Source: Methylobacterium sp. (lineage in GTDB: Bacteria > Pseudomonadota > Alphaproteobacteria > Rhizobiales > Beijerinckiaceae). From it: a stretch of 64,000 bases of DNA. The notes under the pieces are model-generated. The model made no database searches. It was given only the letters and a program-made list of their open reading frames with translations, and had not been told where the DNA came from. The DNA lies in contig JADCBP010000004.1 in the NCBI GenBank assembly GCA_020253445.1, positions 62,001 through 126,000 of the forward strand, written 5' to 3'. Made by a program: the position numbers and the translations under genes. Positions 1 to 64,000 of the stretch are shown one piece after another (position 1 is the first letter of the stretch; the number at the start of each line of letters is the position of its first letter).

Positions 1-1
1 C

Positions 2-604
2 GGCAACATCTTCCGCGGCGCGCAGATGCACGGCATGGGCCTCTCGCGCCCCGCGGCCGATTCCATGGGCATGCTCGGCACGGTGATGAACGTGATCGCG
101 CTTGAGGCGCAGCTCACCGCGTTGGGCCAGCCGGCCCGCGCGATGTCGGGTGTGGCGATGCCCTCCGTGGTGGAAACCTACACGCGCCAGCAGGCGATGG
201 ATCATCTGACCAAGGGGCGCATCGTGCTGCTCGCGGGCGGCACGGGCAATCCGTTCTTCACCACCGATACGGGCGGCGCCCTCCGCGCGGCCGAACTCGA
301 ATGCGACGTGCTGATGAAGGCGACGCAGGTCGACGGCGTCTACAGCGCCGATCCGCGCAAGGACCCGAACGCGATCCGCTACGAGACCGTGAGTTTCGAC
401 GAGGTGCTGCGCCGGGACCTGAAGGTGATGGATACGGCCGCTTTCGCGCTGGCGCGTGATGCCAGGCTGCCCATCGTGGTCTTCTCGATTCACGAACCGG
501 GTTCGATCGCGGCGGTGCTCACCGGCAAGGGCCGCTCGACGCTGGTTTCGGACCAGGGCTCGCTTGATCTTTCACCCCCTTTCCGACAAGGAAGGCAGGA
601 ATAA
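2..604 (+). CDS. pyrH: UMP kinase, 5'-truncated by window edge
   Basis: Amino-acid-kinase-fold enzyme that phosphorylates UMP to UDP with ATP in the cytoplasm. The reading frame is open from base 2, so the N-terminus with the first part of the nucleotide-binding glycine loop lies outside the window. Visible signatures are GNIFRGAQ at the cut edge, VLLAGGTGNPFFTTDT in the middle and the DGVYSADPRKDPNA nucleotide-site loop. About 200 residues remain; I expect roughly 240. The last ~20 residues after the conserved core run on as a polar tail. It heads the conserved pyrH-frr-uppS-cdsA order, but a hairpin repeat separates it from frr. Confidence 0.95.
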   Translation, partial: GNIFRGAQMHGMGLSRPAADSMGMLGTVMNVIALEAQLTALGQPARAMSGVAMPSVVETYTRQQAMDHLTKGRIVLLAGGTGNPFFTTDTGGALRAAELECDVLMKATQVDGVYSADPRKDPNAIRYETVSFDEVLRRDLKVMDTAAFALARDARLPIVVFSIHEPGSIAAVLTGKGRSTLVSDQGSLDLSPPFRQGRQE

Positions 605-681
605 ACCAGAAGTGCCGCGGGAAACAGGCCGGCAAGGCCCCCTCGCCGACCGGCCGGGCAGGGGGCGCTGATTTGCGTTTC

Positions 682-779
682 GCGGGCATGGCCCGCCGAT
701 TTGGGTTTTGCGGGCATGGCCCGCCAATTTGGGTTTTGCGGGCATGGCCCGCCTGTGAACTTTGCGGGTTTTGGCCCGC
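682..779. repeat. 28-bp tandem hairpin repeat between pyrH and frr
   Basis: The 15-base hairpin GCGGGCATGGCCCGC starts at 682, 710 and 738, an exact 28-bp period, with spacers of the type CGATTTGGGTTTT. A fourth diverged hairpin, GCGGGTTTTGGCCCGC, sits at 764-779 just before the frr ribosome-binding site. Each unit can fold as a 6-bp GC stem with a 3-base loop. It occupies the pyrH-frr gap, so it would be transcribed between two normally co-expressed genes. It could tune readthrough or stability; no function is shown. Confidence 0.85.
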
Positions 780-791
780 ATGGAGGAAAAG

Positions 792-1355
792 ATGGCGAAG
801 GTGACCTTCGATATGGCCGATATCAAGCGGCGCATGCATGGCTCGGTCGAGTCCTTGAAAAAGGATCTCTCGTCGCTGCGCACGGGCCGTGCCTCGGCCA
901 GCCTGCTCGATCCCATCGAGGTGGATGCCTATGGCTCCAAGATGCCGATGAACCAGGTGGCGACTGTCTCGGTGCCCGAGCCGCGCATGCTTTCGGTTGC
1001 CGTTTGGGATCGTGGCATGGTGGGCGCGGTGGAAAAGGCGATCCGCGAAAGCAATCTCGGCCTCAATCCGGCCACCGAGGGGCAGACCATCCGCCTGCGC
1101 ATCCCCGAACTCAACGAGCAGCGTCGCAAGGAAATGGTGAAGGTCGCGCAGAAATATGCGGAGGCCGCGCGCGTCGCCGCCCGCCATGTGCGCCGCGATG
1201 GCCTTGATGTGCTCAAGAAGCTCGAAAAGGACGGCGACATGAGCGAGGATGATGCTGTCCGCAATTCCGAGCAGGTGCAGAAGGCGACCGATCAGGTGAT
1301 TGCCGAGATCGATTCCGCGCTCGCTGCCAAGGAAAAGGAAATCATGCAGGTCTGA
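792..1355 (+). CDS. frr: Ribosome recycling factor
   Basis: Splits post-termination ribosomes together with EF-G. The 187-residue product has the family length and the expected segments: [10 protein letters not shown] near residue 30-40, [16 protein letters not shown] in the middle and a C-terminal helix with [14 protein letters not shown] chose ATG 792 because GGAGG at 782-786 lies 5 bases upstream and the protein then starts MAKVTFD. An in-frame ATG at 780 and a TTG at 762 would add residues from inside the hairpin repeat and are less likely. Confidence 0.96.
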
Positions 1356-1451
1356 GGCTGCAGCCTTCCGTCCGAGCATCGTCCCTCATTGCCGGGGGCA
1401 GAAGCGCGAAGCCAAGCCCCAGGCTCTCGAAACCGTGACAGGAGTGATCCC

Positions 1452-2207
1452 GTGTCGGCCCAGTCCTCCCCCCAACCCATCGGGGAACTTGCCGTCGCCG
1501 GCGGAGCCGAAGGGCGGCCGCGTCATGTCGCGCTGATCATGGATGGCAACGGGCGCTGGGCGGAAAAGCGCTCGCTGCCGAGAGTGGCAGGGCATCGGGC
1601 CGGGGTGGAAGCCGTGCGGCGCCTCGTGCGCCTCGCCAGCGAGCGCGGGATCGAGATCCTCACGCTCTTCAGCTTCTCCACCGAGAACTGGTCGCGCCCC
1701 GCCGCCGAAGTCTCGGAACTGATGCGCCTGCTGCGCTTCTTCATCCGCTCCGATCTCGCCGAATTGCACGGCGCGAATGTGCTGATCCGCATCATCGGCG
1801 AGCGCGAAGGCCTCGCGCCGGAAATCCTGGCTTTGCTCGACGAGGCGGAGAGCACGACGGCCGGCAATACCGGGCTCACGCTCGTCGTCGCGTTCAATTA
1901 TGGCGCCCGCCAGGAAATGGCGCGGACCATGCGGCTTCTGGCGCAGGAGGTGCAGGCCGGGCGGATGACACCGGCCGACATCACGCCGGAATGCATCGGT
2001 GCCGCGCTGGATACCGGGGGCCTTCCCGATCCCGATCTGATCATCCGCACCTCGGGGGAGCAGCGCATCTCGAATTTCCTGCTCTGGCAGGCTGCCTATG
2101 CGGAATTCGTGTTCCTGCCCTGCCTCTGGCCGGATTTCGACGCCGCCGCCTTCGACGAGGCCCTGGGTGAGTTCGCCCGGCGCCAGCGGCGTTTCGGGGG
2201 CGTGTGA
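1452..2207 (+). CDS. uppS: Undecaprenyl (di-trans,poly-cis) diphosphate synthase
   Basis: Cis-prenyltransferase that elongates farnesyl-PP with isopentenyl-PP to the C55 carrier for peptidoglycan and polysaccharides. The [13 protein letters not shown] block (catalytic Asp), the [12 protein letters not shown] block and the C-terminal [19 protein letters not shown] block are all present. GTG 1452 is preferred because AGGAG at 1440-1444 lies 7 bases upstream, giving 251 residues; the open frame extends upstream to 1389 without a better site. The stop codon overlaps the cdsA start by one base (TGATG), indicating translational coupling. Confidence 0.95.
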
Positions 2208-3109
2208 TGGCGGCGTCCGGCGGGCGGGAGCCTGCCCCGAAACCCTCGATCCGTCCGAATGATCTGAAACCCCGCATCCTGTCCGCCATCGTGCTCGCCG
2301 CCGGCGCGCTGGGCAGCGCGGTGGCGGGAGGCTGGCTCTTCGCCGGCGTGTGGGCCGCGCTCTCGGTGATGGTCTATCTCGAATGGTTCACGATCGCGCG
2401 GAGCCGGCCGGGCAGTCCGCCGCCGGGCTTCCACTGGAGCATGGTGCCGGGCGTCGCGCTGCTCGCAGCCCTGGCACTGGCCATTGCCGGGGCCTTGCTG
2501 GCCGGATGGTCCTTGTCGGCAGGCCTGCCCTGGCTCGCGGGCCTTTTCCTGGCCTTCCTTCTGGCCGTGTCGCGCGCGGGGCTCGCGCACCGGCGCTGGC
2601 AGGCGAGCGGCATGCTCTATGCGGGAGGGCTCATCGTCTCGATGCTGGCTTTGCGCCTCTCCGATTCCCACGGGCTGGTGGCCGTCCTCGCCCTCTTCGC
2701 GATTGTCTGGGGAACGGATATCGGCGCTTACTTCACGGGTCGAGCGCTGGGCGGGCCCAAACTCGCGCCGCGAATCTCGCCCAACAAGACCTGGTCGGGA
2801 TTTGCGGGCGGCCTGCTGACGGGCATCTTCGCCGGCATGCTGGTGCTCAGCATCGCGGGCTTGCCCCTCTCCTTCGCGCTGATCCTGCTCTGCGGCGTGC
2901 TGGCTTTGGTCTCCGTGGCGGGCGACCTCTTCGAAAGCCACATGAAGCGGCGTTTCGGCGTGAAGGATTCCGGCCATCTCATTCCCGGCCATGGCGGCTT
3001 CATGGACCGGCTCGACGCCTTCCTCTTCGCGGCGATTCTCGCGGCGGCCATCGGGTTGTGGCGGGGAGGGGTGCAGAACGCGGCGGGCGGCCTGCTCACG
3101 AGCTGGTGA
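2207..3109 (+). CDS. cdsA: Phosphatidate cytidylyltransferase
   Basis: Integral membrane enzyme making CDP-diacylglycerol from phosphatidate and CTP, the branch point of phospholipid synthesis. About 300 residues, with many hydrophobic segments and the CDS signature near the C-terminus: SHMKRRFGVKDSG followed by HGGFMDRLD. Starts at ATG 2207 inside the uppS stop codon; an in-frame GTG at 2204 is the alternative. In many relatives dxr follows; here the next gene is rseP after a 132-bp gap with no recognisable gene. Confidence 0.95.
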   Translation: MAASGGREPAPKPSIRPNDLKPRILSAIVLAAGALGSAVAGGWLFAGVWAALSVMVYLEWFTIARSRPGSPPPGFHWSMVPGVALLAALALAIAGALLAGWSLSAGLPWLAGLFLAFLLAVSRAGLAHRRWQASGMLYAGGLIVSMLALRLSDSHGLVAVLALFAIVWGTDIGAYFTGRALGGPKLAPRISPNKTWSGFAGGLLTGIFAGMLVLSIAGLPLSFALILLCGVLALVSVAGDLFESHMKRRFGVKDSGHLIPGHGGFMDRLDAFLFAAILAAAIGLWRGGVQNAAGGLLTSW

Positions 3110-3241
3110 GCACCCGCACCCTTAACCATGCCTCCAGAAATGCCATGTTTCCGCCTTGTGCGCGAGCCATGGGAGTGGCAACCAATCTTAATGGCGCGTT
3201 AATTCCCGGCCTCCAGTCCGACACAACCCAGGTGACCCCGC

Positions 3242-4393
3242 TTGCCCTCCTCGTTCGTCAGCAGCCTTGATTTCCTGCTCTCGTTTTTCGGGTATCTGCT
3301 CCCGTTCCTTTTCGTGCTGGCGCTGGTGGTCTTCATCCACGAGATGGGCCATTTCCTGGTGGGTCGATATTTCGGCGTGAAGGTCGAGACCTTCTCGCTG
3401 GGCTTCGGCCCGCGCCTGTTCTGCCGCTATGACAAGCATGGCACGGAATGGGCGATCTCCGCGATTCCGCTGGGCGGGTTCGTGAAGTTCAAGGGTGACG
3501 CCAATGCGGCGAGCATGCCCGATCATCATGCGCTGGACGTCATGCCGGTCGCGGATCGCAGCGATTCCTTTCCGCACCAATCGGTGGCGCGCCGCGCCGC
3601 GATCGTTGCTGCGGGCCCGCTCGCGAATTTTCTTCTCGCCTTCGTGATCTTCATGACGAGCTTCCTGCTCGTGGGCCGCCCTCAGGTGCAGCCGGTGATC
3701 GCGGGCGTGGCCGATAACAGCCCGGCCGCAGCGGCCGGCTTCCTGCCCGGCGACCGCGTTCTGGCGATCAATGGCGACGAGATGGTGAGCTTCGAGGATG
3801 TGGTGCGCCGCGTCTCGCTCTCCGAGGGCAAGGAACTCACATTCCGCGTGGAGCGGGATTCGCGCGAACTCGAACTCTCGGCCACACCGCGCATCATGAC
3901 GCGCAAGACCGTGCTGGGCACCGAGCGTCGCCCGATCATGGGCTTCATCGCATCGAACCAGCCCGAAAATCTTTTCCAGCGGCGCTATGGCCCGTTGGAG
4001 GCGGCCGGCACGGCGGCGGGTGAAATCTATTTCGTGATCGACCGCACGGTGCATTACATCGCCGGTCTTGCGGCCGGCCGCGAGAAGGCCGACCAGCTCT
4101 CGGGGCCTGTCCGCATCGGGTATGTCTCGGGCAAGGTCGCCGAATCGGGAATCGGTCCGCTGCTGATGCTTGCGGGCATCCTTTCGATCTCGATCGGCTT
4201 CATCAACCTGCTGCCGATTCCCATGCTGGATGGCGGCCATCTCGTGTTTTACGCCGCCGAAGCCCTGCGTGGCCGCCCCGTGAGCGCAACGGCCCAGGAA
4301 TGGAGCTTCCGGGTGGGTTTTGTCCTCGTTCTGGCGCTGATGCTGTTCTCGACATGGAATGACATCATGCACTTGACCGGGCTCGCCTTCTGA
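3242..4393 (+). CDS. rseP: RIP metalloprotease RseP
   Basis: Inner-membrane site-2 zinc protease that cleaves transmembrane anti-sigma factors and signal-peptide remnants. The zinc motif HEMGH is in the first transmembrane helix (about residues 31-35), a PDZ-like region follows around residues 150-240, and the second active-site motif LLPIPMLDGGHL is near residue 325. Starts at TTG 3242, supported by AGGTGA at 3230-3235. Usual family length (383). A GC hairpin without a T-tract (4415-4433) follows the stop. Confidence 0.95.
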   Translation: MPSSFVSSLDFLLSFFGYLLPFLFVLALVVFIHEMGHFLVGRYFGVKVETFSLGFGPRLFCRYDKHGTEWAISAIPLGGFVKFKGDANAASMPDHHALDVMPVADRSDSFPHQSVARRAAIVAAGPLANFLLAFVIFMTSFLLVGRPQVQPVIAGVADNSPAAAAGFLPGDRVLAINGDEMVSFEDVVRRVSLSEGKELTFRVERDSRELELSATPRIMTRKTVLGTERRPIMGFIASNQPENLFQRRYGPLEAAGTAAGEIYFVIDRTVHYIAGLAAGREKADQLSGPVRIGYVSGKVAESGIGPLLMLAGILSISIGFINLLPIPMLDGGHLVFYAAEALRGRPVSATAQEWSFRVGFVLVLALMLFSTWNDIMHLTGLAF

Positions 4394-4520
4394 TCGCGCA
4401 GGCTTTTTCGGCTTCCCGCGCGCGTTGCGCGGGGGGCACGGATGTTAGGATTTCGTAACCACGCGCCGTTTCCTGATTGCATTGACCGATTTGTTGGTTA
4501 GAAGCAAAAGGGAGTGGCAA

Positions 4521-4543
4521 TGCATCCTTGGATGCAGGTTTTT
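4521..4543 (+). terminator. Terminator-like hairpin in the bamA leader
   Basis: TGCATCCTTGGATGCA (4521-4536) is a perfect palindrome that folds as a 6-bp stem closed by a CUUG tetraloop, followed by GGTTTTT. It lies 128 bases after the rseP stop and about 55 bases before the bamA ATG. It could end rseP transcription or act as an attenuator ahead of bamA. The stem is short and AU-containing, so termination would be partial at best. Confidence 0.4.
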
Positions 4544-4597
4544 CCGTGTTTCCGTGGGACCGGGTCTCGGAAGGCCGCAGCGACAGGGTAATTGAAG

Positions 4598-7054
4598 ATG
4601 TCTGTTTTCGGTTGGGACGGGATGATGGGTTCGGTTCGAAAAGGCCTTCTCGCCATCATGGCGGCCCTGGTGCTCCTGAGCACCGTGCCGGCCATGGCGC
4701 AGCAGAGGGTTGTCGTTCAGGGCAATAGCCGCGTCGAGGCGGACACGATCCGCTCCTTCCTGACATTGGCCCCCGGCGAAAGCTACACTGCGGCGCGGAT
4801 CGACCAGGCGATCAAGGATCTCTACGCCACCGGTCTGTTCCAGGATGTGCGGATCACCCGTTCCGGCGCGGGCGTCGTCGTCCGGGTTGTCGAGAACCAG
4901 TCGATCAACCGCGTGACTTTCGTTGGCAATTCCCGTCTCAAGGCCGATCAGCTCTCCGGCGAAATCCAGGCCCGTTCCCGCGGGCCTTTCAGCCAGACGA
5001 TGATCGATCAGGACGTGCAACGCATCCGCGACATCTATGCGCGGGCCGGCCGTGCCGCCGCCGATGTGCGGGCCGAGATCACCCCGACGGCCGATGGCCG
5101 CGTGGACGTGACCTTCCGCATCAGCGAAGGTGGCAAGACCGGCGTGGCCGCGATCAATTTCCAGGGCAACAATGCCTATGGCGCGAGCCGCCTGAAAGGC
5201 GTGATGTCGACGACCGAATCGAACTTCCTGAGCTTCCTGAAGAGCTCGGATGTCTATGATCCGGATCGCATCGCCGCCGACCTCGAGGCCATTCGCCGCT
5301 TCTACCTGCGCAATGGCTATGCCGATTTCCGTATCGTCTCCTCCAGCGCCGAGCTGGATGCCGCCCAGAACGGCTACGTGATCAATATCGTGGTTGAGGA
5401 AGGCCCGCGCTATTCGGTCTCGGCGGTCGATGTCGAATCGCGCATTGCCGATATCAGCACCGATGACCTGCGCCGGCAGGTCTATACCCGCGCCGGCCAG
5501 ACCTATAATGCCGTCGATGTCGAGAAGTCCGTCGATGCGCTGTCCCGTGCGGTTGCGCAGCGCGGCTATGCCTTCGCGCAGGTTCGCCCGCGCGGCGAGC
5601 GAAACCCCGCCGACCAGACCGTCCGCATCGTCTATTTGGTGGAGGAGGGCGCGCGCGCCTATATCGAGCGCATCGTGATTCGCGGCAACACGCGCACGCG
5701 CGATTATGTCATCCGCCGCGAATTCGACGTGGGCGAGGGCGACGCCTTCAACCGCGCCGCGATTGACCGCGCCGAGCGCCGTCTGCGCAATCTCGACTTC
5801 TTCCAGTCGGTCCGCGTCACGACCGAGCCGGGCTCCGCGCCGGATCGCGTGGTCATCAATGTCGACGTGCAGGACAAGGCGACCGGCAGCTTCTCGATCG
5901 CCGGCGGCTATTCGACCGCGGAAGGCTTCCTTGCCGAAGTGACGCTGCAGGAAGCCAACTTCCTCGGCCGTGGCCAGTTCGTCCGCATCACGGCCTCGAC
6001 CGGCCAGACGAGCCGTGGCGGTGAATTCTCTTTCACCGAGCCCTTCTTCCTCGGCTATCGCCTGGCGGCGGGCTTTGACCTCTTCACGAAATTCAATGAT
6101 GCATCGAGCTTCAGCCGTTACCAGAGCCGCACGACGGGCTTCACCTTGCGTGCCGGCGTGCCGATCACCGAGGAATTCTCGGTGGGTGTGCGTTATTCGG
6201 CCTACCAGCAGCGGATCCGCATCCCGAATTCGGCCAGTCAGCCGTTTGACAACTGCGATGGTAGCACTCTCGCCACGGGTGAGATAAACACCTGTATCGC
6301 GGATGGTGAAGCCTCGATCGCCATCAAGGAGGCAAGAGGCAGTAGGATTACATCGCTCGCGGGCCTGACCTTCTCCTACAATTCGCTCGACAACAACAAT
6401 GACCCGACCTCCGGCATCTTCGCCGATCTGAGGCCTGAAATCGCCGGCTTGGGCGGTGATGCGCGCTTCCTGCGCGCGACGGCCTCCGTTCGCTACTACT
6501 ACCCGATCACGGATGATTTCACCGGCATGCTCAAGCTGCAGGGCGGTTACATGACCGCTTTCGGCAACCAGCGCCTCCGCGTGCTCGATCACTTCTCGAT
6601 GGGCCCGGACCTCGTCCGTGGTTTTGCGCCGTCCGGCATCGGCCCGCGGGATCGCGGTGGCGATTCCAATGCGAACGCAGTCGGCGGCACGACCTATTTT
6701 GGCGCGACGGCGGAAGTGACCTTCCCGATTTTCGGCCTGCCGCGTGAATTGGGCCTCCGTGGCGCTGTATTTGGCGATGCGGGCACCTTGTTCGGCTACA
6801 GGGGCCGGAAGAAATTCGAAATCAACGGGGTAAGTGGTTTTCAATGTACCGATCCGGGCGATACTCGGTTTCAGTCCGAGTGCCTGGATGTTCGTGACGA
6901 GAGCAAGATCCGCTCTTCGGTTGGCGTTGGCCTGCTCTGGGCTTCGCCGCTCGGTCCGATCCGCTTCGACTATGCCTATGCGCTCAGCCGGGTGACCGGC
7001 CCCGGCGGCGACCGGGTGCAGGCGTTCCGCTTCTCCGGCGGCGCCCGGTTCTGA
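4598..7054 (+). CDS. bamA: Outer membrane protein assembly factor BamA
   Basis: Omp85-family core of the BAM complex that folds beta-barrel proteins into the outer membrane. An N-terminal signal segment ([14 protein letters not shown], ending AMAQQ) is followed by POTRA repeats over roughly residues 30-350 and a 16-strand barrel from about 430, ending in the C-terminal phenylalanine of GGARF. The [13 protein letters not shown] segment is the conserved barrel-loop motif. ATG 4598 gives 818 residues; ATG 4622 or 4625 would still include the signal peptide and cannot be excluded. Followed closely by lpxD, the usual order. Confidence 0.96.
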
Positions 7055-7091
7055 TGGCAGGCGAGGGGGCTTGTCCCTCTCGCAATCTCGG

Positions 7092-8129
7092 ATGAGCTCT
7101 CTCGATTTTTTCCCTGCGAGCCCTGGAATCCCGCTTTCCACGCTGGCTGAAGCGACCGGGGCCCGCCTTCTCGAAGGCGTTGCCGGTGCGGCGCCCGTTT
7201 ACCGCGTGGCGCCACTGGAAGCGGCGGGCCCGGGCGATCTGACCTTCCTGGAAAATACAGCCTATGCCAAGTTCGCGGCGGAAACCGGGGCGACCGCCTG
7301 TTTCATCAGCGAAAAGCAGGCCAGCCTGCTGCCCGCGCGCTGCACGCCACTTGTTTCGAACGAGCCCTACCGCGCTTTCGCGAAGGCTGCAGCCCTGCTT
7401 TTCCCGGCGGCTGGGAGGCCGCAATCCATCTTTGGCATGTCCGGTATCGCTCCCGGCGCCTTCGTCCATTCCGAGGCACGGCTGGAGAGCGGCGTGACTG
7501 TCGATCCCGGCGCCGTGATTGGTCCTGGCGCCGAGATCGGTCGCGGGACGGTGATCTGCGCGCAAGCGGTGATCGGACCCGGTGTTCGGATCGGGCGTGA
7601 CGGCGCCGTGGGCGCGGGCGCGACCGTCACGCATGCGCTGATCGGCAACCGGGTCATCCTCCATCCGGGCGTACGCATCGGGCAGGATGGCTTTGGTTTT
7701 GCCATGGGCGCGCGCGGGCACCTCAAGGTTCCGCAGGTCGGGCGCGTGATCATTCAGGATGATGTCGAGATCGGGGCCAACGCCACGGTCGATCGCGGCG
7801 CAAACCGGGATACCGTGATCGGCGAGGGCACCAAGATCGACAATCTTGTGCAGATCGGACATAATGTCGAGATCGGTCGCCATTGCGTTCTGGTCGGGCA
7901 GGTGGGCATCTCGGGTTCCACGGTGCTCGAGGATTATGTTGTGGTCGGTGGCCAGGCCGGTATCGCCGGTCACCTGCGCATCGGCATGGGCGCTCAGATC
8001 GGCGCGAAATCGGGCGTGATGGGCGACCTTGCCGCCGGTGGAAAATACCTTGGCGCCCCGGCAAAAGCCGCGAGAACCTTCTTCCGCGAGGTTGCGGCCT
8101 TGGCCAAACTCGCGCAAAAGGGCGAGTAG
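7092..8129 (+). CDS. lpxD: UDP-3-O-acylglucosamine N-acyltransferase
   Basis: Third enzyme of lipid A synthesis; transfers the N-linked hydroxyacyl chain from acyl-ACP. An N-terminal uridine-binding domain (residues 1-100) is followed by a left-handed beta-helix of hexapeptide repeats ([13 protein letters not shown] and similar). The catalytic-His block reads [10 protein letters not shown]. The start is uncertain: ATG 7092 gives [10 protein letters not shown], a typical N-terminus, but TTG 7071 has a better-placed GAGGGGG and would add 7 residues. Only 37 bases separate it from bamA. Confidence 0.94.
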
Positions 8130-8208
8130 CGCGGCGGGTGAGGCCAGCGCGACGAGAGTGTTCCAGTCACGAATGAACCGTGATCCATGGTCAAGACAGG
8201 GCGGATCC

Positions 8209-8691
8209 ATGACGAAGGCTGACGAATCCGGAACGACGACCGAGGGGCTGGCCATGCCCATCGACATCACGAAACTGATGCAGTATCTGCCGCATCGCTA
8301 TCCGTTCCTGCTGATCGACCGCATCGTGACGATGGATGCCGATCGTTACGTCGTCGGCATCAAGAACGTCACCTTCAACGAGCCGCAATTCATGGGGCAT
8401 TTTCCCGGCGCACCGGTGATGCCTGGCGTGCTGCTGATCGAGGGCATGGCGCAGACGGCGGGAGCGGCCTGCATCGCCTCGGGCGAGGCGGGGGGCGGCG
8501 CGAAGCTCGTCTATTTCATGACCATCGACAAATGCAAATTCAGGAAGCCGGTGACACCAGGTGACCGCGTGGAATATCACCTCACGCGATTGAATCGCCG
8601 GCGCAACATGTGGTGGTACAAGGGCGAGGCGAAAGTCGACGGCCAGCTGGTTGCGGAAGCCGAGCTGAGCGCGATGATTGTCGCGCAGTAA
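8209..8691 (+). CDS. fabZ: 3-hydroxyacyl-ACP dehydratase FabZ
   Basis: Hot-dog-fold dehydratase of type II fatty acid synthesis that competes with LpxA for hydroxyacyl-ACP. Catalytic His is in [11 protein letters not shown] and catalytic Glu in [11 protein letters not shown]; the N-terminal [10 protein letters not shown] block is also intact. ATG 8209 gives 160 residues; the first ~15 ([15 protein letters not shown]) are a polar extension, and ATG 8254 (MPIDITKLM) would give the common ~145-residue form. Lies between lpxD and lpxA as in most Gram-negative bacteria. Confidence 0.95.
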
Positions 8692-8700
8692 GGCGAGTTC

Positions 8701-9504
8701 ATGGTCTCCACCATTCATCCCCTGTCGGTTGTCGATCCCGCAGCCAGGATCGGCGCGAATGTCGTCATCGGGCCTTTCTGCACGGTCGGGCCGGAAGTCA
8801 CTCTCGGTGACGGTGTCGAACTCGTCAGCCATGTCGCCGTGGCCGGGCAAACGACGATTGGCGCTGGCACGAAGGTTTTCCCCTTCGCCTCGCTTGGCCA
8901 TCAGCCGCAGGATTTGAAGTTCAAGGGCGAGAAGACCCGCCTCGAGATCGGCGAGCGCTGCCTGATCCGTGAAGGCGTGACGATGAATACCGGCACGGAA
9001 GGCGGCGGTTCTCTGACCAGCGTCGGCAAGGAATGCACGTTCCTGGCCTATAGCCATGTTGCGCATGATTGCATCGTCGGCAACGGCGTCATCTTCTCGA
9101 ACAACGTGATGCTCGCGGGGCATTGCCATGTCGGCGATTACGTCATCATCGGCGGGGGCGCGGGCGTGCACCAGTTCGTGCGCATCGGCCACCATGCCTT
9201 CGTGGCGGCCATGTCCGGCATCGCGAATGACGTGATTCCCTATGGCATGGCGGTGAACGATCATCGCCAGGCCCACCTCTCCGGGCTGAACATCATCGGC
9301 CTGCGCCGACGCGGCTTCACCACCGAAGAAGTGCACGAGTTGCGGCGCGCCTATCGCCTGCTTTTCGCTCCGGAAGGCACGCTGAAGGAGCGCGTGCAGG
9401 ATGTGGCGAGCGAATTCGACACCCATCCGCTGATCCATGAAATCCTCGATTTCATCCGCGCCGGCGGTGATCGCTCCATCTGCACGCCGCGCGACGACGA
9501 TTGA
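8701..9504 (+). CDS. lpxA: UDP-N-acetylglucosamine acyltransferase
   Basis: First lipid A enzyme, acylating the 3-OH of UDP-GlcNAc. 267 residues of left-handed beta-helix repeats from the N-terminus (HPLSVVDPAARIGANVVIG) with the catalytic His in YSHVAHDCIVGN, then a C-terminal helical domain (RRAYRLLF). AAGGCGAG just upstream of ATG 8701 is the ribosome-binding site; only 9 bases separate it from fabZ. The following gene is lpxB directly, with no lpxI between them. Confidence 0.96.
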   Translation: MVSTIHPLSVVDPAARIGANVVIGPFCTVGPEVTLGDGVELVSHVAVAGQTTIGAGTKVFPFASLGHQPQDLKFKGEKTRLEIGERCLIREGVTMNTGTEGGGSLTSVGKECTFLAYSHVAHDCIVGNGVIFSNNVMLAGHCHVGDYVIIGGGAGVHQFVRIGHHAFVAAMSGIANDVIPYGMAVNDHRQAHLSGLNIIGLRRRGFTTEEVHELRRAYRLLFAPEGTLKERVQDVASEFDTHPLIHEILDFIRAGGDRSICTPRDDD

Positions 9505-9514
9505 GGCGCAGCCG

Positions 9515-10684
9515 GTGCGCGTGTTTCTCGTGGCGGGCGAAGCATCGGGCGACCAGCTCGGCGCAAGCCTGATCCGGGCGCTGCGCGCCGTCGATCCCAC
9601 CATCGAATTCGCCGGCGTCGGTGGCGCGCGCATGGCAGCGGAGGGGGTTCCCAGCCTCTTTCCGCTCTCGGATATCGCGGTGATGGGCCTCGGCCCGGTC
9701 ATCCGCCGCCTTCCGACCATCCTCCGGCGCATGGGCGAGACCGTGCGGGCCGTGAAGGCCTTCCGGCCGGATGTCCTCGTCACCATCGACAGCCCGGATT
9801 TCTCGAAACGCGTGGCGAAGCGCGTGCGGGCGGCGAACCCCGCGCAGGCGACCGTGCACTGGGTCTGCCCCAGCGTCTGGGCCTGGCGCCCCGGCCGCGC
9901 ACCGGCGATGAAGCCCTTCATCGACCATGTGCTCTGCCTGCTGCCGTTCGAGCCGGAGGCGCTTCGCCGCCTCAAGGGCCCGGCCGGCACCTATATCGGC
10001 CATCCCGCCGTGGAGCGCCTCGCGGAATTCCGCCCGCAAACGGAAGAGGAGGCCGCTTCCCGGGCTGATCTTGTCAAGCCTACAGTGCTTGTGCTGCCGG
10101 GCTCGCGGATGAGTGAGATCCGACGATTGCTGCCCGAATTCCTGGAGACGCTGCCCTTGGCAACGCCTGCGGGCATGAACCCGGATTGGGTGATCCCCAC
10201 CTTGCCGCATCTTGAAGCGGATGTGCGGGGCCGCGTCGCCGCCTCCGGCCTGCCGATCCGCGTGGTCGTGGGCGAGGTTGAAAAGCTCGCGGCCTTCCGC
10301 CGGGCCCGCGCAGCGCTCGCGGCCTCCGGCACCGTGACGCTGGAACTCGCGCTGGCGCAGATTCCCACGGTCGCCGCCTATCGGGTGGCGGAATGGGAGG
10401 CCTTCATCGCGCGGCGGCTCATCACGGCCTCTTCCGCCATCCTGCCCAATCTCGTGCTCGGTGAAAGGCTGGTGCCGGAATTCATCCAGGAAGAGATGGG
10501 TCCGCTGTCGCTGGCGCCACGCCTCCATGAACTTCTGCTGGAAAGTCCCGCGCGGCAGCGCCAGCTTGAGGGCTTCGCGCGGCTCCAAGCGATCATGAAG
10601 CCGGCAGAAGCCCGCCCGCCCAGTGCCCTTGCGGCCGGGATTGTTTTTGATCTCGCACGGAAAGCGCCGCTGTTCCAGGCCTGA
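9515..10684 (+). CDS. lpxB: Lipid-A-disaccharide synthase
   Basis: GT-B/GT19 glycosyltransferase joining UDP-2,3-diacyl-GlcN and lipid X. The N-terminus VRVFLVAGEASGDQLGA matches the family start almost exactly, so I choose GTG 9515 (GAGG at 9503-9506) over ATG 9437, which would overlap lpxA by 68 bases. Other conserved blocks: VCPSVWAWRPGR and LPGSRMSEIRRLLPEF; SGTVTLELAL marks the donor site. 389 residues, usual length. Confidence 0.95.
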   Translation: MRVFLVAGEASGDQLGASLIRALRAVDPTIEFAGVGGARMAAEGVPSLFPLSDIAVMGLGPVIRRLPTILRRMGETVRAVKAFRPDVLVTIDSPDFSKRVAKRVRAANPAQATVHWVCPSVWAWRPGRAPAMKPFIDHVLCLLPFEPEALRRLKGPAGTYIGHPAVERLAEFRPQTEEEAASRADLVKPTVLVLPGSRMSEIRRLLPEFLETLPLATPAGMNPDWVIPTLPHLEADVRGRVAASGLPIRVVVGEVEKLAAFRRARAALAASGTVTLELALAQIPTVAAYRVAEWEAFIARRLITASSAILPNLVLGERLVPEFIQEEMGPLSLAPRLHELLLESPARQRQLEGFARLQAIMKPAEARPPSALAAGIVFDLARKAPLFQA

Positions 10685-10763
10685 ATGCGACGAAAACCGG
10701 AGCGCCTCTGGTCATCACCCGAACGGCGCGCTACCTCATGAAAAGCTCGAAACGGGATGAACC

Positions 10764-11531
10764 GTGACCATACCGCCGCTGCCCTCCCTGCCGCCTGCCG
10801 CGCCTCATCCGATCAGGCTGACCCTGAGCCATCGGCTGCGCAACTACTTCCTCACGGGAATTGTGGTCGTGGGGCCGGTCGTCATCACCATCTATATCGC
10901 GCTGTGGGTCATCGGCATCGCGGATGGCTGGGTGAAGCCGCTCGTTCCCAAGAGCGTGCTGCCGGAGAATTACCTGCCCTTCGCGATTCCCGGCTTCGGC
11001 ATTCTTGTGCTGCTGGTGGCGCTCACGCTTCTCGGCTTCCTCACCGCAAACCTCGTGGGGCGCACGCTGGTTGAATTCGGCGAGACCCTGCTCGCGCGCA
11101 TGCCCGTGGTCAGCGGGCTCTATCGCTCGGTGAAGCAGATCTTCGAAACGATCTTCTCGAAATCCGACACGTCCTTCCGAAAGGTGGGGCTGGTGGAATA
11201 TCCCGCGCCCGGCTGCTGGTCCGTGGTGCTGATTTCCTCGCCGCCCAGGCCGGACATCGCCGGAGGACTGCCCAAGGACGGTGAATTCGCGGCCGTTTTC
11301 CTGCCCTGCGCACCGAACCCCACCACGGGATTCTTCTTCTATGTGCCGAAGGAGAAGGTGGTGGAGATTCCCGTCTCCGTGGATGACGCCTTCAAGATCG
11401 TGATGTCCCTCGGCCTGATCCGCACCGATGAGGAAGATCCGCGCCGGGCGGCGATCGAGGCGCAAAAGCGACTGGCGGCGCCCGGCAAGGCGGACGGGAA
11501 GGGAGAAGCCGAGCCCTCCGGCAATGATTAG
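10764..11531 (+). CDS. DUF502 family membrane protein
   Basis: 255-residue protein matching the DUF502 family by its pattern: RLRNYFLTGIVVVGPVVITIYI as first membrane segment, a second segment around GFGILVLLVALTLLGFLTAN, then the conserved cytosolic MPVVSGLYRSVKQIFETI and the TGFFFYVPKE stretch. Function of the family is unestablished. Starts at GTG 10764 after a 79-bp gap from lpxB. The C-terminal 30 residues are charged and low-complexity. Convergent with recG. Confidence 0.85.
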   Translation: MTIPPLPSLPPAAPHPIRLTLSHRLRNYFLTGIVVVGPVVITIYIALWVIGIADGWVKPLVPKSVLPENYLPFAIPGFGILVLLVALTLLGFLTANLVGRTLVEFGETLLARMPVVSGLYRSVKQIFETIFSKSDTSFRKVGLVEYPAPGCWSVVLISSPPRPDIAGGLPKDGEFAAVFLPCAPNPTTGFFFYVPKEKVVEIPVSVDDAFKIVMSLGLIRTDEEDPRRAAIEAQKRLAAPGKADGKGEAEPSGND

Positions 11532-11539
11532 ACCGGTTG

Positions 11540-11616
11540 CCGATCTGATTGAATCGGATCTGGCGCTCACTCTTCTTGTTTTCGCATCCGCTTTTTTGCG
11601 CCAACCGGTATCCACT
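11540..11616 (-). repeat. Dispersed ~77-nt intergenic repeat, copy 1
   Basis: The reverse complement of this stretch matches 33186-33261 over almost its whole length: AGTGGATACCGGTTGGCG, then AAAAAGCGGATGCGAAAACA, then AAGAAG(A/G)(A/G)TGAGCGCCAGATC and TTCAATCAGATCGG. The two copies are in opposite orientation and both sit at gene ends. Here it fills the gap between convergent DUF502 and recG. It contains an imperfect palindrome around GATCTGATTGAATCGGATC. Likely a genome-wide repeat family. Confidence 0.8.
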
Positions 11617-11631
11617 GGATCGGAAAATACT

Positions 11632-13734
11632 CTAGCCGGCTGAAATCAGCCGGATCGCCTCTTCCCGTTCAAAAAGGTAGAGCAGGTTGCGGAGCGCCTG
11701 CCCGCGCGGGGAGACGAAATCCGGGTCCCTTGTGATCTGCAATTGCGCGTCGTCACGCGCGATTTTCAGCAGTTCCGCATGCAGATCGAGCCGCGCGAGG
11801 CGGAATCCGGGCATGCCGGATTGTCGCGTGCCCAGAACATCGCCTTCGCCACGCAGCCTCAAATCCTCCTCGGCGATGCGGAAGCCATCCTCGGTTTCCC
11901 GCAGGATCCCGAGCCTTGCACGCGCCGTTTCCGACAATGGCGCGCGATAGACAAGGAGACAGACCGATTGCTCCGCGCCGCGCCCGACGCGGCCACGCAA
12001 CTGGTGCAGCTGCGCGAGGCCGAAGCGCTGCGCCTCCTCGATGACCATGATCGAGGCTTCCGGCACATCGACTCCCACCTCGATCACGGTTGTCGCAACC
12101 AGTACGGAGATTTCGCCGCGCTGGAAGCGCGCGATCGTGGCATCGCGCTCGGCGGGCGGGATTTTCCCGTGCACGAGGCCGACGCGACCCGGAAACACCT
12201 TCGACAGATCCTCGTATCGCGCCTCGGCGGCGGCGAGATCGAGCGTCTCGCTCTCGCCTACGAGCGGGCAGACCCAGTAGACGCGCTTGCCGGCCGTGAC
12301 CGCCCGCTGCAACCCGCCGACCATCTCCTCGAGCCGATCCGCAGGCACCACGCGGGTATCGATGGGCTTTCGGCCCGGCGGCTTCTCGTCGAGCGCGGAA
12401 CTCTCGAGATCGCCGAACCAGGCGAGCATCAGGGTGCGCGGGATGGGCGTGGCCGTCATCACCAGCAAATCCACGGCCTCGCCCTTGTTCGCAAGCGCCA
12501 GGCGCTGGTGCACGCCGAAGCGATGCTGCTCATCCACCACCGCGAAAGCCAGATCGCGAAAGCGCACATCCTCCTGAAACAAGGCATGCGTGCCGATGGC
12601 GATGTCGACCTCGCCCGCGGCGAGTGCGGCCTGCGCGCGGCGCTTCGCCTCGGCCGGCATCTTGCCCGAAAGGAGGGCCAGGCGAATGCCCGCCTTCTCG
12701 CAGAGCGGCGCGAGACGATCCGCGTGCTGGCGCGCGAGGATATCCGTCGGCGCCATCAGCGCGGCCTGCCTTCCGGCCTCGACGGCGATGGCCATCGCGA
12801 GCAAGGCGACGATGGTCTTTCCGGCGCCGACATCGCCCTGCAGCAGGCGAAGCATGCGCTTGTCCCCGGCGAGATCGGTCTCGATCGCCTCCAGCGCACG
12901 TTTCTGCGCGCCGGTCAGTTCATAGGGCAGGGCGGCGAGAACGGCCCGGCGCAGGCGGCCGTCGCCATGGGTGCGGCGACCCTTGGCATGGGTGAAACCG
13001 CGGCGAAGGAGCAGCAGGCCGAGTTGATGCGCGAGCAATTCGTCATAGGCGAGGCGCGTCCAGCACGGACCGTCGGGCGCGATATCGCCAAGGCTCTCCG
13101 GCGCGTGCATCCGCGCGAGGGATTCAAGGAAGCCCGGCCACTGGCGCTGCCCGACAAAGGCGGGGTCCAGCCATTCCGGCAAGGGCTTCACGCGCTCAAG
13201 CGCCAGTTTGGCCACATTCTGGATGCGTCGGGAGGAGAGCCCCTCGGTCAGAGGGTAGATCGGCTCGATTCGTGGCTCTTCCGCGAATTTCGCGGGGTGC
13301 AGGATGCGATCGGGGTGGACGATCTGCTTTGCGCCGTCGAAGAGCTCGATCCTGCCGGAAATGATGCGCTCCGCCCCGAGCGGCATCTGCGATGCCAGAC
13401 GCGCCTGCGGCAGGTTGAAGAAGACGAGCGTGACATCGCCCGTTTCATCGCCCACGACCACGCGGGAGGGCGCGCGGCTGCGGCCGGGCGGGGCGGGGCG
13501 ATGCGCCTCGATGATGCCCTTGAAGGTGGCGATGCCCTCGTTGGGCGTCTCGGCGATGGTGGGCGAGAGTTTCCGCTCCACCGCATCCACCGGCAGATGC
13601 ATCAGGAGGTCGATCAGGCGCGCGCCTTCCGTTCCGCGCCCTGTCACGCGATCGAAGAGCGGCCCGAGCTTCGGCCCCACGCCGGGCAGGCGGGAGACCG
13701 GCGCAAAAAAGGGATCAAGCGAAGTCGGCCGCAT
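11632..13734 (-). CDS. recG: ATP-dependent DNA helicase RecG
   Basis: Superfamily 2 helicase that reverses stalled forks and processes branched DNA. 700 residues: an N-terminal wedge/OB region (residues 1-230), Walker A GDVGAGKTIVALLA near 305, the DEQH-type box VVDEQHRFGVHQR near 405, then motif VI region QLHQLRGRVGRG near 570 and the C-terminal GEGDVLGTRQSGMPGF block. Divergent from sdhE with 137 bp between the starts. Confidence 0.95.
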   Translation of the reverse strand: MRPTSLDPFFAPVSRLPGVGPKLGPLFDRVTGRGTEGARLIDLLMHLPVDAVERKLSPTIAETPNEGIATFKGIIEAHRPAPPGRSRAPSRVVVGDETGDVTLVFFNLPQARLASQMPLGAERIISGRIELFDGAKQIVHPDRILHPAKFAEEPRIEPIYPLTEGLSSRRIQNVAKLALERVKPLPEWLDPAFVGQRQWPGFLESLARMHAPESLGDIAPDGPCWTRLAYDELLAHQLGLLLLRRGFTHAKGRRTHGDGRLRRAVLAALPYELTGAQKRALEAIETDLAGDKRMLRLLQGDVGAGKTIVALLAMAIAVEAGRQAALMAPTDILARQHADRLAPLCEKAGIRLALLSGKMPAEAKRRAQAALAAGEVDIAIGTHALFQEDVRFRDLAFAVVDEQHRFGVHQRLALANKGEAVDLLVMTATPIPRTLMLAWFGDLESSALDEKPPGRKPIDTRVVPADRLEEMVGGLQRAVTAGKRVYWVCPLVGESETLDLAAAEARYEDLSKVFPGRVGLVHGKIPPAERDATIARFQRGEISVLVATTVIEVGVDVPEASIMVIEEAQRFGLAQLHQLRGRVGRGAEQSVCLLVYRAPLSETARARLGILRETEDGFRIAEEDLRLRGEGDVLGTRQSGMPGFRLARLDLHAELLKIARDDAQLQITRDPDFVSPRGQALRNLLYLFEREEAIRLISAG

Positions 13735-13871
13735 GGAATGCGGTTAGCACGGAATCCGGTTGGCACGGAATCAGGCGCGTGCGGAATCTCGCGGCGCAGC
13801 CTTTTCGGCTTGACTTTGCTTCACCACGGGCCTCTTTCCGCAATCCTTCTCGCCCGCTTCCGGAGTTGCCC

Positions 13872-14168
13872 GTGACCGGCCTTTCGCGTTCCACCGATGG
13901 TCTTGATCCGCGCCGCAAGCGCATCCTGTTCCGTGCCTGGCATCGCGGCACACGCGAGATGGACCTGCTGATGGGCCAATATGCCGAGAGGGCCATCGAC
14001 GCGATGAGCAACGCCGAACTCGACCTGTTCGAGGCGCTGATCGAGGTGCCGGATCGCGATCTCTTCGCCTGGATCACCGGCAAGGAAGAGGCGCCGGCGA
14101 ATTACGACACGCCGGTCTTTCAGGCGCTTCGTGCGTTCCATACGCATGACAAGCCGATCGAGTTTTGA
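13872..14168 (+). CDS. sdhE: FAD assembly factor SdhE
   Basis: Small soluble protein that promotes covalent flavinylation of succinate dehydrogenase. The defining RGTREMDLLMG motif (RGxxE) is at about residues 20-30, followed by the helical segment FEALIEVPDRDLFAWITG. GTG 13872 is chosen because GGAG at 13862-13865 is 6 bases upstream and gives 98 residues; the frame stays open 93 bases further up without conservation. recG upstream is divergent; mfd follows 18 bases downstream, so the two may be co-transcribed. Confidence 0.92.
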   Translation: MTGLSRSTDGLDPRRKRILFRAWHRGTREMDLLMGQYAERAIDAMSNAELDLFEALIEVPDRDLFAWITGKEEAPANYDTPVFQALRAFHTHDKPIEF

Positions 14169-14186
14169 CGTTTCCCGCGAGTTTTG

Positions 14187-17100
14187 ATGCCGCTTTTTCC
14201 GCCCCTGCCGACTGCGAGCCTCACGCACGCGCTCGAAAAGCATGAAGCCCTGCGCATCGGCGGCGTCGCCGATGGCGGGCTGGCGCTCGTGCTGGCCGAG
14301 ATCGCGCGGCTGAAGCAGGCGAGCGGGGCGGATCAGCCCGCTTTGGCGCTCTTTGTCGCGCGCGATGGCCTGCGACAGGCGGAAGTGCAGGGCGCTCTCG
14401 GCGCGCTTTTCCCGCAGATCGAGGTCATCAGCCTGCCGGCCTGGGATTGCCAGCCTTATGATCGCGCCTCGCCCAATGCCGGCGTGCTGGCGCGGCGCAT
14501 GGAGGCGCTCGCGCGGCTCGTGCGCACGCGCGGCGGGGATCGCCCTCGCCTTGTGATCGCCAGCGTGAATGCCGTGCTGCAGCGCCTGCCACCGCGCGAT
14601 TTCGTGGCAAGGCAAAGCTTTTCGGCCGCACCGGGCAACGCGATCAATCTGGAGACGATCGCGCGATGGGCGGAAGCCAACGGCTATAACCGCACCTCCA
14701 CCGTGCGCGATGTCGGTGATTTCGCGATGCGCGGCGGGCTTGTCGATCTCTTTCCGCCGGGTTTCGGCGATCCCGTGCGGCTCGATTTCTTCGGCGATAC
14801 GCTCGAATCCATCCGCGCCTTCGATGCCGAGACGCAGCGCACGCATGCCACGCTTCGGCGGCTCGATCTTGTGCCGATGGGCGAGTTCCAGCTCACAAGC
14901 GACGCGATCCGCCGCTTCCGGCAGGGCTATCTCGCGCAATTCGGCGCCAATCTTCGCGGCGACACGCTCTATGAGCATATCAGCGAGGGGCGCCGGCATG
15001 TGGGAATGGAGCATTGGCTGCCGCTCTTCCATGAGATGCTGGAGCGATTTGATGCCTATCTGCCCGGCGCGAACCTGATCCTCGACCCGCAGGCGGAAGC
15101 GGCGGTCGAGGAGCGCTTCAGGCAGATCGCGGATTACCACGAGGCCCGGCGCGCCGCGCTGGAAGAAAACGTGCCGGGCGTGCCTTATCGCCCGCTGCCG
15201 GTCGATGCGCTCTACCTCTCGCGCTCGGAATGGGCGGCTTTGGCCGCGAATGCGATCGCGCTTTCGAGCTTCGAGACCGCGCCGGGCGGTGGAGTCTCGG
15301 CCATCCATGCGGGCATGCGCAAGGGCCGCGATTTCGCGCCCGAGCGGCTCGACCCCAGGGCCAACCTCTTCGATGCCGCCGCCGCGCATATCCGCGAGAG
15401 CCAGCGCGCGGGCCGCAAGGCCGTGATCGCCGCCGCCTCGGAAGGCTCGCGGGATCGCCTCACGCATGTTCTGGCGGATCACGGCGTGACGAAGCATGTG
15501 CCCTTGCCGAATTTTGCAGCACTCGACACGCTTGCCCCCGATACCGTCGGCTATTTCGCGGTTGCGATCTCCGAAGGTTTCGAGACGCCCGATCTGACCC
15601 TCATCGCCGAGGAGGACATTCTCGGCGAGCGCATGACACGCCCCAAGCGCACGCAGAAGCGGGCGAAGGATTTCATCACCGAGCTCACGAGCCTGAAGGC
15701 CGGCGATCTCGTGGTGCATGTCGATCACGGCATCGGGCGGTTCATCCAGCTCCAGACCATCACGGTCACCGGCGCGCCGCATGATTGTCTCGAGCTCCAT
15801 TATGCGGGTGGCGACAAGCTGTTCCTGCCGGTGGAGAACATCGAACTCCTCACGCGATATGGCTCGGAGGAAACCGAGGCGCAGCTTGATCGCCTCGGCG
15901 GCGCGGCCTGGCAGGCACGCAAGGCCAAGCTGAAGGCGCGAATCCGCGACATGGCGCGTGCGCTCATCAAGGTCGCCGCACAGCGCCTGACCCGCGAGGC
16001 GCCGAAGCTTGCAGCCCCCGAAGGCGCTTACGAGGAATTCGTGACACGCTTCCCCTTCGAGGAGACGGAGGACCAGCAGGCCGCGATCGACGCGACCCTC
16101 GCCGATCTCGATGCGGGTCGCCCGATGGATCGCCTGATCTGCGGCGATGTCGGCTTCGGCAAGACGGAAGTGGCGCTCCGCGCGGCCTTCGTTGCCGCCA
16201 TGGCGGGCAAGCAGGTGGCGATCGTCGTGCCGACGACACTTCTCGCGCGCCAGCATTTCCGCACCGTGCAAAGCCGCTTCCAGGGCCTGCCGCTGAAGGT
16301 CGCGCATGCCTCGCGCCTCGTTTCGCCCGCTGATCTCAAGGCCACGAAGGACGGCCTCGCCGATGGCACGGTGGATGTGGTGGTGGGAACCCACGCGCTG
16401 CTCGGAAAAGCGATCCGTTTCAAGGATCTGGGCCTGCTCATCATCGACGAGGAGCAGCATTTCGGCGTGGCCCACAAGGAGCGGCTGAAGGAGTTGCGCG
16501 CCGAAGTGCATGTCCTCACGCTCTCGGCGACGCCCATTCCGCGCACTTTGCAACTCGCGCTGACGGGCGTGCGCGAACTCTCGATCATCGCGACACCGCC
16601 CGTGGATCGCCTCGCGGTGCGCAGCTTCGTGACCCCCTTCGATCCGCTCGTGGTGCGCGAGGCGCTGCTCCGCGAGCGCTATCGCGGCGGGCAATCCTTC
16701 TATGTCGTGCCGCGCATCGATGATCTCGGCGAGGTCCGCGATTTCCTCGATCGGCACGTGCCGGAAGTGCGCGTCGGTATCGGCCATGGCCAGATGGCGG
16801 CCGGCGATCTCGAGCAGGTCATGGGTGATTTCTATGACGGGAAATTCGACGTGCTCCTCTCCACGACGATCGTGGAGAGCGGCCTCGACATCCCCACCGC
16901 GAATACGCTCATCGTGCATCGCGCGGACATGTTCGGCCTCGCGCAGCTCTATCAGCTCAGGGGGCGGGTGGGCCGCTCGAAGACACGCGCCTATGCCCTC
17001 TTCACCCTGCCGGTGAACCGCACCCTGACGAGGGGCGCGGAAGCGCGCCTCAAGGTTCTGCAATCGCTCGATACCCTGGGCGCGGGCTTCCAGCTCGCGA

Positions 17101-17723
17101 GCCACGATCTCGACCTGCGCGGCGCGGGCAATCTGCTCGGCGACGAGCAATCCGGACATATCAAGGAAGTGGGCTACGAACTCTACCAGCAGATGCTGGA
17201 GGAGGCGGTCGCCGCGCTCAGGGCCGGGCAGGAACTGCCGGATGAGGAGGCCTGGTCGCCGACCATCTCCATTGGCACGCCCGTGCTCATCCCCGAGGAT
17301 TACATCGCCGATCTCGACCTGCGCATGGGCCTCTATCGCCGCCTGAGCCAGCTTGAAAGCGAGCCGGAAATCGAAGGTTTCGCCGCCGAGATGATCGACC
17401 GCTTCGGACCGCTGCCGCCCGAGATCGGGCATCTGATGGCGATCGTCTCCATCAAGCTGCTCTGCCGCCGCGCCAATATCGAGAAGGTCGAGGCGGGCCC
17501 CAAGGGCATCATCCTCTCGTTCCGCGGCAATGCCTTCGCGAACCCCAATGGCCTCGTCAAATATGTGAGCGAGAAGGGGCCGACCGCGAAGGTCAGGCCG
17601 GACATGCGCATCGTTTTCGCCGGAGCTTTCGAGAATGCGGGCATCCGCCTGAAGGCAACCCGGAAAATCCTTGGCGAGATCGCGGAGATCGCACAGAAGG
17701 AGATCGCACAGAAGCGGAAGTAA
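14187..17723 (+). CDS. mfd: Transcription-repair coupling factor
   Basis: Removes RNA polymerase stalled at lesions and recruits UvrA. 1178 residues in the canonical order: UvrB-like N-terminal module (1-350), RNA-polymerase-interacting domain around LKAGDLVVHVDHGIGRF (about 500), helicase with Walker A GDVGFGKTEVALRAA near 655 and DEEQHFG near 755, RecG-shared region QLYQLRGRVGRSKTRAYALF near 920, and a C-terminal TRCF domain. ATG 14187 is used; a TTG lies immediately before it. Its stop is 31 bases from a tandem hairpin repeat. Confidence 0.96.
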   Translation: MPLFPPLPTASLTHALEKHEALRIGGVADGGLALVLAEIARLKQASGADQPALALFVARDGLRQAEVQGALGALFPQIEVISLPAWDCQPYDRASPNAGVLARRMEALARLVRTRGGDRPRLVIASVNAVLQRLPPRDFVARQSFSAAPGNAINLETIARWAEANGYNRTSTVRDVGDFAMRGGLVDLFPPGFGDPVRLDFFGDTLESIRAFDAETQRTHATLRRLDLVPMGEFQLTSDAIRRFRQGYLAQFGANLRGDTLYEHISEGRRHVGMEHWLPLFHEMLERFDAYLPGANLILDPQAEAAVEERFRQIADYHEARRAALEENVPGVPYRPLPVDALYLSRSEWAALAANAIALSSFETAPGGGVSAIHAGMRKGRDFAPERLDPRANLFDAAAAHIRESQRAGRKAVIAAASEGSRDRLTHVLADHGVTKHVPLPNFAALDTLAPDTVGYFAVAISEGFETPDLTLIAEEDILGERMTRPKRTQKRAKDFITELTSLKAGDLVVHVDHGIGRFIQLQTITVTGAPHDCLELHYAGGDKLFLPVENIELLTRYGSEETEAQLDRLGGAAWQARKAKLKARIRDMARALIKVAAQRLTREAPKLAAPEGAYEEFVTRFPFEETEDQQAAIDATLADLDAGRPMDRLICGDVGFGKTEVALRAAFVAAMAGKQVAIVVPTTLLARQHFRTVQSRFQGLPLKVAHASRLVSPADLKATKDGLADGTVDVVVGTHALLGKAIRFKDLGLLIIDEEQHFGVAHKERLKELRAEVHVLTLSATPIPRTLQLALTGVRELSIIATPPVDRLAVRSFVTPFDPLVVREALLRERYRGGQSFYVVPRIDDLGEVRDFLDRHVPEVRVGIGHGQMAAGDLEQVMGDFYDGKFDVLLSTTIVESGLDIPTANTLIVHRADMFGLAQLYQLRGRVGRSKTRAYALFTLPVNRTLTRGAEARLKVLQSLDTLGAGFQLASHDLDLRGAGNLLGDEQSGHIKEVGYELYQQMLEEAVAALRAGQELPDEEAWSPTISIGTPVLIPEDYIADLDLRMGLYRRLSQLESEPEIEGFAAEMIDRFGPLPPEIGHLMAIVSIKLLCRRANIEKVEAGPKGIILSFRGNAFANPNGLVKYVSEKGPTAKVRPDMRIVFAGAFENAGIRLKATRKILGEIAEIAQKEIAQKRK

Positions 17724-17744
17724 GGCGGGCCGGGCTCTCTCGCG

Positions 17745-17899
17745 CGAAATCCGGGCAGGCCCGGTTTCGTGTGTTTTCTTGCATGAGCGAAACCCGGGCA
17801 GGCCCGGTTTCGTGTGTTTTCTTGCATGAGCGAAACCCGGGCAGGCCCGGTTTCGTGTGTTTTCTTGCATGAGCGAAACCCGGGCAGGCCCGGTTTCGC
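17745..17899. repeat. 43-bp tandem hairpin repeat between convergent genes
   Basis: GCAGGCCCGGTTTCG recurs at 17755, 17798, 17841 and 17884, an exact 43-bp period over nearly four units. The interval reads roughly TGTGTTTTCTTGCATGAGCG. Each unit folds as CGAAACC(C)GGGC-AG-GCCCGGTTTCG, and the first three hairpins are followed on the + strand by TGTGTTTTCTT. The array directly abuts the stop codon of the adenylate-forming gene on the minus strand and follows mfd on the plus strand, so it may act as a stacked terminator. Confidence 0.9.
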
Positions 17900-19135
17900 T
17901 TAGGCCGCCTCGCTCACAGCACCGGCGCGGGCCACCACGTCCGAAGCCGCGAAACCGAAGGCGCGGGCCACGCCATCATCGCCTTCCGAAATCATGAGGT
18001 AGGGCTGGTCTTCCGTCAGCACCGCTTCCATCGGGTGCTGGTGGCTGCCCATCAGGTCGGCAAGGCCCATGGGCATGGCCTCCGGCGCCACGAGCGCCCG
18101 CTCGTTGAGATCGAAGACCGGCACGACGGGAAACGGAAACTCGCTCGCCGCCTCGACCAGCTCCATGCCCGGGCGCATCACCGCAACGAGGCTCCCGAGG
18201 CCGGCCAGACCCTTCTCGCGCCGCAGCGATTCCCGCAGCAGCGGCAAGAGGGATGCCGGCGCCAGCAGGGCCGGCTTTTCGCCCGCGCGCCGAAGCGCGT
18301 TGCGCAGGCGGGCCGCCGTGAACGGGCCGACGAGTTCGATGGTCGTGCCCTGAAACAGCGGCATCAGCAGGCCGGCTGCGAAAGCCGCCGAGCCCGTGGC
18401 GTGCATGGTGGAGACCAGGTTCTGCTCGCGCCCCAGCTTGTGGCGGGTCGCCACGGCGAGGGCATCCGCGAATACCTGCGCCTCGGTGCGGATATGGGCC
18501 AGGACCGCTTTCGCATGGACCGAGAAGGTGATGAGCCCTTCGGCTTCCTGCCTGCGAAGGGGACGATTGGGGTTGGCGTCGACATCCTGCTCGGACCAGC
18601 CATCGAGCGAGATCACGCCATCCGGCAGCTTGTGGCCAAAGGCCGCGACAACACGCACGGAAATCGCGCGCGCGGCGATCTGGCGGGCGATCTCCGCCGG
18701 GCGCAGTTCTTCCAGCCTGCCCGTGGTGATGATCGCGGCGGCGCTGATGCGCTCGCAGGCCGCGCGCAGGGTGTCGATGTTTTCCTCGAGCGGCGCGAGA
18801 GCCGGCGTGATGCCGGCCATGAGGCAGCCCACGATGGTTATGGCCGCTTCTGCCACATTCGGCATCAGGATGAGCGCGCGATCCCCCGCCACAATGCCCA
18901 GGGTCTCGAGCTGGCCCGCGAAGAATTCCGCCTCGCGGTGGAAATCGGCAAAGCTCAGCTGGCGCGGCAGGTTGCCGTCCCAATCCTCGCGGCTGGCGCA
19001 ATCGCGCAGGAAAAGGCGCTCGGGGTTGGCGGCCGCGGCGCTGGCCGCAAGCCCGCTCACCGTGAGCAGGTTCCAGGGTTCGGCGAGCGCATTGCGCGCG
19101 AAATCGGGAGGCGAGGGATGATCAGAACCGGACAT
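17900..19135 (-). CDS. Degenerate, truncated adenylate-forming (acyl-CoA synthetase-like) protein
   Basis: 411 residues resembling the N-terminal domain of AMP-binding enzymes: QLSFADFHREAEFFAGQL, then GDRALILMPNVAEAAITIVG and GCLMAGITPALAPL match the usual early blocks. The nucleotide P-loop (consensus TSGTTGxPK) is absent; the equivalent place reads LITFSVHAKAVLAH. The later YGxTE and RTGD motifs and the C-terminal lid with its catalytic lysine are also missing, against a family length of 500-550. It is therefore unlikely to adenylate anything as written, though the frame is intact. Starts 12 bases after the upstream solute-binding gene, probably co-transcribed; the stop abuts the 43-bp repeat. 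Confidence 0.7.
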   Translation of the reverse strand: MSGSDHPSPPDFARNALAEPWNLLTVSGLAASAAAANPERLFLRDCASREDWDGNLPRQLSFADFHREAEFFAGQLETLGIVAGDRALILMPNVAEAAITIVGCLMAGITPALAPLEENIDTLRAACERISAAAIITTGRLEELRPAEIARQIAARAISVRVVAAFGHKLPDGVISLDGWSEQDVDANPNRPLRRQEAEGLITFSVHAKAVLAHIRTEAQVFADALAVATRHKLGREQNLVSTMHATGSAAFAAGLLMPLFQGTTIELVGPFTAARLRNALRRAGEKPALLAPASLLPLLRESLRREKGLAGLGSLVAVMRPGMELVEAASEFPFPVVPVFDLNERALVAPEAMPMGLADLMGSHQHPMEAVLTEDQPYLMISEGDDGVARAFGFAASDVVARAGAVSEAA

Positions 19136-19147
19136 GATCGTTATTCT

Positions 19148-20986
19148 CTATCGATTCGCCTCAAACCAGAAGAGTTCCACCGTCAGATCGTAGCGCGGGA
19201 GCCGTTCCGGCCAGCGAATATGGCTCCACCGCGCCAGCCAGCGCTCCGAAAGGTGGTAGAGCGGCAGCACATAATGGCCCGCAACCAGCAGGCGATCGAG
19301 CGCCCGCACGGAGGCCGTGAAATCCTCCCGCGATCTTGCCGCGAGCAGCGCCGACAAGGCGCGGTCCACCACAGGCGATCGCACGCCCGCCCAGTTGAGC
19401 GTGCCCGGCTGGTCGGCCGCGATCGAACTCCATCGATTGACCTGCTCCTGCCCGGGTGAGGCGCCCACGACAAAGCCTTCGATGATGCAATCGAAGAGCT
19501 TGTCCTTGAGCCGAGCCCAGTATTGCGAACTGTCAACCAGCCGGATGTTCGGGCGGATGCCCACCTGCCTGAGCGTATCCGCGAAGGCCAGAGCGATGCG
19601 TTCCTTCTCGCGGGTCGTAACGAGGATCTCGAAGGCCAGCGGCTGGCCGCCGGAATGGGTCATCACGCCCTCGCGGATGGCATAGCCCGCCTCACGCAGG
19701 AGTTCGATCGCTCGGCGCATCACCGTGCGGTCCCGGCCCGAGCCGTCGGTTTTCGGCGGGGCCCAGCTCCCGTCGCGGATGGCCGGGGGCAGCGCGGCGA
19801 GTTCCGGCCCGACCAGCGCGATCTCGCGCTCCGAAAGCGGATTGCCCCGGAAGGAGAGGTCGCTCTCATCGAAGAACGAGCCGGTGCGGCGATAGACACC
19901 CGAGAACAGGTTCGCGTTGAGCCATTCGAAATCGAAGAGCGAGAACATCGCCTCGCGCACGCGGATGTCGGAGAAGGGCACGCGTCGCGTGTTGAAGATG
20001 AAGCCCGACATGCCTTTCGGGGCGTTGATCGGCACGGCACGCCGCTCGATCCGCCCCTCGCGCAACGCGGGAATGTCATAGCCGTTCAACCACTTTCCGG
20101 GGTCGATCTCGGCCCGGAAATCGATGAGCCCGGTCTTGAAGGCTTCGAATTGCGTGTTGGAATCGCGGAAGAATTCCAGCCTGAGGGTATCGAAATTGTA
20201 GAGCCCGCGATGGGCGGGCCAATCCGCGCCCCAGTAATCCGCGCGCCGCCGAAGCGTGATCGAGGTGCCGGGCTCCACCGCTTCGAGCCAGTAGGGGCCG
20301 GAGCCGAGAAAGGCATTGAAGCCCATGTTCTCGAAGCGCTCCGGGTCTGTGGCATGGGCCGCCAGCACCGGCATCAGGCCGATGATGAGCGGGAATTCGC
20401 GATCATTCGCCGCCTTGAAGGTGAAGCGGATGGTGCGCTCGTCGCGGATCTCGATCCGCGCGATCTTCTCGGCGTTGCGGCGGTAATTCGGGCGGCCCCG
20501 CTCGGCAAAGAGCTTCCACGAAAACGCGACATCGGCGGCCGTCACCGGTTTCCCATCCGAAAAGCGCGCGCGCGCATTGATCCGAAACTCGACGAAGGAG
20601 CGGTCCGGCGGGGTCGCCACGCTTTCCGCCAGAAGCCCGTAGAGCGTGAAGGGCTCGTCCTGCGAGCGCATCATCAGGGGCTGAACGATGTAGGGCACCA
20701 TCACCGCCGGCGCATTGCCACGCACACTCATCGCATTCAGCGTGTCGAACGAGCCGGCGATCGCCTGCCGCAGCAGGCCACCCTTGGGCGCATTCGGGTT
20801 CGCATAGGGCAGGTGCGGGAAGCCAGCCGGCAGATCCGGCTCGCCATGCATCGCGATGCCATGGCGGTGCAGCGCATCCTCGGCCGAAAGGCGCGGCGGG
20901 GCGGCAAGCGCTCCGGCGCTGGCGCCCAGCCCTGCGAGAACTGCCCGGCGATGCGGTCCTGCATTCCTGATTCGGTGATTTTTCAT
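19148..20986 (-). CDS. Periplasmic solute-binding protein, family 5 (YejA-like), orphan
   Basis: Oligopeptide/dipeptide-class binding protein. A twin-arginine-like export signal (HRRAVLAGLGASAGALAA) is followed by HGIAMHGEPDLPAGFPHLPY and PNAPKGG, a pattern typical of YejA proteins, then INARARFSDGKPVTAADVAF and PYWLEAVEPG. ATG 20986 gives 612 residues; an upstream ATG at 21022 would add 12 residues before the signal and is less likely. No permease or ATPase genes are adjacent, so it must use components encoded elsewhere or serve another role. Possible cargo: short or murein peptides, by family only. Confidence 0.85.
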   Translation of the reverse strand: MKNHRIRNAGPHRRAVLAGLGASAGALAAPPRLSAEDALHRHGIAMHGEPDLPAGFPHLPYANPNAPKGGLLRQAIAGSFDTLNAMSVRGNAPAVMVPYIVQPLMMRSQDEPFTLYGLLAESVATPPDRSFVEFRINARARFSDGKPVTAADVAFSWKLFAERGRPNYRRNAEKIARIEIRDERTIRFTFKAANDREFPLIIGLMPVLAAHATDPERFENMGFNAFLGSGPYWLEAVEPGTSITLRRRADYWGADWPAHRGLYNFDTLRLEFFRDSNTQFEAFKTGLIDFRAEIDPGKWLNGYDIPALREGRIERRAVPINAPKGMSGFIFNTRRVPFSDIRVREAMFSLFDFEWLNANLFSGVYRRTGSFFDESDLSFRGNPLSEREIALVGPELAALPPAIRDGSWAPPKTDGSGRDRTVMRRAIELLREAGYAIREGVMTHSGGQPLAFEILVTTREKERIALAFADTLRQVGIRPNIRLVDSSQYWARLKDKLFDCIIEGFVVGASPGQEQVNRWSSIAADQPGTLNWAGVRSPVVDRALSALLAARSREDFTASVRALDRLLVAGHYVLPLYHLSERWLARWSHIRWPERLPRYDLTVELFWFEANR

Positions 20987-21222
20987 GCCATGAGAATAAG
21001 CAGGCGCAGGGTGAGATGCCATGCTCGCGCGGCGGAAACGTCACGCTTCAGCCGCATTCAACCCGGAGTGACAGGCGAGGGTTTCGCGACGATTCTCCCG
21101 CCCCGGGGGTTGCGAAAAATCCGCAAACGCGCTTAAGCAAACGGCGCATCCGGCAGGATCGGCACGCGGAAGCCTGGCCGGAAGAAAACCTGGCCGGAAC
21201 CGGAAAAGAGGACGATTTTCAA

Positions 21223-21924
21223 ATGAAGCTCCGCTTCGCCCCCCTGGCTCTCGCCATCGCTTTCGGCCTCGCCTCGTTCGGCGCTGAGGCGCAGGGGCAG
21301 CGCCCCGCCCAGCCGGCACCGGCAGCGCCCCCGCAGGCGCCCGCGGCGGTGAAGGTGCCGCTCAAGGCTTCGCCCGGCCAGGCCGATTGGGTGAAGGTCT
21401 GCGACGAAGACCCGGCCGCGAGGAAAACCGTCTGCCTCACCTCGCGGGAATTCGTGGCGGAGAACAACCAGCCGGTGATGGGCATCGCCATCTACCAGGT
21501 GAAGGATGATCCGCGCCGCTTCGCGCGCCTCGTCGTTCCGCTCACCTTCATGATTCCGCCGGGCGTGCGCCTGTCGACCGAGGGTCTGAACCCGATCGCC
21601 GGTCGCTTCCAGCTCTGCTCGCAGGAAGGCTGCTATGTCGAGGTCGAACTGAACGAGGCGGCCATCAATGCGATCAAGAAGGGCAACACCCTGCGCATCG
21701 ACATGCAGAACCAGATTCAGCAGGAAGTGAATTTCGAGCTTCCGCTCGCCGGTTTCGCCAGGATCTATGACAGCGCCGGCCTGGACCGTGCGGCCATCCA
21801 GAAGCTGCAGGAGGAGGAAATCCGTCGCCAGCAGCAAGGTGGCGCGGCTCCGGCTCCCGGCGCGGACGACCTGAAGCGCCGCGGTGAGGAAATGGTTCGC
21901 CAGCGCCAGGGCCAGCCGCAATAA
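21223..21924 (+). CDS. Invasion-associated locus B (IalB) family periplasmic protein
   Basis: 233 residues with an N-terminal signal peptide (LRFAPLALAIAFGLASFGAEA) and an Ala/Pro linker. The IalB core then reads WVKVCDEDPAARKTVCLTSRE, LVVPLTFMIPPGVRLSTEG and FQLCSQEGCYVEVELNEAAI, with paired cysteines likely disulfide-linked. The C-terminus is a Gln/Arg/Glu-rich coiled-coil-like tail. The family is widespread in Rhizobiales; its role outside Bartonella is unclear. ATG 21223 has AAGAGGA about 10 bases upstream. An intrinsic terminator follows. Confidence 0.88.
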   Translation: MKLRFAPLALAIAFGLASFGAEAQGQRPAQPAPAAPPQAPAAVKVPLKASPGQADWVKVCDEDPAARKTVCLTSREFVAENNQPVMGIAIYQVKDDPRRFARLVVPLTFMIPPGVRLSTEGLNPIAGRFQLCSQEGCYVEVELNEAAINAIKKGNTLRIDMQNQIQQEVNFELPLAGFARIYDSAGLDRAAIQKLQEEEIRRQQQGGAAPAPGADDLKRRGEEMVRQRQGQPQ

Positions 21925-21954
21925 GCCGGCGCGAATGTCCCGAGGAAATGTGGA

Positions 21955-21979
21955 AACCGGCCGAAGAGGCCGGTTTTTT
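21955..21979 (+). terminator. Intrinsic terminator of the ialB-family gene
   Basis: AACCGGCC (21955-21962), loop GAAGA and GGCCGGTT (21968-21975) form a perfect 8-bp stem that runs into a T6 tract at 21974-21979. It is 30 bases after the stop codon. Confidence 0.9.
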
Positions 21980-22022
21980 CATGTCCGCAACTTCATGACA
22001 GGCCGCAGGCGGCGGGCCGGGA

Positions 22023-22370
22023 TCAGTGCATCATCGCGTTGTTCTTCGCGCGGAAATGCCCATCATGCTGCTTGCGGAAATGGTCCTGGATCTGCGGATG
22101 CCGAAGCGGGCGGTCGCTGTCATCGATGAGCAGGTTCTGCTCGGAGACATAAGCGATATATTCCGTTTCCGCGTTCTCGGCGAAAAGATGGTAGAAGGGC
22201 TGGTCCTTCCGCGGGCGGAGATGCTCGGGGATCGAGAGCCACCATTCCTCGGAATTCGCAAATTCCGGGTCGACATCGAAAATCACGCCGCGAAACGGGT
22301 AGAACCGGTGGCGCACCACCTGTCCGATCGCGAATTTCGCCTCAACGAACTTGCCTTGACGGTCTTTCAT
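22023..22370 (-). CDS. hspQ: Heat shock protein HspQ (hemimethylated-DNA-binding fold)
   Basis: 115 residues with the YccV/HspQ core: AKFAIGQVVRHRFYPFRGVI, then DVDPEF and HLRPRKDQPFYHLFAENAE, ending with YVSEQNLLID. In enterobacteria the protein is a heat-shock-induced adaptor for Lon and binds hemimethylated DNA; that role is known for the family, not shown here. The C-terminal 20 residues are His/Asn-rich. Convergent with the ialB-family gene. Confidence 0.9.
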   Translation of the reverse strand: MKDRQGKFVEAKFAIGQVVRHRFYPFRGVIFDVDPEFANSEEWWLSIPEHLRPRKDQPFYHLFAENAETEYIAYVSEQNLLIDDSDRPLRHPQIQDHFRKQHDGHFRAKNNAMMH

Positions 22371-22441
22371 GGCCTCAAACCTCGCACGAACCTAACTTAG
22401 GAGGTTTTTTCGCCACCTCAAGAGCCTTGAAGGGGGGGGCT

Positions 22442-23446
22442 TCAACGTTGCCAGCGGCGATGGCCCCACATCCACTGGCCGGGGCGCTCGCGGATGAATT
22501 GCTCGAACTGGCGCTGGATGGCGGCGGTGGTCTCCCAGAGGTCCGCTTCGCGATCCCCCGTCCGCTGCACGGGGACCTCCACCACATCGGCCTCGAAGGT
22601 CGCGCCGTTCCGTCGCGCGACCACGCCTGCGAAGAGCGGGACATCCCGCCCGCGCGCCAGCAATGCCGGGAAGATGGTGGAGGGCGCAGGCCGGCCGAAG
22701 AAGGGCACCGGAAGCCCCGTGAGATCCCGAAGATCCGCCATGATCGTCACGCTGCCGCCATCACCAACGATGCGCAGCAGCTTGCGGGCGGTTTCGCTGC
22801 CTTTCGTGTAGAGGCCGCGCGCATAGAAGGGGCCGCGCGCATCCGTCGCACGCTCATCCACCAGCGGATTGCGCAGGCGCTGATACACGCCCGCCACCGG
22901 CAGGCCGTGATGATGCAGCAGCGGCGAAGCCAGCTCCCAATTGCCCAGATGCAGCGAGACGAACACCGCGCCGCGCGCCTGCGCGGATCTGATCGCCTCG
23001 AAGAAGCCGGGGCGGATCGTGAAGCGATCCTGCGCGGCGATCAGGGCTCGCAGGTGGAAAGCCTCGGCGCTGGTGCGTCCCAGATTGTCCCACATCTGGG
23101 CCAGCAAGTTCGCGATCTCGCCATCCGATTTCTCCGGGAAGGCCGCGCGCAGATGCCCCTCGGCGCGGCCATGCCGCTTGTTCAGCGGCGCGATCCTGCG
23201 CCAAAGGCTCCCGCCGAGCGCGCTGGCGCGATCCGGTCCCAGTGCCCGGATCATGGCCGCACCAAGATCGAACGCCGCGGCTTCCAGCCGGAATTGCAGG
23301 CGCTGGGCGAGGCGGGGGGGAGGCAGGGTCAAGAGCGATCCGGGGGTGGGGCCGCAGCCATCGGCGATCAGGCATGCGGGAACGGGGCTTCCGGCCCCGC
23401 GACGAAGGTGATAATGCCGCCTTTCTCTTTCAAGGCGAAGCCGCAT
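22442..23446 (-). CDS. Lysophospholipid/lipid A late acyltransferase, LpxL/HtrB family
   Basis: Membrane-associated acyltransferase with the HX4(D/E) catalytic motif as SLHLGNWEL, then the substrate-site block IMADLRDLTGLPVPFFGR and the C-terminal WMWGHRRW typical of LpxL/HtrB proteins. Up to 334 residues, but the first ~38 read as low-complexity, Arg-rich sequence. A TTG at 23332 (LTLPPPRLAQRLQFRLEAA) would give about 297 residues, closer to the family, so the true start is uncertain. It could add a secondary acyl chain to lipid A or act in ornithine-lipid synthesis. Divergent from the AEC permease. Confidence 0.85.
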   Translation of the reverse strand: MRLRLERERRHYHLRRGAGSPVPACLIADGCGPTPGSLLTLPPPRLAQRLQFRLEAAAFDLGAAMIRALGPDRASALGGSLWRRIAPLNKRHGRAEGHLRAAFPEKSDGEIANLLAQMWDNLGRTSAEAFHLRALIAAQDRFTIRPGFFEAIRSAQARGAVFVSLHLGNWELASPLLHHHGLPVAGVYQRLRNPLVDERATDARGPFYARGLYTKGSETARKLLRIVGDGGSVTIMADLRDLTGLPVPFFGRPAPSTIFPALLARGRDVPLFAGVVARRNGATFEADVVEVPVQRTGDREADLWETTAAIQRQFEQFIRERPGQWMWGHRRWQR

Positions 23447-23508
23447 CCGTCAAGATGCGATCGCCACCCCGTTCTCGCCTTAACCAGATCGCAGCCCCCG
23501 CGCTTTCG

Positions 23509-24462
23509 ATGAGCCCAGTTGTCTCGCTCGCCTTCCCGTTTTTCGGCCTCATCCTGCTCGGGTTCTTTTCGGGCAAGATCGCGAAGGTTCCGGAAGAGGG
23601 CATGCGATGGATGAATTTCTTCATCGTCTATATCGCGTTGCCGGCACTGTTCTTCAAGCTGATGAGCGTGACGCCGTTCGAGCAGTTCGGGAACTGGCGC
23701 TTCATTCTTGCCACCACGTTGTGCACCTACATCGCCTTCGTCATCTCCTTCGGCATCGGCATCCTCGCCTCGAAGGGAAATGTGCGGGAGGCAGCCATCC
23801 AGGGTAATCTCGGGGCCTATTCGAATGTGGGATACATGGGCCCGGGCCTCACGCTGGCGGCCCTGGGCCCGCAATCGGCCGTGCCGACCGTTCTGATCTT
23901 CGTGTTCGATTCGGTGCTGCTCTTCACGCTGCTGCCGTTCCTGATGGCGCTGGGCGGCAGCGAAAAGTTGAGGTTCTTCGCCACCGCGAAGCTCGTGGTC
24001 ATTCGCATCGTGACGCATCCGTTCAACGTGGCCTCGGCGGCGGGGGTGCTGGCCTCCTATCTCCAGTGGTCGCCGCCGGCGGCGATCGACACGATCCTCA
24101 CGCTTCTGAAGAATGCGGCAGCACCGGTGGCGCTCTTCGCTCTGGGCGTGACGGTGGCCTTGCGACCGCTGACGAAAGTGCCCTTCGAAATGCCCCTGCA
24201 TCTCTTCGTGAAGCTGATCTTCCACCCCGTCCTCGTTTTCGCGATGCTCAGCCTGCTCGGCGGCTTCGAGCGGGTGTGGATTCTCACGGCGACGCTGATG
24301 TCCGCGCTGCCACCCGCGCTCAATGTGTTCGTGATGGCCCGCCAATACAATGTCTGGGTGGACAAGGCTTCATCCGGCGTGCTCGTGGGCACGCTTGCTT
24401 CCATCGGCACGGTGACGGGGCTGCTCTGGCTGATCGCCGAGAACAAGTTGCCGGTCTGGTAG
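23509..24462 (+). CDS. AEC family (auxin efflux carrier) permease
   Basis: 317-residue hydrophobic protein with about ten membrane segments. Family features are the first helix FPFFGLILLGFFSGKIAKVPEE with FIVYIALPALFFKLM, the central NLGAYSNVGYMGPGL and the second-half NAAAPVALFALGVTVAL. Bacterial AEC members export or import small carboxylates; the substrate is not deducible. ATG 23509 is the first sensible start, since the upstream open frame is low-complexity. Its stop is 3 bases from the convergent hydroxylase. Confidence 0.87.
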   Translation: MSPVVSLAFPFFGLILLGFFSGKIAKVPEEGMRWMNFFIVYIALPALFFKLMSVTPFEQFGNWRFILATTLCTYIAFVISFGIGILASKGNVREAAIQGNLGAYSNVGYMGPGLTLAALGPQSAVPTVLIFVFDSVLLFTLLPFLMALGGSEKLRFFATAKLVVIRIVTHPFNVASAAGVLASYLQWSPPAAIDTILTLLKNAAAPVALFALGVTVALRPLTKVPFEMPLHLFVKLIFHPVLVFAMLSLLGGFERVWILTATLMSALPPALNVFVMARQYNVWVDKASSGVLVGTLASIGTVTGLLWLIAENKLPVW

Positions 24463-24465
24463 CGT

Positions 24466-25650
24466 TTACTTCGCTCCGAACACCGGCATGCCGCCGCCAA
24501 GCCGCATGGCAAGACGCCGGAGCGGCGGCACGGCGTTGAACAGGCTCAACCCCGCCGCGCGCGCGAGATCAAGCGGCAGCAGGTTCCCGATGATCGCGGT
24601 GTTGAGGATATCCACGCCCGCGGAACGCGCTTCCACATCCATCTTCCGGTCCCGCGCATAGGCCGCGAGCACCTCTTCCGAGCCGATATCCCGGCCAGCG
24701 CGGAAAGCCTCGCTCACGCGCTTTCCCAGGGCATCGCAATCGCGGAAGCCGAGGTTGAGCCCCTGCGCGCCGATGGGCGGGAAGGCATGCGCGGCTTCGC
24801 CCACCAAGGCGACACGCGCGGCTACGAGGTGTTCCGCCACGAGCTTCTGCATGGGCACGCGGCCCTGCGGGCCTTCGAGCGTGAGCGGCCCCAGGAAATG
24901 CCCGCTCATCCGCTCCATCTCGCGGGTGAATTCCGCAAGCGGCAAGGCGAGGCGACGATCGGCCTCTTCCGGGCGCATGAGCCAGACGATGGCCGAACGC
25001 TTCTCGCCCGAGGGCACGAAGGTGAGCGGACCCTGTCGGGTGTGGAATTCGGTGGAAATGTCGTCATGGTCGCGCGCATGGGTCGCCCGGGCCGTGATCG
25101 CCACCTGGCGGTAGGGCTTGATGCGCGCCTTGATGCCCGCGACCTGCCGCACCGAGGATTTCTGGCCGTCCGCGCCGATCAGCAATCGGGCCGTGATTTT
25201 CGATCCATCCGCCAGTGCTGCGATGATGTTGCCGCCCGCCACCCGATGGCTGCTGACGAGCGCGGGCAGCAGCGTGATGCCTGGCGTCTCCTTCGCCATG
25301 GCGATCAACTCGGCGAGGATTTCCGCATTGGCGATGTTCCAGCCGAAGGCGGGCTCGCCGATCTCGATGGCCTTGAAGGTGGTCGTGGGCGAGCGCACCA
25401 GCGCGCCTGTCACGTCCACGATGCGGATGGCGCGGAGCGGCCAGCCCTTTGCGCGCAGGCGATCCCCCGCACCGATCCTGTCGAGAAACGCGAAGCTCGA
25501 AGCGAAGAGCGCGGCCGAACGGGCATCGTCGCGGATCGTTTCGGGCATGCCGGCAATCGTGACGGTCAGGCCGGCCCGCGCGAGAGCGAGACCGGTCGCG
25601 AGACCCGCGGCCCCGCCACCGGCCACGAGGACATCGATGGTCTTGTTCAT
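24466..25650 (-). CDS. UbiH/UbiF/COQ6-family FAD-dependent hydroxylase
   Basis: Class A flavin monooxygenase of about 394 residues. FAD fold GGGAAGLATGLALARAG at the N-terminus, the middle ARLLIGADGQKSSVR motif and the second FAD motif VALVGEAAHAFPPIGAQGLN, with GE instead of the usual GD. The family hydroxylates ubiquinone precursors; alphaproteobacteria often use one or two such enzymes for several ring positions, so it is a candidate ubiquinone hydroxylase, but other aromatic substrates are possible. ATG 25650 (MNKTIDVLVAGGG) fits the fold; ATG 25680 is possible. Confidence 0.82.
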   Translation of the reverse strand: MNKTIDVLVAGGGAAGLATGLALARAGLTVTIAGMPETIRDDARSAALFASSFAFLDRIGAGDRLRAKGWPLRAIRIVDVTGALVRSPTTTFKAIEIGEPAFGWNIANAEILAELIAMAKETPGITLLPALVSSHRVAGGNIIAALADGSKITARLLIGADGQKSSVRQVAGIKARIKPYRQVAITARATHARDHDDISTEFHTRQGPLTFVPSGEKRSAIVWLMRPEEADRRLALPLAEFTREMERMSGHFLGPLTLEGPQGRVPMQKLVAEHLVAARVALVGEAAHAFPPIGAQGLNLGFRDCDALGKRVSEAFRAGRDIGSEEVLAAYARDRKMDVEARSAGVDILNTAIIGNLLPLDLARAAGLSLFNAVPPLRRLAMRLGGGMPVFGAK

Positions 25651-25719
25651 GGCCGGCTTCTGCTTGATTGAACGTGACATGGCTCTGATCTGGCGCAAGC
25701 TCGGGCAAGCGGCAAGGGT

Positions 25720-27444
25720 TCACGCCTCGAGGAGGCGTCGTGCCGCAGCCCGCGCCTCGCTCTGGTTCGGCGCGAAGGCGAGCAGCGCGCCGCCCTGCTC
25801 GTCGTGCCGCAGGGCATCCGCGATATCCGGGCGCGCCCCGAACACGATCACGCTCGCCTGTTGCCCCTTCGCCTGCCGGGCGAAAGCGCCGATGGCTTCC
25901 GCGCCGCTCGCATCGACCAGCGGAACGGCCGCAAGATCGAGCAGATAGACCTGCGGGCGGATGCCGATCCGGCTCATCACATCCCCAAAGCGCGGGGTGG
26001 AGCCGAAAAAGAGTGGCCCGGCGATGCGGTAGCTCACGATGCGATCATCACCCGGCTCGGTGACCGGCGCCTCGGCGGCGTCATCCTCGAAGGACGAGCC
26101 GGATGTCACTTCCACCAGCCGCGCCATGCGAACGGAAAACAGGATGGCGCCCAGAACCACGCCCACGAGAATGCCCTCGGTGAGGTCGCGGAAGATCGTG
26201 ATGAAAAAGGTCGCGAGCATGACCGCGGCATCCGCGCCATGGCCGCGCAGCAGGCTCAGGATCACGTGCCTTTCCGCCATGTTCCAGGCCACGATGGCGA
26301 GAAGCCCCGCAAGCGCCGCCAGCGGGATTTTCGCCATGAGGGGCGCCAGCAGCAGCATGAAACCGAGGAGATAGACCGCGTGCAGCATGCCCGAGACCGG
26401 GCCATGCGCGCCCGCCCGGACATTCGTGGCGGTGCGGGCGATGGTGCCCGTCGCGGTGATGCCGCCGAAAAGGGCCGCGCCGATATTCGCCATGCCCTGC
26501 GCCACGAGTTCGGTGTTCGAACGATGCCGTCGGCCGGTCATGCTGTCGGCCACCACGGCCGAGAGCAGCGATTCAATCGAGCCAAGCAGCGCGATCGCCA
26601 GCGCATCCGGCAGCAGGGCGCCGAGCCGCGCGAGATCAAGGGCCGGCAGCGAAGGCGCGGGCAGGGAGGAAGGCACCCCGCCAAAACGCGAGCCGATCGT
26701 TTCGACCGGCAGCGCGAACAGCCAGGCCACCATGCTCGCCAGCGTCACCGCGATCAGCAGCACAGGCCAATGCGGGCGATGGCGCTTGACGAGCGAGATC
26801 ACCGCCATCGTGCCCAATGCAATCCCGAAAGCAGCGGGGTTGATGGTGGCGACGGCGCCAAGCAGCGCCTGCAGCTTCGGCAGAAGCGCGCCGGGCTCCC
26901 TTGCGCTGAGAGAAAGCCCCAGCAAATCCTTGATCTGGCTCGCGAAGATGATGACGGCGATGCCCGCCGTGAAGCCCATCGTCACCGGCTGGGGGATGAA
27001 CTTGATCAGCGTGCCGAGCCTGAAGGCGCCAAGCGCCATCATCATCACGCCGGCCATCATGGTCGCGAGCAGCAGTCCGTCATAGCCGTGCCGCTCGATG
27101 ATCGCCGCGACGAGCACGATGAAGGCGCCCGCCGGCCCGCCGATCTGGAATCGGGAGCCCCCGAAGGCCGAGATCAGGAAGCCGCCGATGATCGCGGTGT
27201 AGAGCCCCTTCTCGGGCGCGGCGCCCGAGGCAATCGCAATCGCCATGGAAAGCGGCAGCGCCACGATCGCGACCGTCAGCCCCGCGATCGCATCCTTGCG
27301 GAATTCGCGCGAGCCGTAGCCCTCTCTCCACACGGAGAGAAGTTTCGGAGCAAAGGGCGCATCGGCCGAAAGGGTCACCTCTGGAAGGCCTTGCCAAATT
27401 GGAATCGGAGCTTCACGTTGCGGGATCAGCGCGGGCCTTGCCAA
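25720..27444 (-). CDS. SulP family anion permease with STAS domain
   Basis: 574 residues: a membrane domain opening with REFRKDAIAGLTVAIVALPL and FQIGGPAGAFIVLVAAII, followed by a cytoplasmic C-terminal STAS domain from about 450 with the conserved YLLDLAAVPLVDASGAEAI. The family carries sulfate, bicarbonate or dicarboxylates; substrate unknown here. The start is TTG 27444. It is divergent from the quinone oxidoreductase with 73 bp between them. Confidence 0.9.
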   Translation of the reverse strand: MARPALIPQREAPIPIWQGLPEVTLSADAPFAPKLLSVWREGYGSREFRKDAIAGLTVAIVALPLSMAIAIASGAAPEKGLYTAIIGGFLISAFGGSRFQIGGPAGAFIVLVAAIIERHGYDGLLLATMMAGVMMMALGAFRLGTLIKFIPQPVTMGFTAGIAVIIFASQIKDLLGLSLSAREPGALLPKLQALLGAVATINPAAFGIALGTMAVISLVKRHRPHWPVLLIAVTLASMVAWLFALPVETIGSRFGGVPSSLPAPSLPALDLARLGALLPDALAIALLGSIESLLSAVVADSMTGRRHRSNTELVAQGMANIGAALFGGITATGTIARTATNVRAGAHGPVSGMLHAVYLLGFMLLLAPLMAKIPLAALAGLLAIVAWNMAERHVILSLLRGHGADAAVMLATFFITIFRDLTEGILVGVVLGAILFSVRMARLVEVTSGSSFEDDAAEAPVTEPGDDRIVSYRIAGPLFFGSTPRFGDVMSRIGIRPQVYLLDLAAVPLVDASGAEAIGAFARQAKGQQASVIVFGARPDIADALRHDEQGGALLAFAPNQSEARAAARRLLEA

Positions 27445-27517
27445 GCAAAGCCGGCAGCGCCTGCGACGAAAGTCGTAGATTGATCCGGTGAAACCCAGCG
27501 AAGTTCGGAGAAGGACG

Positions 27518-28492
27518 ATGGTGCGTGTGATCGAGGTCGAACGTCACGGCGGGCCTGAGGTGCTGAAGCTGGTCGATCGGCCGCTGGCAGCGCCCGGTGA
27601 CGGCGAGGTGCAGATCGAGCAGAAGGCGATCGGCCTCAACTTCATCGACACTTATTTCCGCACCGGCCTCTATGCCGCGCCGAGCATGCCTTTCGTTCCG
27701 GGCAATGAGGGCGCGGGCATCGTTACCGCGCTGGGCGCGGGCGTGACGGGCCTGAAAGCGGGTGACCGCGTGGCTTACACCGCAGGCCTCGGGGGCTATG
27801 CCGAAAAGCGCAACATCAAGGCGCAGGCTCTCGTAAAATTGCCGAAGCAGGTCTCCTTCGAGATCGGCGCCTCGGTGGTGCTGAAGGGCCTGACGGCCGA
27901 ATATCTGCTGTTCCGCACCTTCAAGGTGAAGCCGGGCCATGTCGTGCTCATCCATGCCGCGGCAGGCGGCACCGGCCTCATCCTGTGCCAATGGGCGAAG
28001 GCGCTGGGAGCGACCGTGATCGGCACGGTGGGTTCGCCCGAGAAGGCGAAGCTTGCGAAGAAGGCGGGCTGCCACCACGTGATCGATTACTCGAAGGAGG
28101 ATTTCGCCAGGCGCGTCAGCGAGATCACCAGGGGTGCGAAATGTGATGTCGTCTATGACGGCGTCGGTAAAGCCACCTTCGCCGGCTCGCTCGACAGCCT
28201 GAAGCCGTTCGGCACGCTCGTGAGCTTCGGCAATGCCTCCGGGCCGGTGGATGGCGTCAATCTCGGCATCCTCGCGGCGAAGGGCTCACTCTATGTCACG
28301 CGGCCGACGCTGATGACCCATATTGCCGAACCCGCGAACTACCACAAGATGGCGAAACGGCTGCTCGGCGCGATTGCCAAGGGCACGATCACCATCGCGC
28401 CGCCGAAGGTTTTCAAGCTCGCGGATGCCGCAGAGGCGCATCGCGCGCTGGAGGGTCGCCAGACCACCGGCTCGACCATTCTCGTTCCGTAG
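27518..28492 (+). CDS. NADPH:quinone oxidoreductase, zeta-crystallin type
   Basis: Medium-chain dehydrogenase/reductase of 324 residues. The quinone-oxidoreductase signature is NFIDTYFRTGLY; the nucleotide fold is HVVLIHAAAGGTGLILCQWA and the C-terminal block is LADAAEAHRALEGRQTTGS. Zinc-binding cysteines are absent, as in this subfamily. GGAGAAGGA immediately upstream of ATG 27518 is a strong ribosome-binding site. The ABC ATPase gene begins 13 bases downstream, so it probably heads the importer operon. Confidence 0.9.
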   Translation: MVRVIEVERHGGPEVLKLVDRPLAAPGDGEVQIEQKAIGLNFIDTYFRTGLYAAPSMPFVPGNEGAGIVTALGAGVTGLKAGDRVAYTAGLGGYAEKRNIKAQALVKLPKQVSFEIGASVVLKGLTAEYLLFRTFKVKPGHVVLIHAAAGGTGLILCQWAKALGATVIGTVGSPEKAKLAKKAGCHHVIDYSKEDFARRVSEITRGAKCDVVYDGVGKATFAGSLDSLKPFGTLVSFGNASGPVDGVNLGILAAKGSLYVTRPTLMTHIAEPANYHKMAKRLLGAIAKGTITIAPPKVFKLADAAEAHRALEGRQTTGSTILVP

Positions 28493-28505
28493 GATCGGCT
28501 TCGCC

Positions 28506-30029
28506 TTGCACCAGCCGCTCATCGAATTGTCGGGCATCACCAAGCGGTTCGGCGCGCTGGTCGCGAATGATTCCATCGACCTCACGGTGTTCCCCGGCGA
28601 GATTCATGCCCTGCTGGGCGAGAATGGCGCGGGAAAATCCACGCTGATGAAGATCCTCTACGGGTTGCTTGCGCCGGATGCCGGGGAAATCCGGCTCAGC
28701 GGGCGGCCGGTCCAGCTCGCCTCGCCGCAGGCTGCGCGGGCCGAGGGCATCGGCATGGTCTTCCAGCATTTTTCGCTGTTCGAGGATTTCACCGCGCTCG
28801 AGAACATCGCCATTCCCCTCGGCGGGCAGGTGGCCAATGACATTCTTGCCGCCGACGTGAAACAGAAGGCGCGGCGCTATGGCCTCGAGATCGACCTCGA
28901 CCGGCCGGTGCACACGCTCTCGGCCGGCGAGCGGCAGCGCATCGAGATCATGCGGGTGCTGATGCAGGACCCTTCGATCATCATCCTCGACGAGCCGACC
29001 TCCGTGCTGACCCCCCAGGAGACGGAAGGACTTTTCGAAACGCTGCGTCGTCTCGCGGCGGGTGGTGCGGGCGTGCTCTTCATTTCGCACAAGCTCGACG
29101 AGGTGCGCGCCCTTTGCGGTGCGGCCACCATCCTGCGGGGCGGCCGGCGCGTCGCCTCCGCCAATCCGCGCGATGTCTCGGCGGCCGTGCTTGCCGAAAT
29201 GATGGTGGGAGAGAGCGTGGCCGGGCTGGTTCACCGCCATGGCCGGGGCGAGAGCGCGGCGATGCTCACCCTCGAGGACCTCACCCTGCAGCCGGAAGGC
29301 GTGCATGGCATGCCGCTGGAGAAGGTTTCGCTGGAGGTGCGGGCCGGCGAGGTCCTGTGCATCGCCGGCGTGGCCGGCAACGGGCAGAGCGAACTCTATG
29401 CCGCGCTCTCCGGCGAGGAAGGAAGGGTGACCGCCGGCACGATCCGCATCGCGGGGGAGGATGTGACCCGCCGGGACATCAACGCGCGCCGCAAGGCCGG
29501 CGCGGCCTTCGTGCCGGAGGCGCGCCTGGGGCAGGGGACATTGCCCAACGCCACCCTCTCGGAGAATATCGTGCTCTCCTGGCACGCCACGGAGGATCTC
29601 GGCGGCACCTTCCTGCATCCGGAGCGGCTGTTGCGCGTGTCGCGGCAGGTGATCCGCGACTTCGATGTGCGCGTGCCGAAGGAAGATCCCGAGGCGCGCC
29701 GGTTGTCGGGCGGCAACCTTCAGAAATATATTGTGGGGCGCGAAATCCTGCGCAAACCGAAGCTGATCGTCATCGACCAGCCGAGTTGGGGGGTCGATGC
29801 CAAGGCCGCGGCCATGATCCGGCAGACCCTGCTCGACCTGGCCGAGAAGGGCGTCGCGGTTCTGGTGATCACGCAGGATCTCGATGAAGCCTTCGAACTG
29901 GCCGACCGGATCGCCGTGATGAGGCGCGGACGGATTTCGCCCGCGCTCAGGCCGGCCGACACGTCCCGCGCGACCATCGGCCTGATGATGACCGGGCGCG
30001 ATCCGGCACCTTCGGGCGCTTCCGCATGA
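28506..30029 (+). CDS. BMP-type ABC importer, duplicated ATPase
   Basis: 507-residue protein with two ABC domains in the arrangement of ribose/nucleoside importers. Domain 1 has Walker A GENGAGKST, signature TLSAGERQRIE and Walker B IIILDEPTS. Domain 2 has the weaker P-loop GVAGNGQSE, signature RLSGGNLQK and IVIDQPSWG. Start TTG 28506 with AGGA at 28492-28495; no in-frame ATG is near. The stop overlaps the permease start by 4 bases (ATGA). With two permeases and a BMP binding protein it forms a full importer, most like purine-nucleoside systems by family. Confidence 0.9.
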   Translation: MHQPLIELSGITKRFGALVANDSIDLTVFPGEIHALLGENGAGKSTLMKILYGLLAPDAGEIRLSGRPVQLASPQAARAEGIGMVFQHFSLFEDFTALENIAIPLGGQVANDILAADVKQKARRYGLEIDLDRPVHTLSAGERQRIEIMRVLMQDPSIIILDEPTSVLTPQETEGLFETLRRLAAGGAGVLFISHKLDEVRALCGAATILRGGRRVASANPRDVSAAVLAEMMVGESVAGLVHRHGRGESAAMLTLEDLTLQPEGVHGMPLEKVSLEVRAGEVLCIAGVAGNGQSELYAALSGEEGRVTAGTIRIAGEDVTRRDINARRKAGAAFVPEARLGQGTLPNATLSENIVLSWHATEDLGGTFLHPERLLRVSRQVIRDFDVRVPKEDPEARRLSGGNLQKYIVGREILRKPKLIVIDQPSWGVDAKAAAMIRQTLLDLAEKGVAVLVITQDLDEAFELADRIAVMRRGRISPALRPADTSRATIGLMMTGRDPAPSGASA

Positions 30030-31087
30030 GGATCGCGCTTGAATCCCGCGGGGAGGTGGGCTGGCTCCGCAACTGGCTGACGCCGATCGCGGCACTGGCC
30101 GTCGCGCTCGCCACAGGCGGGCTGATCGTGGCCCTGCTCGGCAAATCGCCGGTCGTGGCCTTCAAGGTCTATCTGCGGGATCCGCTGACCGACCCCTGGG
30201 CCTTGCAGGAGGTGCTGCTCAAGGCGACGCCGCTCAGCCTCATCGCCATCGGGCTGGTCTTCTGCTTTCGCGCCAATCGCTGGAACATCGGTGCCGAAGG
30301 GCAGATGCTCGTGGGCGCGATCTGCGGCGGGGGCGTGGCCCTGCTGTTCCTCGGGCAATCCGGCTTCCACATCCTGCCGCTGATGCTGCTGGCGGGCATG
30401 GGGGGCGGGCTCGCCTATGCGGCCATCCCCGCCTGGTTGCGCGTGCGCTACGGGATTTCGGAAATCCTCACCTCGCTGATGCTGGTCTATGTCGCGGAAT
30501 TGCTGCTGGACTATCTCGTGCGCGGGCCGTGGCGAGACCCCAAGGGCTTCAACTTCCCCCAGACCCCGAGCTTCTCGGAGAGCGCCTTGCTCTCTCCGTT
30601 TTTCGAGGGCGGGAGGCTTCATGCCGGGGCGCTGATCGCCGTTCTGGCGATTGTTCTTGCGACCCTGGTTTTCCGCCGCACCCTTTTCGGTTTCGCGATC
30701 AATACGTTGGGTGAAGCCCCGAGGGCTGCGAATTTCGCGGGGTTTTCCCAGAAGCGGATCACGTTCCTGGTCTTCGCGATTTCCGGTGCGCTCGCAGGCC
30801 TTGCTGGCGTGATCGAGGCGGCGGGGCAGGTGGGCCAGCTGCGCCCCGGCTTCGGGCTGGGCCTCGGCTTCACGGCGATCATCGTTGCGTTTCTGGGCCG
30901 GCTTTCGCCGATCGGAGCCGCGCTCTCGGCCGTGGTGATCGCCGTGCTGCTGATTGGCGCGGAGAGCGCGCAGGTCGTGATGAAGCTGCCCTTCGATCTT
31001 ACGCGCTTTTTCATGGGTCTGTTGCTGATCTGCGTTCTCGCGGGCGAGGCCCTGAACCGCTATCGCCTTGTGATCCGGAGGGATTGA
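30026..31087 (+). CDS. BMP-type ABC importer, permease 1
   Basis: 353 residues, BPD_transp_2 family, with about eight to ten membrane helices. Typical blocks are ATPLSLIAIGLVFCFRANRW, NIGAEGQMLVGA and RYGISEILTSLMLVYVAELL; the C-terminal half has AISGALAGLAGVIEAAG. Overlaps the ATPase gene by ATGA and is followed by the second permease after 3 bases, so the subunits are translationally coupled. Confidence 0.9.
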   Translation: MRIALESRGEVGWLRNWLTPIAALAVALATGGLIVALLGKSPVVAFKVYLRDPLTDPWALQEVLLKATPLSLIAIGLVFCFRANRWNIGAEGQMLVGAICGGGVALLFLGQSGFHILPLMLLAGMGGGLAYAAIPAWLRVRYGISEILTSLMLVYVAELLLDYLVRGPWRDPKGFNFPQTPSFSESALLSPFFEGGRLHAGALIAVLAIVLATLVFRRTLFGFAINTLGEAPRAANFAGFSQKRITFLVFAISGALAGLAGVIEAAGQVGQLRPGFGLGLGFTAIIVAFLGRLSPIGAALSAVVIAVLLIGAESAQVVMKLPFDLTRFFMGLLLICVLAGEALNRYRLVIRRD

Positions 31088-31090
31088 GCC

Positions 31091-32008
31091 ATGGAGATGC
31101 TGCCGCTGGTTCTTGCGTCCATCACGGTTGCGGCCACACCCCTGCTGATCGCCGCTCTCGGCGAGCATGTCGTGGAGCGCGCGGGCGTTCTGAACCTTGG
31201 CGTCGAGGGCATGATGATCGTCGGCGCGGCTTGCGGCTTCGCGGCGGCCGTGCTCACGGATTCGAGCGCGTTCGGGCTTCTCGCCGGCGCATTGGCGGGA
31301 ATGTTGCTGGCGCTTGTCTTCGCGATCCTCGCGATCGGAATTGCCACGAACCAGGTTGCGACCGGGCTTGCCCTGACCATTCTGGGCCTGGGCCTTGCGG
31401 GGCTGATCGGCGCGCCCTTCGTCGGCCAGCCGCGACCGCCGATCGCTCCGCTGGCGCTGCCGGGCCTGTCGCAGATCCCGATCATCGGGCCGGCCCTCTT
31501 CAGGGCCGATCCGGTCTTCTTCCTCTCGCTGGTGCTCATTGCGGCGGTGGCCTTCGTGCTGAACCGCACGCGGGCAGGCCTGCTGTTGCGCGCGGTGGGG
31601 GAGAACCATGCCTCGGCCCATGCCCTGGGCGTGCCGGTGCGCCGCATCCGGCTCTACGCCGTGCTGTTTGGCGGTCTGATGGCCGGGCTCGCGGGAGCCT
31701 ATCTCTCATTGATCTATACGCGCTTCTGGTCGCCGGGCATGACGGCCGGGCGCGGCTGGATCGCGCTGGCGCTAGTGGTTTTCGCCGCCGGGCATGTCTG
31801 GCGGCTGGTGCTGGGCGCCTACCTCTTCGGTGGGCTGACTGTGGCACAATTGCACGCCCAGGCTGGTGCGATCGGGCTTCCCTCGCAGCTTCTTTCGGCG
31901 CTACCCTACATCATGACCATTCTGGCCCTGCTGTTTCTCGCCGTCTCCGGGCGGCGCGGGTCGGGCGCGGCGGGATCGCTCGGGCAACCCTTTGTCCCGG
32001 AGCGGTAG
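31091..32008 (+). CDS. BMP-type ABC importer, permease 2
   Basis: 305-residue second permease with LIAALGEHVVERAGVLNLGV and EGMMIVGAACGF at the N-terminus, the hallmark of the shorter subunit of nucleoside-type ABC importers. RAVGENHASAHALGVPVRRI and LFGGLMAGLAGAYLSLIYT follow. Pairs with the preceding 353-residue permease. The SBP gene follows after 23 bases. Confidence 0.9.
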   Translation: MEMLPLVLASITVAATPLLIAALGEHVVERAGVLNLGVEGMMIVGAACGFAAAVLTDSSAFGLLAGALAGMLLALVFAILAIGIATNQVATGLALTILGLGLAGLIGAPFVGQPRPPIAPLALPGLSQIPIIGPALFRADPVFFLSLVLIAAVAFVLNRTRAGLLLRAVGENHASAHALGVPVRRIRLYAVLFGGLMAGLAGAYLSLIYTRFWSPGMTAGRGWIALALVVFAAGHVWRLVLGAYLFGGLTVAQLHAQAGAIGLPSQLLSALPYIMTILALLFLAVSGRRGSGAAGSLGQPFVPER

Positions 32009-32031
32009 TTTCAATCGGGGAGGGACGACAG

Positions 32032-33108
32032 ATGTTCAACACCACAATACGCCGCATCGCCCTTGCGATGGGCCTCGGGCTTGCCATGATCGGCGGCGCC
32101 AGCGCGCAGGAGAAGCTGAAGATCGGCTTCATCTATGTGGGGCCGGTGGGCGATTTCGGCTGGAGCTACCAGCATGATCAGGGCCGCAAGGCCATCGAGG
32201 CGGCCTTCCCGGGCCGGGTCGAAACCACCTTCGTCGAGAGCGTGCCGGAAGCCGACAGCGACCGCGCCATCGAGCAGCTCGCCCGCACCGGGCACCGGCT
32301 GATCTTCACGACCTCCTTCGGCTTCATGGAACCGACTTTGCGCGTCGCGCGGAAATATCCCAACGTGATGTTCGAGCATGCCACGGGCTTCAAGCGCGAC
32401 AAGAATGTCGCGACCTATTCCGCGAAGTTCCACGAGGGGCGCTACATCATCGGCAGGATTGCCGGCAAGATGACCAAGACCAACACCATCGGCTATGTCG
32501 GCGCCTTCCCGATCCCGGAGGTGATTGCAGGCATCAACGCCTTCTATCTCGGCGCAAAATCGGTGAACCCCAATGTCAAGATCAAGATCGCCTGGGCCTA
32601 TGACTGGTTCAACCCGCCGAAGGAGGGTGACGCCGCCAAGACCCTGATCGACCAGGGCGCGGACGTCATCACCCAGCACACGGACAGCCCGGCGCCGCTG
32701 CAGCAGGCGGCGCAGCGGAATATCTTTGCATTCGGCCAGGCCTCGGACATGACCAAGTTCGCGCCGAACCACATCCTCACCTCGATCATCGACGATTGGG
32801 CGCCCTATTATGTCGAGCGCACCCGCGCGATGCTGGAAGGCAAGTGGCAGAGCCAGGATGTGTTCGACGGCCTCGCCAAGGGCAAGGTGAAGATGGGGCC
32901 CTATGTGAACATGCCGCCGGACGTGAAGAAACTCGCGGAGGAAACCGAAGCCGCGATCATCGCCGGCAAGGTCGATCCCTTCATGTGCCCGGTCATGGCG
33001 CAGGACGGCAAGGTCGTGGAATGCAAGGGCGGCGACCGGCTCTCGAACGAGCAGGTTTTCGGCATGAATTTCTACGTGCAGGGCATCGAAGGCACAATTC
33101 CCAAATAG
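32032..33108 (+). CDS. BMP family substrate-binding protein
   Basis: 358 residues with a cleavable signal peptide (LAMGLGLAMIGGASA|QEK), no lipobox, then the Bmp/Med fold: KLKIGFIYVGPVGDFGWSYQ, IFTTSFGFMEPTLRVARKYP, FHEGRYIIGRIAGKMT and GYVGAFPIPEVIAGINAF. The family binds nucleosides in studied cases. GGGGAGGGA precedes ATG 32032. Unusually, the binding-protein gene is last in the operon. A terminator follows 24 bases after the stop. Confidence 0.9.
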   Translation: MFNTTIRRIALAMGLGLAMIGGASAQEKLKIGFIYVGPVGDFGWSYQHDQGRKAIEAAFPGRVETTFVESVPEADSDRAIEQLARTGHRLIFTTSFGFMEPTLRVARKYPNVMFEHATGFKRDKNVATYSAKFHEGRYIIGRIAGKMTKTNTIGYVGAFPIPEVIAGINAFYLGAKSVNPNVKIKIAWAYDWFNPPKEGDAAKTLIDQGADVITQHTDSPAPLQQAAQRNIFAFGQASDMTKFAPNHILTSIIDDWAPYYVERTRAMLEGKWQSQDVFDGLAKGKVKMGPYVNMPPDVKKLAEETEAAIIAGKVDPFMCPVMAQDGKVVECKGGDRLSNEQVFGMNFYVQGIEGTIPK

Positions 33109-33132
33109 GCGCTCTCCTTTGGGCATGAATTC

Positions 33133-33163
33133 GGGCCGGCGGGGCAGTTCGCCGGCCCTTTTT
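33133..33163 (+). terminator. Intrinsic terminator of the BMP importer operon
   Basis: GGGCCGGCG (33133-33141), loop GGGCAGTT and CGCCGGCCC (33150-33158) form a perfect 9-bp stem followed by T5 at 33159-33163. Confidence 0.9.
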
Positions 33164-33185
33164 GTTCTATCGCATCCGCCCGCCA

Positions 33186-33261
33186 AGTGGATACCGGTTG
33201 GCGGAAAAAGCGGATGCGAAAACAAGAAGAATGAGCGCCAGATCTCTTTCAATCAGATCGG
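33186..33261 (+). repeat. Dispersed ~77-nt intergenic repeat, copy 2
   Basis: Matches the reverse complement of 11540-11616 with only a few mismatches and one indel. The shared block includes GTGGATACCGGTTGGCG and GCGGATGCGAAAACAAGAAG. It sits between the importer terminator and the PepSY gene, followed by GGATTCCGCTCTAG. Confidence 0.8.
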
Positions 33262-33367
33262 ATTCCGCTCTAGCACAAACCTCTCGCCACATTGCCGATT
33301 TGTCATTTGACCCTTCGTGGTCTCGGGCGCACCTCTGCCGCGAAGTCGATCCTTCCCGGGGGAATGC

Positions 33368-34309
33368 ATGTCACTCTTGTCATGGAAGCCGCTGCTGCTG
33401 CGCCTGCATCGCTGGACCACGCTGGTCTTCGCCCTTCCGCTCGCATGGGTGATCATCACCGGGCTGATCCTCTCCGTTGAACCGATCGTGCAGGATCTCG
33501 GCACCAAAGCGGGGAGCCTGCCGGCCTCGCGGCTGATCTCCCTGCTCGAGGAGCACGACAAGGAGGGGAAGGTCCGCGCCATCACCGTGCGGGCCTATGA
33601 GGATCGACTCACGCTGCAGGGCGTGGGGCCGGGCGGCAGCCTCGATCTGGCGATTTCCACCGGCCAAGTGGTCGATGATAGCGGCCGCACCCTGCTTTCC
33701 GATGTTTTCAGCACCTCGCGCGGATTGCACGAACATTTCATCCTCGATCAGGAATGGGTGGTGATCGCCTCGACCTTCGCGATGCTTGTGCTGATCGGGC
33801 TCGGTGTTCTCATGGGCTGGCCGCGATTGCGGAACTCGGTCTCCGGCTGGCATCAGGCGGTGGCGTGGTTCGGATTGCCCCTCGTGATCCTCTCGCCGCT
33901 GACGGGCCTCGCGATCGCCTTTGGCCTGACCTTCGCGACGCCCCGGCCGCAGGATCGCGCGGCACTCCCGCCGATCAGGCAGGCCGTGCAGATTCTGGGT
34001 GAGAAAACCGACCTTTCCGGCCTGATCTGGCTCAGGAATCGCGGCGGGCGGATGCTCGCGCGCGTCAATGAGGGCGGGGTGTTCCAGGTCTATCAAGTCT
34101 CGATCCGTGGCGTGATTCCCGCCTCCTCGAACTGGCCGCGCGCGCTGCATGAGGGGAATTTCGCGGGTGCGTGGTCGGGCCTGATGGTGCTTCTGACATC
34201 CATTGGCATGATGATCCTGATGGGCACGGGTCTGACGCTCTGGCTGCGCCGCACGTTCCGCAAGCGCAACCGCGCGCGCCCGCCCGTGGTGCCCGCGCCG
34301 GCGGCGTGA
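33368..34309 (+). CDS. PepSY-associated transmembrane protein
   Basis: 313 residues in the PiuB-like layout: helix LHRWTTLVFALPLAWVIITGLIL, a periplasmic region with PepSY-like sequence (residues 40-125), a helical pair after residue 135 (VVIASTFAMLVLIGLGVLMGWPRLR), a second periplasmic stretch and a final helix near 285. Such proteins often accompany iron uptake or reduction, but none is adjacent. GGGGGA a few bases before ATG 33368 fixes the start. Convergent with the EamA gene. Confidence 0.8.
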   Translation: MSLLSWKPLLLRLHRWTTLVFALPLAWVIITGLILSVEPIVQDLGTKAGSLPASRLISLLEEHDKEGKVRAITVRAYEDRLTLQGVGPGGSLDLAISTGQVVDDSGRTLLSDVFSTSRGLHEHFILDQEWVVIASTFAMLVLIGLGVLMGWPRLRNSVSGWHQAVAWFGLPLVILSPLTGLAIAFGLTFATPRPQDRAALPPIRQAVQILGEKTDLSGLIWLRNRGGRMLARVNEGGVFQVYQVSIRGVIPASSNWPRALHEGNFAGAWSGLMVLLTSIGMMILMGTGLTLWLRRTFRKRNRARPPVVPAPAA

Positions 34310-34310
34310 T

Positions 34311-35213
34311 TCAGGCGTTGCCGGCTTTGCGCGTCGCCGTGACCAGATAGACGCCCGCGAGGATGATCAGCCCCGCAATCGCCTCGCGCGGCGCGATGGC
34401 CTCGCCGAGCAGAAGCGCGGAGAGGATCACCGCCCAGGCCGGCACGAGATAGCCGGTCATCGAGGCGCGCGTGGGCCCCAGCGCGCGGATCGCGATCATG
34501 TAGAGCACGATGGGGGCGGCGGTGGAGACCACACCCATCACCAGCACGAGGTGGACCTGCTGCGGCAGCGCGGCGAGGCTCGACGGACCGGGAATCGCCA
34601 TTGCCAGGCAGGAAGCGAAGATGCCGGACATCACTTGCTGGCCCAGGGCGAGGCGCTTCGGCTCGGCCACAGGCAACAAACGAACATAAATGTTTCCCAA
34701 AGCATAGCTGACGGCCACGCCGACCATCGCGGCGGCCGCCAGGGGGGTCGCGGCCTCGCCGAAGAGACGCGGACCAATCAGCAAGGCCACGCCGCCGAGG
34801 CCCACGAGAATGCCGAAAAGGCGGCGCGGGCTGATCCGCTCATCCGCGAAGAGCTGGCTCGCGATCAAGGCCGTGATCAGCGGTCCGCAAGCCTGGATCA
34901 TCGCGGCCTTGCCGGCGGGCAGGCTCTGCATCGCATAGGCCACGAGCAGGTTCGCGATCCAGCCATTGAGCGCGCCAAGGATCAGCCAGTCGAAAGCCTC
35001 GCGCTTCGAGCGCGGCAGCAGGTCCTGCCGCATCAGCGAAAACCACAGCAGCAACGTCAGCGCGCTCACCGCACCGCGCAGGGCCGCGAGCGTGATCGGG
35101 GGGAACGCGCCTGCCATCGCCTTGATGGTCGGGAAACTCAATCCCCAGAGAAAGGCCGCGAGCAGCATCAGCCCCAGGGCCTGCGCCGTCGAAAGCGGCG
35201 GACGGTCGCTCAC
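34311..35213 (-). CDS. EamA family (DMT) transporter
   Basis: 300 residues with ten predicted helices as two EamA repeats. Repeat 1 opens [20 protein letters not shown]; repeat 2 begins around [20 protein letters not shown], with the conserved [20 protein letters not shown] near the C-terminus. Probably exports a metabolite; substrate unknown. Its start overlaps the rimO stop by 4 bases, so it is third in a ridA-rimO-eamA operon. Confidence 0.88.
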
Positions 35214-36541
35214 ACGCCGATCCCGTGGAGATCATAGGCATCCGCGCGCTCGATCTTCACCGAAACGATATCGCCCGCGCGCAGGGGGCGCTTCGAGGCG
35301 ACGTAGACCGCGCCGTCGATCTCCGGCGCGTCCCATTCCGAGCGGCCCTTGCTCACGGTCGGGCCGGGCTCGTCGATGATCACGCGGATGCGCTTGCCGA
35401 CACGACGCTGCAACAGCTTCGAGGAAATCGGCTGCTGATGACGCATGAAGCGATCATAGCGGCTCTGCTGAACCTCGGGGGGGATGGATTCCAGCCCGAG
35501 ATCATTCGCCGTGGCACCCCGCACGGGCTCGTATTTGAACGCGCCGACGCGCTCGAGCTTCGCCTCGGTGAGGAAGCCGAGAAGCTCCTGGAAATCCTCC
35601 TCCGTCTCGCCGGGGAAGCCGACGATGAAGGTCGAGCGGATCGCGAGATCCGGGCAGATCTCCCGCCATTTCCCGATGCGCTGCAGTGTCTTTTCCTGAT
35701 GCGCGGGCCGGCGCATGGCCTTCAGGACGTTGGGGGAAGCGTGCTGGAACGGGATATCGAGATAGGGAAGGAGGCGCCCGCCGCTTTCATGCGCCTCCGC
35801 CATCAGCGGGATCACCTCATCCACATGCGGATAGGGGTAGACGTAATGTAAGCGAACCCAGATTCCGAGCGTGGAGAGGGCCGCCGCGAGATCGAGGAAC
35901 TTCGTGCGATATTCCCTTGCATTCCAGAGGCTTGGCGCATATTTCAAATCCACGCCATAGGCCGATGTATCCTGAGAGATGACGAGGATTTCCTTCACGC
36001 CGGCGCGCACCAGCTTTTCCGCCTCGCGCATCACCTCGGCGAGGGGGCGCGAGACGAGATCCCCCCGGAGCCTGGGAATGATGCAGAAGGTGCAGCGGTT
36101 GTTGCAGCCTTCCGAAATCTTCAGATAGGCGTAGTGGCGCGGCGTGAGCTTAACCCCTTGTTCCGGAACGAGATCGAGGAACGGGTCATGCGCGGGCGGC
36201 ACCACCTCGTGCACGGCCGCGAGCACGCTCTCATAGGCCTGAGGGCCGGTGATGGCCGCGACGGAAGGATAGGCCTCGCGGATCTGCTCGGGCTCGGCGC
36301 CCATGCAGCCCGTCACGATCACCTTGCCGTTTTCTGCGAGGCCCTTGCCGATGGCATCCAGCGATTCCGCTTTCGCGCTGTCGAGGAAGCCGCAGGTGTT
36401 GACGATGACGAGATCAGCCCCGGCATGGGTTTTCGTGAGCGCGTAGCCCTCGGCGCGCAGCCGCGTGATGATGCGCTCGCTATCGACAAGCGCCTTCGGA
36501 CAACCCAAGGAAACGAAAGAGATTTTCGGAGCAGCTGACAT
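35210..36541 (-). CDS. rimO: Ribosomal protein uS12 methylthiotransferase RimO
   Basis: Radical-SAM enzyme that methylthiolates an Asp of ribosomal protein uS12. N-terminal UPF0004 domain ([15 protein letters not shown], with further Cys in [11 protein letters not shown] and VTGCMGAEP), radical-SAM cluster motif [13 protein letters not shown] near 150, and a C-terminal TRAM domain. ATG 36541 ([14 protein letters not shown]) is preferred over TTG 36547. It starts 2 bases after the ridA stop. Confidence 0.95.
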
Positions 36542-36543
36542 TC

Positions 36544-36939
36544 TCAATCCGGAAGGCGGGCGGCGGTGACCTCAACCTCGACCTTGAATTCCGGCCGCGT
36601 GAAACCCGAGACGATCACGAGGGTCGAGGCGAAGGCGTCGCCGTTCACATAGCGGCTTCGCACCCGGCCATAAACCGGAAAATAGGCGCGATCGGTCACG
36701 AAGGCATTGAATCGCACCACATCCTGCAGGGTCATGCCGGCTTCGGCGAGGATGGCCCTGATGTTCTCGAAGCAGAGCACGGCCTGCGCTTCCACATCCT
36801 CGGGGATCACGTCATCCGGCCCGATGCCGAGCTGTCCCGAGGCAAAGACCAGCCGCGCGCCCGGCGGCACGGCGATGCCGTGGCTATAGGCGGCAAGCGG
36901 GGCGCGGATGGTCGCGGGGTTCAGTTTCTGGTGGGGCAT
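36544..36939 (-). CDS. RidA/YjgF family protein
   Basis: 131-residue chorismate-mutase-like trimeric fold. Recognisable are [20 protein letters not shown] and [20 protein letters not shown], then [21 protein letters not shown]. Canonical RidA hydrolyses reactive enamines via a conserved Arg in the RxxV region; this copy has [18 protein letters not shown], so the canonical activity is not certain and it may be an Rid-like subgroup member. GAGGA upstream supports ATG 36939. First gene of the operon with rimO. Confidence 0.85.
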
Positions 36940-36995
36940 GGTTGTCCTCAACGTCGTGCTCGGCGGGAAACTTCAGGCAGCCTGCCGGAAGTCGG

Positions 36996-37071
36996 GGGCC
37001 CTGGCCCGGGCATCCACGGCATCCCTTCTGTTTCAGGAGGAGGATGGCCGGAACAAGTCCGGCCATGACGG
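36996..37071. repeat. Palindromic intergenic element, copy 1
   Basis: GGGCC-type left arm CTGGCCCGGGCATCCACG and right arm GATGGCCGGAACAAG then TCCGGCCATGACGGG match the better-preserved element at 39932-40008. The right arm hairpin GGCCGGA-ACAAG-TCCGGCC is intact; the left arm is partly eroded. Lies between divergent ridA and the amidohydrolase. Confidence 0.8.
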
Positions 37072-37173
37072 GCGAGAAACCTGCCCTATCTAGCGCGCTT
37101 GCGAGCGTTTTGGAATCGCGCTTGCTAGGTGCCTGCATCCTCTTTCGCGTCATCCCTCCAGGAGCCCTGATCC

Positions 37174-38502
37174 GTGCCTGTCACTCTTCCCCAAAACTCC
37201 CGCTTCTGGTTGCGACAGGTGAGCCTGCCCCTCGCTCTCGTTGAGGGCGAGGGCTTCCCCGCGCATTTCACCGGCGATGCCTTCATCCGCGCCGCCATGC
37301 TGATCGCGGATGGAAAAATCGCACGCATCGTTGGGGAGCCCGTCGCGGATGCCGGGGAAGGGGAAAGCATCGATTGCGGCGGGAAAATCGTGCTGCCGCG
37401 CTTCGTCGACGTGCATACGCATCTCGACAAGGGGCATATCCATGCGCGTGCCGCAAACCCCGATGGCACCTTCTTCGGTGCGCTGACGACCGTCGCGGCG
37501 GATCGCGAGAAGAACTGGCAGGCCGAGGATGTGCGCGCAAGGATGGATTTCGCCCTGCGTTGCGCCTTCCACCATGGCACGGGCGCCATCCGCACGCATC
37601 TCGATAGCCTCGGCAAGCAATCGGACATCTCCTGGCCGGTTTTTTCCGAGATGCGCGAGGAATGGAAGGGACGGATTGAGTTGCAGGCCTCGGCGCTGTT
37701 TCCACTCTCGGCCGTATGGGAAGATCCGGCGGATTTCCGCAACATTCTCAAGAATGTCACGAAGCATGGCGGCATACTTGGCGCCGTGACGTATCGTGGT
37801 GATCCGCTCACCGACGAGGTGGACAAGGCGCTCGATGAATTCATCGATGCGGCCGAAGCCAATGGCCTCGAACTCGATTTCCACGTGGATGAGAGCGCGT
37901 CACCGGATGCGCGAAGCCTCGAGAAGATCGCGGATGCCGTCCTGCGCAAGAACTATCGCGGTCGCGTGCTCGCCGGGCATTGCTGCTCGCTCGCGCTGAT
38001 GGAGGACGCAGACCGCGCCCGCGTGACGAGCAAGCTCGCGGCGGCGAAGATCGCGGTCGTCTCGCTGCCGATGTGCAACATGTATCTGCAGGACCGGATT
38101 TCCGGCCGCACGCCACGCTGGCGCGGAGTCGCGCCGTTGCATGAGCTTGATGTTGCGGGCGTTTCCACCATGGTGGCTTCGGACAACACGCGCGATCCGT
38201 TCTATGCCTACGGTGATCTCGACGGGGTCGAGGTGTTTCGCGAGGCGACACGCATCCTGCATTTCGACCATGATTCCAGGCCGTGGCTCGAGAGCCTCAC
38301 CATTCGCCCCGCTGCGCAGATGGGTCTCGCCGATGCGGGGCGGCTGGCGCCCGGATTGCCTGCGGATTTCATCCTGTTTTCGGCCCGCACGCTCAATGAA
38401 TGGCTCTGCCGACCGCAGACCGATCGTCTTGTGTGGATCGGCGGCCAGGCGAGCAAGACAAGCCTGCCGGATTATGCTGAACTTGACCGTCTTTCTGCCT
38501 GA
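37174..38502 (+). CDS. Cytosine-deaminase-like amidohydrolase
   Basis: 442-residue TIM-barrel metal hydrolase. Metal ligands are visible as FVDVHTHLDKGHI (residues about 75-90), LDFHVDES near 225, LAGHCC near 265 and the Asp of MVASDNTRDPFYAYGD near 330. The HTHLDKG and SDNTRDPFYxYGD forms are typical of the cytosine/isocytosine/triazine deaminase branch. It should deaminate or hydrolyse a cyclic amidine or amide; the exact substrate is unknown. Starts at GTG 37174 and leads a three-gene (+) unit with the FAD oxidase 9 bases downstream. Confidence 0.87.
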   Translation: MPVTLPQNSRFWLRQVSLPLALVEGEGFPAHFTGDAFIRAAMLIADGKIARIVGEPVADAGEGESIDCGGKIVLPRFVDVHTHLDKGHIHARAANPDGTFFGALTTVAADREKNWQAEDVRARMDFALRCAFHHGTGAIRTHLDSLGKQSDISWPVFSEMREEWKGRIELQASALFPLSAVWEDPADFRNILKNVTKHGGILGAVTYRGDPLTDEVDKALDEFIDAAEANGLELDFHVDESASPDARSLEKIADAVLRKNYRGRVLAGHCCSLALMEDADRARVTSKLAAAKIAVVSLPMCNMYLQDRISGRTPRWRGVAPLHELDVAGVSTMVASDNTRDPFYAYGDLDGVEVFREATRILHFDHDSRPWLESLTIRPAAQMGLADAGRLAPGLPADFILFSARTLNEWLCRPQTDRLVWIGGQASKTSLPDYAELDRLSA

Positions 38503-38511
38503 GGAACCCTG

Positions 38512-39918
38512 ATGCGCTACGATATCGCCACGCTGAAATCCCGTCTCGGCGCCATCAGGACCGACGACAATCCCGCGATCCTCAAGCAGAAAAGCCGCGA
38601 TTTCTACTGGTATTCGCCGACCCTCAAGCGCCAGCTGGACCAGGTCATCGCGGATATCATGGTCATGCCCAAGAATCTGGACGAGCTGATCCATGTTCTG
38701 GCGACCTGTCATTCCCTCGGAATCCCGGTCACGCCGCGCGGCACGGGCACGGGGAATTACGGGCAGGCCATGCCGCTTTCGGGCGGCGTGCTGCTCGATC
38801 TCTCTGCGATGAACGCGGTGAAATCCATCGGCAATGGCCGGGTTGTCACCGAACCCGGCGCCATCCTCGCGGAGATCGACCACGAGACGCGGGAAAAAAG
38901 CGGGCAGGAATTGCGCCTCTCGCCTTCGACCTACCACACGGCGACGCTCGGCGGCTTCATCGCCGGCGGTTCGGGGGGCGTCGGTTCCATCCGTTGGGGC
39001 GGCTTGCGCGATTACGGCAACATCATCCGCCTGAAGGTCGTGACGATGGAGGCGAGCCCGCGCGTGCTCGAACTCACGGGCGACGACCTCCACAAGGTGA
39101 GCCACGCCTATGGGACCAACGGCATCATCGTGGAATGCGAGGTGCCGCTGGCGCCGGCTTACCCCTGGGTCGATGTGATCTTCGGCTTCGATGACCTGCG
39201 GCAGGCGACCGAATTCTCGAACAGCCTCGGCGAGCAGGATGGCCTCCTGCTGAAAGAACTCGCGGTGATCGCGGCCCCGGCGCCGCATGATTACTTCCTG
39301 CGCCATCGCAAGTTCCTGCCGCGCGACAAGCACGCCGTGGTGCTGATGGTCGCCGATTTCGCGCTTCTCCCGCTGCTCGCTTTCGCCAGGCGCTGGAAGG
39401 GCGCGGAGCTGCTGATGCGCTCCGACACCCTCGCGGACGACGAAAAGAAGGGCCTGCCGCCCGCCTTCGAACTCGCCTGGAACCACACGACCCTTCGGGC
39501 TTTGCGCGTCGATCCGGGCATCACCTATCTGCAGGTGCTCTATCCCTTCCCCAACCAGGTGGAGCTGGTGGAGAAGATCCACGCGCATTTCGGCGAGGAG
39601 GTCGCCTGTCACCTCGAATTCGTGAAATTCGACGGCAAGGTCACCTGCTTCGGCCTGCCTTTGGTGAAGTTCACCAGCGAGGAGCGGCTGGAGGAGATCA
39701 TGCGCATTCATGAGGAGATGGGCGCGCCGATCTTCAACCCGCATCGTTACACGCTGGAGGAGGGCGGAATGAAGCAGACCGACGAGATCCAGCTCGCCTT
39801 CAAGCGCGAGGCGGACCCGCAAGGGTTGCTCAACCCCGGCAAGATGATCGCCTGGGAGGACCCCAACTACGATTTCAGAAGCGGGAAGACATTCCTCTTC
39901 AAGGGGTTGGGCGGGTGA
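38512..39918 (+). CDS. FAD-linked oxidase (PCMH type), paralogue 1
   Basis: 468-residue flavoprotein of the glycolate oxidase/D-lactate dehydrogenase group. The FAD-binding PCMH domain covers residues 45-230 with VTPRGTGTGNYGQAMPLSGG and the glycine loop GGFIAGGSGGVGSIRWGG; the substrate/cap domain follows and the C-terminus has the LLNPGKMI motif. A close paralogue is encoded at 42028-43416 on the other strand and shares KSRD(F)(Y/F)WYSP, TGNYGQA and GGSGGVGS. GAGGAA lies just before ATG 38512. Probably oxidises the amidohydrolase product or a related hydroxyacid. Confidence 0.88.
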   Translation: MRYDIATLKSRLGAIRTDDNPAILKQKSRDFYWYSPTLKRQLDQVIADIMVMPKNLDELIHVLATCHSLGIPVTPRGTGTGNYGQAMPLSGGVLLDLSAMNAVKSIGNGRVVTEPGAILAEIDHETREKSGQELRLSPSTYHTATLGGFIAGGSGGVGSIRWGGLRDYGNIIRLKVVTMEASPRVLELTGDDLHKVSHAYGTNGIIVECEVPLAPAYPWVDVIFGFDDLRQATEFSNSLGEQDGLLLKELAVIAAPAPHDYFLRHRKFLPRDKHAVVLMVADFALLPLLAFARRWKGAELLMRSDTLADDEKKGLPPAFELAWNHTTLRALRVDPGITYLQVLYPFPNQVELVEKIHAHFGEEVACHLEFVKFDGKVTCFGLPLVKFTSEERLEEIMRIHEEMGAPIFNPHRYTLEEGGMKQTDEIQLAFKREADPQGLLNPGKMIAWEDPNYDFRSGKTFLFKGLGG

Positions 39919-39931
39919 ATTTTCGCGTTTC

Positions 39932-40008
39932 CGTCATGCCCGGGCTTGGCCCGGGCATCCACGACTTCTCCCAAGATGTGGATGGCCGGAACAAGTCCGG
40001 CCATGACG
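39932..40008. repeat. Palindromic intergenic element, copy 2 (complete)
   Basis: 77 bases bounded by CGTCATG and CATGACG. Two internal hairpins: GCCCGGGC-TTG-GCCCGGGC (39938-39956) and GGCCGGA-ACAAG-TCCGGCC. They are linked by ATCCACGACTTCTCCC and AAGATGTGGAT, which also partly pair. This is the kind of paired-hairpin dispersed element seen in Rhizobiales intergenic regions. Sits between FAD oxidase 1 and the oxidoreductase within one operon. Confidence 0.88.
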
Positions 40009-40027
40009 TGGCGGCCGGGGCCTTCGC

Positions 40028-40615
40028 ATGAAGATCCTTCTCGTCTATTGCCACCCGAACCCCGAGAGCTTCACCGCCGCCGTGAAGGCCGCGGCGGTGG
40101 AAACGCTGCAACGCAACGGCCATGAGGTTGATATCATCGACCTTTACGCCGAGGGCTTCGACCCCGTGATGAGCCGCGAGGAGCGCAGCGGTTATCACAC
40201 ACGCGGCGAGAACCGCGTGCCTGTCGCGAGCCATCTTGATCGCGTGAAGGCGGCCGACGGGCTGCTCTTCGTCTACCCGACCTGGTGGTATGCGCAGCCC
40301 GCCATGCTCAAGGGCTGGCTCGAGCGCGTGCTGATCCCGCACGAGACCTTCACGATGCCCGAGGGCAACCAGCCCATTCGCGGGCTGATGACGAATATCC
40401 GCTTCCTTGGCGTGCTGACCTCGCTCGGTTCGCCGAAATGGTGGTGGTGGATCATGGGCATGCCCGGTAGGCGCATCCTGCTCACGGGCATCCGCGCGCT
40501 CTGTGCGCCGCGCTGCAGGACGCTCTGGCTCGCGCTCCACCGCATCGATGTGGTGGGCGAGGAGGCGCGCAAACGCCATCTGGAGCGGGTGCGGGAGGTC
40601 TTGGGCAAATTGTGA
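40028..40615 (+). CDS. Flavodoxin-fold NAD(P)H oxidoreductase, paralogue 1
   Basis: 195 residues with the NQO1/MdaB/KefF-like flavodoxin fold: KILLVYCHPNPESFTAAVK at the N-terminus, EVDIIDLYAEGFDPVM and DGLLFVYPTWWYAQPAMLKG with the FMN/FAD-phosphate contacts. Such enzymes reduce quinones or act as two-electron flavin reductases. A same-length paralogue lies at 41444-42031 on the opposite strand. It may recycle electrons for the neighbouring FAD-linked oxidase, which is inference. Confidence 0.87.
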   Translation: MKILLVYCHPNPESFTAAVKAAAVETLQRNGHEVDIIDLYAEGFDPVMSREERSGYHTRGENRVPVASHLDRVKAADGLLFVYPTWWYAQPAMLKGWLERVLIPHETFTMPEGNQPIRGLMTNIRFLGVLTSLGSPKWWWWIMGMPGRRILLTGIRALCAPRCRTLWLALHRIDVVGEEARKRHLERVREVLGKL

Positions 40616-40616
40616 C

Positions 40617-40648
40617 GCGTCACGGTCGGACCAAGCCCGGCCAGGACC
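40617..40648. repeat. Possible degenerate third copy of the palindromic element
   Basis: CGTCACGGTCGGACCAAGCC then CGGCCAGGACC resembles one hairpin arm (CGTCATGGCCGGA...TCCGGCCATGACG) of the 77-base element with several substitutions. It lies between convergent genes. Weak similarity, judged by eye. Confidence 0.4.
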
Positions 40649-40653
40649 TTGTG

Positions 40654-41442
40654 TCAGGCCAACCGGCTCAGCGGGAATTTCGCCACATCTTCCAGCAACT
40701 CGATGAAACGATCGGTCTGGAATTCGACGGCCTGCCGGCCTTTCTCGGCGGTGGCGAGATGCGCTTCGCCCGCGACGCCCTCAGGATGATTATCCTCCGC
40801 AATCCAGGCCATGGAGGTGAAGCCGGTGACGCGCAACTGCTTGTATTCCTGCGCATATGAAATCGAATTCGGCACGAAATCGACCGCTTTCGACATGTCC
40901 ACGCGGTTCGGGGCGAAATGCAGCATCACGCTTGTTTCAAAATCGCCGCCATGGATGCCGTAATTGTTCTCGATCTCCGAGAACAGGCCAGCCGGCACGC
41001 CGAGCCGCCGCCACGCGGTCTGCGCCACAAGCATCTGGCAACGCACGCGCAATTCCCGCGCCACGATGCCCTGCACCTCAACATTCCCGCCATGCGAATT
41101 GACGATGACGAGCTTGCGCAAGCCCGCGCGCGCGACGCTCTCGCCGATCTCCGTCCAGGCGGAAATGAGGGTGTGCGCGGTAAGCGTCACCGTGCCGGGA
41201 TCGCGCAGGTGCTCGTTCGATTTCCCCACATTCTGCACCGGCAGGAAGAGCACATCGAGATGCGCCGGCAGCTTCTTCATCACGGTGTCACACATGCCCT
41301 GCGCGATGATCGAATCCGTGCCGACCGAGAGATGCGGCCCGTGCTGCTCGGTCGCGGCGATGGGGAGAACGACCACCGTCTTTTCCGGGTCAAGCGTCTG
41401 GAAATCCCGCGATGTCAGGTCGAACCAGTGAAGTTTGCGCAT
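40654..41442 (-). CDS. Creatininase family hydrolase
   Basis: 262-residue member of the creatinine amidohydrolase fold. Metal site IAATEQHGPHLSVGTDSI near residues 28-45 (Glu, His, Asp ligands) and the second site LVIVNSHGGNVEVQG near 110-125, with GIHGGDFETS near 185. The family includes creatininase, formamide deformylase ArfB and MftE peptidase, so the reaction is a ring- or amide-bond hydrolysis of unknown substrate. The gene starts 1 base after the stop of oxidoreductase 2, in a three-gene (-) unit. Confidence 0.87.
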   Translation of the reverse strand: MRKLHWFDLTSRDFQTLDPEKTVVVLPIAATEQHGPHLSVGTDSIIAQGMCDTVMKKLPAHLDVLFLPVQNVGKSNEHLRDPGTVTLTAHTLISAWTEIGESVARAGLRKLVIVNSHGGNVEVQGIVARELRVRCQMLVAQTAWRRLGVPAGLFSEIENNYGIHGGDFETSVMLHFAPNRVDMSKAVDFVPNSISYAQEYKQLRVTGFTSMAWIAEDNHPEGVAGEAHLATAEKGRQAVEFQTDRFIELLEDVAKFPLSRLA

Positions 41443-41443
41443 G

Positions 41444-42031
41444 TTACCTCAGCGAAGAGAGCTCGGTCGTGACTCGCGCGAGAAACGCCTTTCGTTGCGC
41501 CTCCGTCGCGACATTCATGTGGTAGAGCGCGCAATAGCGGATGCGCGCGCCCGGCGCCACGAACCAGCGCAGATAGCGCGTGATCATCTTGCGGGGCGGG
41601 TTGCCGACCAGGAAGGCGCGCAGGCGGTCACGGCCATAGGTCGAGATGCCCACGACATGCCGGATATGCTGGAGCATGGGGCGCGGCTTGCCGGGAACAG
41701 ACAGATCGAAGGTGATGCCCGGACCGAAGATGCGATCGAAGAACCCCTTGAGCATCGCCGGGAAGCCGAAGCACCAGGTCGGGAACTGCACCACCAGCGC
41801 CTCGGCGTGATAGAGCCGATCGATATAGCCCTCGATCCCTTTCCGGTTGAGCGAGAGGTCATGGTAATCCCGGCGCATCTCGGCCGTGAGAACGGGCTGG
41901 AAGCCTTCGGCATAGAGGTCGCAGAGATCGACCTCATGGCCGTTCGCGCGCAAGGCGGCGATGCCCGCATCGCGGATCGCCGCATGGAAGCTCTCTTCCA
42001 GCGGATGGCAATAGAGATAGAGAATTCTCAT
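41444..42031 (-). CDS. Flavodoxin-fold NAD(P)H oxidoreductase, paralogue 2
   Basis: 195 residues, same length and layout as the protein at 40028-40615: RILYLYCHPLEESFHAAIR, EVDLCDLYAEGFQPVL and EALVVQFPTWCFGFPAMLKG. Divergence is clear (perhaps a third to a half identical by eye), so the duplication is not recent. Its start overlaps the stop of FAD oxidase 2 by 4 bases, indicating coupling. Confidence 0.87.
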   Translation of the reverse strand: MRILYLYCHPLEESFHAAIRDAGIAALRANGHEVDLCDLYAEGFQPVLTAEMRRDYHDLSLNRKGIEGYIDRLYHAEALVVQFPTWCFGFPAMLKGFFDRIFGPGITFDLSVPGKPRPMLQHIRHVVGISTYGRDRLRAFLVGNPPRKMITRYLRWFVAPGARIRYCALYHMNVATEAQRKAFLARVTTELSSLR

Positions 42032-43416
42032 GCTTTCACAGGCACGTAGCTCTTCATCTTGCCGGGGTTCAGAAGACCATAGGGGTCGATCTCGGCCTTG
42101 AACCCGGCCTGATCGGCATCCACGCGCTTGTGGCGCGAGCCATCCTCCAATGAAATCACATGCGGGTTGGCGATCATCACGCCATGGGCCTCATGCGCGT
42201 TGATGATGTCGTAGAGCCGCTCCTTCGTGGTGTAGCGGATGACGGGCAGGGCGCTCGCCGAGAGGTTGCCGCCAAAGCGGATGAACTCGCAATGCGGGAT
42301 GAGTTCTTCCGGGAACATCGCGGCCGTCTCGAGGATCGATTCGCGCACGCGATCATGCGGATAGAGGCACTGGAGATAGGTGACCGAGCGATCCGCCTTC
42401 AGCATCTGCAGCGTCGTGTGGTTCCAGGTATATTCGTAGAGCGGAACCGAGCCGGCTTCCTCGCGCGTCGGCGTTTCCAGCGTGATCATGCCGCCCAGCG
42501 GCTCGACGATGTCGCGGAAGCTTTCGAGCGAGGCCTCGGCGATCATGCAGGCGAGGATATGCTTGCCCTCGGGGCAACAGGGCTTCAGCTGGCCGAAATA
42601 ATCGGGCAGGGGCCAGGCGATGCCGCTCATCAGCTTCTTGACCACGCCATCAGCCTTCGCGGCGGCGAACCCGGCATCCAGCAGCTTCGCGAAATCATCG
42701 AAGGCGACAATCACATCATGCCAGGGCCAGGCCGGCGCGAGCGGCATTTCGAGCGCCGTGATGATGCCCGTCGTGCCATAGGCGCGGTTGATCTTCTGGG
42801 CGGCATCGCCCCGAAGTTCGATGATGCGGGGTTCATCCTCCACGGTCACGATCCGCGCGGCGAGGATGTTGCCGGGCTCCCGCAGCCCGCCATAGGTGAC
42901 GGAACCCACGCCGCCCGATCCGCCGGCGACGAAGCCGCCGATGGTCGCCGTGCGCTTTGTGGAGGGGTGGAGGCGGATTTCCTGCCCGGATGGCTTCAAT
43001 TCCTGATCGAGCTTGCCCATGAGCAGGCCCGCGCCGCAGCGCACGCGGCCCGGCTTCACCCATTCGATCCCGGCGAAATTCGTCATGTCGAGCAGCACGC
43101 CGCGCTCCATCGGCACGGCCTGACCGTAATTGCCGGTGGCGCCGCCGCGCGGGGTGATCGGCACGCGATGCCTGACGCAGGCCCGCACCAGCGTGACGAG
43201 ATCGGCCTCGTGGCGCGGAGAAACAAAGATATCCGCGCTTTTCTGCGCCAGCTCCTCGTTGAGAATCGGCGAATACCAGAAGAAATCGCGGCTTTTCTTC
43301 CGCACCACCTTCTCTTCCGTCACCACCGGCACATCGCCGATTTCGGCCAGGACCGCCTCGATGGCGGCGGGCAGGGCGGGATTCTCGGCGGAGACTTTTC
43401 GCGCAGGAACATTCAT
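42028..43416 (-). CDS. FAD-linked oxidase (PCMH type), paralogue 2
   Basis: 462-residue flavoprotein paralogous to the one at 38512-39918. Same blocks: VVRKKSRDFFWYSP, ITPRGGATGNYGQAVPMERG, SGQEIRLHPSTKRTATIGG and FVAGGSGGVGSVTYGG; the C-terminus again has LLNPGKMK. It has a longer N-terminal extension (about 35 residues) than paralogue 1. It leads the (-) unit oxidase-oxidoreductase-creatininase and is divergent from the ABC importer genes. Confidence 0.88.
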   Translation of the reverse strand: MNVPARKVSAENPALPAAIEAVLAEIGDVPVVTEEKVVRKKSRDFFWYSPILNEELAQKSADIFVSPRHEADLVTLVRACVRHRVPITPRGGATGNYGQAVPMERGVLLDMTNFAGIEWVKPGRVRCGAGLLMGKLDQELKPSGQEIRLHPSTKRTATIGGFVAGGSGGVGSVTYGGLREPGNILAARIVTVEDEPRIIELRGDAAQKINRAYGTTGIITALEMPLAPAWPWHDVIVAFDDFAKLLDAGFAAAKADGVVKKLMSGIAWPLPDYFGQLKPCCPEGKHILACMIAEASLESFRDIVEPLGGMITLETPTREEAGSVPLYEYTWNHTTLQMLKADRSVTYLQCLYPHDRVRESILETAAMFPEELIPHCEFIRFGGNLSASALPVIRYTTKERLYDIINAHEAHGVMIANPHVISLEDGSRHKRVDADQAGFKAEIDPYGLLNPGKMKSYVPVKA

Positions 43417-43599
43417 CGGTCGACGCTTTCCATGGAACCGGGAAGCCGGCTTCTACTGTCGTGACAGGATAGCAAGCCTGGTGCCGCCGGCCAGTGCCTT
43501 TATGCAGGCTCATCCCCTGAAATCCGCATTCGCCAATTGCAGTCTGTCCAATCCCGCGCCATCCTGCTTGCGCCCTGGGCAGGAGGCACCCATCGCCGC

Positions 43600-43654
43600 G
43601 CCGCACTTTGTGCGGCACGGGCATTGCAGCGTTTGACCAGCGCCCGATATCGGG
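43600..43654. promoter_or_regulatory. Two palindromes in the divergent oxidase/importer promoter region
   Basis: GCCGCAC-TTT-GTGCGGC (43600-43616) is a perfect 7-bp inverted repeat, and CCCGATATCGGG (43643-43654) is a perfect 12-base palindrome, 41 bases before the binding-protein ATG. Either may be an operator for an unseen regulator; no regulator gene is in this cluster. No TPP or other riboswitch core was recognised in the 278-bp gap. Confidence 0.4.
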
Positions 43655-43694
43655 AGAAGACGGCGAACCAGAAGCCCTAACGGAGACCGGACCC

Positions 43695-44723
43695 ATGATG
43701 ATGAAATATCGCCTGAACCGTCGTGCCGCGCTTGGCCTGCTGGGCGGCTCGGCCGCTTCCGTTCTCGTGCCCATGACGGGCAGCCGCGTGAACGCCCAGA
43801 GCCTCGACAAGGTCAGCTATCAGACCAACTGGCGCGCTCAGGCCGAGCATGGCGGCTTCTATTTTGCCGTCGCCAACGGCATCTACAAGAAATATGGCAT
43901 CGACGCGGATATCCGCATGGGCGGCCCGCAGCAGAACCCCTCGCAGCTGCTGCTCGGCGGCCGCGTGGACATGATCATGTCCAATTCCTTCGAGGCCATC
44001 CGCTATGTCGAGGAGAAACTGCCGTTCCTCTGCATCGCCTCGATCTTCCAGAAGGACCCGCAGGTCATCATCTGCCATCGCGGCGTGGGCAATGACAGTT
44101 TCGAGCAGCTGAAGGGCAAACCGATCCTCGTGGGCGGCGCGGGCCGCACCTCCTACTGGCCATTCCTCAAAGCGAAGTTCGGCTATTCGGATGACCAGAT
44201 CCGCCCCTACACCTTCAACATGGCGCCGTTCCTCGCCGACAAGAACATCTGCCAGCAGGGCTTCCTCTCTTCCGAGCCTTTCGCGATCCAGAAGGAAGGC
44301 GGGGTCGATCCGCTGGTGCACCTGATCGCCGATGCGGGCTTCGCCAACTACAACACCACAATCAACATCTCCCGGAAGATGGTGGACGAGAAGAAGGACC
44401 TCGTGCAGCGCTTCGTGACCGCCTCGCTCGAGGGCTGGGCCGCCTACATGAAGAACGGTCCCGAGAACGCCGCCGCCAACGCGCTCATCAAGCGCGACAA
44501 CCCGGACATGACCGACGAGAAGATCGCCTATGCGATCAAGGTGATGAATGAGAAGGGCATCGTGATGTCCGGCGATGCGCTGAAGCTCGGCGTCGGCGCG
44601 ATGACCGACGAGCGCTGGGCTTCCTTCTACAAGGACATGCATGCCGCAGGCGTCTTCCCCGCGAATATCGACGTCAGGAAGGCCTATGATCTTTCCTTCA
44701 TCAACAAGGGCGTCGGCGTCTGA
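43695..44723 (+). CDS. NMT1/THI5-like ABC substrate-binding protein
   Basis: 342 residues with a Tat-type signal ([18 protein letters not shown]) and the NMT1 fold: [43 protein letters not shown] and [19 protein letters not shown]. Relatives bind pyrimidine precursors of thiamine, riboflavin or other aromatic and sulfonate ligands. ATG 43695 is preferred (GGAG at 43682-43685); ATGs at 43698 and 43701 are equivalent. The stop overlaps the ATPase start by one base. Confidence 0.88.
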
Positions 44724-45538
44724 TGGCTTTGGCCCAGGGCACGGGCGTGGATACGGGGCGGGCGGCAAGAAAGCCGCTCGTCTCGGTCCGCGGCCTCTCG
44801 AAGAAATTCTCGAACGGCACCCTCGCCTTGCGGGACGTGGATCTCGACCTCCATGCGAGTGAATTCGTGAGCCTGCTCGGCCCCTCGGGCTGCGGGAAAT
44901 CGACCCTGCTGCGGCTGATCTCCGACCTCTCCCAGCCCTCCGCCGGCTCGATCGACTGGCCGGGAGCGACGAGTGCGGATGCCCGGGGACGGCCCGAGCA
45001 CAGCCTCGGCTTCGTCTTTCAGGAGCCGACGCTTCTGCCCTGGGCGCAGACGCTTGACAATGTCACGCTGCCCCTTCGCCTCAAGAAGATGAACCGCACG
45101 GAGGCCGACCAGCGTGCCGCCGCGATGCTCGAACTCGTGGGCCTCAAGGGGTTCGAGAAGAGCTATCCGCGCGAACTCTCCGGCGGCATGAAGATGCGTG
45201 TCTCGATCGCCCGCGCGCTGGTGACGGAGCCGAAGGTGCTGCTGATGGACGAGCCCTTCGCCGCGCTCGACGAGATCACCCGCCACAAGCTCAATGATGA
45301 CCTGCTGATGCTCTGGCAGCGCAACCGCTTCACGGCGGTGTTCGTCACCCATTCGGTGTTCGAGAGCGTCTATCTCTCCGAGCGCATCGTCGTGATGGCC
45401 GCGCGGCCGGGACGCGTGATGAGCGAACTCATCGTGGATGCGCCTTTCCCGCGCGACAACCTGTTCCGCACCTCGCCCGAATATGCGCATCTCTGCCGCC
45501 TCGGCTCGGAAGCTCTGAAAAAGGCCATCGACGCATGA
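44723..45538 (+). CDS. ABC importer ATPase (SsuB/TauB/ThiZ type)
   Basis: 271-residue nucleotide-binding protein: Walker [11 protein letters not shown]-loop [12 protein letters not shown], signature ELSGGMKMR, Walker [14 protein letters not shown] and the H-loop [10 protein letters not shown]. The QEPTLLPW and SGGMKMRV forms belong to the nitrate/sulfonate/HMP-pyrimidine group. Begins in the last base of the binding-protein stop and overlaps the permease by ATGA. Confidence 0.92.
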
Positions 45539-46413
45539 GCGAAACCACGCTTGCTCCCGCCGCCGCGCGCGGCACCGATCAGGAGACCGCTCCGGTCTTT
45601 GCCGAAGAGGCGCGCATCCTGGGGATTGCCAGGAGCCGCTGGCCGGACATTCTCGCGCCGATCCTCGTCGGCATTCTCATCATCGGGTTGTGGGAATGGG
45701 TGGTCCGATACAAGAACATTCCTTCCTATCTGTTTCCCGGCCCGCTGGTGATCGCGCAGACGCTGGTGCAGGACTGGCATACCCTGTCGGGCGCGCTCTG
45801 GATCACGCTGCGCATCACCTTTGCCGCGCTGATCGCGGCGGTGAGCGTTGGCGTGGCCCTGGCCATCCTCTTCACGCAGTCGAAATGGCTGGAGCGCTCG
45901 CTTTTTCCCTACGCCGTCATCCTGCAGGTGACGCCCGTTGTGGCGATCGCGCCGCTGATCATTATCCTGGCGGAGGATGTGAACCTGTCGCTGCTGATCT
46001 GTGCCTGGATTGTTGCCTTCTTTCCGATCCTCTCGAACACCATCCTGGGGCTGAATTCCGCGGATCACAATCTCGTCTCGCTGTTCCAGCTTTATGGCGC
46101 GAACCGCTGGCAGACGATGCGTTATCTGCGCCTGCCGGCTTCGCTCCCGTATTTTCTCGGCGGGCTGAAGATTTCGGGTGGCCTCGCGCTCATTGGCGCG
46201 GTGGTGGCGGAATTCGTGGCCGGTTCGGGCGGCTCGGCCTCGGGCCTCGCCTATCGCATTCTCGAAAGCGGCTACCAGCTCAAGATCCCGCGCATGTTCG
46301 CGGCCCTGCTGCTGATCTCGCTCTCGGGCATCGCGATCTTCCTGGCGACAAGCTGGCTCTCGCATCGCCTGCTGCATCGTTGGCACGAGAGCGCGCTGAA
46401 GCGCGAGAGCTGA
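45535..46413 (+). CDS. ABC importer permease (SsuC/ThiX type)
   Basis: 292 residues with about six helices and the BPD_transp_1 coupling loop around [20 protein letters not shown], then [20 protein letters not shown]. The first ~40 residues are a cytoplasmic extension. Completes the importer with the binding protein and ATPase. Converges on ccoS with 9 bases between stops. Confidence 0.9.
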
Positions 46414-46422
46414 AAATACGCC

Positions 46423-46587
46423 TCAGCGCTTCGCGTCATCAGGCAGGTCATCGTCATCGAGGATGACCCTCCAGGAGGCACCCTCGATATCCTCGAATTG
46501 CCGCGTCTTCAGCGACCAGAGGAAGGCACCGAGACCCAGGGCGCCCATGGCCAGGGCCATGGGGATGAGGATCACGAGGATGTTCAT
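46423..46587 (-). CDS. ccoS: cbb3 oxidase maturation protein CcoS
   Basis: 54-residue single-helix membrane protein required for haem and copper insertion into CcoN. Sequence begins MNILVILIPMALAMGALGL, continues GAFLWSLKTRQFEDIEGAS and ends with an Asp-rich tail, the standard CcoS pattern (WSxxxxQFxDxxG). Its start overlaps the ccoI stop by 4 bases. Very short but unambiguous. Confidence 0.93.
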   Translation of the reverse strand: MNILVILIPMALAMGALGLGAFLWSLKTRQFEDIEGASWRVILDDDDLPDDAKR

Positions 46588-48794
46588 GGGCTTTCTCCAC
46601 CGAATCGTGCGCGCATCGCGTTCATGGTGACGATCAGCGACGAACCAGACATGGCGATCGCCGCGACGAAGGGGGTCGCGAGGCCGGCAATCGCGATCGG
46701 AACCGCCACGGCGTTGTAGATGACCGCGAGCCAGAGATTCTGCGTCATCAGGCGGCGCGCTTTCCGCGCGATGCGGATCGCATCCGCCACCGGGCCGAGC
46801 GAAGCGCCCATGACCAGCAGATCGGCCTGTGCCTGCGCGAGGTCCGTGGCCGAGACGGGCGAGATCGAGACATGCGCGGCGGCGAGGGCAGGGGCATCGT
46901 TGATGCCATCGCCCACCATCAGCACCTTCCGGCCCTGCTGACGCAGTTCCTCAAGTCGCGCGACCTTGCCGCCGGGCTCGACGCTTGCCTGCCAATGATC
47001 GATGCCCAGGGCCTTCGCCACGCTCGCGACCGGGATCTCGCGGTCGCCCGAAAGGATTTCAACCGAGAGTCCAAGACCCTTCAAGGCCTCGATGGTGGCG
47101 CGGGCATCGGCCCGCAGGGGCTGGCGGATCGCGAAGACCGCCACATCCGTGCCGCAGCGCATGGCGATGAGCGACGCCTCGGGATAGGCTTCCGAAACCG
47201 CCTTGGCTTCCGCTTCCGCCCCGCAGAAGGCCGGCGAGCCGAGGCGGATCTTCACGCGGGTATCCTCGGCTTCAAGGCCCTGTCCGGGCGTTTCGCGCAC
47301 GTCGCGGAACGGGTTGTCGGCGCCGCCGGCCTTGGCGATGGCCACCGCCAGGGGGTGGCGCGACGACAGAGCCAGCCGGCCGGCGATGGTCAGCAGGCGA
47401 TCCGGGATCTCCTTGCGGTTGGCGATGACCGGCTCCGGCAGGGTGAGGGTGCCGGTCTTGTCGAAGACGACGGTATCCACCTCGGCAAGCCGCTCCAGCG
47501 CGTCACCGGCATGGAGCAGGATCGAGCGGCGGAACATCGCGCCCGAGGCCACGACCTGCACGGCGGGAATCGCGAGGCCCAGCGCGCAGGGGCAGGTGAT
47601 GATGAGCACCGTGACGGAGATCAGCAGCGCCGATTGCCAGGACAGGCCCCAGAGCACCCAGCCGATGAAGGTCAGCGCCGCCGCAGTATGCACCACCGGC
47701 GCATAGGCCCGCGCGGCGCGGTCCGCGAGGCGCACATAACCCGCGCGCTTCTCGGTGGCATGGGCGAGCAGCGCCTCGATGCGCGCGAGCAAAGTGCTCG
47801 CCGAGGCATGGCGCACCCGGATTTCCAGGCTTCCCGAGAGGTTCATCGTGCCGGCATGCACATCCATGCCCGGCTGCACGGCCTGATGCGCGGTCTCCCC
47901 GGTCACGAGGCTCTGGTCGATATCGGAGGTGCCGCGCTCGATCAGGCCATCGACGCCGATCCGCTCGCCGGGGCGCACCAGCACGAGCTGGCCGGGCTCG
48001 ACCGTCGCGGCGGCGACTTCCTTCAGCACGCCATCCGGCAGGATGCGCGTGACGGTCTCCGCGCGGAGCGCCGCGAGGTTCGAGGCCACGGCGCGCGTGC
48101 GGCGCATCATCATCTGATCGAGCACGCGGCCGATCAGCAGGAAGAAGATGAGCATCACCGCGCCGTCGAAATAGGCGTGCTCGCCCGATTGCAGCGTCTC
48201 CCAGACCGAAATGCCCAGGGCGAGCAGGATGCCGAGCGAGATCGGCACATCCATGTTCACGGCGCGCGCCTTCAGCGAGCGGATGGCGCTGTCGAAGAAG
48301 GGGCGACCGGAATAGGCGGCGGTTGGCAGCGCGATCAGCGCGGAAATCCAGTGGAAGAAGTCACGCGCCTCGCGCGAGAGCCCGGTCTCGTTGCCGGACC
48401 AGACCGAAACCGAAAGGAGCATGATGTTCATCATCGCGAAGCCCGCGACGCCGAGCGCGCGCAGAAGCCGCTGCTCCTCGGCCTTCTCGCTGGCCTCGCG
48501 CTCGGCCACGCGGAAAGGGTAGCCGGTGAAGCCCAGGGCTTCGAGCCGCGCCAGCACCTGCGGGGGGTCCACCCGTCTCGCATCCTTCCATTCGACCGTG
48601 AGGCGCTTCTCGGTGAGGTTCACGCGTGCCAGAGCCATGTCCGGCTCCGATGCGAAGGCGCGTTCGATGCGCGCCGCACAGGCCGCGCAATGGATGCCAT
48701 CCACCACGAAATCCATCCGCACCCGATCTTCGGGCGCGGGGGTGAGATAATGCGAGAAGTCGCGGATATCCGGGTGCGGCAGAACCGTGCTCAT
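46584..48794 (-). CDS. ccoI: cbb3 assembly copper-translocating P-type ATPase CcoI
   Basis: 736-residue P1B ATPase supplying copper to the cbb3 active site. An N-terminal metal-binding domain has CxxC in GIHCAACAARIE (about residue 35), the membrane copper site is TCPCALGLAIP, the phosphorylation motif is FDKTGTLTLPE and the hinge is GDGINDAPALAAA. Overlaps ccoH by 4 bases. Also called fixI in rhizobia. Confidence 0.95.
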   Translation of the reverse strand: MSTVLPHPDIRDFSHYLTPAPEDRVRMDFVVDGIHCAACAARIERAFASEPDMALARVNLTEKRLTVEWKDARRVDPPQVLARLEALGFTGYPFRVAEREASEKAEEQRLLRALGVAGFAMMNIMLLSVSVWSGNETGLSREARDFFHWISALIALPTAAYSGRPFFDSAIRSLKARAVNMDVPISLGILLALGISVWETLQSGEHAYFDGAVMLIFFLLIGRVLDQMMMRRTRAVASNLAALRAETVTRILPDGVLKEVAAATVEPGQLVLVRPGERIGVDGLIERGTSDIDQSLVTGETAHQAVQPGMDVHAGTMNLSGSLEIRVRHASASTLLARIEALLAHATEKRAGYVRLADRAARAYAPVVHTAAALTFIGWVLWGLSWQSALLISVTVLIITCPCALGLAIPAVQVVASGAMFRRSILLHAGDALERLAEVDTVVFDKTGTLTLPEPVIANRKEIPDRLLTIAGRLALSSRHPLAVAIAKAGGADNPFRDVRETPGQGLEAEDTRVKIRLGSPAFCGAEAEAKAVSEAYPEASLIAMRCGTDVAVFAIRQPLRADARATIEALKGLGLSVEILSGDREIPVASVAKALGIDHWQASVEPGGKVARLEELRQQGRKVLMVGDGINDAPALAAAHVSISPVSATDLAQAQADLLVMGASLGPVADAIRIARKARRLMTQNLWLAVIYNAVAVPIAIAGLATPFVAAIAMSGSSLIVTMNAMRARFGGESP

Positions 48795-49384
48795 GGGGTG
48801 ATCCCCCGGATGGACTCGTCCTTCAGGGCCAGGCGATGGCGCGAGAGGAAGAGCCGCTCGCCGCTTTCGAGATCATGCGCCTCGATCACGAGGCCCCAGC
48901 CGCCGGCATCAATCCCGTCGAGCTTCGCCGTATAGTAGCCGTCCCCGCGCGGGGAGAGCGTGATGGCCCGGTCGCGACCGCGCTGCGCAGGATGCTGCAG
49001 AACAACCGTCACGGCGAGGCCGGCCAGCGGCTTGCTCATGCTGTCACGGAAGCGGATCTCGAGGTCGAGCACGCGGTTGGCGAGCGAGACCCTCGCATCG
49101 CTCTGCCAGCCGCGCCGTGCCTGGGCTTGCGCCGCGGCCAGTTCCTGCCGGTTGAAATTCTGGCTCACATCATAGCCGTTGCGCGCATCAAGCCCCGGCA
49201 TGGTGCGGATCGCAGTGGTCATCATGAAGACATTCACGCTCGCCACCACCGCGAAGAAGGCGATAAGCATCGCCAGCACATGCCAGCCCGTGAGACGGAA
49301 CTCTTTCGCCTTCCGGGCGGCAAGGATCGGGGCGCGTTCAGGCAGTTCCACCGGCATCGAAAAGGCTCCGCAGCAGCTAGTCAT
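48791..49384 (-). CDS. ccoH: cbb3 accessory protein CcoH/FixH
   Basis: About 197 residues. One membrane helix (LTGWHVLAMLIAFFAVVASVNVFMMTTAI) followed by a periplasmic domain with GYDVSQNFNRQ and the Ig-like FixH fold. Needed for assembly or stability of cbb3 oxidase. Start uncertain: ATG 49384 (MTSCCGAF) with GGGGA upstream, or ATG 49399, both overlapping ccoG. The TSCCG start with paired cysteines is worth noting as a possible metal ligand. Confidence 0.9.
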   Translation of the reverse strand: MTSCCGAFSMPVELPERAPILAARKAKEFRLTGWHVLAMLIAFFAVVASVNVFMMTTAIRTMPGLDARNGYDVSQNFNRQELAAAQAQARRGWQSDARVSLANRVLDLEIRFRDSMSKPLAGLAVTVVLQHPAQRGRDRAITLSPRGDGYYTAKLDGIDAGGWGLVIEAHDLESGERLFLSRHRLALKDESIRGITP

Positions 49385-50885
49385 CCCGTCTTTCCCCATG
49401 GCGCGCCCCTCTGGACCGCCGGGAATCGTCTCCGTCAGGACCGAAGAAGTTCTCCCGGATCACGCGACTGTCGTCGAGAGCGGCATCGGTCGCCTTGATC
49501 TGAATCATCGTTTTCCCGCCTTCGAAGGCGTGGCGCGGCACCGTGACGAGAAGCCGCACGTCGAGTGTCTGGTCCGGGCCGATCTCGAAGGAGAGGGGTT
49601 GGCCAGGAATGGATTTCACGCCGATGAGTTCGGCGGAGGCGCCCGGCACGCCATCGACCGCCACCGCGAAGATCCGCGCCTCGGGCCGCTTGTTGGCAAG
49701 GCGCAGGGTATAGTTGTTGCGCACCGAACCATCGCGCAGCACCGTGAAGAGCGGAGAGCGCTCGTGGATCGCGCTGATATCCATCATGGACCGCGTGGCC
49801 AGCGCGTAGATCATGGTCATGGCGACAGCCGCGATCACCCCGACATAGAGCAAGGTGCGAGCCCGGATGAGCCGGATGGGCGGAGGCGTGTTGCCGCATG
49901 CGCGCGCCGTGATCGCCTGTTCGGTATCATAGCCGATGAGCCCGGTAGGGCGGTTGATCTTGGTCATCACCGTGTCGCAGGCATCGATGCAGAGCCCGCA
50001 CTGGATGCAGCCGAGTTGCGCGCCGTCGCGGATATCGACGCCCGTGGGGCAAACCGCCACGCATTGGTTGCAATCGATGCAATCCCCGGCCGGCTCGCCG
50101 GTGGCCTTCGCCTTCGTGGCCTGCTTCAACGACATGCGCGGATCGCCGCGATCATGGCGATAGGCGACATTGAGTGCATCCGCATCGGTCAAGGCGGCCT
50201 GAATGCGCGGCCAGGGGCACATGTAGAGGCAGACCTGCTCACGCATGAAGCCGGCGAGCGCATAGGTCGTGAAGGTGAGGATGCCGATCCAGAGATAGGC
50301 GACGAAGGGCGCCTGAAAGGTCGCAAGATCGCGCACGAGGGTCGGCGCATCCGAAAAGTAGAGCACCCAGGCGCCGCCGGTCCACCAGGCGATCATCACC
50401 CAGACGAAATGCTTGAGGATCTTCAGGCCCCAGGTCTTGCCGACCCAGGGGGCGGCGTCGCGCTGCATGCGCTCGCGCCGGTCGCCCTCGATGAGCCGCT
50501 CGACCTGGAGAAACAGGTCGGTCCAGACCGTCTGCGGGCAGAGATAGCCGCACCAGATGCGGCCCGCGACCGCGTTCATCAGGAACAGGATCAGCGCCGC
50601 GAGGATCAAGAGGCCGGTGAGGTAGTAGACCTCCTGCGGCCAGATCTCGATGAAGAAGAAATAGAAGCGGCGCGCCGGCATATCCACCAGAACCGCCTGG
50701 TTCGGCAGATGGGGCCCACGATCCCACCGCACGAAGGGAAGAAGATAATAGACGCCGAGACAGAGGATCAGCAGCGTCCACTTGATGCGCCGGAAAGTGC
50801 CCGACACCCCCTGCGGATAGATTTTCTTCGAGGCCTCGTAGAGCGGGGCTTCGTCGTCATAATCCGCAGGGCTGTGGGTGTTCAC
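49377..50885 (-). CDS. ccoG: cbb3 accessory copper/ferredoxin-type protein CcoG/FixG
   Basis: 502 residues: several helices, RIWCGYLCPQTVWTDLF, a polyferredoxin region with CIDCNQCVAVCPTG and GCIQCGLCIDACD (two 4Fe-4S motifs near residues 260-300), one later helix, and a C-terminal periplasmic Ig-like domain. Acts as a cupric reductase in cbb3 assembly in studied species. Overlaps ccoP by 4 bases. Confidence 0.95.
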   Translation of the reverse strand: MNTHSPADYDDEAPLYEASKKIYPQGVSGTFRRIKWTLLILCLGVYYLLPFVRWDRGPHLPNQAVLVDMPARRFYFFFIEIWPQEVYYLTGLLILAALILFLMNAVAGRIWCGYLCPQTVWTDLFLQVERLIEGDRRERMQRDAAPWVGKTWGLKILKHFVWVMIAWWTGGAWVLYFSDAPTLVRDLATFQAPFVAYLWIGILTFTTYALAGFMREQVCLYMCPWPRIQAALTDADALNVAYRHDRGDPRMSLKQATKAKATGEPAGDCIDCNQCVAVCPTGVDIRDGAQLGCIQCGLCIDACDTVMTKINRPTGLIGYDTEQAITARACGNTPPPIRLIRARTLLYVGVIAAVAMTMIYALATRSMMDISAIHERSPLFTVLRDGSVRNNYTLRLANKRPEARIFAVAVDGVPGASAELIGVKSIPGQPLSFEIGPDQTLDVRLLVTVPRHAFEGGKTMIQIKATDAALDDSRVIRENFFGPDGDDSRRSRGARHGERRDD

Positions 50886-51775
50886 TTCTGGCCTCCGCCG
50901 AGGCTGTGCACATAGACCGTCAGCGCCTTGATGGTCTCGGGGTCGAGGCGGCCGCTCCAGGCCGGCATCACGCCGCCACGCCCGTTTGTGACGGTATCGA
51001 CCATGGCCGTCCGGCTGCTGCCATAGAGCCAGATCGCGTCCGTCAGGTCGGGCGCGCCGAGATCCTGGTTCCCCTTGGCCTGGTCGCCATGGCAGCTCGC
51101 GCAGTTCTCCGCGTAGAGCTTCGCGCCAGCCGCAAGATCAGCCCCGTTCGCGACATCGAGACCGGCAAGGCTGCGGACATACTCGACCACGGTTCCGATC
51201 TCCGCAGGCTTCAGGGTGCCCGTGCGACCGAAGGCCAGCATCTGGCTCATGCGGGAATTGCTGTCCTGATCCCAACGGATGCCGTGGGTGATGGTGGTCG
51301 AGATATCGGCCAGCTTGCCGCCCCAGATCCATTCATCATCGGTCAGGTTGGGAAAGGTGTTGCCCCCCATGCCGCCAAGGCCGTGGCAGCCCGCGCAATT
51401 GTCGCCGAATGCCGCCTTGCCGCGCGCGACCGCGAGCCGGAGAAGTGTCGGATCGTTGCGGATCTGCTCAAGATCGGCGGTTCTGAGAACCGCGGCCTGC
51501 TGTTCGCGCCGGGCCTCGAGCTGGCGGATATCCTCCGCCACCGCGGCACGGCTGGAATAGCCGAGCAGGCCCCTGGTGTGGCTCGAGACGAGCGGCCAGG
51601 CCGGATAGACGATCCAGTAGCCGATGGACCAGAGGATGGTGAGATAGAAGGTCCAGAGCCACCAGCGGGGCAGGGGCGTGTTCAGCTCCTTGATTCCATC
51701 CCAGCTGTGACCGGTCGTGGTCTGGCCGGACACCGCATCGAGATCGGCATGAGCGTTACGGGTTGTGTCGGCCAT
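50882..51775 (-). CDS. ccoP: cbb3 oxidase dihaem cytochrome c subunit CcoP
   Basis: 297 residues with an N-terminal helix (PRWWLWTFYLTILWSIGYWI) and two cytochrome c domains, haem motifs CAGCHGLG near 130 and CASCHGD near 215, plus sixth-ligand methionines in the MSQMLAF and GGVMPAW segments. Transfers electrons to CcoO/CcoN. Follows ccoQ by 3 bases. Confidence 0.96.
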   Translation of the reverse strand: MADTTRNAHADLDAVSGQTTTGHSWDGIKELNTPLPRWWLWTFYLTILWSIGYWIVYPAWPLVSSHTRGLLGYSSRAAVAEDIRQLEARREQQAAVLRTADLEQIRNDPTLLRLAVARGKAAFGDNCAGCHGLGGMGGNTFPNLTDDEWIWGGKLADISTTITHGIRWDQDSNSRMSQMLAFGRTGTLKPAEIGTVVEYVRSLAGLDVANGADLAAGAKLYAENCASCHGDQAKGNQDLGAPDLTDAIWLYGSSRTAMVDTVTNGRGGVMPAWSGRLDPETIKALTVYVHSLGGGQK

Positions 51776-51778
51776 GGT

Positions 51779-51934
51779 TCAGTCCTCTTCCAGGGGAAGG
51801 CGCGCGGCGTTCTCGAACTTGGCTTGGTTCTTGGGCCAGAGCGCGTAGATGCAGACGGCGAGGAAGATCGCCATGAAGTAGAGAACACCGACGGATTGCG
51901 CGATGTTCGCAAGGAAGGCGTACATATTGGCCAT
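51779..51934 (-). CDS. ccoQ: cbb3 oxidase small subunit CcoQ
   Basis: 51 residues, one membrane helix: MANMYAFLANIAQSVGVLYF, then MAIFLAVCIYALWPKNQAKF and an acidic end (LPLEED). The YALWPKN segment just after the helix is typical of CcoQ. Between ccoO and ccoP, 11 bases from ccoO and 3 from ccoP. It modulates oxidase stability in studied species. Confidence 0.92.
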   Translation of the reverse strand: MANMYAFLANIAQSVGVLYFMAIFLAVCIYALWPKNQAKFENAARLPLEED

Positions 51935-51945
51935 GTGCCTCTCCC

Positions 51946-52713
51946 TCAGCGCAGGTTGGCTTTGTTGTCATAGGTCTTGAAGTCGACCAGCGTCCCCAGC
52001 ACCTGCAGATAGGCGATCAGCGCGTCCGCTTCGGTGATCCGCTGCGGGTTGCCATCGAAATCGCGCATGTTCGCCTTGGGATAGCGCTTGGCAAAATCAG
52101 CCGCCTTCGGATGGTCGGGGTCGGTCTGGGCGCGGAGGTCGTCCTTCGCGGCGGCCATCATCTCCGGGGTGTAGGGCACGCCGGTGAAGCTCTGGACCTT
52201 CATCTCGGTTGCGATGTCATCGAAGGAGAGATCGGTCTTCGCCAGGAACGGATAGCCCGGCATGATCGATTGCGGCACGATGGAACGCGGCGTGTTCAGG
52301 TGCTGGAGGTGCCAGTCATCCGAATACTTGCCGCCCACGCGGGCCAGATCCGGCCCCGTGCGCTTGGAGCCCCACTGGAAGGGCTTGTCGTACATGGATT
52401 CAGCCGCGAGGCTGTAATGGCCGTAACGCTCGATCTCGTCCCGCAAGGGGCGGATCATCTGGCTATGGCAGTTGTAGCAGCCTTCGCGGACATAGATGGC
52501 GCGTCCAGCGAGTTCGAGCGGTGTGTAGGGCCGCATGCCCTCCACCTTCTCGATCGTGGATTTGAGGTAGAAGAGCGGCGCAATCTCCACCAGCCCGCCA
52601 AAGGAGATCATGACGAGCACGCCGAGGACCAGGATGATCGAGTTGGTCTCGAAAATCTTGTGCTTCGACCAGAGGGAGGGCTTGGGAGCCTTGCCGGAAG
52701 TGATGTCGGACAT
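51946..52713 (-). CDS. ccoO: cbb3 oxidase monohaem cytochrome c subunit CcoO
   Basis: 255 residues with an N-terminal helix ([21 protein letters not shown]), then a single CxxCH haem motif in [15 protein letters not shown] and the [16 protein letters not shown]-like segment (here [17 protein letters not shown]). The Met ligand is probably in IMPGYPFL. Follows ccoN after 27 bases. Confidence 0.96.
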
Positions 52714-52740
52714 GGTTTCCGTTCCTTGGTTTTCGAGAGC

Positions 52741-54396
52741 TCACTCGGCCGGCTGGAGGCCGGCGGCGGGCGCGACGCCCTTCTCGAGCGCGTTCGGCGC
52801 GGCGCGCACGGTCATGATGAGGTTGTAGACCATGATCAGCGCACCCGCGAGAAACAGCCCGCCGCCCAGCGCGCGGATGACATAGTAGGGATGCATCGCC
52901 GCCACCGTCTCGATGAAGGAATATTCGAGATAGCCCAGCGAGGTGTAGGCGCGCCACATCAGGCCCTGCATGATGCCCGAGACCCACATCGCCGAGATGT
53001 AGAGGACGATGCCGATCGTGGAGATCCAGAAGTGCCATTCCACCAGACGGTTGGAATAGAGGCGCTCCTTGTTCCAGAGCCACGGCACGAGGCAGTAGAT
53101 CGCGCCGAAGGAGACATAGCCCACCCAGCCCAGCGCGCCGGAATGCACATGGCCGATGGTCCAGTCGGTGTAGTGCGAGAGCGAGTTCACCGCCCTCACG
53201 CTCATGAGCGGACCTTCGAAGGTCGACATGCCGTAGAAGGCCACCGACACCACCATCATGCGGAGCACGGGGTCGGTGCGCAGCTTGTCCCAGGCGCCCG
53301 AGAGCGTCATCAGGCCGTTGATCATGCCGCCCCAGGAGGGCATCCAGAGCATGATCGAGAAGGTCATGCCGAGCGTCTGCGCCCAATCGGGCAGGGCGGT
53401 GTAGTGCAGGTGATGCGGACCGGCCCAGATATAGAGGAAGATCAGCGCCCAGAAATGGATGATCGAAAGCCGGTAGGAATAAACCGGCCGCTCCGCCCGC
53501 TTCGGAATGAAATAGTACATGATGGCGAGGAAGCCGGCGGTGAGGAAGAAGCCCACCGCATTGTGGCCATACCACCACTGGAACATCGCATCCTGCACGC
53601 CCGACCACACGATGTAGCTCTTGGGCGAGGTCAGCGAGACCGGGATCGTCATGTTGTTGCCCAGATGGAGCACCGCGATCGTGACGATGAACGCGAGATA
53701 GAACCAGTTCGCGACATAGATATGCGGCTCTTTCCGCTTCCAGATCGTCGCGAGGAACACGAGCAGGTAGACCACCCACACGACCGTGAGGAAGAGATCG
53801 GCATACCATTCGGGCTCGGCATATTCCTTGCCCTGGGTGATGCCCAGCAGATAGCCCGTGCCGGCGATGACGATGAAAAGGTTGTAGCCGAGCACGACGA
53901 ACCAGGGCGAAAGGTCACCGGCCAGGCGCGCATGGCAGGTGCGCTGCACCACGTAGAACGAGGTGGCGAGGAGCACGTTGCCGCCGAAGGCAAAGATCAC
54001 CGCCGAGGTGTGGAGCGGGCGCAACCGGCCGAAATTCGTCCAGGGCAGATCGAAATTCAGCACCGGAAAGGCGAGTTGCAGCGCAATGACCAGGCCCACC
54101 AGGAAACCTGCAATGCCCCAGAACATCGCGGCTGCCGTCGCGAATTTCACGGGGCCGAAATTGTAGTTCGGCTTGCCGTTGATCTCCTGCGGCTCGGGGC
54201 CCTGGCCATGATAACGCCGGACGATGATCGCCCGGAAGGCCAGAACGCTCGCCAGCGCGAACACCACCATGTGGAATGCGTAGCCGCCATGGTCGGTCAG
54301 CCCCGCGATGATGAGACAGGTAACCCCGAAGAGCGCCAGCGCAAGTGCGCCGAACGATTCGCCCCCCGTCATGTTTCGAATTGCCCCTGTGGCCAT
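52741..54396 (-). CDS. ccoN: cbb3 oxidase catalytic subunit CcoN
   Basis: 551-residue haem-copper oxidase core with 12+ helices. Haem and copper ligand histidines are in [44 protein letters not shown] and [12 protein letters not shown], the C-type oxidase pattern. The N-terminal 40 residues form an extra helix. First gene of ccoNOQPGHIS; a perfect FNR box lies 65-78 bases upstream of its start. Confidence 0.97.
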
Positions 54397-54460
54397 GCCC
54401 TTCTCCGTCGGCTGCCTGTGGTATCGCAGCGCATATTCCGGTCAGGCGGCGGGGGGGTCC

Positions 54461-54474
54461 TTGATCCGCATCAA
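54461..54474. promoter_or_regulatory. FNR/FixK-type box between ccoN and fnrN
   Basis: TTGATCCGCATCAA is a perfect match to the symmetrical TTGAT-N4-ATCAA consensus. Its centre is about 71 bases upstream of the ccoN ATG. If it works at -41.5, the ccoN transcript would start near 54426 with AATATG as a weak -10. The same box could serve the divergent fnrN at 54590. The neighbouring gene encodes the matching type of regulator. Confidence 0.88.
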
Positions 54475-54589
54475 CGCAAGGGATTCGACCAAGGAAGGGG
54501 GCTGCGACATTTTCGCACGATCCATGCATTGTCCGGGCCTGTCTGACAGCGTAAGTTGCCTCGAACCATTGGCAGGGGGAAAAACGGCC

Positions 54590-55339
54590 ATGGAATTGGA
54601 TGATCGTTCTTTTGAGCCCAGTCTGGCGGCAAGCGGCTGCTTCGACGCCTCGGGTTGCCGAAGCGTGTGCCAGAATTGCCGCGTGCGCCTTCTTTCGGTC
54701 TGTTCCGCGCTGGATGACCACGAGATCCATGAACTCGACGCCATCATGCATCACGCATCGCTGGCACCGAAAAATACGCTTTTCTCTCAGGGTGACGCGG
54801 CGACTTCGCTCTACACCATCACGGCCGGCACCCTGCGCCTGCATTACGACCTGCCGGATGGACGCCGCCAGATCGTCGGCTTCGCGATGCCGGGAGACTT
54901 TCTGGGCCTGTCGCTGGAGCCACGATTCGGTCTCACCGCCGATGCCCTGACCAAGGTGAGCCTCTGCCGGTTCGAGCGCCCGCGCTTCATGGCGCTGATG
55001 GAGCGTCATCCCAGCATGATGCGCAAGATGCACGAAGTCGCCTCGCATGAACTTGCGATTGCGCAAGAGCACATGGTGGTTCTGGGCCGCAGAAGGGCAG
55101 AGGAGCGGGTCGCCTCGTTCCTGATCAAGTGGTGGCAGCGCCTGAAGCGCATCCAGGGGCCGTCGCCGACCGTGCCGCTGCCGATGGGCCGGCAGGATAT
55201 CGCCGACCATCTCGGGCTCACGATCGAGACCGTTTCGCGCACGCTCGCGCGCTGGATGCGGGAGCGCATTATCCTGGATGTGCCGGACGGCGTGCGTATT
55301 CTCGATCCCGCGCGGCTCCAGGAAATGCTCGGCAATTGA
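54590..55339 (+). CDS. fnrN: FNR-family oxygen regulator, FnrN type
   Basis: 249-residue Crp/Fnr regulator. N-terminal cysteines form C-x2-C-x7-C (CQNCRVRLLSVC), the FnrN spacing, and a central cysteine lies in SLCRFERPRF, so a 4Fe-4S sensor is plausible. An extra Cys is in GCFDASGC. The cyclic-nucleotide-fold core is followed by the helix-turn-helix GRQDIADHLGLTIETVSRTL with ETVSR, the type reading TTGAT half-sites. ATG 54590 has AGGGGGA upstream. Most likely activates ccoNOQP at low oxygen and may regulate itself. Confidence 0.92.
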   Translation: MELDDRSFEPSLAASGCFDASGCRSVCQNCRVRLLSVCSALDDHEIHELDAIMHHASLAPKNTLFSQGDAATSLYTITAGTLRLHYDLPDGRRQIVGFAMPGDFLGLSLEPRFGLTADALTKVSLCRFERPRFMALMERHPSMMRKMHEVASHELAIAQEHMVVLGRRRAEERVASFLIKWWQRLKRIQGPSPTVPLPMGRQDIADHLGLTIETVSRTLARWMRERIILDVPDGVRILDPARLQEMLGN

Positions 55340-55356
55340 AGCGCCGGCGGTCCTGA

Positions 55357-55406
55357 AAGGCCGGTGCCCGGCTCCCCGATCAAGGCCGGTGCCCGGCTCC
55401 CCGATC
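55357..55406. repeat. Perfect 25-bp tandem duplication with hairpin
   Basis: AAGGCCGGTGCCCGG then CTCCCCGATC occurs twice back to back (55357-55381 and 55382-55406). Each unit folds as GCCGG-TGC-CCGGC. It fills the gap between convergent fnrN and the aldehyde dehydrogenase, 17 bases after the fnrN stop. Confidence 0.88.
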
Positions 55407-55414
55407 GTGGTCTC

Positions 55415-56863
55415 TCAGCCTGCGAAGGTATAGGCCGTCTTGACCGTGGTGTAGAACTCACGGGCATAGGCGCCCTGTTCGCGCGGGCCGTAGCTCGAGC
55501 CTTTGCGGCCGCCGAAGGGCACGTGATAATCCACGCCGGCCGTCGGCAGGTTCACCATCACCATGCCCGCCTCGCTGTTTCGCCGATAATGCGTGGCATG
55601 CTTCAGGCTGGTGGTGCAGATGCCGGAAGAAAGGCCGAAATCCGTGTCGTTCGCCACCGCCAGGGCCTCCTCGTAATCCTTGACGCGGATCACGCTCGCG
55701 ACCGGGCCGAACACTTCCTCGCGGCTGAGGCGCATCTGGTTCGTGCATTCCGTGAAGAGAGCGGGCTGGAGATAGAAGCCGGGATTCTCGCGGTTCAGCC
55801 GCTCGCCGCCCCAATGCAGCTTCGCGCCTTCCGAGCGGCCGAGCGCGATATAGCCCTCGTCGACCTCGAGCTGTTTCGCGTCGACCACCGGGCCGATATG
55901 CGTGCCGGCCTTGAGTGCATCATCCACCACGAGCGCCTGCATCCGTTCGGTGAGTGCCGCGACGAAGCGGTCGTGGATGCCCTCGGTCACGATCAGGCGC
56001 GAGGAGGCCGTGCAGCGCTGACCGGTGGAGAAGAATGCGCCATTCGCGGCGCATTCCACGGCAATCCTGAGATCGGCATCGTCGAGCACGACAAGCGGAT
56101 TCTTGCCGCCCATTTCAAGCTGCACCTTCTTCATCGGCGTGGAGGCGACGCAGGAAGCCGCGATGCGCCGCCCGGTGCCGACCGAGCCCGTAAACGAGAT
56201 CGCCAGAACATCGCCGTGATCGATGATCGCCTGGCCCACCACCGAGCCCTTGCCCATGACAAGGTTCAGCACGCCCCTGGGCAGCCCCGCGCGATGGAGA
56301 ATGTCGCAAAGCGCCCAGGCCGAATGCGGCACGAGTTCCGCCGGCTTGATCACCACCGTGTTGCCATAGGCGAGCGCCGGCGCGAGCTTCCACGCGGGAA
56401 TGGCAATCGGGAAGTTCCATGGCGTGATCATGCCGATGACACCCAAAGCCTCCCGCGTAACCTCGATGCCCACGCCGGGGCGGATGGAATTCACGACCTC
56501 GCCATTGAGGCGCAGGGCCTCGCCGGCGAAGAAGGCAAGGATCTGCCCGGCCCGGGTGGCCTCGCCAATGCCCTCGGCGAGCGTCTTGCCTTCCTCGCGG
56601 CTCAGAATGCGCCCCAGTTCGTCCTTGCGCGCCATCACCTCGTCGGAGGCGCGCTTGAGGATGTCATGCCGCTCCTGCGGATTGCTGCGCGACCAGGCGG
56701 GAAAGGCGGCTTTCGCGGCGGCAACCGCGTTGTTCACATCAGCGGCGCTGCCGCTCGCAAACTCGCCGATCACGTCATGGGTGTTCGAGGGGTTGATGTT
56801 CGGCAGCATCCGTGCGGCGCGGACGCTCTCGCCAGCGATGAAGTTCGAGAATTGCGCGGTCAT
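55415..56863 (-). CDS. NAD(P)-dependent aldehyde dehydrogenase
   Basis: 482 residues, ALDH superfamily. Cofactor segment ITPWNFPIAIPAWKLAPAL, catalytic Glu in VQLEMGGKNP and catalytic Cys in STGQRCTASSR (about residue 285), with EEVFGPVASVIRV near the C-terminus. The GVDYHVPFGGRKGSSYGPRE end resembles 2-oxoglutarate-semialdehyde or similar dehydrogenases; substrate not decidable. ATG 56863 is preferred, with AGAGGA 8 bases upstream; ATG 56869 is too close to it. Confidence 0.9.
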   Translation of the reverse strand: MTAQFSNFIAGESVRAARMLPNINPSNTHDVIGEFASGSAADVNNAVAAAKAAFPAWSRSNPQERHDILKRASDEVMARKDELGRILSREEGKTLAEGIGEATRAGQILAFFAGEALRLNGEVVNSIRPGVGIEVTREALGVIGMITPWNFPIAIPAWKLAPALAYGNTVVIKPAELVPHSAWALCDILHRAGLPRGVLNLVMGKGSVVGQAIIDHGDVLAISFTGSVGTGRRIAASCVASTPMKKVQLEMGGKNPLVVLDDADLRIAVECAANGAFFSTGQRCTASSRLIVTEGIHDRFVAALTERMQALVVDDALKAGTHIGPVVDAKQLEVDEGYIALGRSEGAKLHWGGERLNRENPGFYLQPALFTECTNQMRLSREEVFGPVASVIRVKDYEEALAVANDTDFGLSSGICTTSLKHATHYRRNSEAGMVMVNLPTAGVDYHVPFGGRKGSSYGPREQGAYAREFYTTVKTAYTFAG

Positions 56864-57297
56864 GGACATTCCTCTCGGGCCGTTCGAGGCCTCGCCTCGG
56901 GATCATGCCGGATTGTTCTCGCATTCGGAGCGATTCCGCCAGTGCCTTGGCGGGGCCTCGCGCCCCTTGGCTTCGCGCCGGATGTCGCAATCGACCTGGT
57001 CTGTGAGCTCCTCGACGGATGGAGATCGAAGTTCGAGCGGCGGTCGAGCGCCTTTTCGGCCTTTACCGGGGGCAGGATTTCCCCCAGGGTCTTCCGCGTC
57101 TTCAGGCTTGAATGGCTGAGGGAAGTGCAAGAACGGCTTGAGGCGGGCGCTTCCACGCGGCAAGCCGGCGCGGCAGCACGTTTCCCGGAACTGCGGGGCA
57201 GGTGGCCAAAACCGGTGAGCGGCGCTAGCCTTCCGGGAAAGCCGCAGTCCGCGAGGCCTGCCTTGGGAGCACCTTCCCGTGGAACCATCGGAGTGTC
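56864..57297. other. 434-bp intergenic region, no confident gene
   Basis: This is the longest gene-free stretch between the divergent aldehyde dehydrogenase and the reductase at 57298. An 86-codon minus frame (56903-57163) is Pro/Arg/Glu-rich with no recognisable motif, and an overlapping plus frame uses AGG and AAA codons that are rare in neighbours. No hairpin-plus-T-tract or consensus promoter stood out. It probably holds two divergent promoters. Confidence 0.6.
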
Positions 57298-58335
57298 ATG
57301 CCTTCTGCCCATGCCCGCGATGCTGAAAATGGCCATCCGGCTATCCGGCGCCGTCGCGTGCTTGTTCTGGGTGCGACCGGAACCATCGGGCGCGCAACGG
57401 TTGCGGCCCTCGTGGAGTGCGGTCATGAGGTGGTGTGCTTCATCCGGCCTCGTGCCGGAATTGGCGCAGCCTTGTCCGCGGAGAATGTCGCGGGCCTTCT
57501 GCCCGGCGCGGCCCTGCGCTTCGGAGACGTGACCGACCCTGCCTCGCTTGCCGCCGATGGCTTTCGGGGCGAAAGCTTCGATGCGCTGGTCTCCTGCCTC
57601 GCCTCGCGGACGGGCATGGCACGGGATGCCTGGGCGATCGACCATCGCGCGCATCAACAGGCGCTCGCGATCGCGCGACAGGCGGGTGTGGGGCAGATGG
57701 TGCTGCTTTCGGCCATCTGCGTGCAGAAGCCGAAGCTGCCCTTCCAGCAGGCGAAGCTCGCTTTCGAACGCGAATTGATGGAATCCGGCCTGACCTATTC
57801 CATCGTGCGGCCCACGGCCTTCTTCAAGTCGCTGTCAGGGCAGGTGGAGCGGGTGAAGAGGGGCCGGCCTTTCCTGGTCTTCGGTGATGGCCGCCTGACC
57901 GCCTGCAAACCCATCAGCGACCGCGATCTCGGCCGGTTCATCGCCGGTTGCATCGAGGATTCGAGCCGTTGGAACCGCATCCTCCCGATCGGCGGCCCCG
58001 GCGCAGCCATGACGCCGCGCGAACAGGGCGAGATGCTGTTCGACCTGATCGGGCGCCCGGCGAAGTTCCGTTCCGTGCCGCTGGGGATGATCTCGACCAT
58101 CCGCGCGGTTCTCGCGGCACTCGGGGCTATCAGCGCCCGGATGGCGGACAAGGCGGAACTCGCGGGCATCGGGCATTATTATGCCAGCGAATCCATGCTC
58201 CTCTGGAACCCCGAAACCGGACGATACGAGGCCGATGCAACGCCCTCCACCGGCAGCGACACCTTGCGCGAGCACTATGCTCGTCTGATCCGGGGCGAAA
58301 TCCGGGATGAACGCGGGGACCATGCCGTCTTCTGA
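57298..58335 (+). CDS. bciA: BciA-like divinyl (bacterio)chlorophyllide 8-vinyl reductase
   Basis: 345 residues, NAD(P)-binding Rossmann reductase: VLVLGATGTIGRATVAAL at the N-terminus, then DVTDP, FDALVSCLASRTGM and the run LLSAICVQKPKLPFQQAKL with SIVRPTAFFKSLSGQVERV. The middle and C-terminal blocks KPISDRDLGRFI and LPIGGPG...MTPREQGEMLF, then YYASESMLLWNPETGRYEA, are, from memory, the hallmark of BciA, which reduces the 8-vinyl group during bacteriochlorophyll synthesis. No other photosynthesis gene is in the window. Family assignment is strong; in vivo role depends on whether the organism makes chlorophyllide. Confidence 0.85.
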   Translation: MPSAHARDAENGHPAIRRRRVLVLGATGTIGRATVAALVECGHEVVCFIRPRAGIGAALSAENVAGLLPGAALRFGDVTDPASLAADGFRGESFDALVSCLASRTGMARDAWAIDHRAHQQALAIARQAGVGQMVLLSAICVQKPKLPFQQAKLAFERELMESGLTYSIVRPTAFFKSLSGQVERVKRGRPFLVFGDGRLTACKPISDRDLGRFIAGCIEDSSRWNRILPIGGPGAAMTPREQGEMLFDLIGRPAKFRSVPLGMISTIRAVLAALGAISARMADKAELAGIGHYYASESMLLWNPETGRYEADATPSTGSDTLREHYARLIRGEIRDERGDHAVF

Positions 58336-58505
58336 TGCCCGACAGCGATGTCATCTGTTCGACGAGCCACTCGGGCAAAGCAGGGAACAACATCGCCATC
58401 GCGAGCTTCTGCCCGGGGGTTCGAGCAGAAGGAAGGATGAGTTCACTGCCTTTCCACGGAACGCCTTTCCACGGAACGGGCGGCAGGAAAACATCCCTGT
58501 CCATG

Positions 58506-58595
58506 TGGCGGATGGGGTGAGATTCGAACTCACGGTGGACTTGCGCCCACGGCGGTTTTCAAGACCGCTGCCTTAAACCACTCGGCCACCCATCC
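58506..58595 (-). tRNA. tRNA-Ser (anticodon UGA)
   Basis: Read on the minus strand it begins GGATGGGTGGCCGAGTGG, with anticodon stem-loop GCGGTCTTGAAAACCGC (anticodon TGA), a long variable arm (GTGGGCGCAAGTCCAC) and T arm GTGAGTTCGAATCTCAC. The acceptor stem GGATGGG pairs with CCCATCC, discriminator G, and CCA is encoded. 90 bases including CCA; the class II shape fits serine. Confidence 0.97.
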
Positions 58596-58743
58596 CGCGA
58601 GCCCTTCGTTGAACCATTCGGGCTGGACTGGCAAGCCTTTCGCGCAACATGCCATTCGCGCATGACGCTGCAACGCTCAGTCACTGATCCGACCGGCGAA
58701 CACTGACGTAGGTGGATCGTTGCGGCAAGAACAGGACTGATCC

Positions 58744-59148
58744 ATGCGCATCCTTCCGACGATCCTTCTTTCGGCCCTCCTCGCGGCACCCATGGCGCAG
58801 GCGAATTCCTCCGCAGAAGGGAAGCAACTCGTGACAGGCGAGGAAATGCGTCGGCTGGTCACCCAGAATCGGTTCTTCCTGTCCGCCCCCTTCGGCGGGG
58901 AATTGCCGCTCACCTATTATGTCGATGGCCGTGTCGATGGCTCTGGCGAGGCAGTGGGCCTCGGCCGCTGGCTCGCGCCGACCGACCAGGGCCGCTGGTG
59001 GATCGCGGGCAATCAGCTCTGCCAGCAATGGGAACAATGGTATAATGGCAGAAAATTCTGTTTCACGCTGGAAAAGGATGGCCCCGGTGCCGTGATCTGG
59101 CGGCGCGACGATGGATATTCCGGTCGCGCCCGGCTTGCGCGCCGTTAA
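58744..59148 (+). CDS. Small secreted protein, function unknown
   Basis: 134 residues with a clear signal peptide (RILPTILLSALLAAPMAQA|NSS). The mature part has GKQLVTGEEMRRLVTQNRFF, TYYVDGRVDGSGEAVGLGRW and two cysteines (NQLCQQWEQWYNGRKFC) that may form a disulfide. The repeated G-aromatic pattern suggests a small beta-sandwich similar to DUF995-like proteins; I do not recognise a function. Stands alone, followed by a terminator. Confidence 0.75.
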   Translation: MRILPTILLSALLAAPMAQANSSAEGKQLVTGEEMRRLVTQNRFFLSAPFGGELPLTYYVDGRVDGSGEAVGLGRWLAPTDQGRWWIAGNQLCQQWEQWYNGRKFCFTLEKDGPGAVIWRRDDGYSGRARLARR

Positions 59149-59219
59149 CGTTTTGGCAACCCAGCGGGCGCTGCCCGCTTGACCATCGCCTGGAACCCGC
59201 TTACCTGCCGAGAACGGTA

Positions 59220-59250
59220 GTGGTTGGTTAAGCCGAACCACCGCTTTTTT
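59220..59250 (+). terminator. Intrinsic terminator after the small secreted protein
   Basis: GTGGTT (59220-59225) pairs with AACCAC (59236-59241), with GGTTAAGCCG between, followed by CGC and T6 at 59245-59250. An earlier AGCGGGC-GCT-GCCCGCT hairpin at 59163-59179 lacks a good T-tract. Confidence 0.65.
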
Positions 59251-59308
59251 GTCTTTCGGGAGTGGGTCCGCCTCGGCGTGGCCCGGGGCAAGTCGGGGGC
59301 CAGAGCCG

Positions 59309-60415
59309 ATGACGGACCAGCGCGAGCGATCCTCCTTCACCCGTCCGGGTCGTCACCCTGCGCTGATCGGCAAGCTCGGTGCCGTGACTGCCCTTGCCCT
59401 CGTCGTCGCCAATTGTTCTCAATCGCCCCGGAGCTCGGGTCATCATCATTCGCGCGAGATCGGGGCCTTCTCCGATCCGAAATATGGAAAGGCCAGCCCG
59501 CGCGTGGTGGGTCTGGACGAGACCGCGCCGAAAGGCGGCGGGCGTTTCCAGATCGGTCGCCCCTATACCGTGGCAGGCAAGCGCTATGTCCCCCGCGAGA
59601 AGCCCGATGGCTTTTCCCAGACGGGCCATGCCTCTTGGTATGGAATCGCCTTCCATGGCCGCAAGACCGCCAATGGCGAGATCTACGACCGCAACATGAT
59701 TTCCGCCGCCCATCCCACGATGCCCTTGCCGTCCTATGCGCGCGTCACCAACACGCTGAACAACCATTCGATCATCGTGCGGGTGAATGATCGCGGGCCG
59801 TATCACGGCAATCGCGTGATTGACCTGTCCGAGCGCACCGCGAGCCTGCTGGGCTTCAAGTATATCGGCACGACGCGCGTGCGGGTGGATTACATGGGGC
59901 CGGCGTCGCTGGCCGGCTCGGATGACCAGCGACTGATCGCTTCCCTGCGCAGGAATGGCCCGGCCAGCGTTCCGGGCCCGTTGCGTGGTGGACCGGTGAT
60001 GGTCGCTTCGGCCGAACCGGTTGGGAGTGCTGCTCCAGGCAACCGGCAGCCACCCGCGGCCGAGCGGGCGCTGGGCTTCACCGCCCCGGCATCCGTGCCC
60101 AGTTCGGCGCCGCAGGCTTTTTCCACGCCGCCTTCTCCTCCGCCGAATGTCATCATGGCAGCCCGTTTCACGCCCGCGCCGGATCTTCCGGTTCCGCCGT
60201 CGCGTCCGTTTGATCTCGAAACGATCGGTGGCGCGGCGCGACCGGTGGCACCGGCTGGTCTTTTGCCGGGTGGCAATGGCCGCCTGCCGAAGGCTTCGCC
60301 CATCGAGCTTGCCTTGTCGGATATGTCTGGTCTGCTCACGCGGTTTGGCAGCGCAGCCAGCGGCGAGCAGCACTGGATCAGGACCCCGCTCCAGGCGGTC
60401 CCGGCCGGTCAGTAA
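59309..60415 (+). CDS. rlpA: RlpA-type septal lytic transglycosylase
   Basis: 368 residues with an N-terminal export helix (LIGKLGAVTALALVVANC). The double-psi beta-barrel core GHASWYGIAFHGRKTANGE (about residues 105-125), MISAAHPTMPLPSYARV and VRVNDRGPYHGNRVIDLSE carries the catalytic Asp and His positions of RlpA. After residue 200 it is a Pro/Ala-rich tail with no recognisable SPOR domain. The Cys in VANC has Asn at -1, so lipidation is doubtful. ATG 59309 is chosen over an upstream TTG inside the terminator T-tract. Followed by the DacC-like gene. Confidence 0.88.
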   Translation: MTDQRERSSFTRPGRHPALIGKLGAVTALALVVANCSQSPRSSGHHHSREIGAFSDPKYGKASPRVVGLDETAPKGGGRFQIGRPYTVAGKRYVPREKPDGFSQTGHASWYGIAFHGRKTANGEIYDRNMISAAHPTMPLPSYARVTNTLNNHSIIVRVNDRGPYHGNRVIDLSERTASLLGFKYIGTTRVRVDYMGPASLAGSDDQRLIASLRRNGPASVPGPLRGGPVMVASAEPVGSAAPGNRQPPAAERALGFTAPASVPSSAPQAFSTPPSPPPNVIMAARFTPAPDLPVPPSRPFDLETIGGAARPVAPAGLLPGGNGRLPKASPIELALSDMSGLLTRFGSAASGEQHWIRTPLQAVPAGQ

Positions 60416-60503
60416 ACGCGATCCCAGGCAATCTCGCGGTTCGGCCGTCTGCGCTCCAAGTTGAGCGTTGATTCCCGTGTGTCTTGGCGTCACAAGGACG
60501 GCC

Positions 60504-61805
60504 ATGTCTCGTTTCGGCGACCGGACCGGATTTCTGCGCGCGAGCTTCCGATGGCTCCCGCGGCTCATGCTCCTGTGCCTCGCCGGCATGGGCATCGCCC
60601 ATGCGCAGGGCACGGATCGCAATGCCTCGTTCGAGACGGCCGCGAAACAGGCGCTTCTGCTCGATTTCGAGACGCGGACCATCCTGTTCGAGCGCAACGC
60701 CGACCAGAGCATCCATCCCGCGGGTCTCGTGAAGATCATGACGGCCGCTCTGGCTTTCCGCGAACTGAAGGAAGGCCGGCTGCGGCTGGAACAGGACATG
60801 ATCGCCTCCACCGATGCCTGGCGGCGCGGCGGCGCGGTCGCGGGTGGTCCGAACATGCTGATCACGCCGAACAAGGTGGTGAAGGTCGGTGAATTGCTCA
60901 CGGGCCTTGTCGTCGGCTCGGCCAATGATGCCGCGATCGTGCTTGCGGAGAACATTTCCGGCACCGAGGCGCGCTTTACCGAGGCCATGAACGCCCATGC
61001 CCGCGATCTCGGTCTTGATGGGACGCGTTTTGCGAACGCGACCGGCCTTGGCCCCGGCGACAACCAGCGCACGACCCTGCGGGATATGGTCAATCTCTCT
61101 GCCTATCTCATTGAAAATTATCCAGAAAGCTATGCCATTTTTGCCCAGCGCGACATGCCCTTCGGCCGGAACCGGCAGCAGAGCCGCAATCCGCTCCTGA
61201 CCATGGAGATCGGCGCGGATGGGCTTCTCACCGGCACCACGCCGGCGGGCACGCACCAGCTCGTGGGCTCCGCAATGCAGGAGGGGCGGCGGCTGATCGT
61301 GGCCGTGGCGGGTTTGGAAACGGTGCAGGAGCGCGCGCTGGAAGCCCGCAAGTTGCTCGAATGGGGCTTCCGCCGCTTTGAATTGCGCTCGCTTTTCCCG
61401 GCGGGAACGCGCGTGGGCGAGGCAACGGTCTATGGCGGCGCCTCCGGCTTCGTGCCGCTGAAGGTGGCGGAGGATCTGCGCCTTCCGGTTCTGCGCGCCA
61501 GCCAGAACCAGGCCAGCCTGCGTATTGCCTATCGCGGTCCCGTTCTGGCGCCGATCGCCGAGGGGCAGGCAATCGCAAGGCTCGAGATTCTCGTCGAGAA
61601 CCGGGTGATCCGCACCGTGCCGCTCGTGGCGGCCGAGGCGGTGCCGAAGGGTTCGGTTCTCGCCCGCGCGCAGGATGCCGCGCTCGAACTCTCGCGGCAG
61701 GGCTTCCTCAAGGCGTTCCGCTGGCTTGGCGAGAAGATCGGCTTCGGGTCCCGTGCTCCGGTGGAGCCGGCTGCGCCCACCAGGCCGCAGGCTTCGGCGG
61801 GGTGA
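60504..61805 (+). CDS. D,D-carboxypeptidase-like protein lacking catalytic Ser and Lys
   Basis: 433 residues, peptidase S11/PBP5 fold with a signal peptide (LPRLMLLCLAGMGIAHAQG). The family's SxxK (usually PASxTKIMTA) reads PAGLVKIMTA, so the nucleophile serine is Gly. SxN is kept as GSANDAAIVLAE, but the KTG triad (usually DGLKTG) reads DGLLTG. Loss of the serine alone should abolish acylation, so the protein is predicted to be a pseudoenzyme, possibly binding peptidoglycan or a partner. The C-terminal beta domain (RVGEATVYGG...LPVLRASQN) is intact. AAGGA at 60494-60498 supports ATG 60504. Sits in the common rlpA-dacC-tmk-holB order. Confidence 0.9.
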   Translation: MSRFGDRTGFLRASFRWLPRLMLLCLAGMGIAHAQGTDRNASFETAAKQALLLDFETRTILFERNADQSIHPAGLVKIMTAALAFRELKEGRLRLEQDMIASTDAWRRGGAVAGGPNMLITPNKVVKVGELLTGLVVGSANDAAIVLAENISGTEARFTEAMNAHARDLGLDGTRFANATGLGPGDNQRTTLRDMVNLSAYLIENYPESYAIFAQRDMPFGRNRQQSRNPLLTMEIGADGLLTGTTPAGTHQLVGSAMQEGRRLIVAVAGLETVQERALEARKLLEWGFRRFELRSLFPAGTRVGEATVYGGASGFVPLKVAEDLRLPVLRASQNQASLRIAYRGPVLAPIAEGQAIARLEILVENRVIRTVPLVAAEAVPKGSVLARAQDAALELSRQGFLKAFRWLGEKIGFGSRAPVEPAAPTRPQASAG

Positions 61806-61808
61806 GGC

Positions 61809-62450
61809 ATGCGTGGCATCTTCATCACCTTCGAGGGCGGCGAGGGGGCGGGAAAATCGACCCAGATCCGCCGTCTCGCGGCCGTGCTCGAAAGCTATGG
61901 CCTGAGTGTCACGCTCACGCGCGAGCCCGGCGGCACGCCGCTGGCCGAGGCCATTCGCGGGCTGATCCTCACGCATGAGGCGGCTTCGGAGGATGGGCTG
62001 ACACAGGCGCTGCTTTTTGCAGCTGCGCGGCGCGACCATGTGCTGCGTGTCATCCGCCCCGCGCTGGCGGCCGGTCATGTCGTGCTCTGCGATCGCTTCG
62101 CGGATTCCACCCGTGCCTATCAGGGCGGGAAGGTGCCGGATGCGATGCTGGAGCAGGTGATCGCGCTGGGGACGGATGGCCTCGAGCCTGATCTGACCTT
62201 CCTGCTCGACGTCAATGCCGAACTGGGTCTTGAGCGTGCGCGCTCGCGCTTCACCGGCGTGGAGGACACTTTCGAGAGGTCGAATCTCGCCTTTCATCGC
62301 GAGGTGCGGCGGCGCTTCCATGCCATTGCCGCCACCGAACCGCATCGCATCCTCGTCATCGACGCCTCGCAGGACGAGGCTTATGTGGCGGAATCCATCC
62401 GCCTCGCGGTGCGCCAGCGCATCTTCGCCGCGCCGGGGGCGGGCGAGTGA
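61809..62450 (+). CDS. tmk: Thymidylate kinase
   Basis: Phosphorylates dTMP to dTDP. 213 residues with P-loop EGGEGAGKST, the REPGGTPLAEAIR substrate segment and DRFADSTRAYQG. Starts 3 bases after the preceding gene and its stop overlaps the holB ATG by one base, so the three genes are tightly coupled. Confidence 0.96.
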   Translation: MRGIFITFEGGEGAGKSTQIRRLAAVLESYGLSVTLTREPGGTPLAEAIRGLILTHEAASEDGLTQALLFAAARRDHVLRVIRPALAAGHVVLCDRFADSTRAYQGGKVPDAMLEQVIALGTDGLEPDLTFLLDVNAELGLERARSRFTGVEDTFERSNLAFHREVRRRFHAIAATEPHRILVIDASQDEAYVAESIRLAVRQRIFAAPGAGE

Positions 62451-63553
62451 TGGAGCGCGTGGAATTCCTGCCACCCGAGCCCGGGGAGCTGCCGGAGATC
62501 GACCGCATCGCGGATATCCCGCATCCGCGCGAGATGCTGAGCCTTCTCGGGCAGGCGGCGGCGGAACGGCAATTCCTGCAAGGCTACACGAGCGGCAAGC
62601 TGCACCACGCCTTCCTGCTCGCCGGGCCCGAGGGCACGGGCAAGGCGACCTTCGCCTATCGCGCGGCGCGGTTCCTGTTCGAGGAGGGCACGCGGGATGC
62701 CGACGCCGAAGCGCTGTTTGCAAGCCCCCCGCCCGAGAGCCTGTTCGTGCCCGTTTCGGCCCGCTCGACGATGCTCGTCGCGCGCGAATCCCACCCCGAT
62801 CTCGCGGTGCTGAAGCGGCGTTACGACATCAAGCACAAGCGCTTCCGCGCCGAGATCAGCGTCGAGGAGACCCGCGACGCGCTGCAATTGCTCACGAAAA
62901 CCGCGGCCTTCGGCGGCTGGCGCGTGGTCATCATCGATGCCGCGGATGACCTGAACATTTCGAGCGCCAACGCCCTGCTCAAGACCCTGGAAGAGCCGCC
63001 GGCGAAGACGGTGTTCTTCCTCGTGGCGCATCAGCCCGGGCGTCTCCTGCCCACCATCCGCTCGCGCTGCCAGCGCCTCGATTTCGAGCCGCTCCCGGCG
63101 GAAAGCCTCGCGACGCTTCTCAATGCTTTCGGGCGTCCCGTGCCGGATTCCTCGGCGCTGGAGATCGGCTCGGAAGGCTCCATCCGGCGCGCCCTTCGCA
63201 AAGGGTCTGGGGGCGCCGCGCGGATGACGCTCGCGGTCGAGCGCGTGCTCGCGAGCCTGCCGAGGCCTTCCGCGAAGGAGATCGAGGCCGTCACCGAACC
63301 CTTGCGCGGCGGCGCGGACGGTCTTGAGGCGCTCTTGGATCTCATGGACGAAATCGAACGCTTCCTCGCCTGCGAGGCCCGCGCACGTCTCTCCCGGCCG
63401 CACCCCCATGCCGCGATGGCCGATGTGGCCGAGCTCTGGTCGAAGCTCCAAGACGAGGCGCGCAAGGTGGAGGCGCTGAACCTCGATCGCCGCGCTTTCG
63501 CGATGCGCGCGCTGGATGAACTCTCGGTGCTGGTTTCCGGCGCGGAGCGCTGA
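62450..63553 (+). CDS. holB: DNA polymerase III subunit delta'
   Basis: Clamp-loader subunit. 367 residues with AAA+ P-loop [10 protein letters not shown], a Walker-B-like [20 protein letters not shown] and the sensor/SRC motif [14 protein letters not shown]. The C-terminal domain contains the helical delta' collar region. ATG 62450 is used; a GTG at 62447 overlaps tmk. Followed by metG after 67 bases. Confidence 0.93.
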
Positions 63554-63620
63554 TAGAAAACAGAAGACACGGGCGGAAAGCCCGAGTCCCGTTGAATTTG
63601 CAAGGTTTTCACGTGATCCC

Positions 63621-64000
63621 ATGGCCCAAGAACGCTTCTTTCTGACCACCGCGATCTCCTATCCGAATGGCAAGCCGCATCTCGGCCATGCCTATGAGCT
63701 CATCGCCTCGGATGCGATCGCGCGTTTCATGCGGCTGGATGGCAAGGATGTGTTCTTCCTCACGGGCACCGACGAGCATGGCCTGAAGATGGTTCAGACC
63801 GCCGAGCGCGAAGGGCTCCCCGTGCGCGATCTCGCGAACCGCAATGCGCAGGCCTTCCGCGACATGGGCAAGGCTTTGGGCGCCTCCAATGACGATTTCA
63901 TCCGCACGACGGAAGAGCGCCATTATGAGGCTTCGCAGGCCATCTGGAAGAAGATGGAAGCGGCGGGAGACATCTATCTCTCGAAGCATTCCGGCTGGTA
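63621..64000 (+). CDS. metG: Methionyl-tRNA synthetase, 3'-truncated by window edge
   Basis: Class I synthetase charging tRNA-Met. The first 126 codons are present: [20 protein letters not shown] contains the HIGH-type motif HLGH, followed by [21 protein letters not shown] 63621 begins MAQERFFLT, typical of the family. The reading frame runs off the window end. The order tmk-holB-metG is common in alphaproteobacteria. Confidence 0.95.

Follow-up and report, generated by a model that had tools for sequence, protein, structure and literature searches.

The locus described here, from a Methylobacterium sp., probably encodes the breakdown of pterins (pteridines such as the fragments of folate) by a unit assembled from two related modules. 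Pterins form the ring portion of folate, a vitamin. It lies in a window, i.e. the whole stretch of DNA analysed, of 64,000 nt (JADCBP010000004.1, positions 62,001-126,000), to which all coordinates below are relative. Four findings are established and are presented in turn: which genes are present, how they are conserved, the clades to which the proteins belong, and the match between this type of locus and published primers for a pterin deaminase. The putative route follows.

Gene layout

The locus spans 36544-46413 and comprises the nine genes listed by an earlier, sequence-only reading together with a RidA gene at the left end, giving a ten-gene block (Table 1). Positions and strands of the nine were checked and are as claimed. 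The RidA gene belongs to the set and is outside the interval first proposed (37174-46413). For the periplasmic binding protein (SBP), an ATG near 43695, preceding a Tat-like leader, appears by eye to be a likelier start than that of the listed ORF. An EamA transporter gene (34311-35213) was considered as a further member and placed outside the set, because a relative was present in only 1 of 80 loci (L039; best 80 of at least 584). Other EamA genes adjoin L041 and L054, that of L041 belonging to a family seen in 20 loci, and Mesorhizobium loci keep CobD and an aminotransferase among their neighbours (L064), which was taken as lineage synteny.

Table 1 Genes of the locus, with positions relative to the window
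Feature	Position	Strand	Evidence
RidA-family protein (enamine/imine deaminase-like)	36544..36951	-	Pfam PF01042 (Ribonuc_L-PSP) 79.8 bits; divergent from deaminase gene
Amidohydrolase, PRK07583 family	37174..38502	+	NF005759 570 bits (cut-off 403)
OxA, FAD_binding_4 flavoprotein, 6v42 family	38512..39918	+	Pfam PF01565; PDB 6v42/6v43 686 bits
RedA, Flavodoxin_2 NAD(P)H oxidoreductase	40028..40615	+	Pfam PF02525; tree: groups with distal reductases of OxA operons
Creatininase-superfamily metallo-amidohydrolase	40654..41442	-	Pfam PF02633 235 bits
RedB, Flavodoxin_2 NAD(P)H oxidoreductase, OxB system	41444..42031	-	Pfam PF02525; tree
OxB, second 6v42-family flavoprotein, own clade	42028..43416	-	6v42 450 bits; tree
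SBP, NMT1/THI5-type periplasmic binding protein	43608..44723 (listed ORF)	+	Pfam PF09084 83 bits
ABC transporter ATPase	44723..45538	+	Pfam PF00005
ABC transporter permease	45535..46413	+	Pfam PF00528

Conservation of the neighbourhood

The OxA family is represented by at least 584 loci, of which the best-scoring 80 were fetched; 13 were dropped for short flanks and 67 with enough flank were counted, and because they were drawn from the best 80 of at least 584, the counts lean to close relatives. Among these 67, the deaminase lies directly upstream of OxA in all, a reductase adjoins OxA in 65, ABC importer genes occur anywhere in the locus in 54 (in 49 if counted only upstream, in the same orientation and at no more than 5 kb), and RidA and creatininase homologues are found in 52 and 43, respectively, while all five kinds of neighbour are present together in 42. 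Such an association is far beyond chance. Comparable gene sets recur in alphaproteobacteria (including Rhodobacterales), betaproteobacteria and gammaproteobacteria, and are seen in soil, plant-associated and enteric bacteria; this recurrence supports the idea, put forward in the sequence-only reading, of a dedicated N-heterocycle pathway with its own importer. In a Comamonadaceae locus (L174), TetR, reductase, deaminase, creatininase homologue, SBP, ATPase, permease, flavoprotein and RidA genes stand in a single stretch. The electron partner of the flavoprotein varies between clusters, being a Flavodoxin_2 protein, a VanB-type reductase or a 2Fe-2S ferredoxin. Two of the three TetR proteins examined are RutR/YcdC-like (PF08362), and related clusters contain DIOX_N-type 2OG-Fe(II) oxygenases and, in one case, a Rieske protein.

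Origin of the mirror-image arrangement

OxA and OxB share 42% identity across 445 residues (E 2.5e-111) and RedA and RedB, both of 195 residues, 38% across 195 (E 2.7e-48), values by which both pairs are true paralogues, as had been proposed. These identities and the symmetrical layout speak for the origin favoured in the sequence-only reading, in which an oxidase-reductase cassette underwent inverted duplication within this lineage, but this origin is almost certainly wrong. The clades of OxA and OxB are distinct, each spanning several families; RedA and RedB lie on opposite sides of an older reductase split (SH-aLRT 97); neither the window oxidases nor the window reductases are each other's nearest relatives; and AU tests reject trees that keep the oxidase pair or the reductase pair together (p = 1.7e-4 and 3.7e-5). 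Moreover, two reductases stand in tandem behind a single oxidase in 24 of the 67 OxA loci (from the best 80 of at least 584). By the trees and AU tests, two related modules have been joined in this locus and the symmetry is not that of a local inverted duplication; a far older duplication giving rise to OxA and OxB is possible.

Module A consists of RidA, deaminase, OxA and RedA, and module B of RedB, OxB, the importer and, probably, the creatininase homologue. The assignment of the last is weak, as its tree joins it to L122 (OxB kind) at an SH-aLRT of only 90; the SBP tree branched without resolution. In other genera the two modules are found as separate loci, while here they are together, and the mirror image is therefore best regarded as a junction. 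An OxB gene also accompanies OxA in six other loci (L037, L038, L039, L040, L052 and L055), whose OxB proteins are 69-88% identical to that of the window.

The deaminase and the creatininase homologue

The enzymes of such gene sets still carry names given from remote similarity. The NCBIfam label of the PRK07583 family (NF005759) is cytosine deaminase, and the solved structures nearest to the window deaminase carry the same name. Escherichia coli CodA is 24.5% identical to the window protein and shares with it the metal and catalytic residues His61, His63, His214, Glu217, His246 and Asp313 (kept in 91, 91, 91, 90, 91 and 90 of 91 other aligned rows), whereas the residues of the CodA cytosine pocket are replaced. 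Asp314 is Asn in 91/91 aligned deaminases, Trp319 is Phe in 90/91 and in the window, and Gln156 is Ile, Val or Leu in 83/91, with Leu in the window; Gln156 and Trp319 contact cytosine in CodA. In a second alignment, the divergent L139 keeps the Gln and has neither the catalytic Glu nor the catalytic Asp. A true cytosine deaminase is ruled out by the replaced pocket residues, and the window protein is read as a pterin-type deaminase.

A similar pattern holds for the creatininase homologue. Glu34, His36, Asp45, His120, His178 and Glu183 of creatininase are kept in 71/71 homologues, the window protein included, which is how the latter resembles the creatininase/MftE/IolN/ArfB superfamily in its metal and catalytic residues; the homologues differ from that superfamily in having Gly at the positions of Tyr121 and Glu122 (71/71). 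In the window protein, Tyr121, Glu122, Trp154, Trp174 and Asp175, residues with roles in creatininase itself, are Gly, Gly, Arg, Tyr and Gly. The protein reaches 95.6 bits with the creatininase model (cut-off 235) and lies under the NCBIfam cut-offs of all four models matched. A true creatininase is ruled out by the replaced pocket residues.

Link to a characterised pterin deaminase

The pterin deaminase of Variovorax sp. F1 deaminates folate and pteroate, and a primer pair for it has been published (PMC9513972). A betaproteobacterial genus (61 genomes) carries a deaminase paralogue of about 40% identity, and in all five loci fetched from it a creatininase homologue, ATPase, permease, flavoprotein, SBP, reductase, VanB-type reductase and TetR are present, this cluster lying tail to tail with deaminase and RidA. 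At these loci the RidA-side primer did not fit as printed; with its order reversed, it matches the RidA start with no mismatch in 2/5 and 1 mismatch in 3/5. For the deaminase-start primer, the site at the start of the deaminase gene has 2 mismatches in L204, 5 in L202 and 4 in L205 and is 1.2 kb from the RidA-side site; the count is 6 in L203, and in L199 no site was seen at that start. Of the five loci, the deaminase-end primer fits L199 only, with 5 mismatches (controls 6). In 20 control loci the best fits were 5 mismatches for the RidA-side primer and 4 for the start primer, and the start primer taken alone is weak, since 4-5 mismatches also occur in controls. When 299 genomes were searched with the primer pattern, three sites were obtained, and their translations place none of them in a deaminase. 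By primer fit alone, the genus is regarded as Variovorax.

Both the window deaminase (570 bits) and that of L204 (347.5 bits, below the cut-off of 403; next model 146.6) have PRK07583 as their top-scoring model. The three deaminases at the primer-fitted place are 37-39% identical to the window protein and have, like it, Leu, Asn and Phe at CodA Gln156, Asp314 and Trp319. The Variovorax-type deaminase is 30% identical to CodA and 37% to the window deaminase, and the deaminase tree, its forks open, does not join the two to the exclusion of CodA. The Variovorax F1/Arad3529 (Agrobacterium radiobacter) kind of pterin deaminase resembles that of the window in its adjoining RidA gene, its amidohydrolase family and pocket signature, and, in the primer-matching genus, its kinds of neighbours; it differs in its identity of 37-39%. 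The primer fit speaks for pterin, one of several substrates that the sequence-only reading had proposed.

The available text of PMC9513972 describes the deaminase and carboxypeptidase G only, and its main text contains none of the terms FAD, oxidoreductase, gene cluster or creatinin-. A description of such a pathway was not found in the open-access literature searched. The earlier statement that no described pathway has this exact set agrees with this result for the open papers searched, but the first enzyme has been described (PMC9513972) and the structure of the flavoprotein family solved (6v42/6v43).

The putative route and its alternatives

We infer the substrate of the window proteins, the oxygenase chemistry, the order of steps and the division of work between the modules as follows. 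The NMT1/THI5-type ABC importer would take up a pterin, and the PRK07583 amidohydrolase would strip its 2-amino group, turning the pterin into a lumazine-type compound. The dione ring would then be oxidised or opened by OxA and OxB, both of which have a dedicated flavodoxin-fold NAD(P)H reductase, analogous to the opening of uracil by RutA and RutF in E. coli; the creatininase-fold metalloenzyme would hydrolyse the amide arising from the oxygenase step, and RidA would clear reactive enamine or imine products. Modules A and B may act on different pterins or on successive steps. The Rut pathway follows a similar logic, having a flavin oxygenase served by a separate reductase, the RidA protein RutC, a hydrolase and a RutR-type regulator, but differs in that RutA is another flavoprotein, RutB is an isochorismatase, and neither a deaminase nor an ABC importer is known from it. 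The 2OG-Fe(II) oxygenases and the Rieske protein of related clusters are left unexplained by a pterin route and count against it. A riboflavin/lumichrome route was rejected, as the lum pathway uses a different set, comprising P450, LumH/I/M, TPP enzymes and a Rieske dioxygenase in the parts of PMC12752717 drawn on here.

Homology to 6v42/6v43, an FAD/FMN-containing dehydrogenase of the same family as OxA and OxB, is near full length (OxA residues 4-466, 65% identical; OxB residues 19-456, 48%), and this entry may be that of a flavin oxygenase acting in folate catabolism. A single-sequence AlphaFold model of OxA (pLDDT 36.7) was left out of the analysis. OxA and OxB are regarded as putative two-component flavin oxygenases with reductase partners. 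It is somewhat unlikely that they instead attack an alcohol side chain as simple FAD dehydrogenases or oxidases like GlcD or vanillyl-alcohol oxidase, with the flavodoxin-fold proteins as side-branch quinone reductases: the FAD_binding_4 domain, the likeness to GlcD and D-lactate dehydrogenase and that of both reductases to NQO1/NQO2 agree with this, but a reductase adjoins OxA in 65/67 loci (from the best 80 of at least 584) and in other taxa the flavoprotein is found with a VanB-type reductase or a 2Fe-2S protein, a gene context, though not chemistry, that fits an electron-consuming flavoprotein better.

As regards the substrate, the SBP relatives and the RutR/YcdC-like regulators agree with the pterin reading as well as with a pyrimidine one. 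The nearest PDB match of the SBP is 3ix1, a formylaminopyrimidine-binding protein (E 1.1e-8), and its nearest solved relatives include thiamin-pyrimidine binders. With the RutR-like regulators, the name of the nearest solved deaminases and the DIOX_N-kind oxygenases, which are reminiscent of thymine hydroxylase, this could point to a pathway of identical enzyme logic for a pyrimidine, such as modified cytosines or aminopyrimidines from thiamin. Such a pathway is unlikely, given the replaced CodA positions 314, 319 and 156 and given that the sole characterised enzyme tied to this locus type acts on folate and pteroate (PMC9513972). It is less likely still that the modules serve two unrelated substrates, being neighbours by chance or shared regulation, with the importer serving module B only. 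The closest relatives of the window importer (72-80% identity) are indeed in OxB loci of six Phreatobacter-type genomes, where OxB and OxA are at separate sites and the OxB locus includes an importer and, in L125, a PRK09237-family amidohydrolase. Identities to importers of OxA operons are 40-52% for the SBP, 54-66% for the ATPase and 48-68% for the permease, and the window permease is outside their clade (nearest L122, 76%); in two further OxB loci (L137 and L139) the importer is no closer, at 37-55%. Against separate substrates, OxA and OxB are co-located in the six loci named above, and module A in the window has no adjoining importer of its own.

Significance

The breakdown of folic acid in the environment is incompletely worked out, and the bacterial fate of its first-step products has been posed as a question in the available text of PMC9513972. 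It is possible, though we doubt it slightly more than we believe it, that the locus represents a widespread and so far undescribed pathway for mineralising pterins, shared by rhizobia, Variovorax-like bacteria, Klebsiella and Pantoea, of which the window genus has merged two parallel versions behind one importer. If true, this pathway would comprise an importer, a pterin deaminase, a new class of vanillyl-alcohol-oxidase-fold flavin oxygenase whose electron donors are interchangeable, and a ring amidase with the creatininase fold, the two parallel versions in the window genus serving two pterin oxidation states or side chains. Should the pterin reading hold, the frequent names cytosine deaminase and creatininase would be corrected, an unusual flavoprotein family with varying electron donors would be recognised, and a testable gene set for the ring-opening part of folate breakdown would be provided in a family of at least 584 loci.

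Gene content of the locus and its surroundings

The genome that carries the window, that of an alphaproteobacterium close to Rhabdaerophilum, comprises 3.3 Mb in 18 contigs. Every gene of the two facing oxidase/oxidoreductase modules, with their two hydrolases and importer, that the sequence-only reading had named was recovered by ORF and Pfam analysis, together with an additional RidA-family gene (see the table). The two oxidases, OxA and OxB, are 42% identical to each other, and the two oxidoreductases, RedA and RedB, 38%. The amidohydrolase scores 570 bits against NCBIfam PRK07583, named cytosine deaminase, above the cut-off of 403, while the creatininase homologue and the oxidases of the window stay below the cut-off of every NCBIfam model matched. 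By eye, a second importer lies to the left, ~3.4 kb from the RidA gene, of a BMP kind whose members carry nucleosides or purines, and respiratory and copper-transport genes directly follow the locus.

Coordinates of features in the window and in homologous loci
Feature	Sequence	Coordinates	Strand	Basis
RidA-family gene	Window	36544-36951	-	ORF and Pfam
Second importer: ABC ATPase, two permeases, BMP-kind binding protein	Window	28323-33108	+	By eye
Copper-type P-type ATPase, CcoG-like ferredoxin protein, cbb3 oxidase subunits	Window	46584-52713	-	By eye
Urea amidolyase, amidase with allophanate-hydrolase C-terminal domain, two isochorismatase-family hydrolases, flanking OxA operon	R. etli CIAT 652 pC (L035)	446-5796 and 18828-22078		
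Methyl-accepting chemotaxis protein	L125	6242-7912		
Methyl-accepting chemotaxis protein	L036	1063-2757		
Methyl-accepting chemotaxis protein	R. johnstonii TP25 (L121)	16566-18443		
Deaminase match in two pieces, between permease and flavoprotein, without annotated gene	R. johnstonii TP25 (L121)	12697-13998		
LysR regulator, second binding protein, PRK12393 amidohydrolase (822 bits, cut-off 543) and 2OG-Fe(II) oxygenase, all facing the operon	Klebsiella plasmid (L142)	8693-13316		
Importer, 2OG-Fe(II) oxygenase, LysR regulator, deaminase 41% identical to that of the window	R. leguminosarum pRL11 (L175)	4306-10314		
OxC flavoprotein	L122	13320-14657		

Conservation of the gene set

Scanning one genome per species with the OxA alignment returned at least 584 relatives, of which the best 80 were kept; the closest named loci among the matches listed belong to a Hyphomicrobiales MAG (93%) and Rhabdaerophilum sp. 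SD176 (85%). Among these best 80 of at least 584, 67 loci with at least 7 kb before and at least 2.5 kb after OxA were counted. The deaminase lies directly upstream of OxA in all 67 and a reductase directly downstream in 65, a tandem reductase pair being present in 24; three ABC genes accompany 54 (on the same strand and upstream in 49), RidA 52 and the creatininase homologue 43, and all five elements occur together in 42. Annotated records with the set, in varying completeness, come from Rhizobium and Agrobacterium plasmids, Palleronia, Alloyangia, Roseateles, a Comamonadaceae bacterium, Klebsiella and Pantoea. Across the phylum, 32 of 398 genomes hold an OxA/OxB-type relative at E 1e-60; G515, a member of the genus, gave no match in that search.

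Origin of the mirror layout

In an oxidase tree of 49 rows, from which near-identical ones had been removed, the OxA orthologues form one clade (29 rows, SH-aLRT 100), OxB belongs to a second (98), and a third paralogous flavoprotein, OxC, to another (99). A split with support 97 places RedA and RedB on opposite sides of the reductase tree: RedA groups with those reductases that are distal in OxA operons and with the single reductases of some such operons, and RedB sits in a four-row group (99) with OxB-locus reductases, adjoining the proximal reductases of OxA operons. Forcing the window's OxA and OxB into one group lowers the log-likelihood by 340.6 units (p-AU 0.000167), and doing so for RedA and RedB lowers it by 128.6 (p-AU 3.7e-5).

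Six genomes of one family (Phreatobacter-type) carry, at a site separate from OxA, an OxB locus with OxB, importer, OxC and creatininase homologue, and with RedB in five of the six; the importer proteins there share 72-80% identity with those of the window. The importers of two further OxB loci, L137 and L139, reach merely 37-55%, so the importer is not tied to OxB everywhere. In the reading adopted here, the mirror marks the place where an A module (RidA, deaminase, OxA, RedA), having lost its importer, was joined to a B module that supplied one. L037-L040 share the gene order of the window; L052 has it minus RedB, and L055 has it rearranged. OxC adjoins the OxB importers in the Phreatobacter-type genomes, has a nitrilase-family hydrolase as neighbour in L125, and stands beside OxA operons in L095, L126, L127 and L131.

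The deaminase and its relation to a pterin deaminase

In CodA, cytosine is held by Asp314, Trp319 and Gln156. Of 91 other deaminases, all have Asn for Asp314, 90 have Phe for Trp319 and 83 have Ile, Val or Leu for Gln156, and the metal site and catalytic residues of CodA are kept in at least 90. The interrupted deaminase match of R. johnstonii TP25 may mark a broken gene.

You et al. 2022 report the cloning, from Variovorax sp. F1, of a 399-residue pterin deaminase that acts on folate and pteroate, with one primer at the deaminase start and one in the downstream endoribonuclease (RidA) gene (PMC9513972). In a betaproteobacterial genus, 54 of 61 genomes hold a deaminase relative; the loci examined there carry the second deaminase paralogue (five loci) or the first (two). 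In each of the five second-paralogue loci, genes for creatininase homologue, ATPase, permease, Ox, SBP, the Flavodoxin_2 and VanB-type reductases and TetR stand tail to tail with those for deaminase and RidA. The RidA-side primer in printed order gave no match in the betaproteobacterial loci at up to 6 mismatches; in reversed order it fits the start of RidA perfectly in L202 and L204 and with one mismatch in L199, L203 and L205. At the deaminase start, the start primer differs from L204 at 2 positions, from L205 at 4 and from L202 at 5; in L203 the mismatches there number 6, and in L199 none of the primer's three best sites lies at that place. The deaminase-end primer fits L199 only, with 5 mismatches. 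The best matches in 20 unrelated control loci had 5 (RidA-side), 4 (start) and 6 (end) mismatches. The three deaminases with the start-primer site have 397-398 residues, with a primer span of 1.2 kb. It is very probable that the characterised Variovorax enzyme is encoded at a locus of this type, as its deaminase.

With the three start-site deaminases the window deaminase shares 37-39% identity, and with that of a Rhizobium locus (L033) 52%. The identity of 36-37% given for Arad3529 (PMC9513972) is close to the 35-36% of the L033 and L064 deaminases to that of L204, so Arad3529 may, judged by sequence, belong to the window deaminase's own group.

Proposed mechanism and substrate

The Rut pathway serves as an analogy for the mechanism. 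By this analogy, deamination would yield a lumazine-type dione, and the oxygenation or opening of this dione would fall to the flavoprotein with its electron donor; an amide would be hydrolysed by the creatininase-fold enzyme, and an enamine or imine cleared by RidA. RutR/YcdC-type regulators (PF08362) in Alloyangia and Roseateles agree with a dione as effector; the Rhizobium locus tested gave no such match. The creatininase homologues keep the family metal residues in 71 of 71 cases, without creatininase's own pocket residues. The electron donor varies: alphaproteobacterial loci carry Flavodoxin_2, Klebsiella and Pantoea have a VanB-type reductase and Roseateles has a 2Fe-2S protein, and the betaproteobacterial genus of the primer-matched loci has donors of both the Flavodoxin_2 and the VanB type. 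Structures 6v42/6v43, probably deposited as a flavin oxygenase that acts in folate catabolism, are named in no paper found in the open literature, and the pterin reading does not rest on them.

Counted against the pterin reading is a deaminase tree that does not set the window and Variovorax-type enzymes apart from CodA. So are the 2OG-Fe(II) oxygenases of L139, an OxB locus that also has a Rieske protein, and of the related clusters of Klebsiella and of R. leguminosarum pRL11; with these, other or wider substrates may be served. In the pRL11 cluster, no flavoprotein of the OxA/OxB kind is among the annotated genes. The genes flanking the OxA operon on R. etli CIAT 652 pC look as if ring nitrogen were released as urea or allophanate, and, with chemotaxis proteins near three loci, the substrate may also be an attractant.
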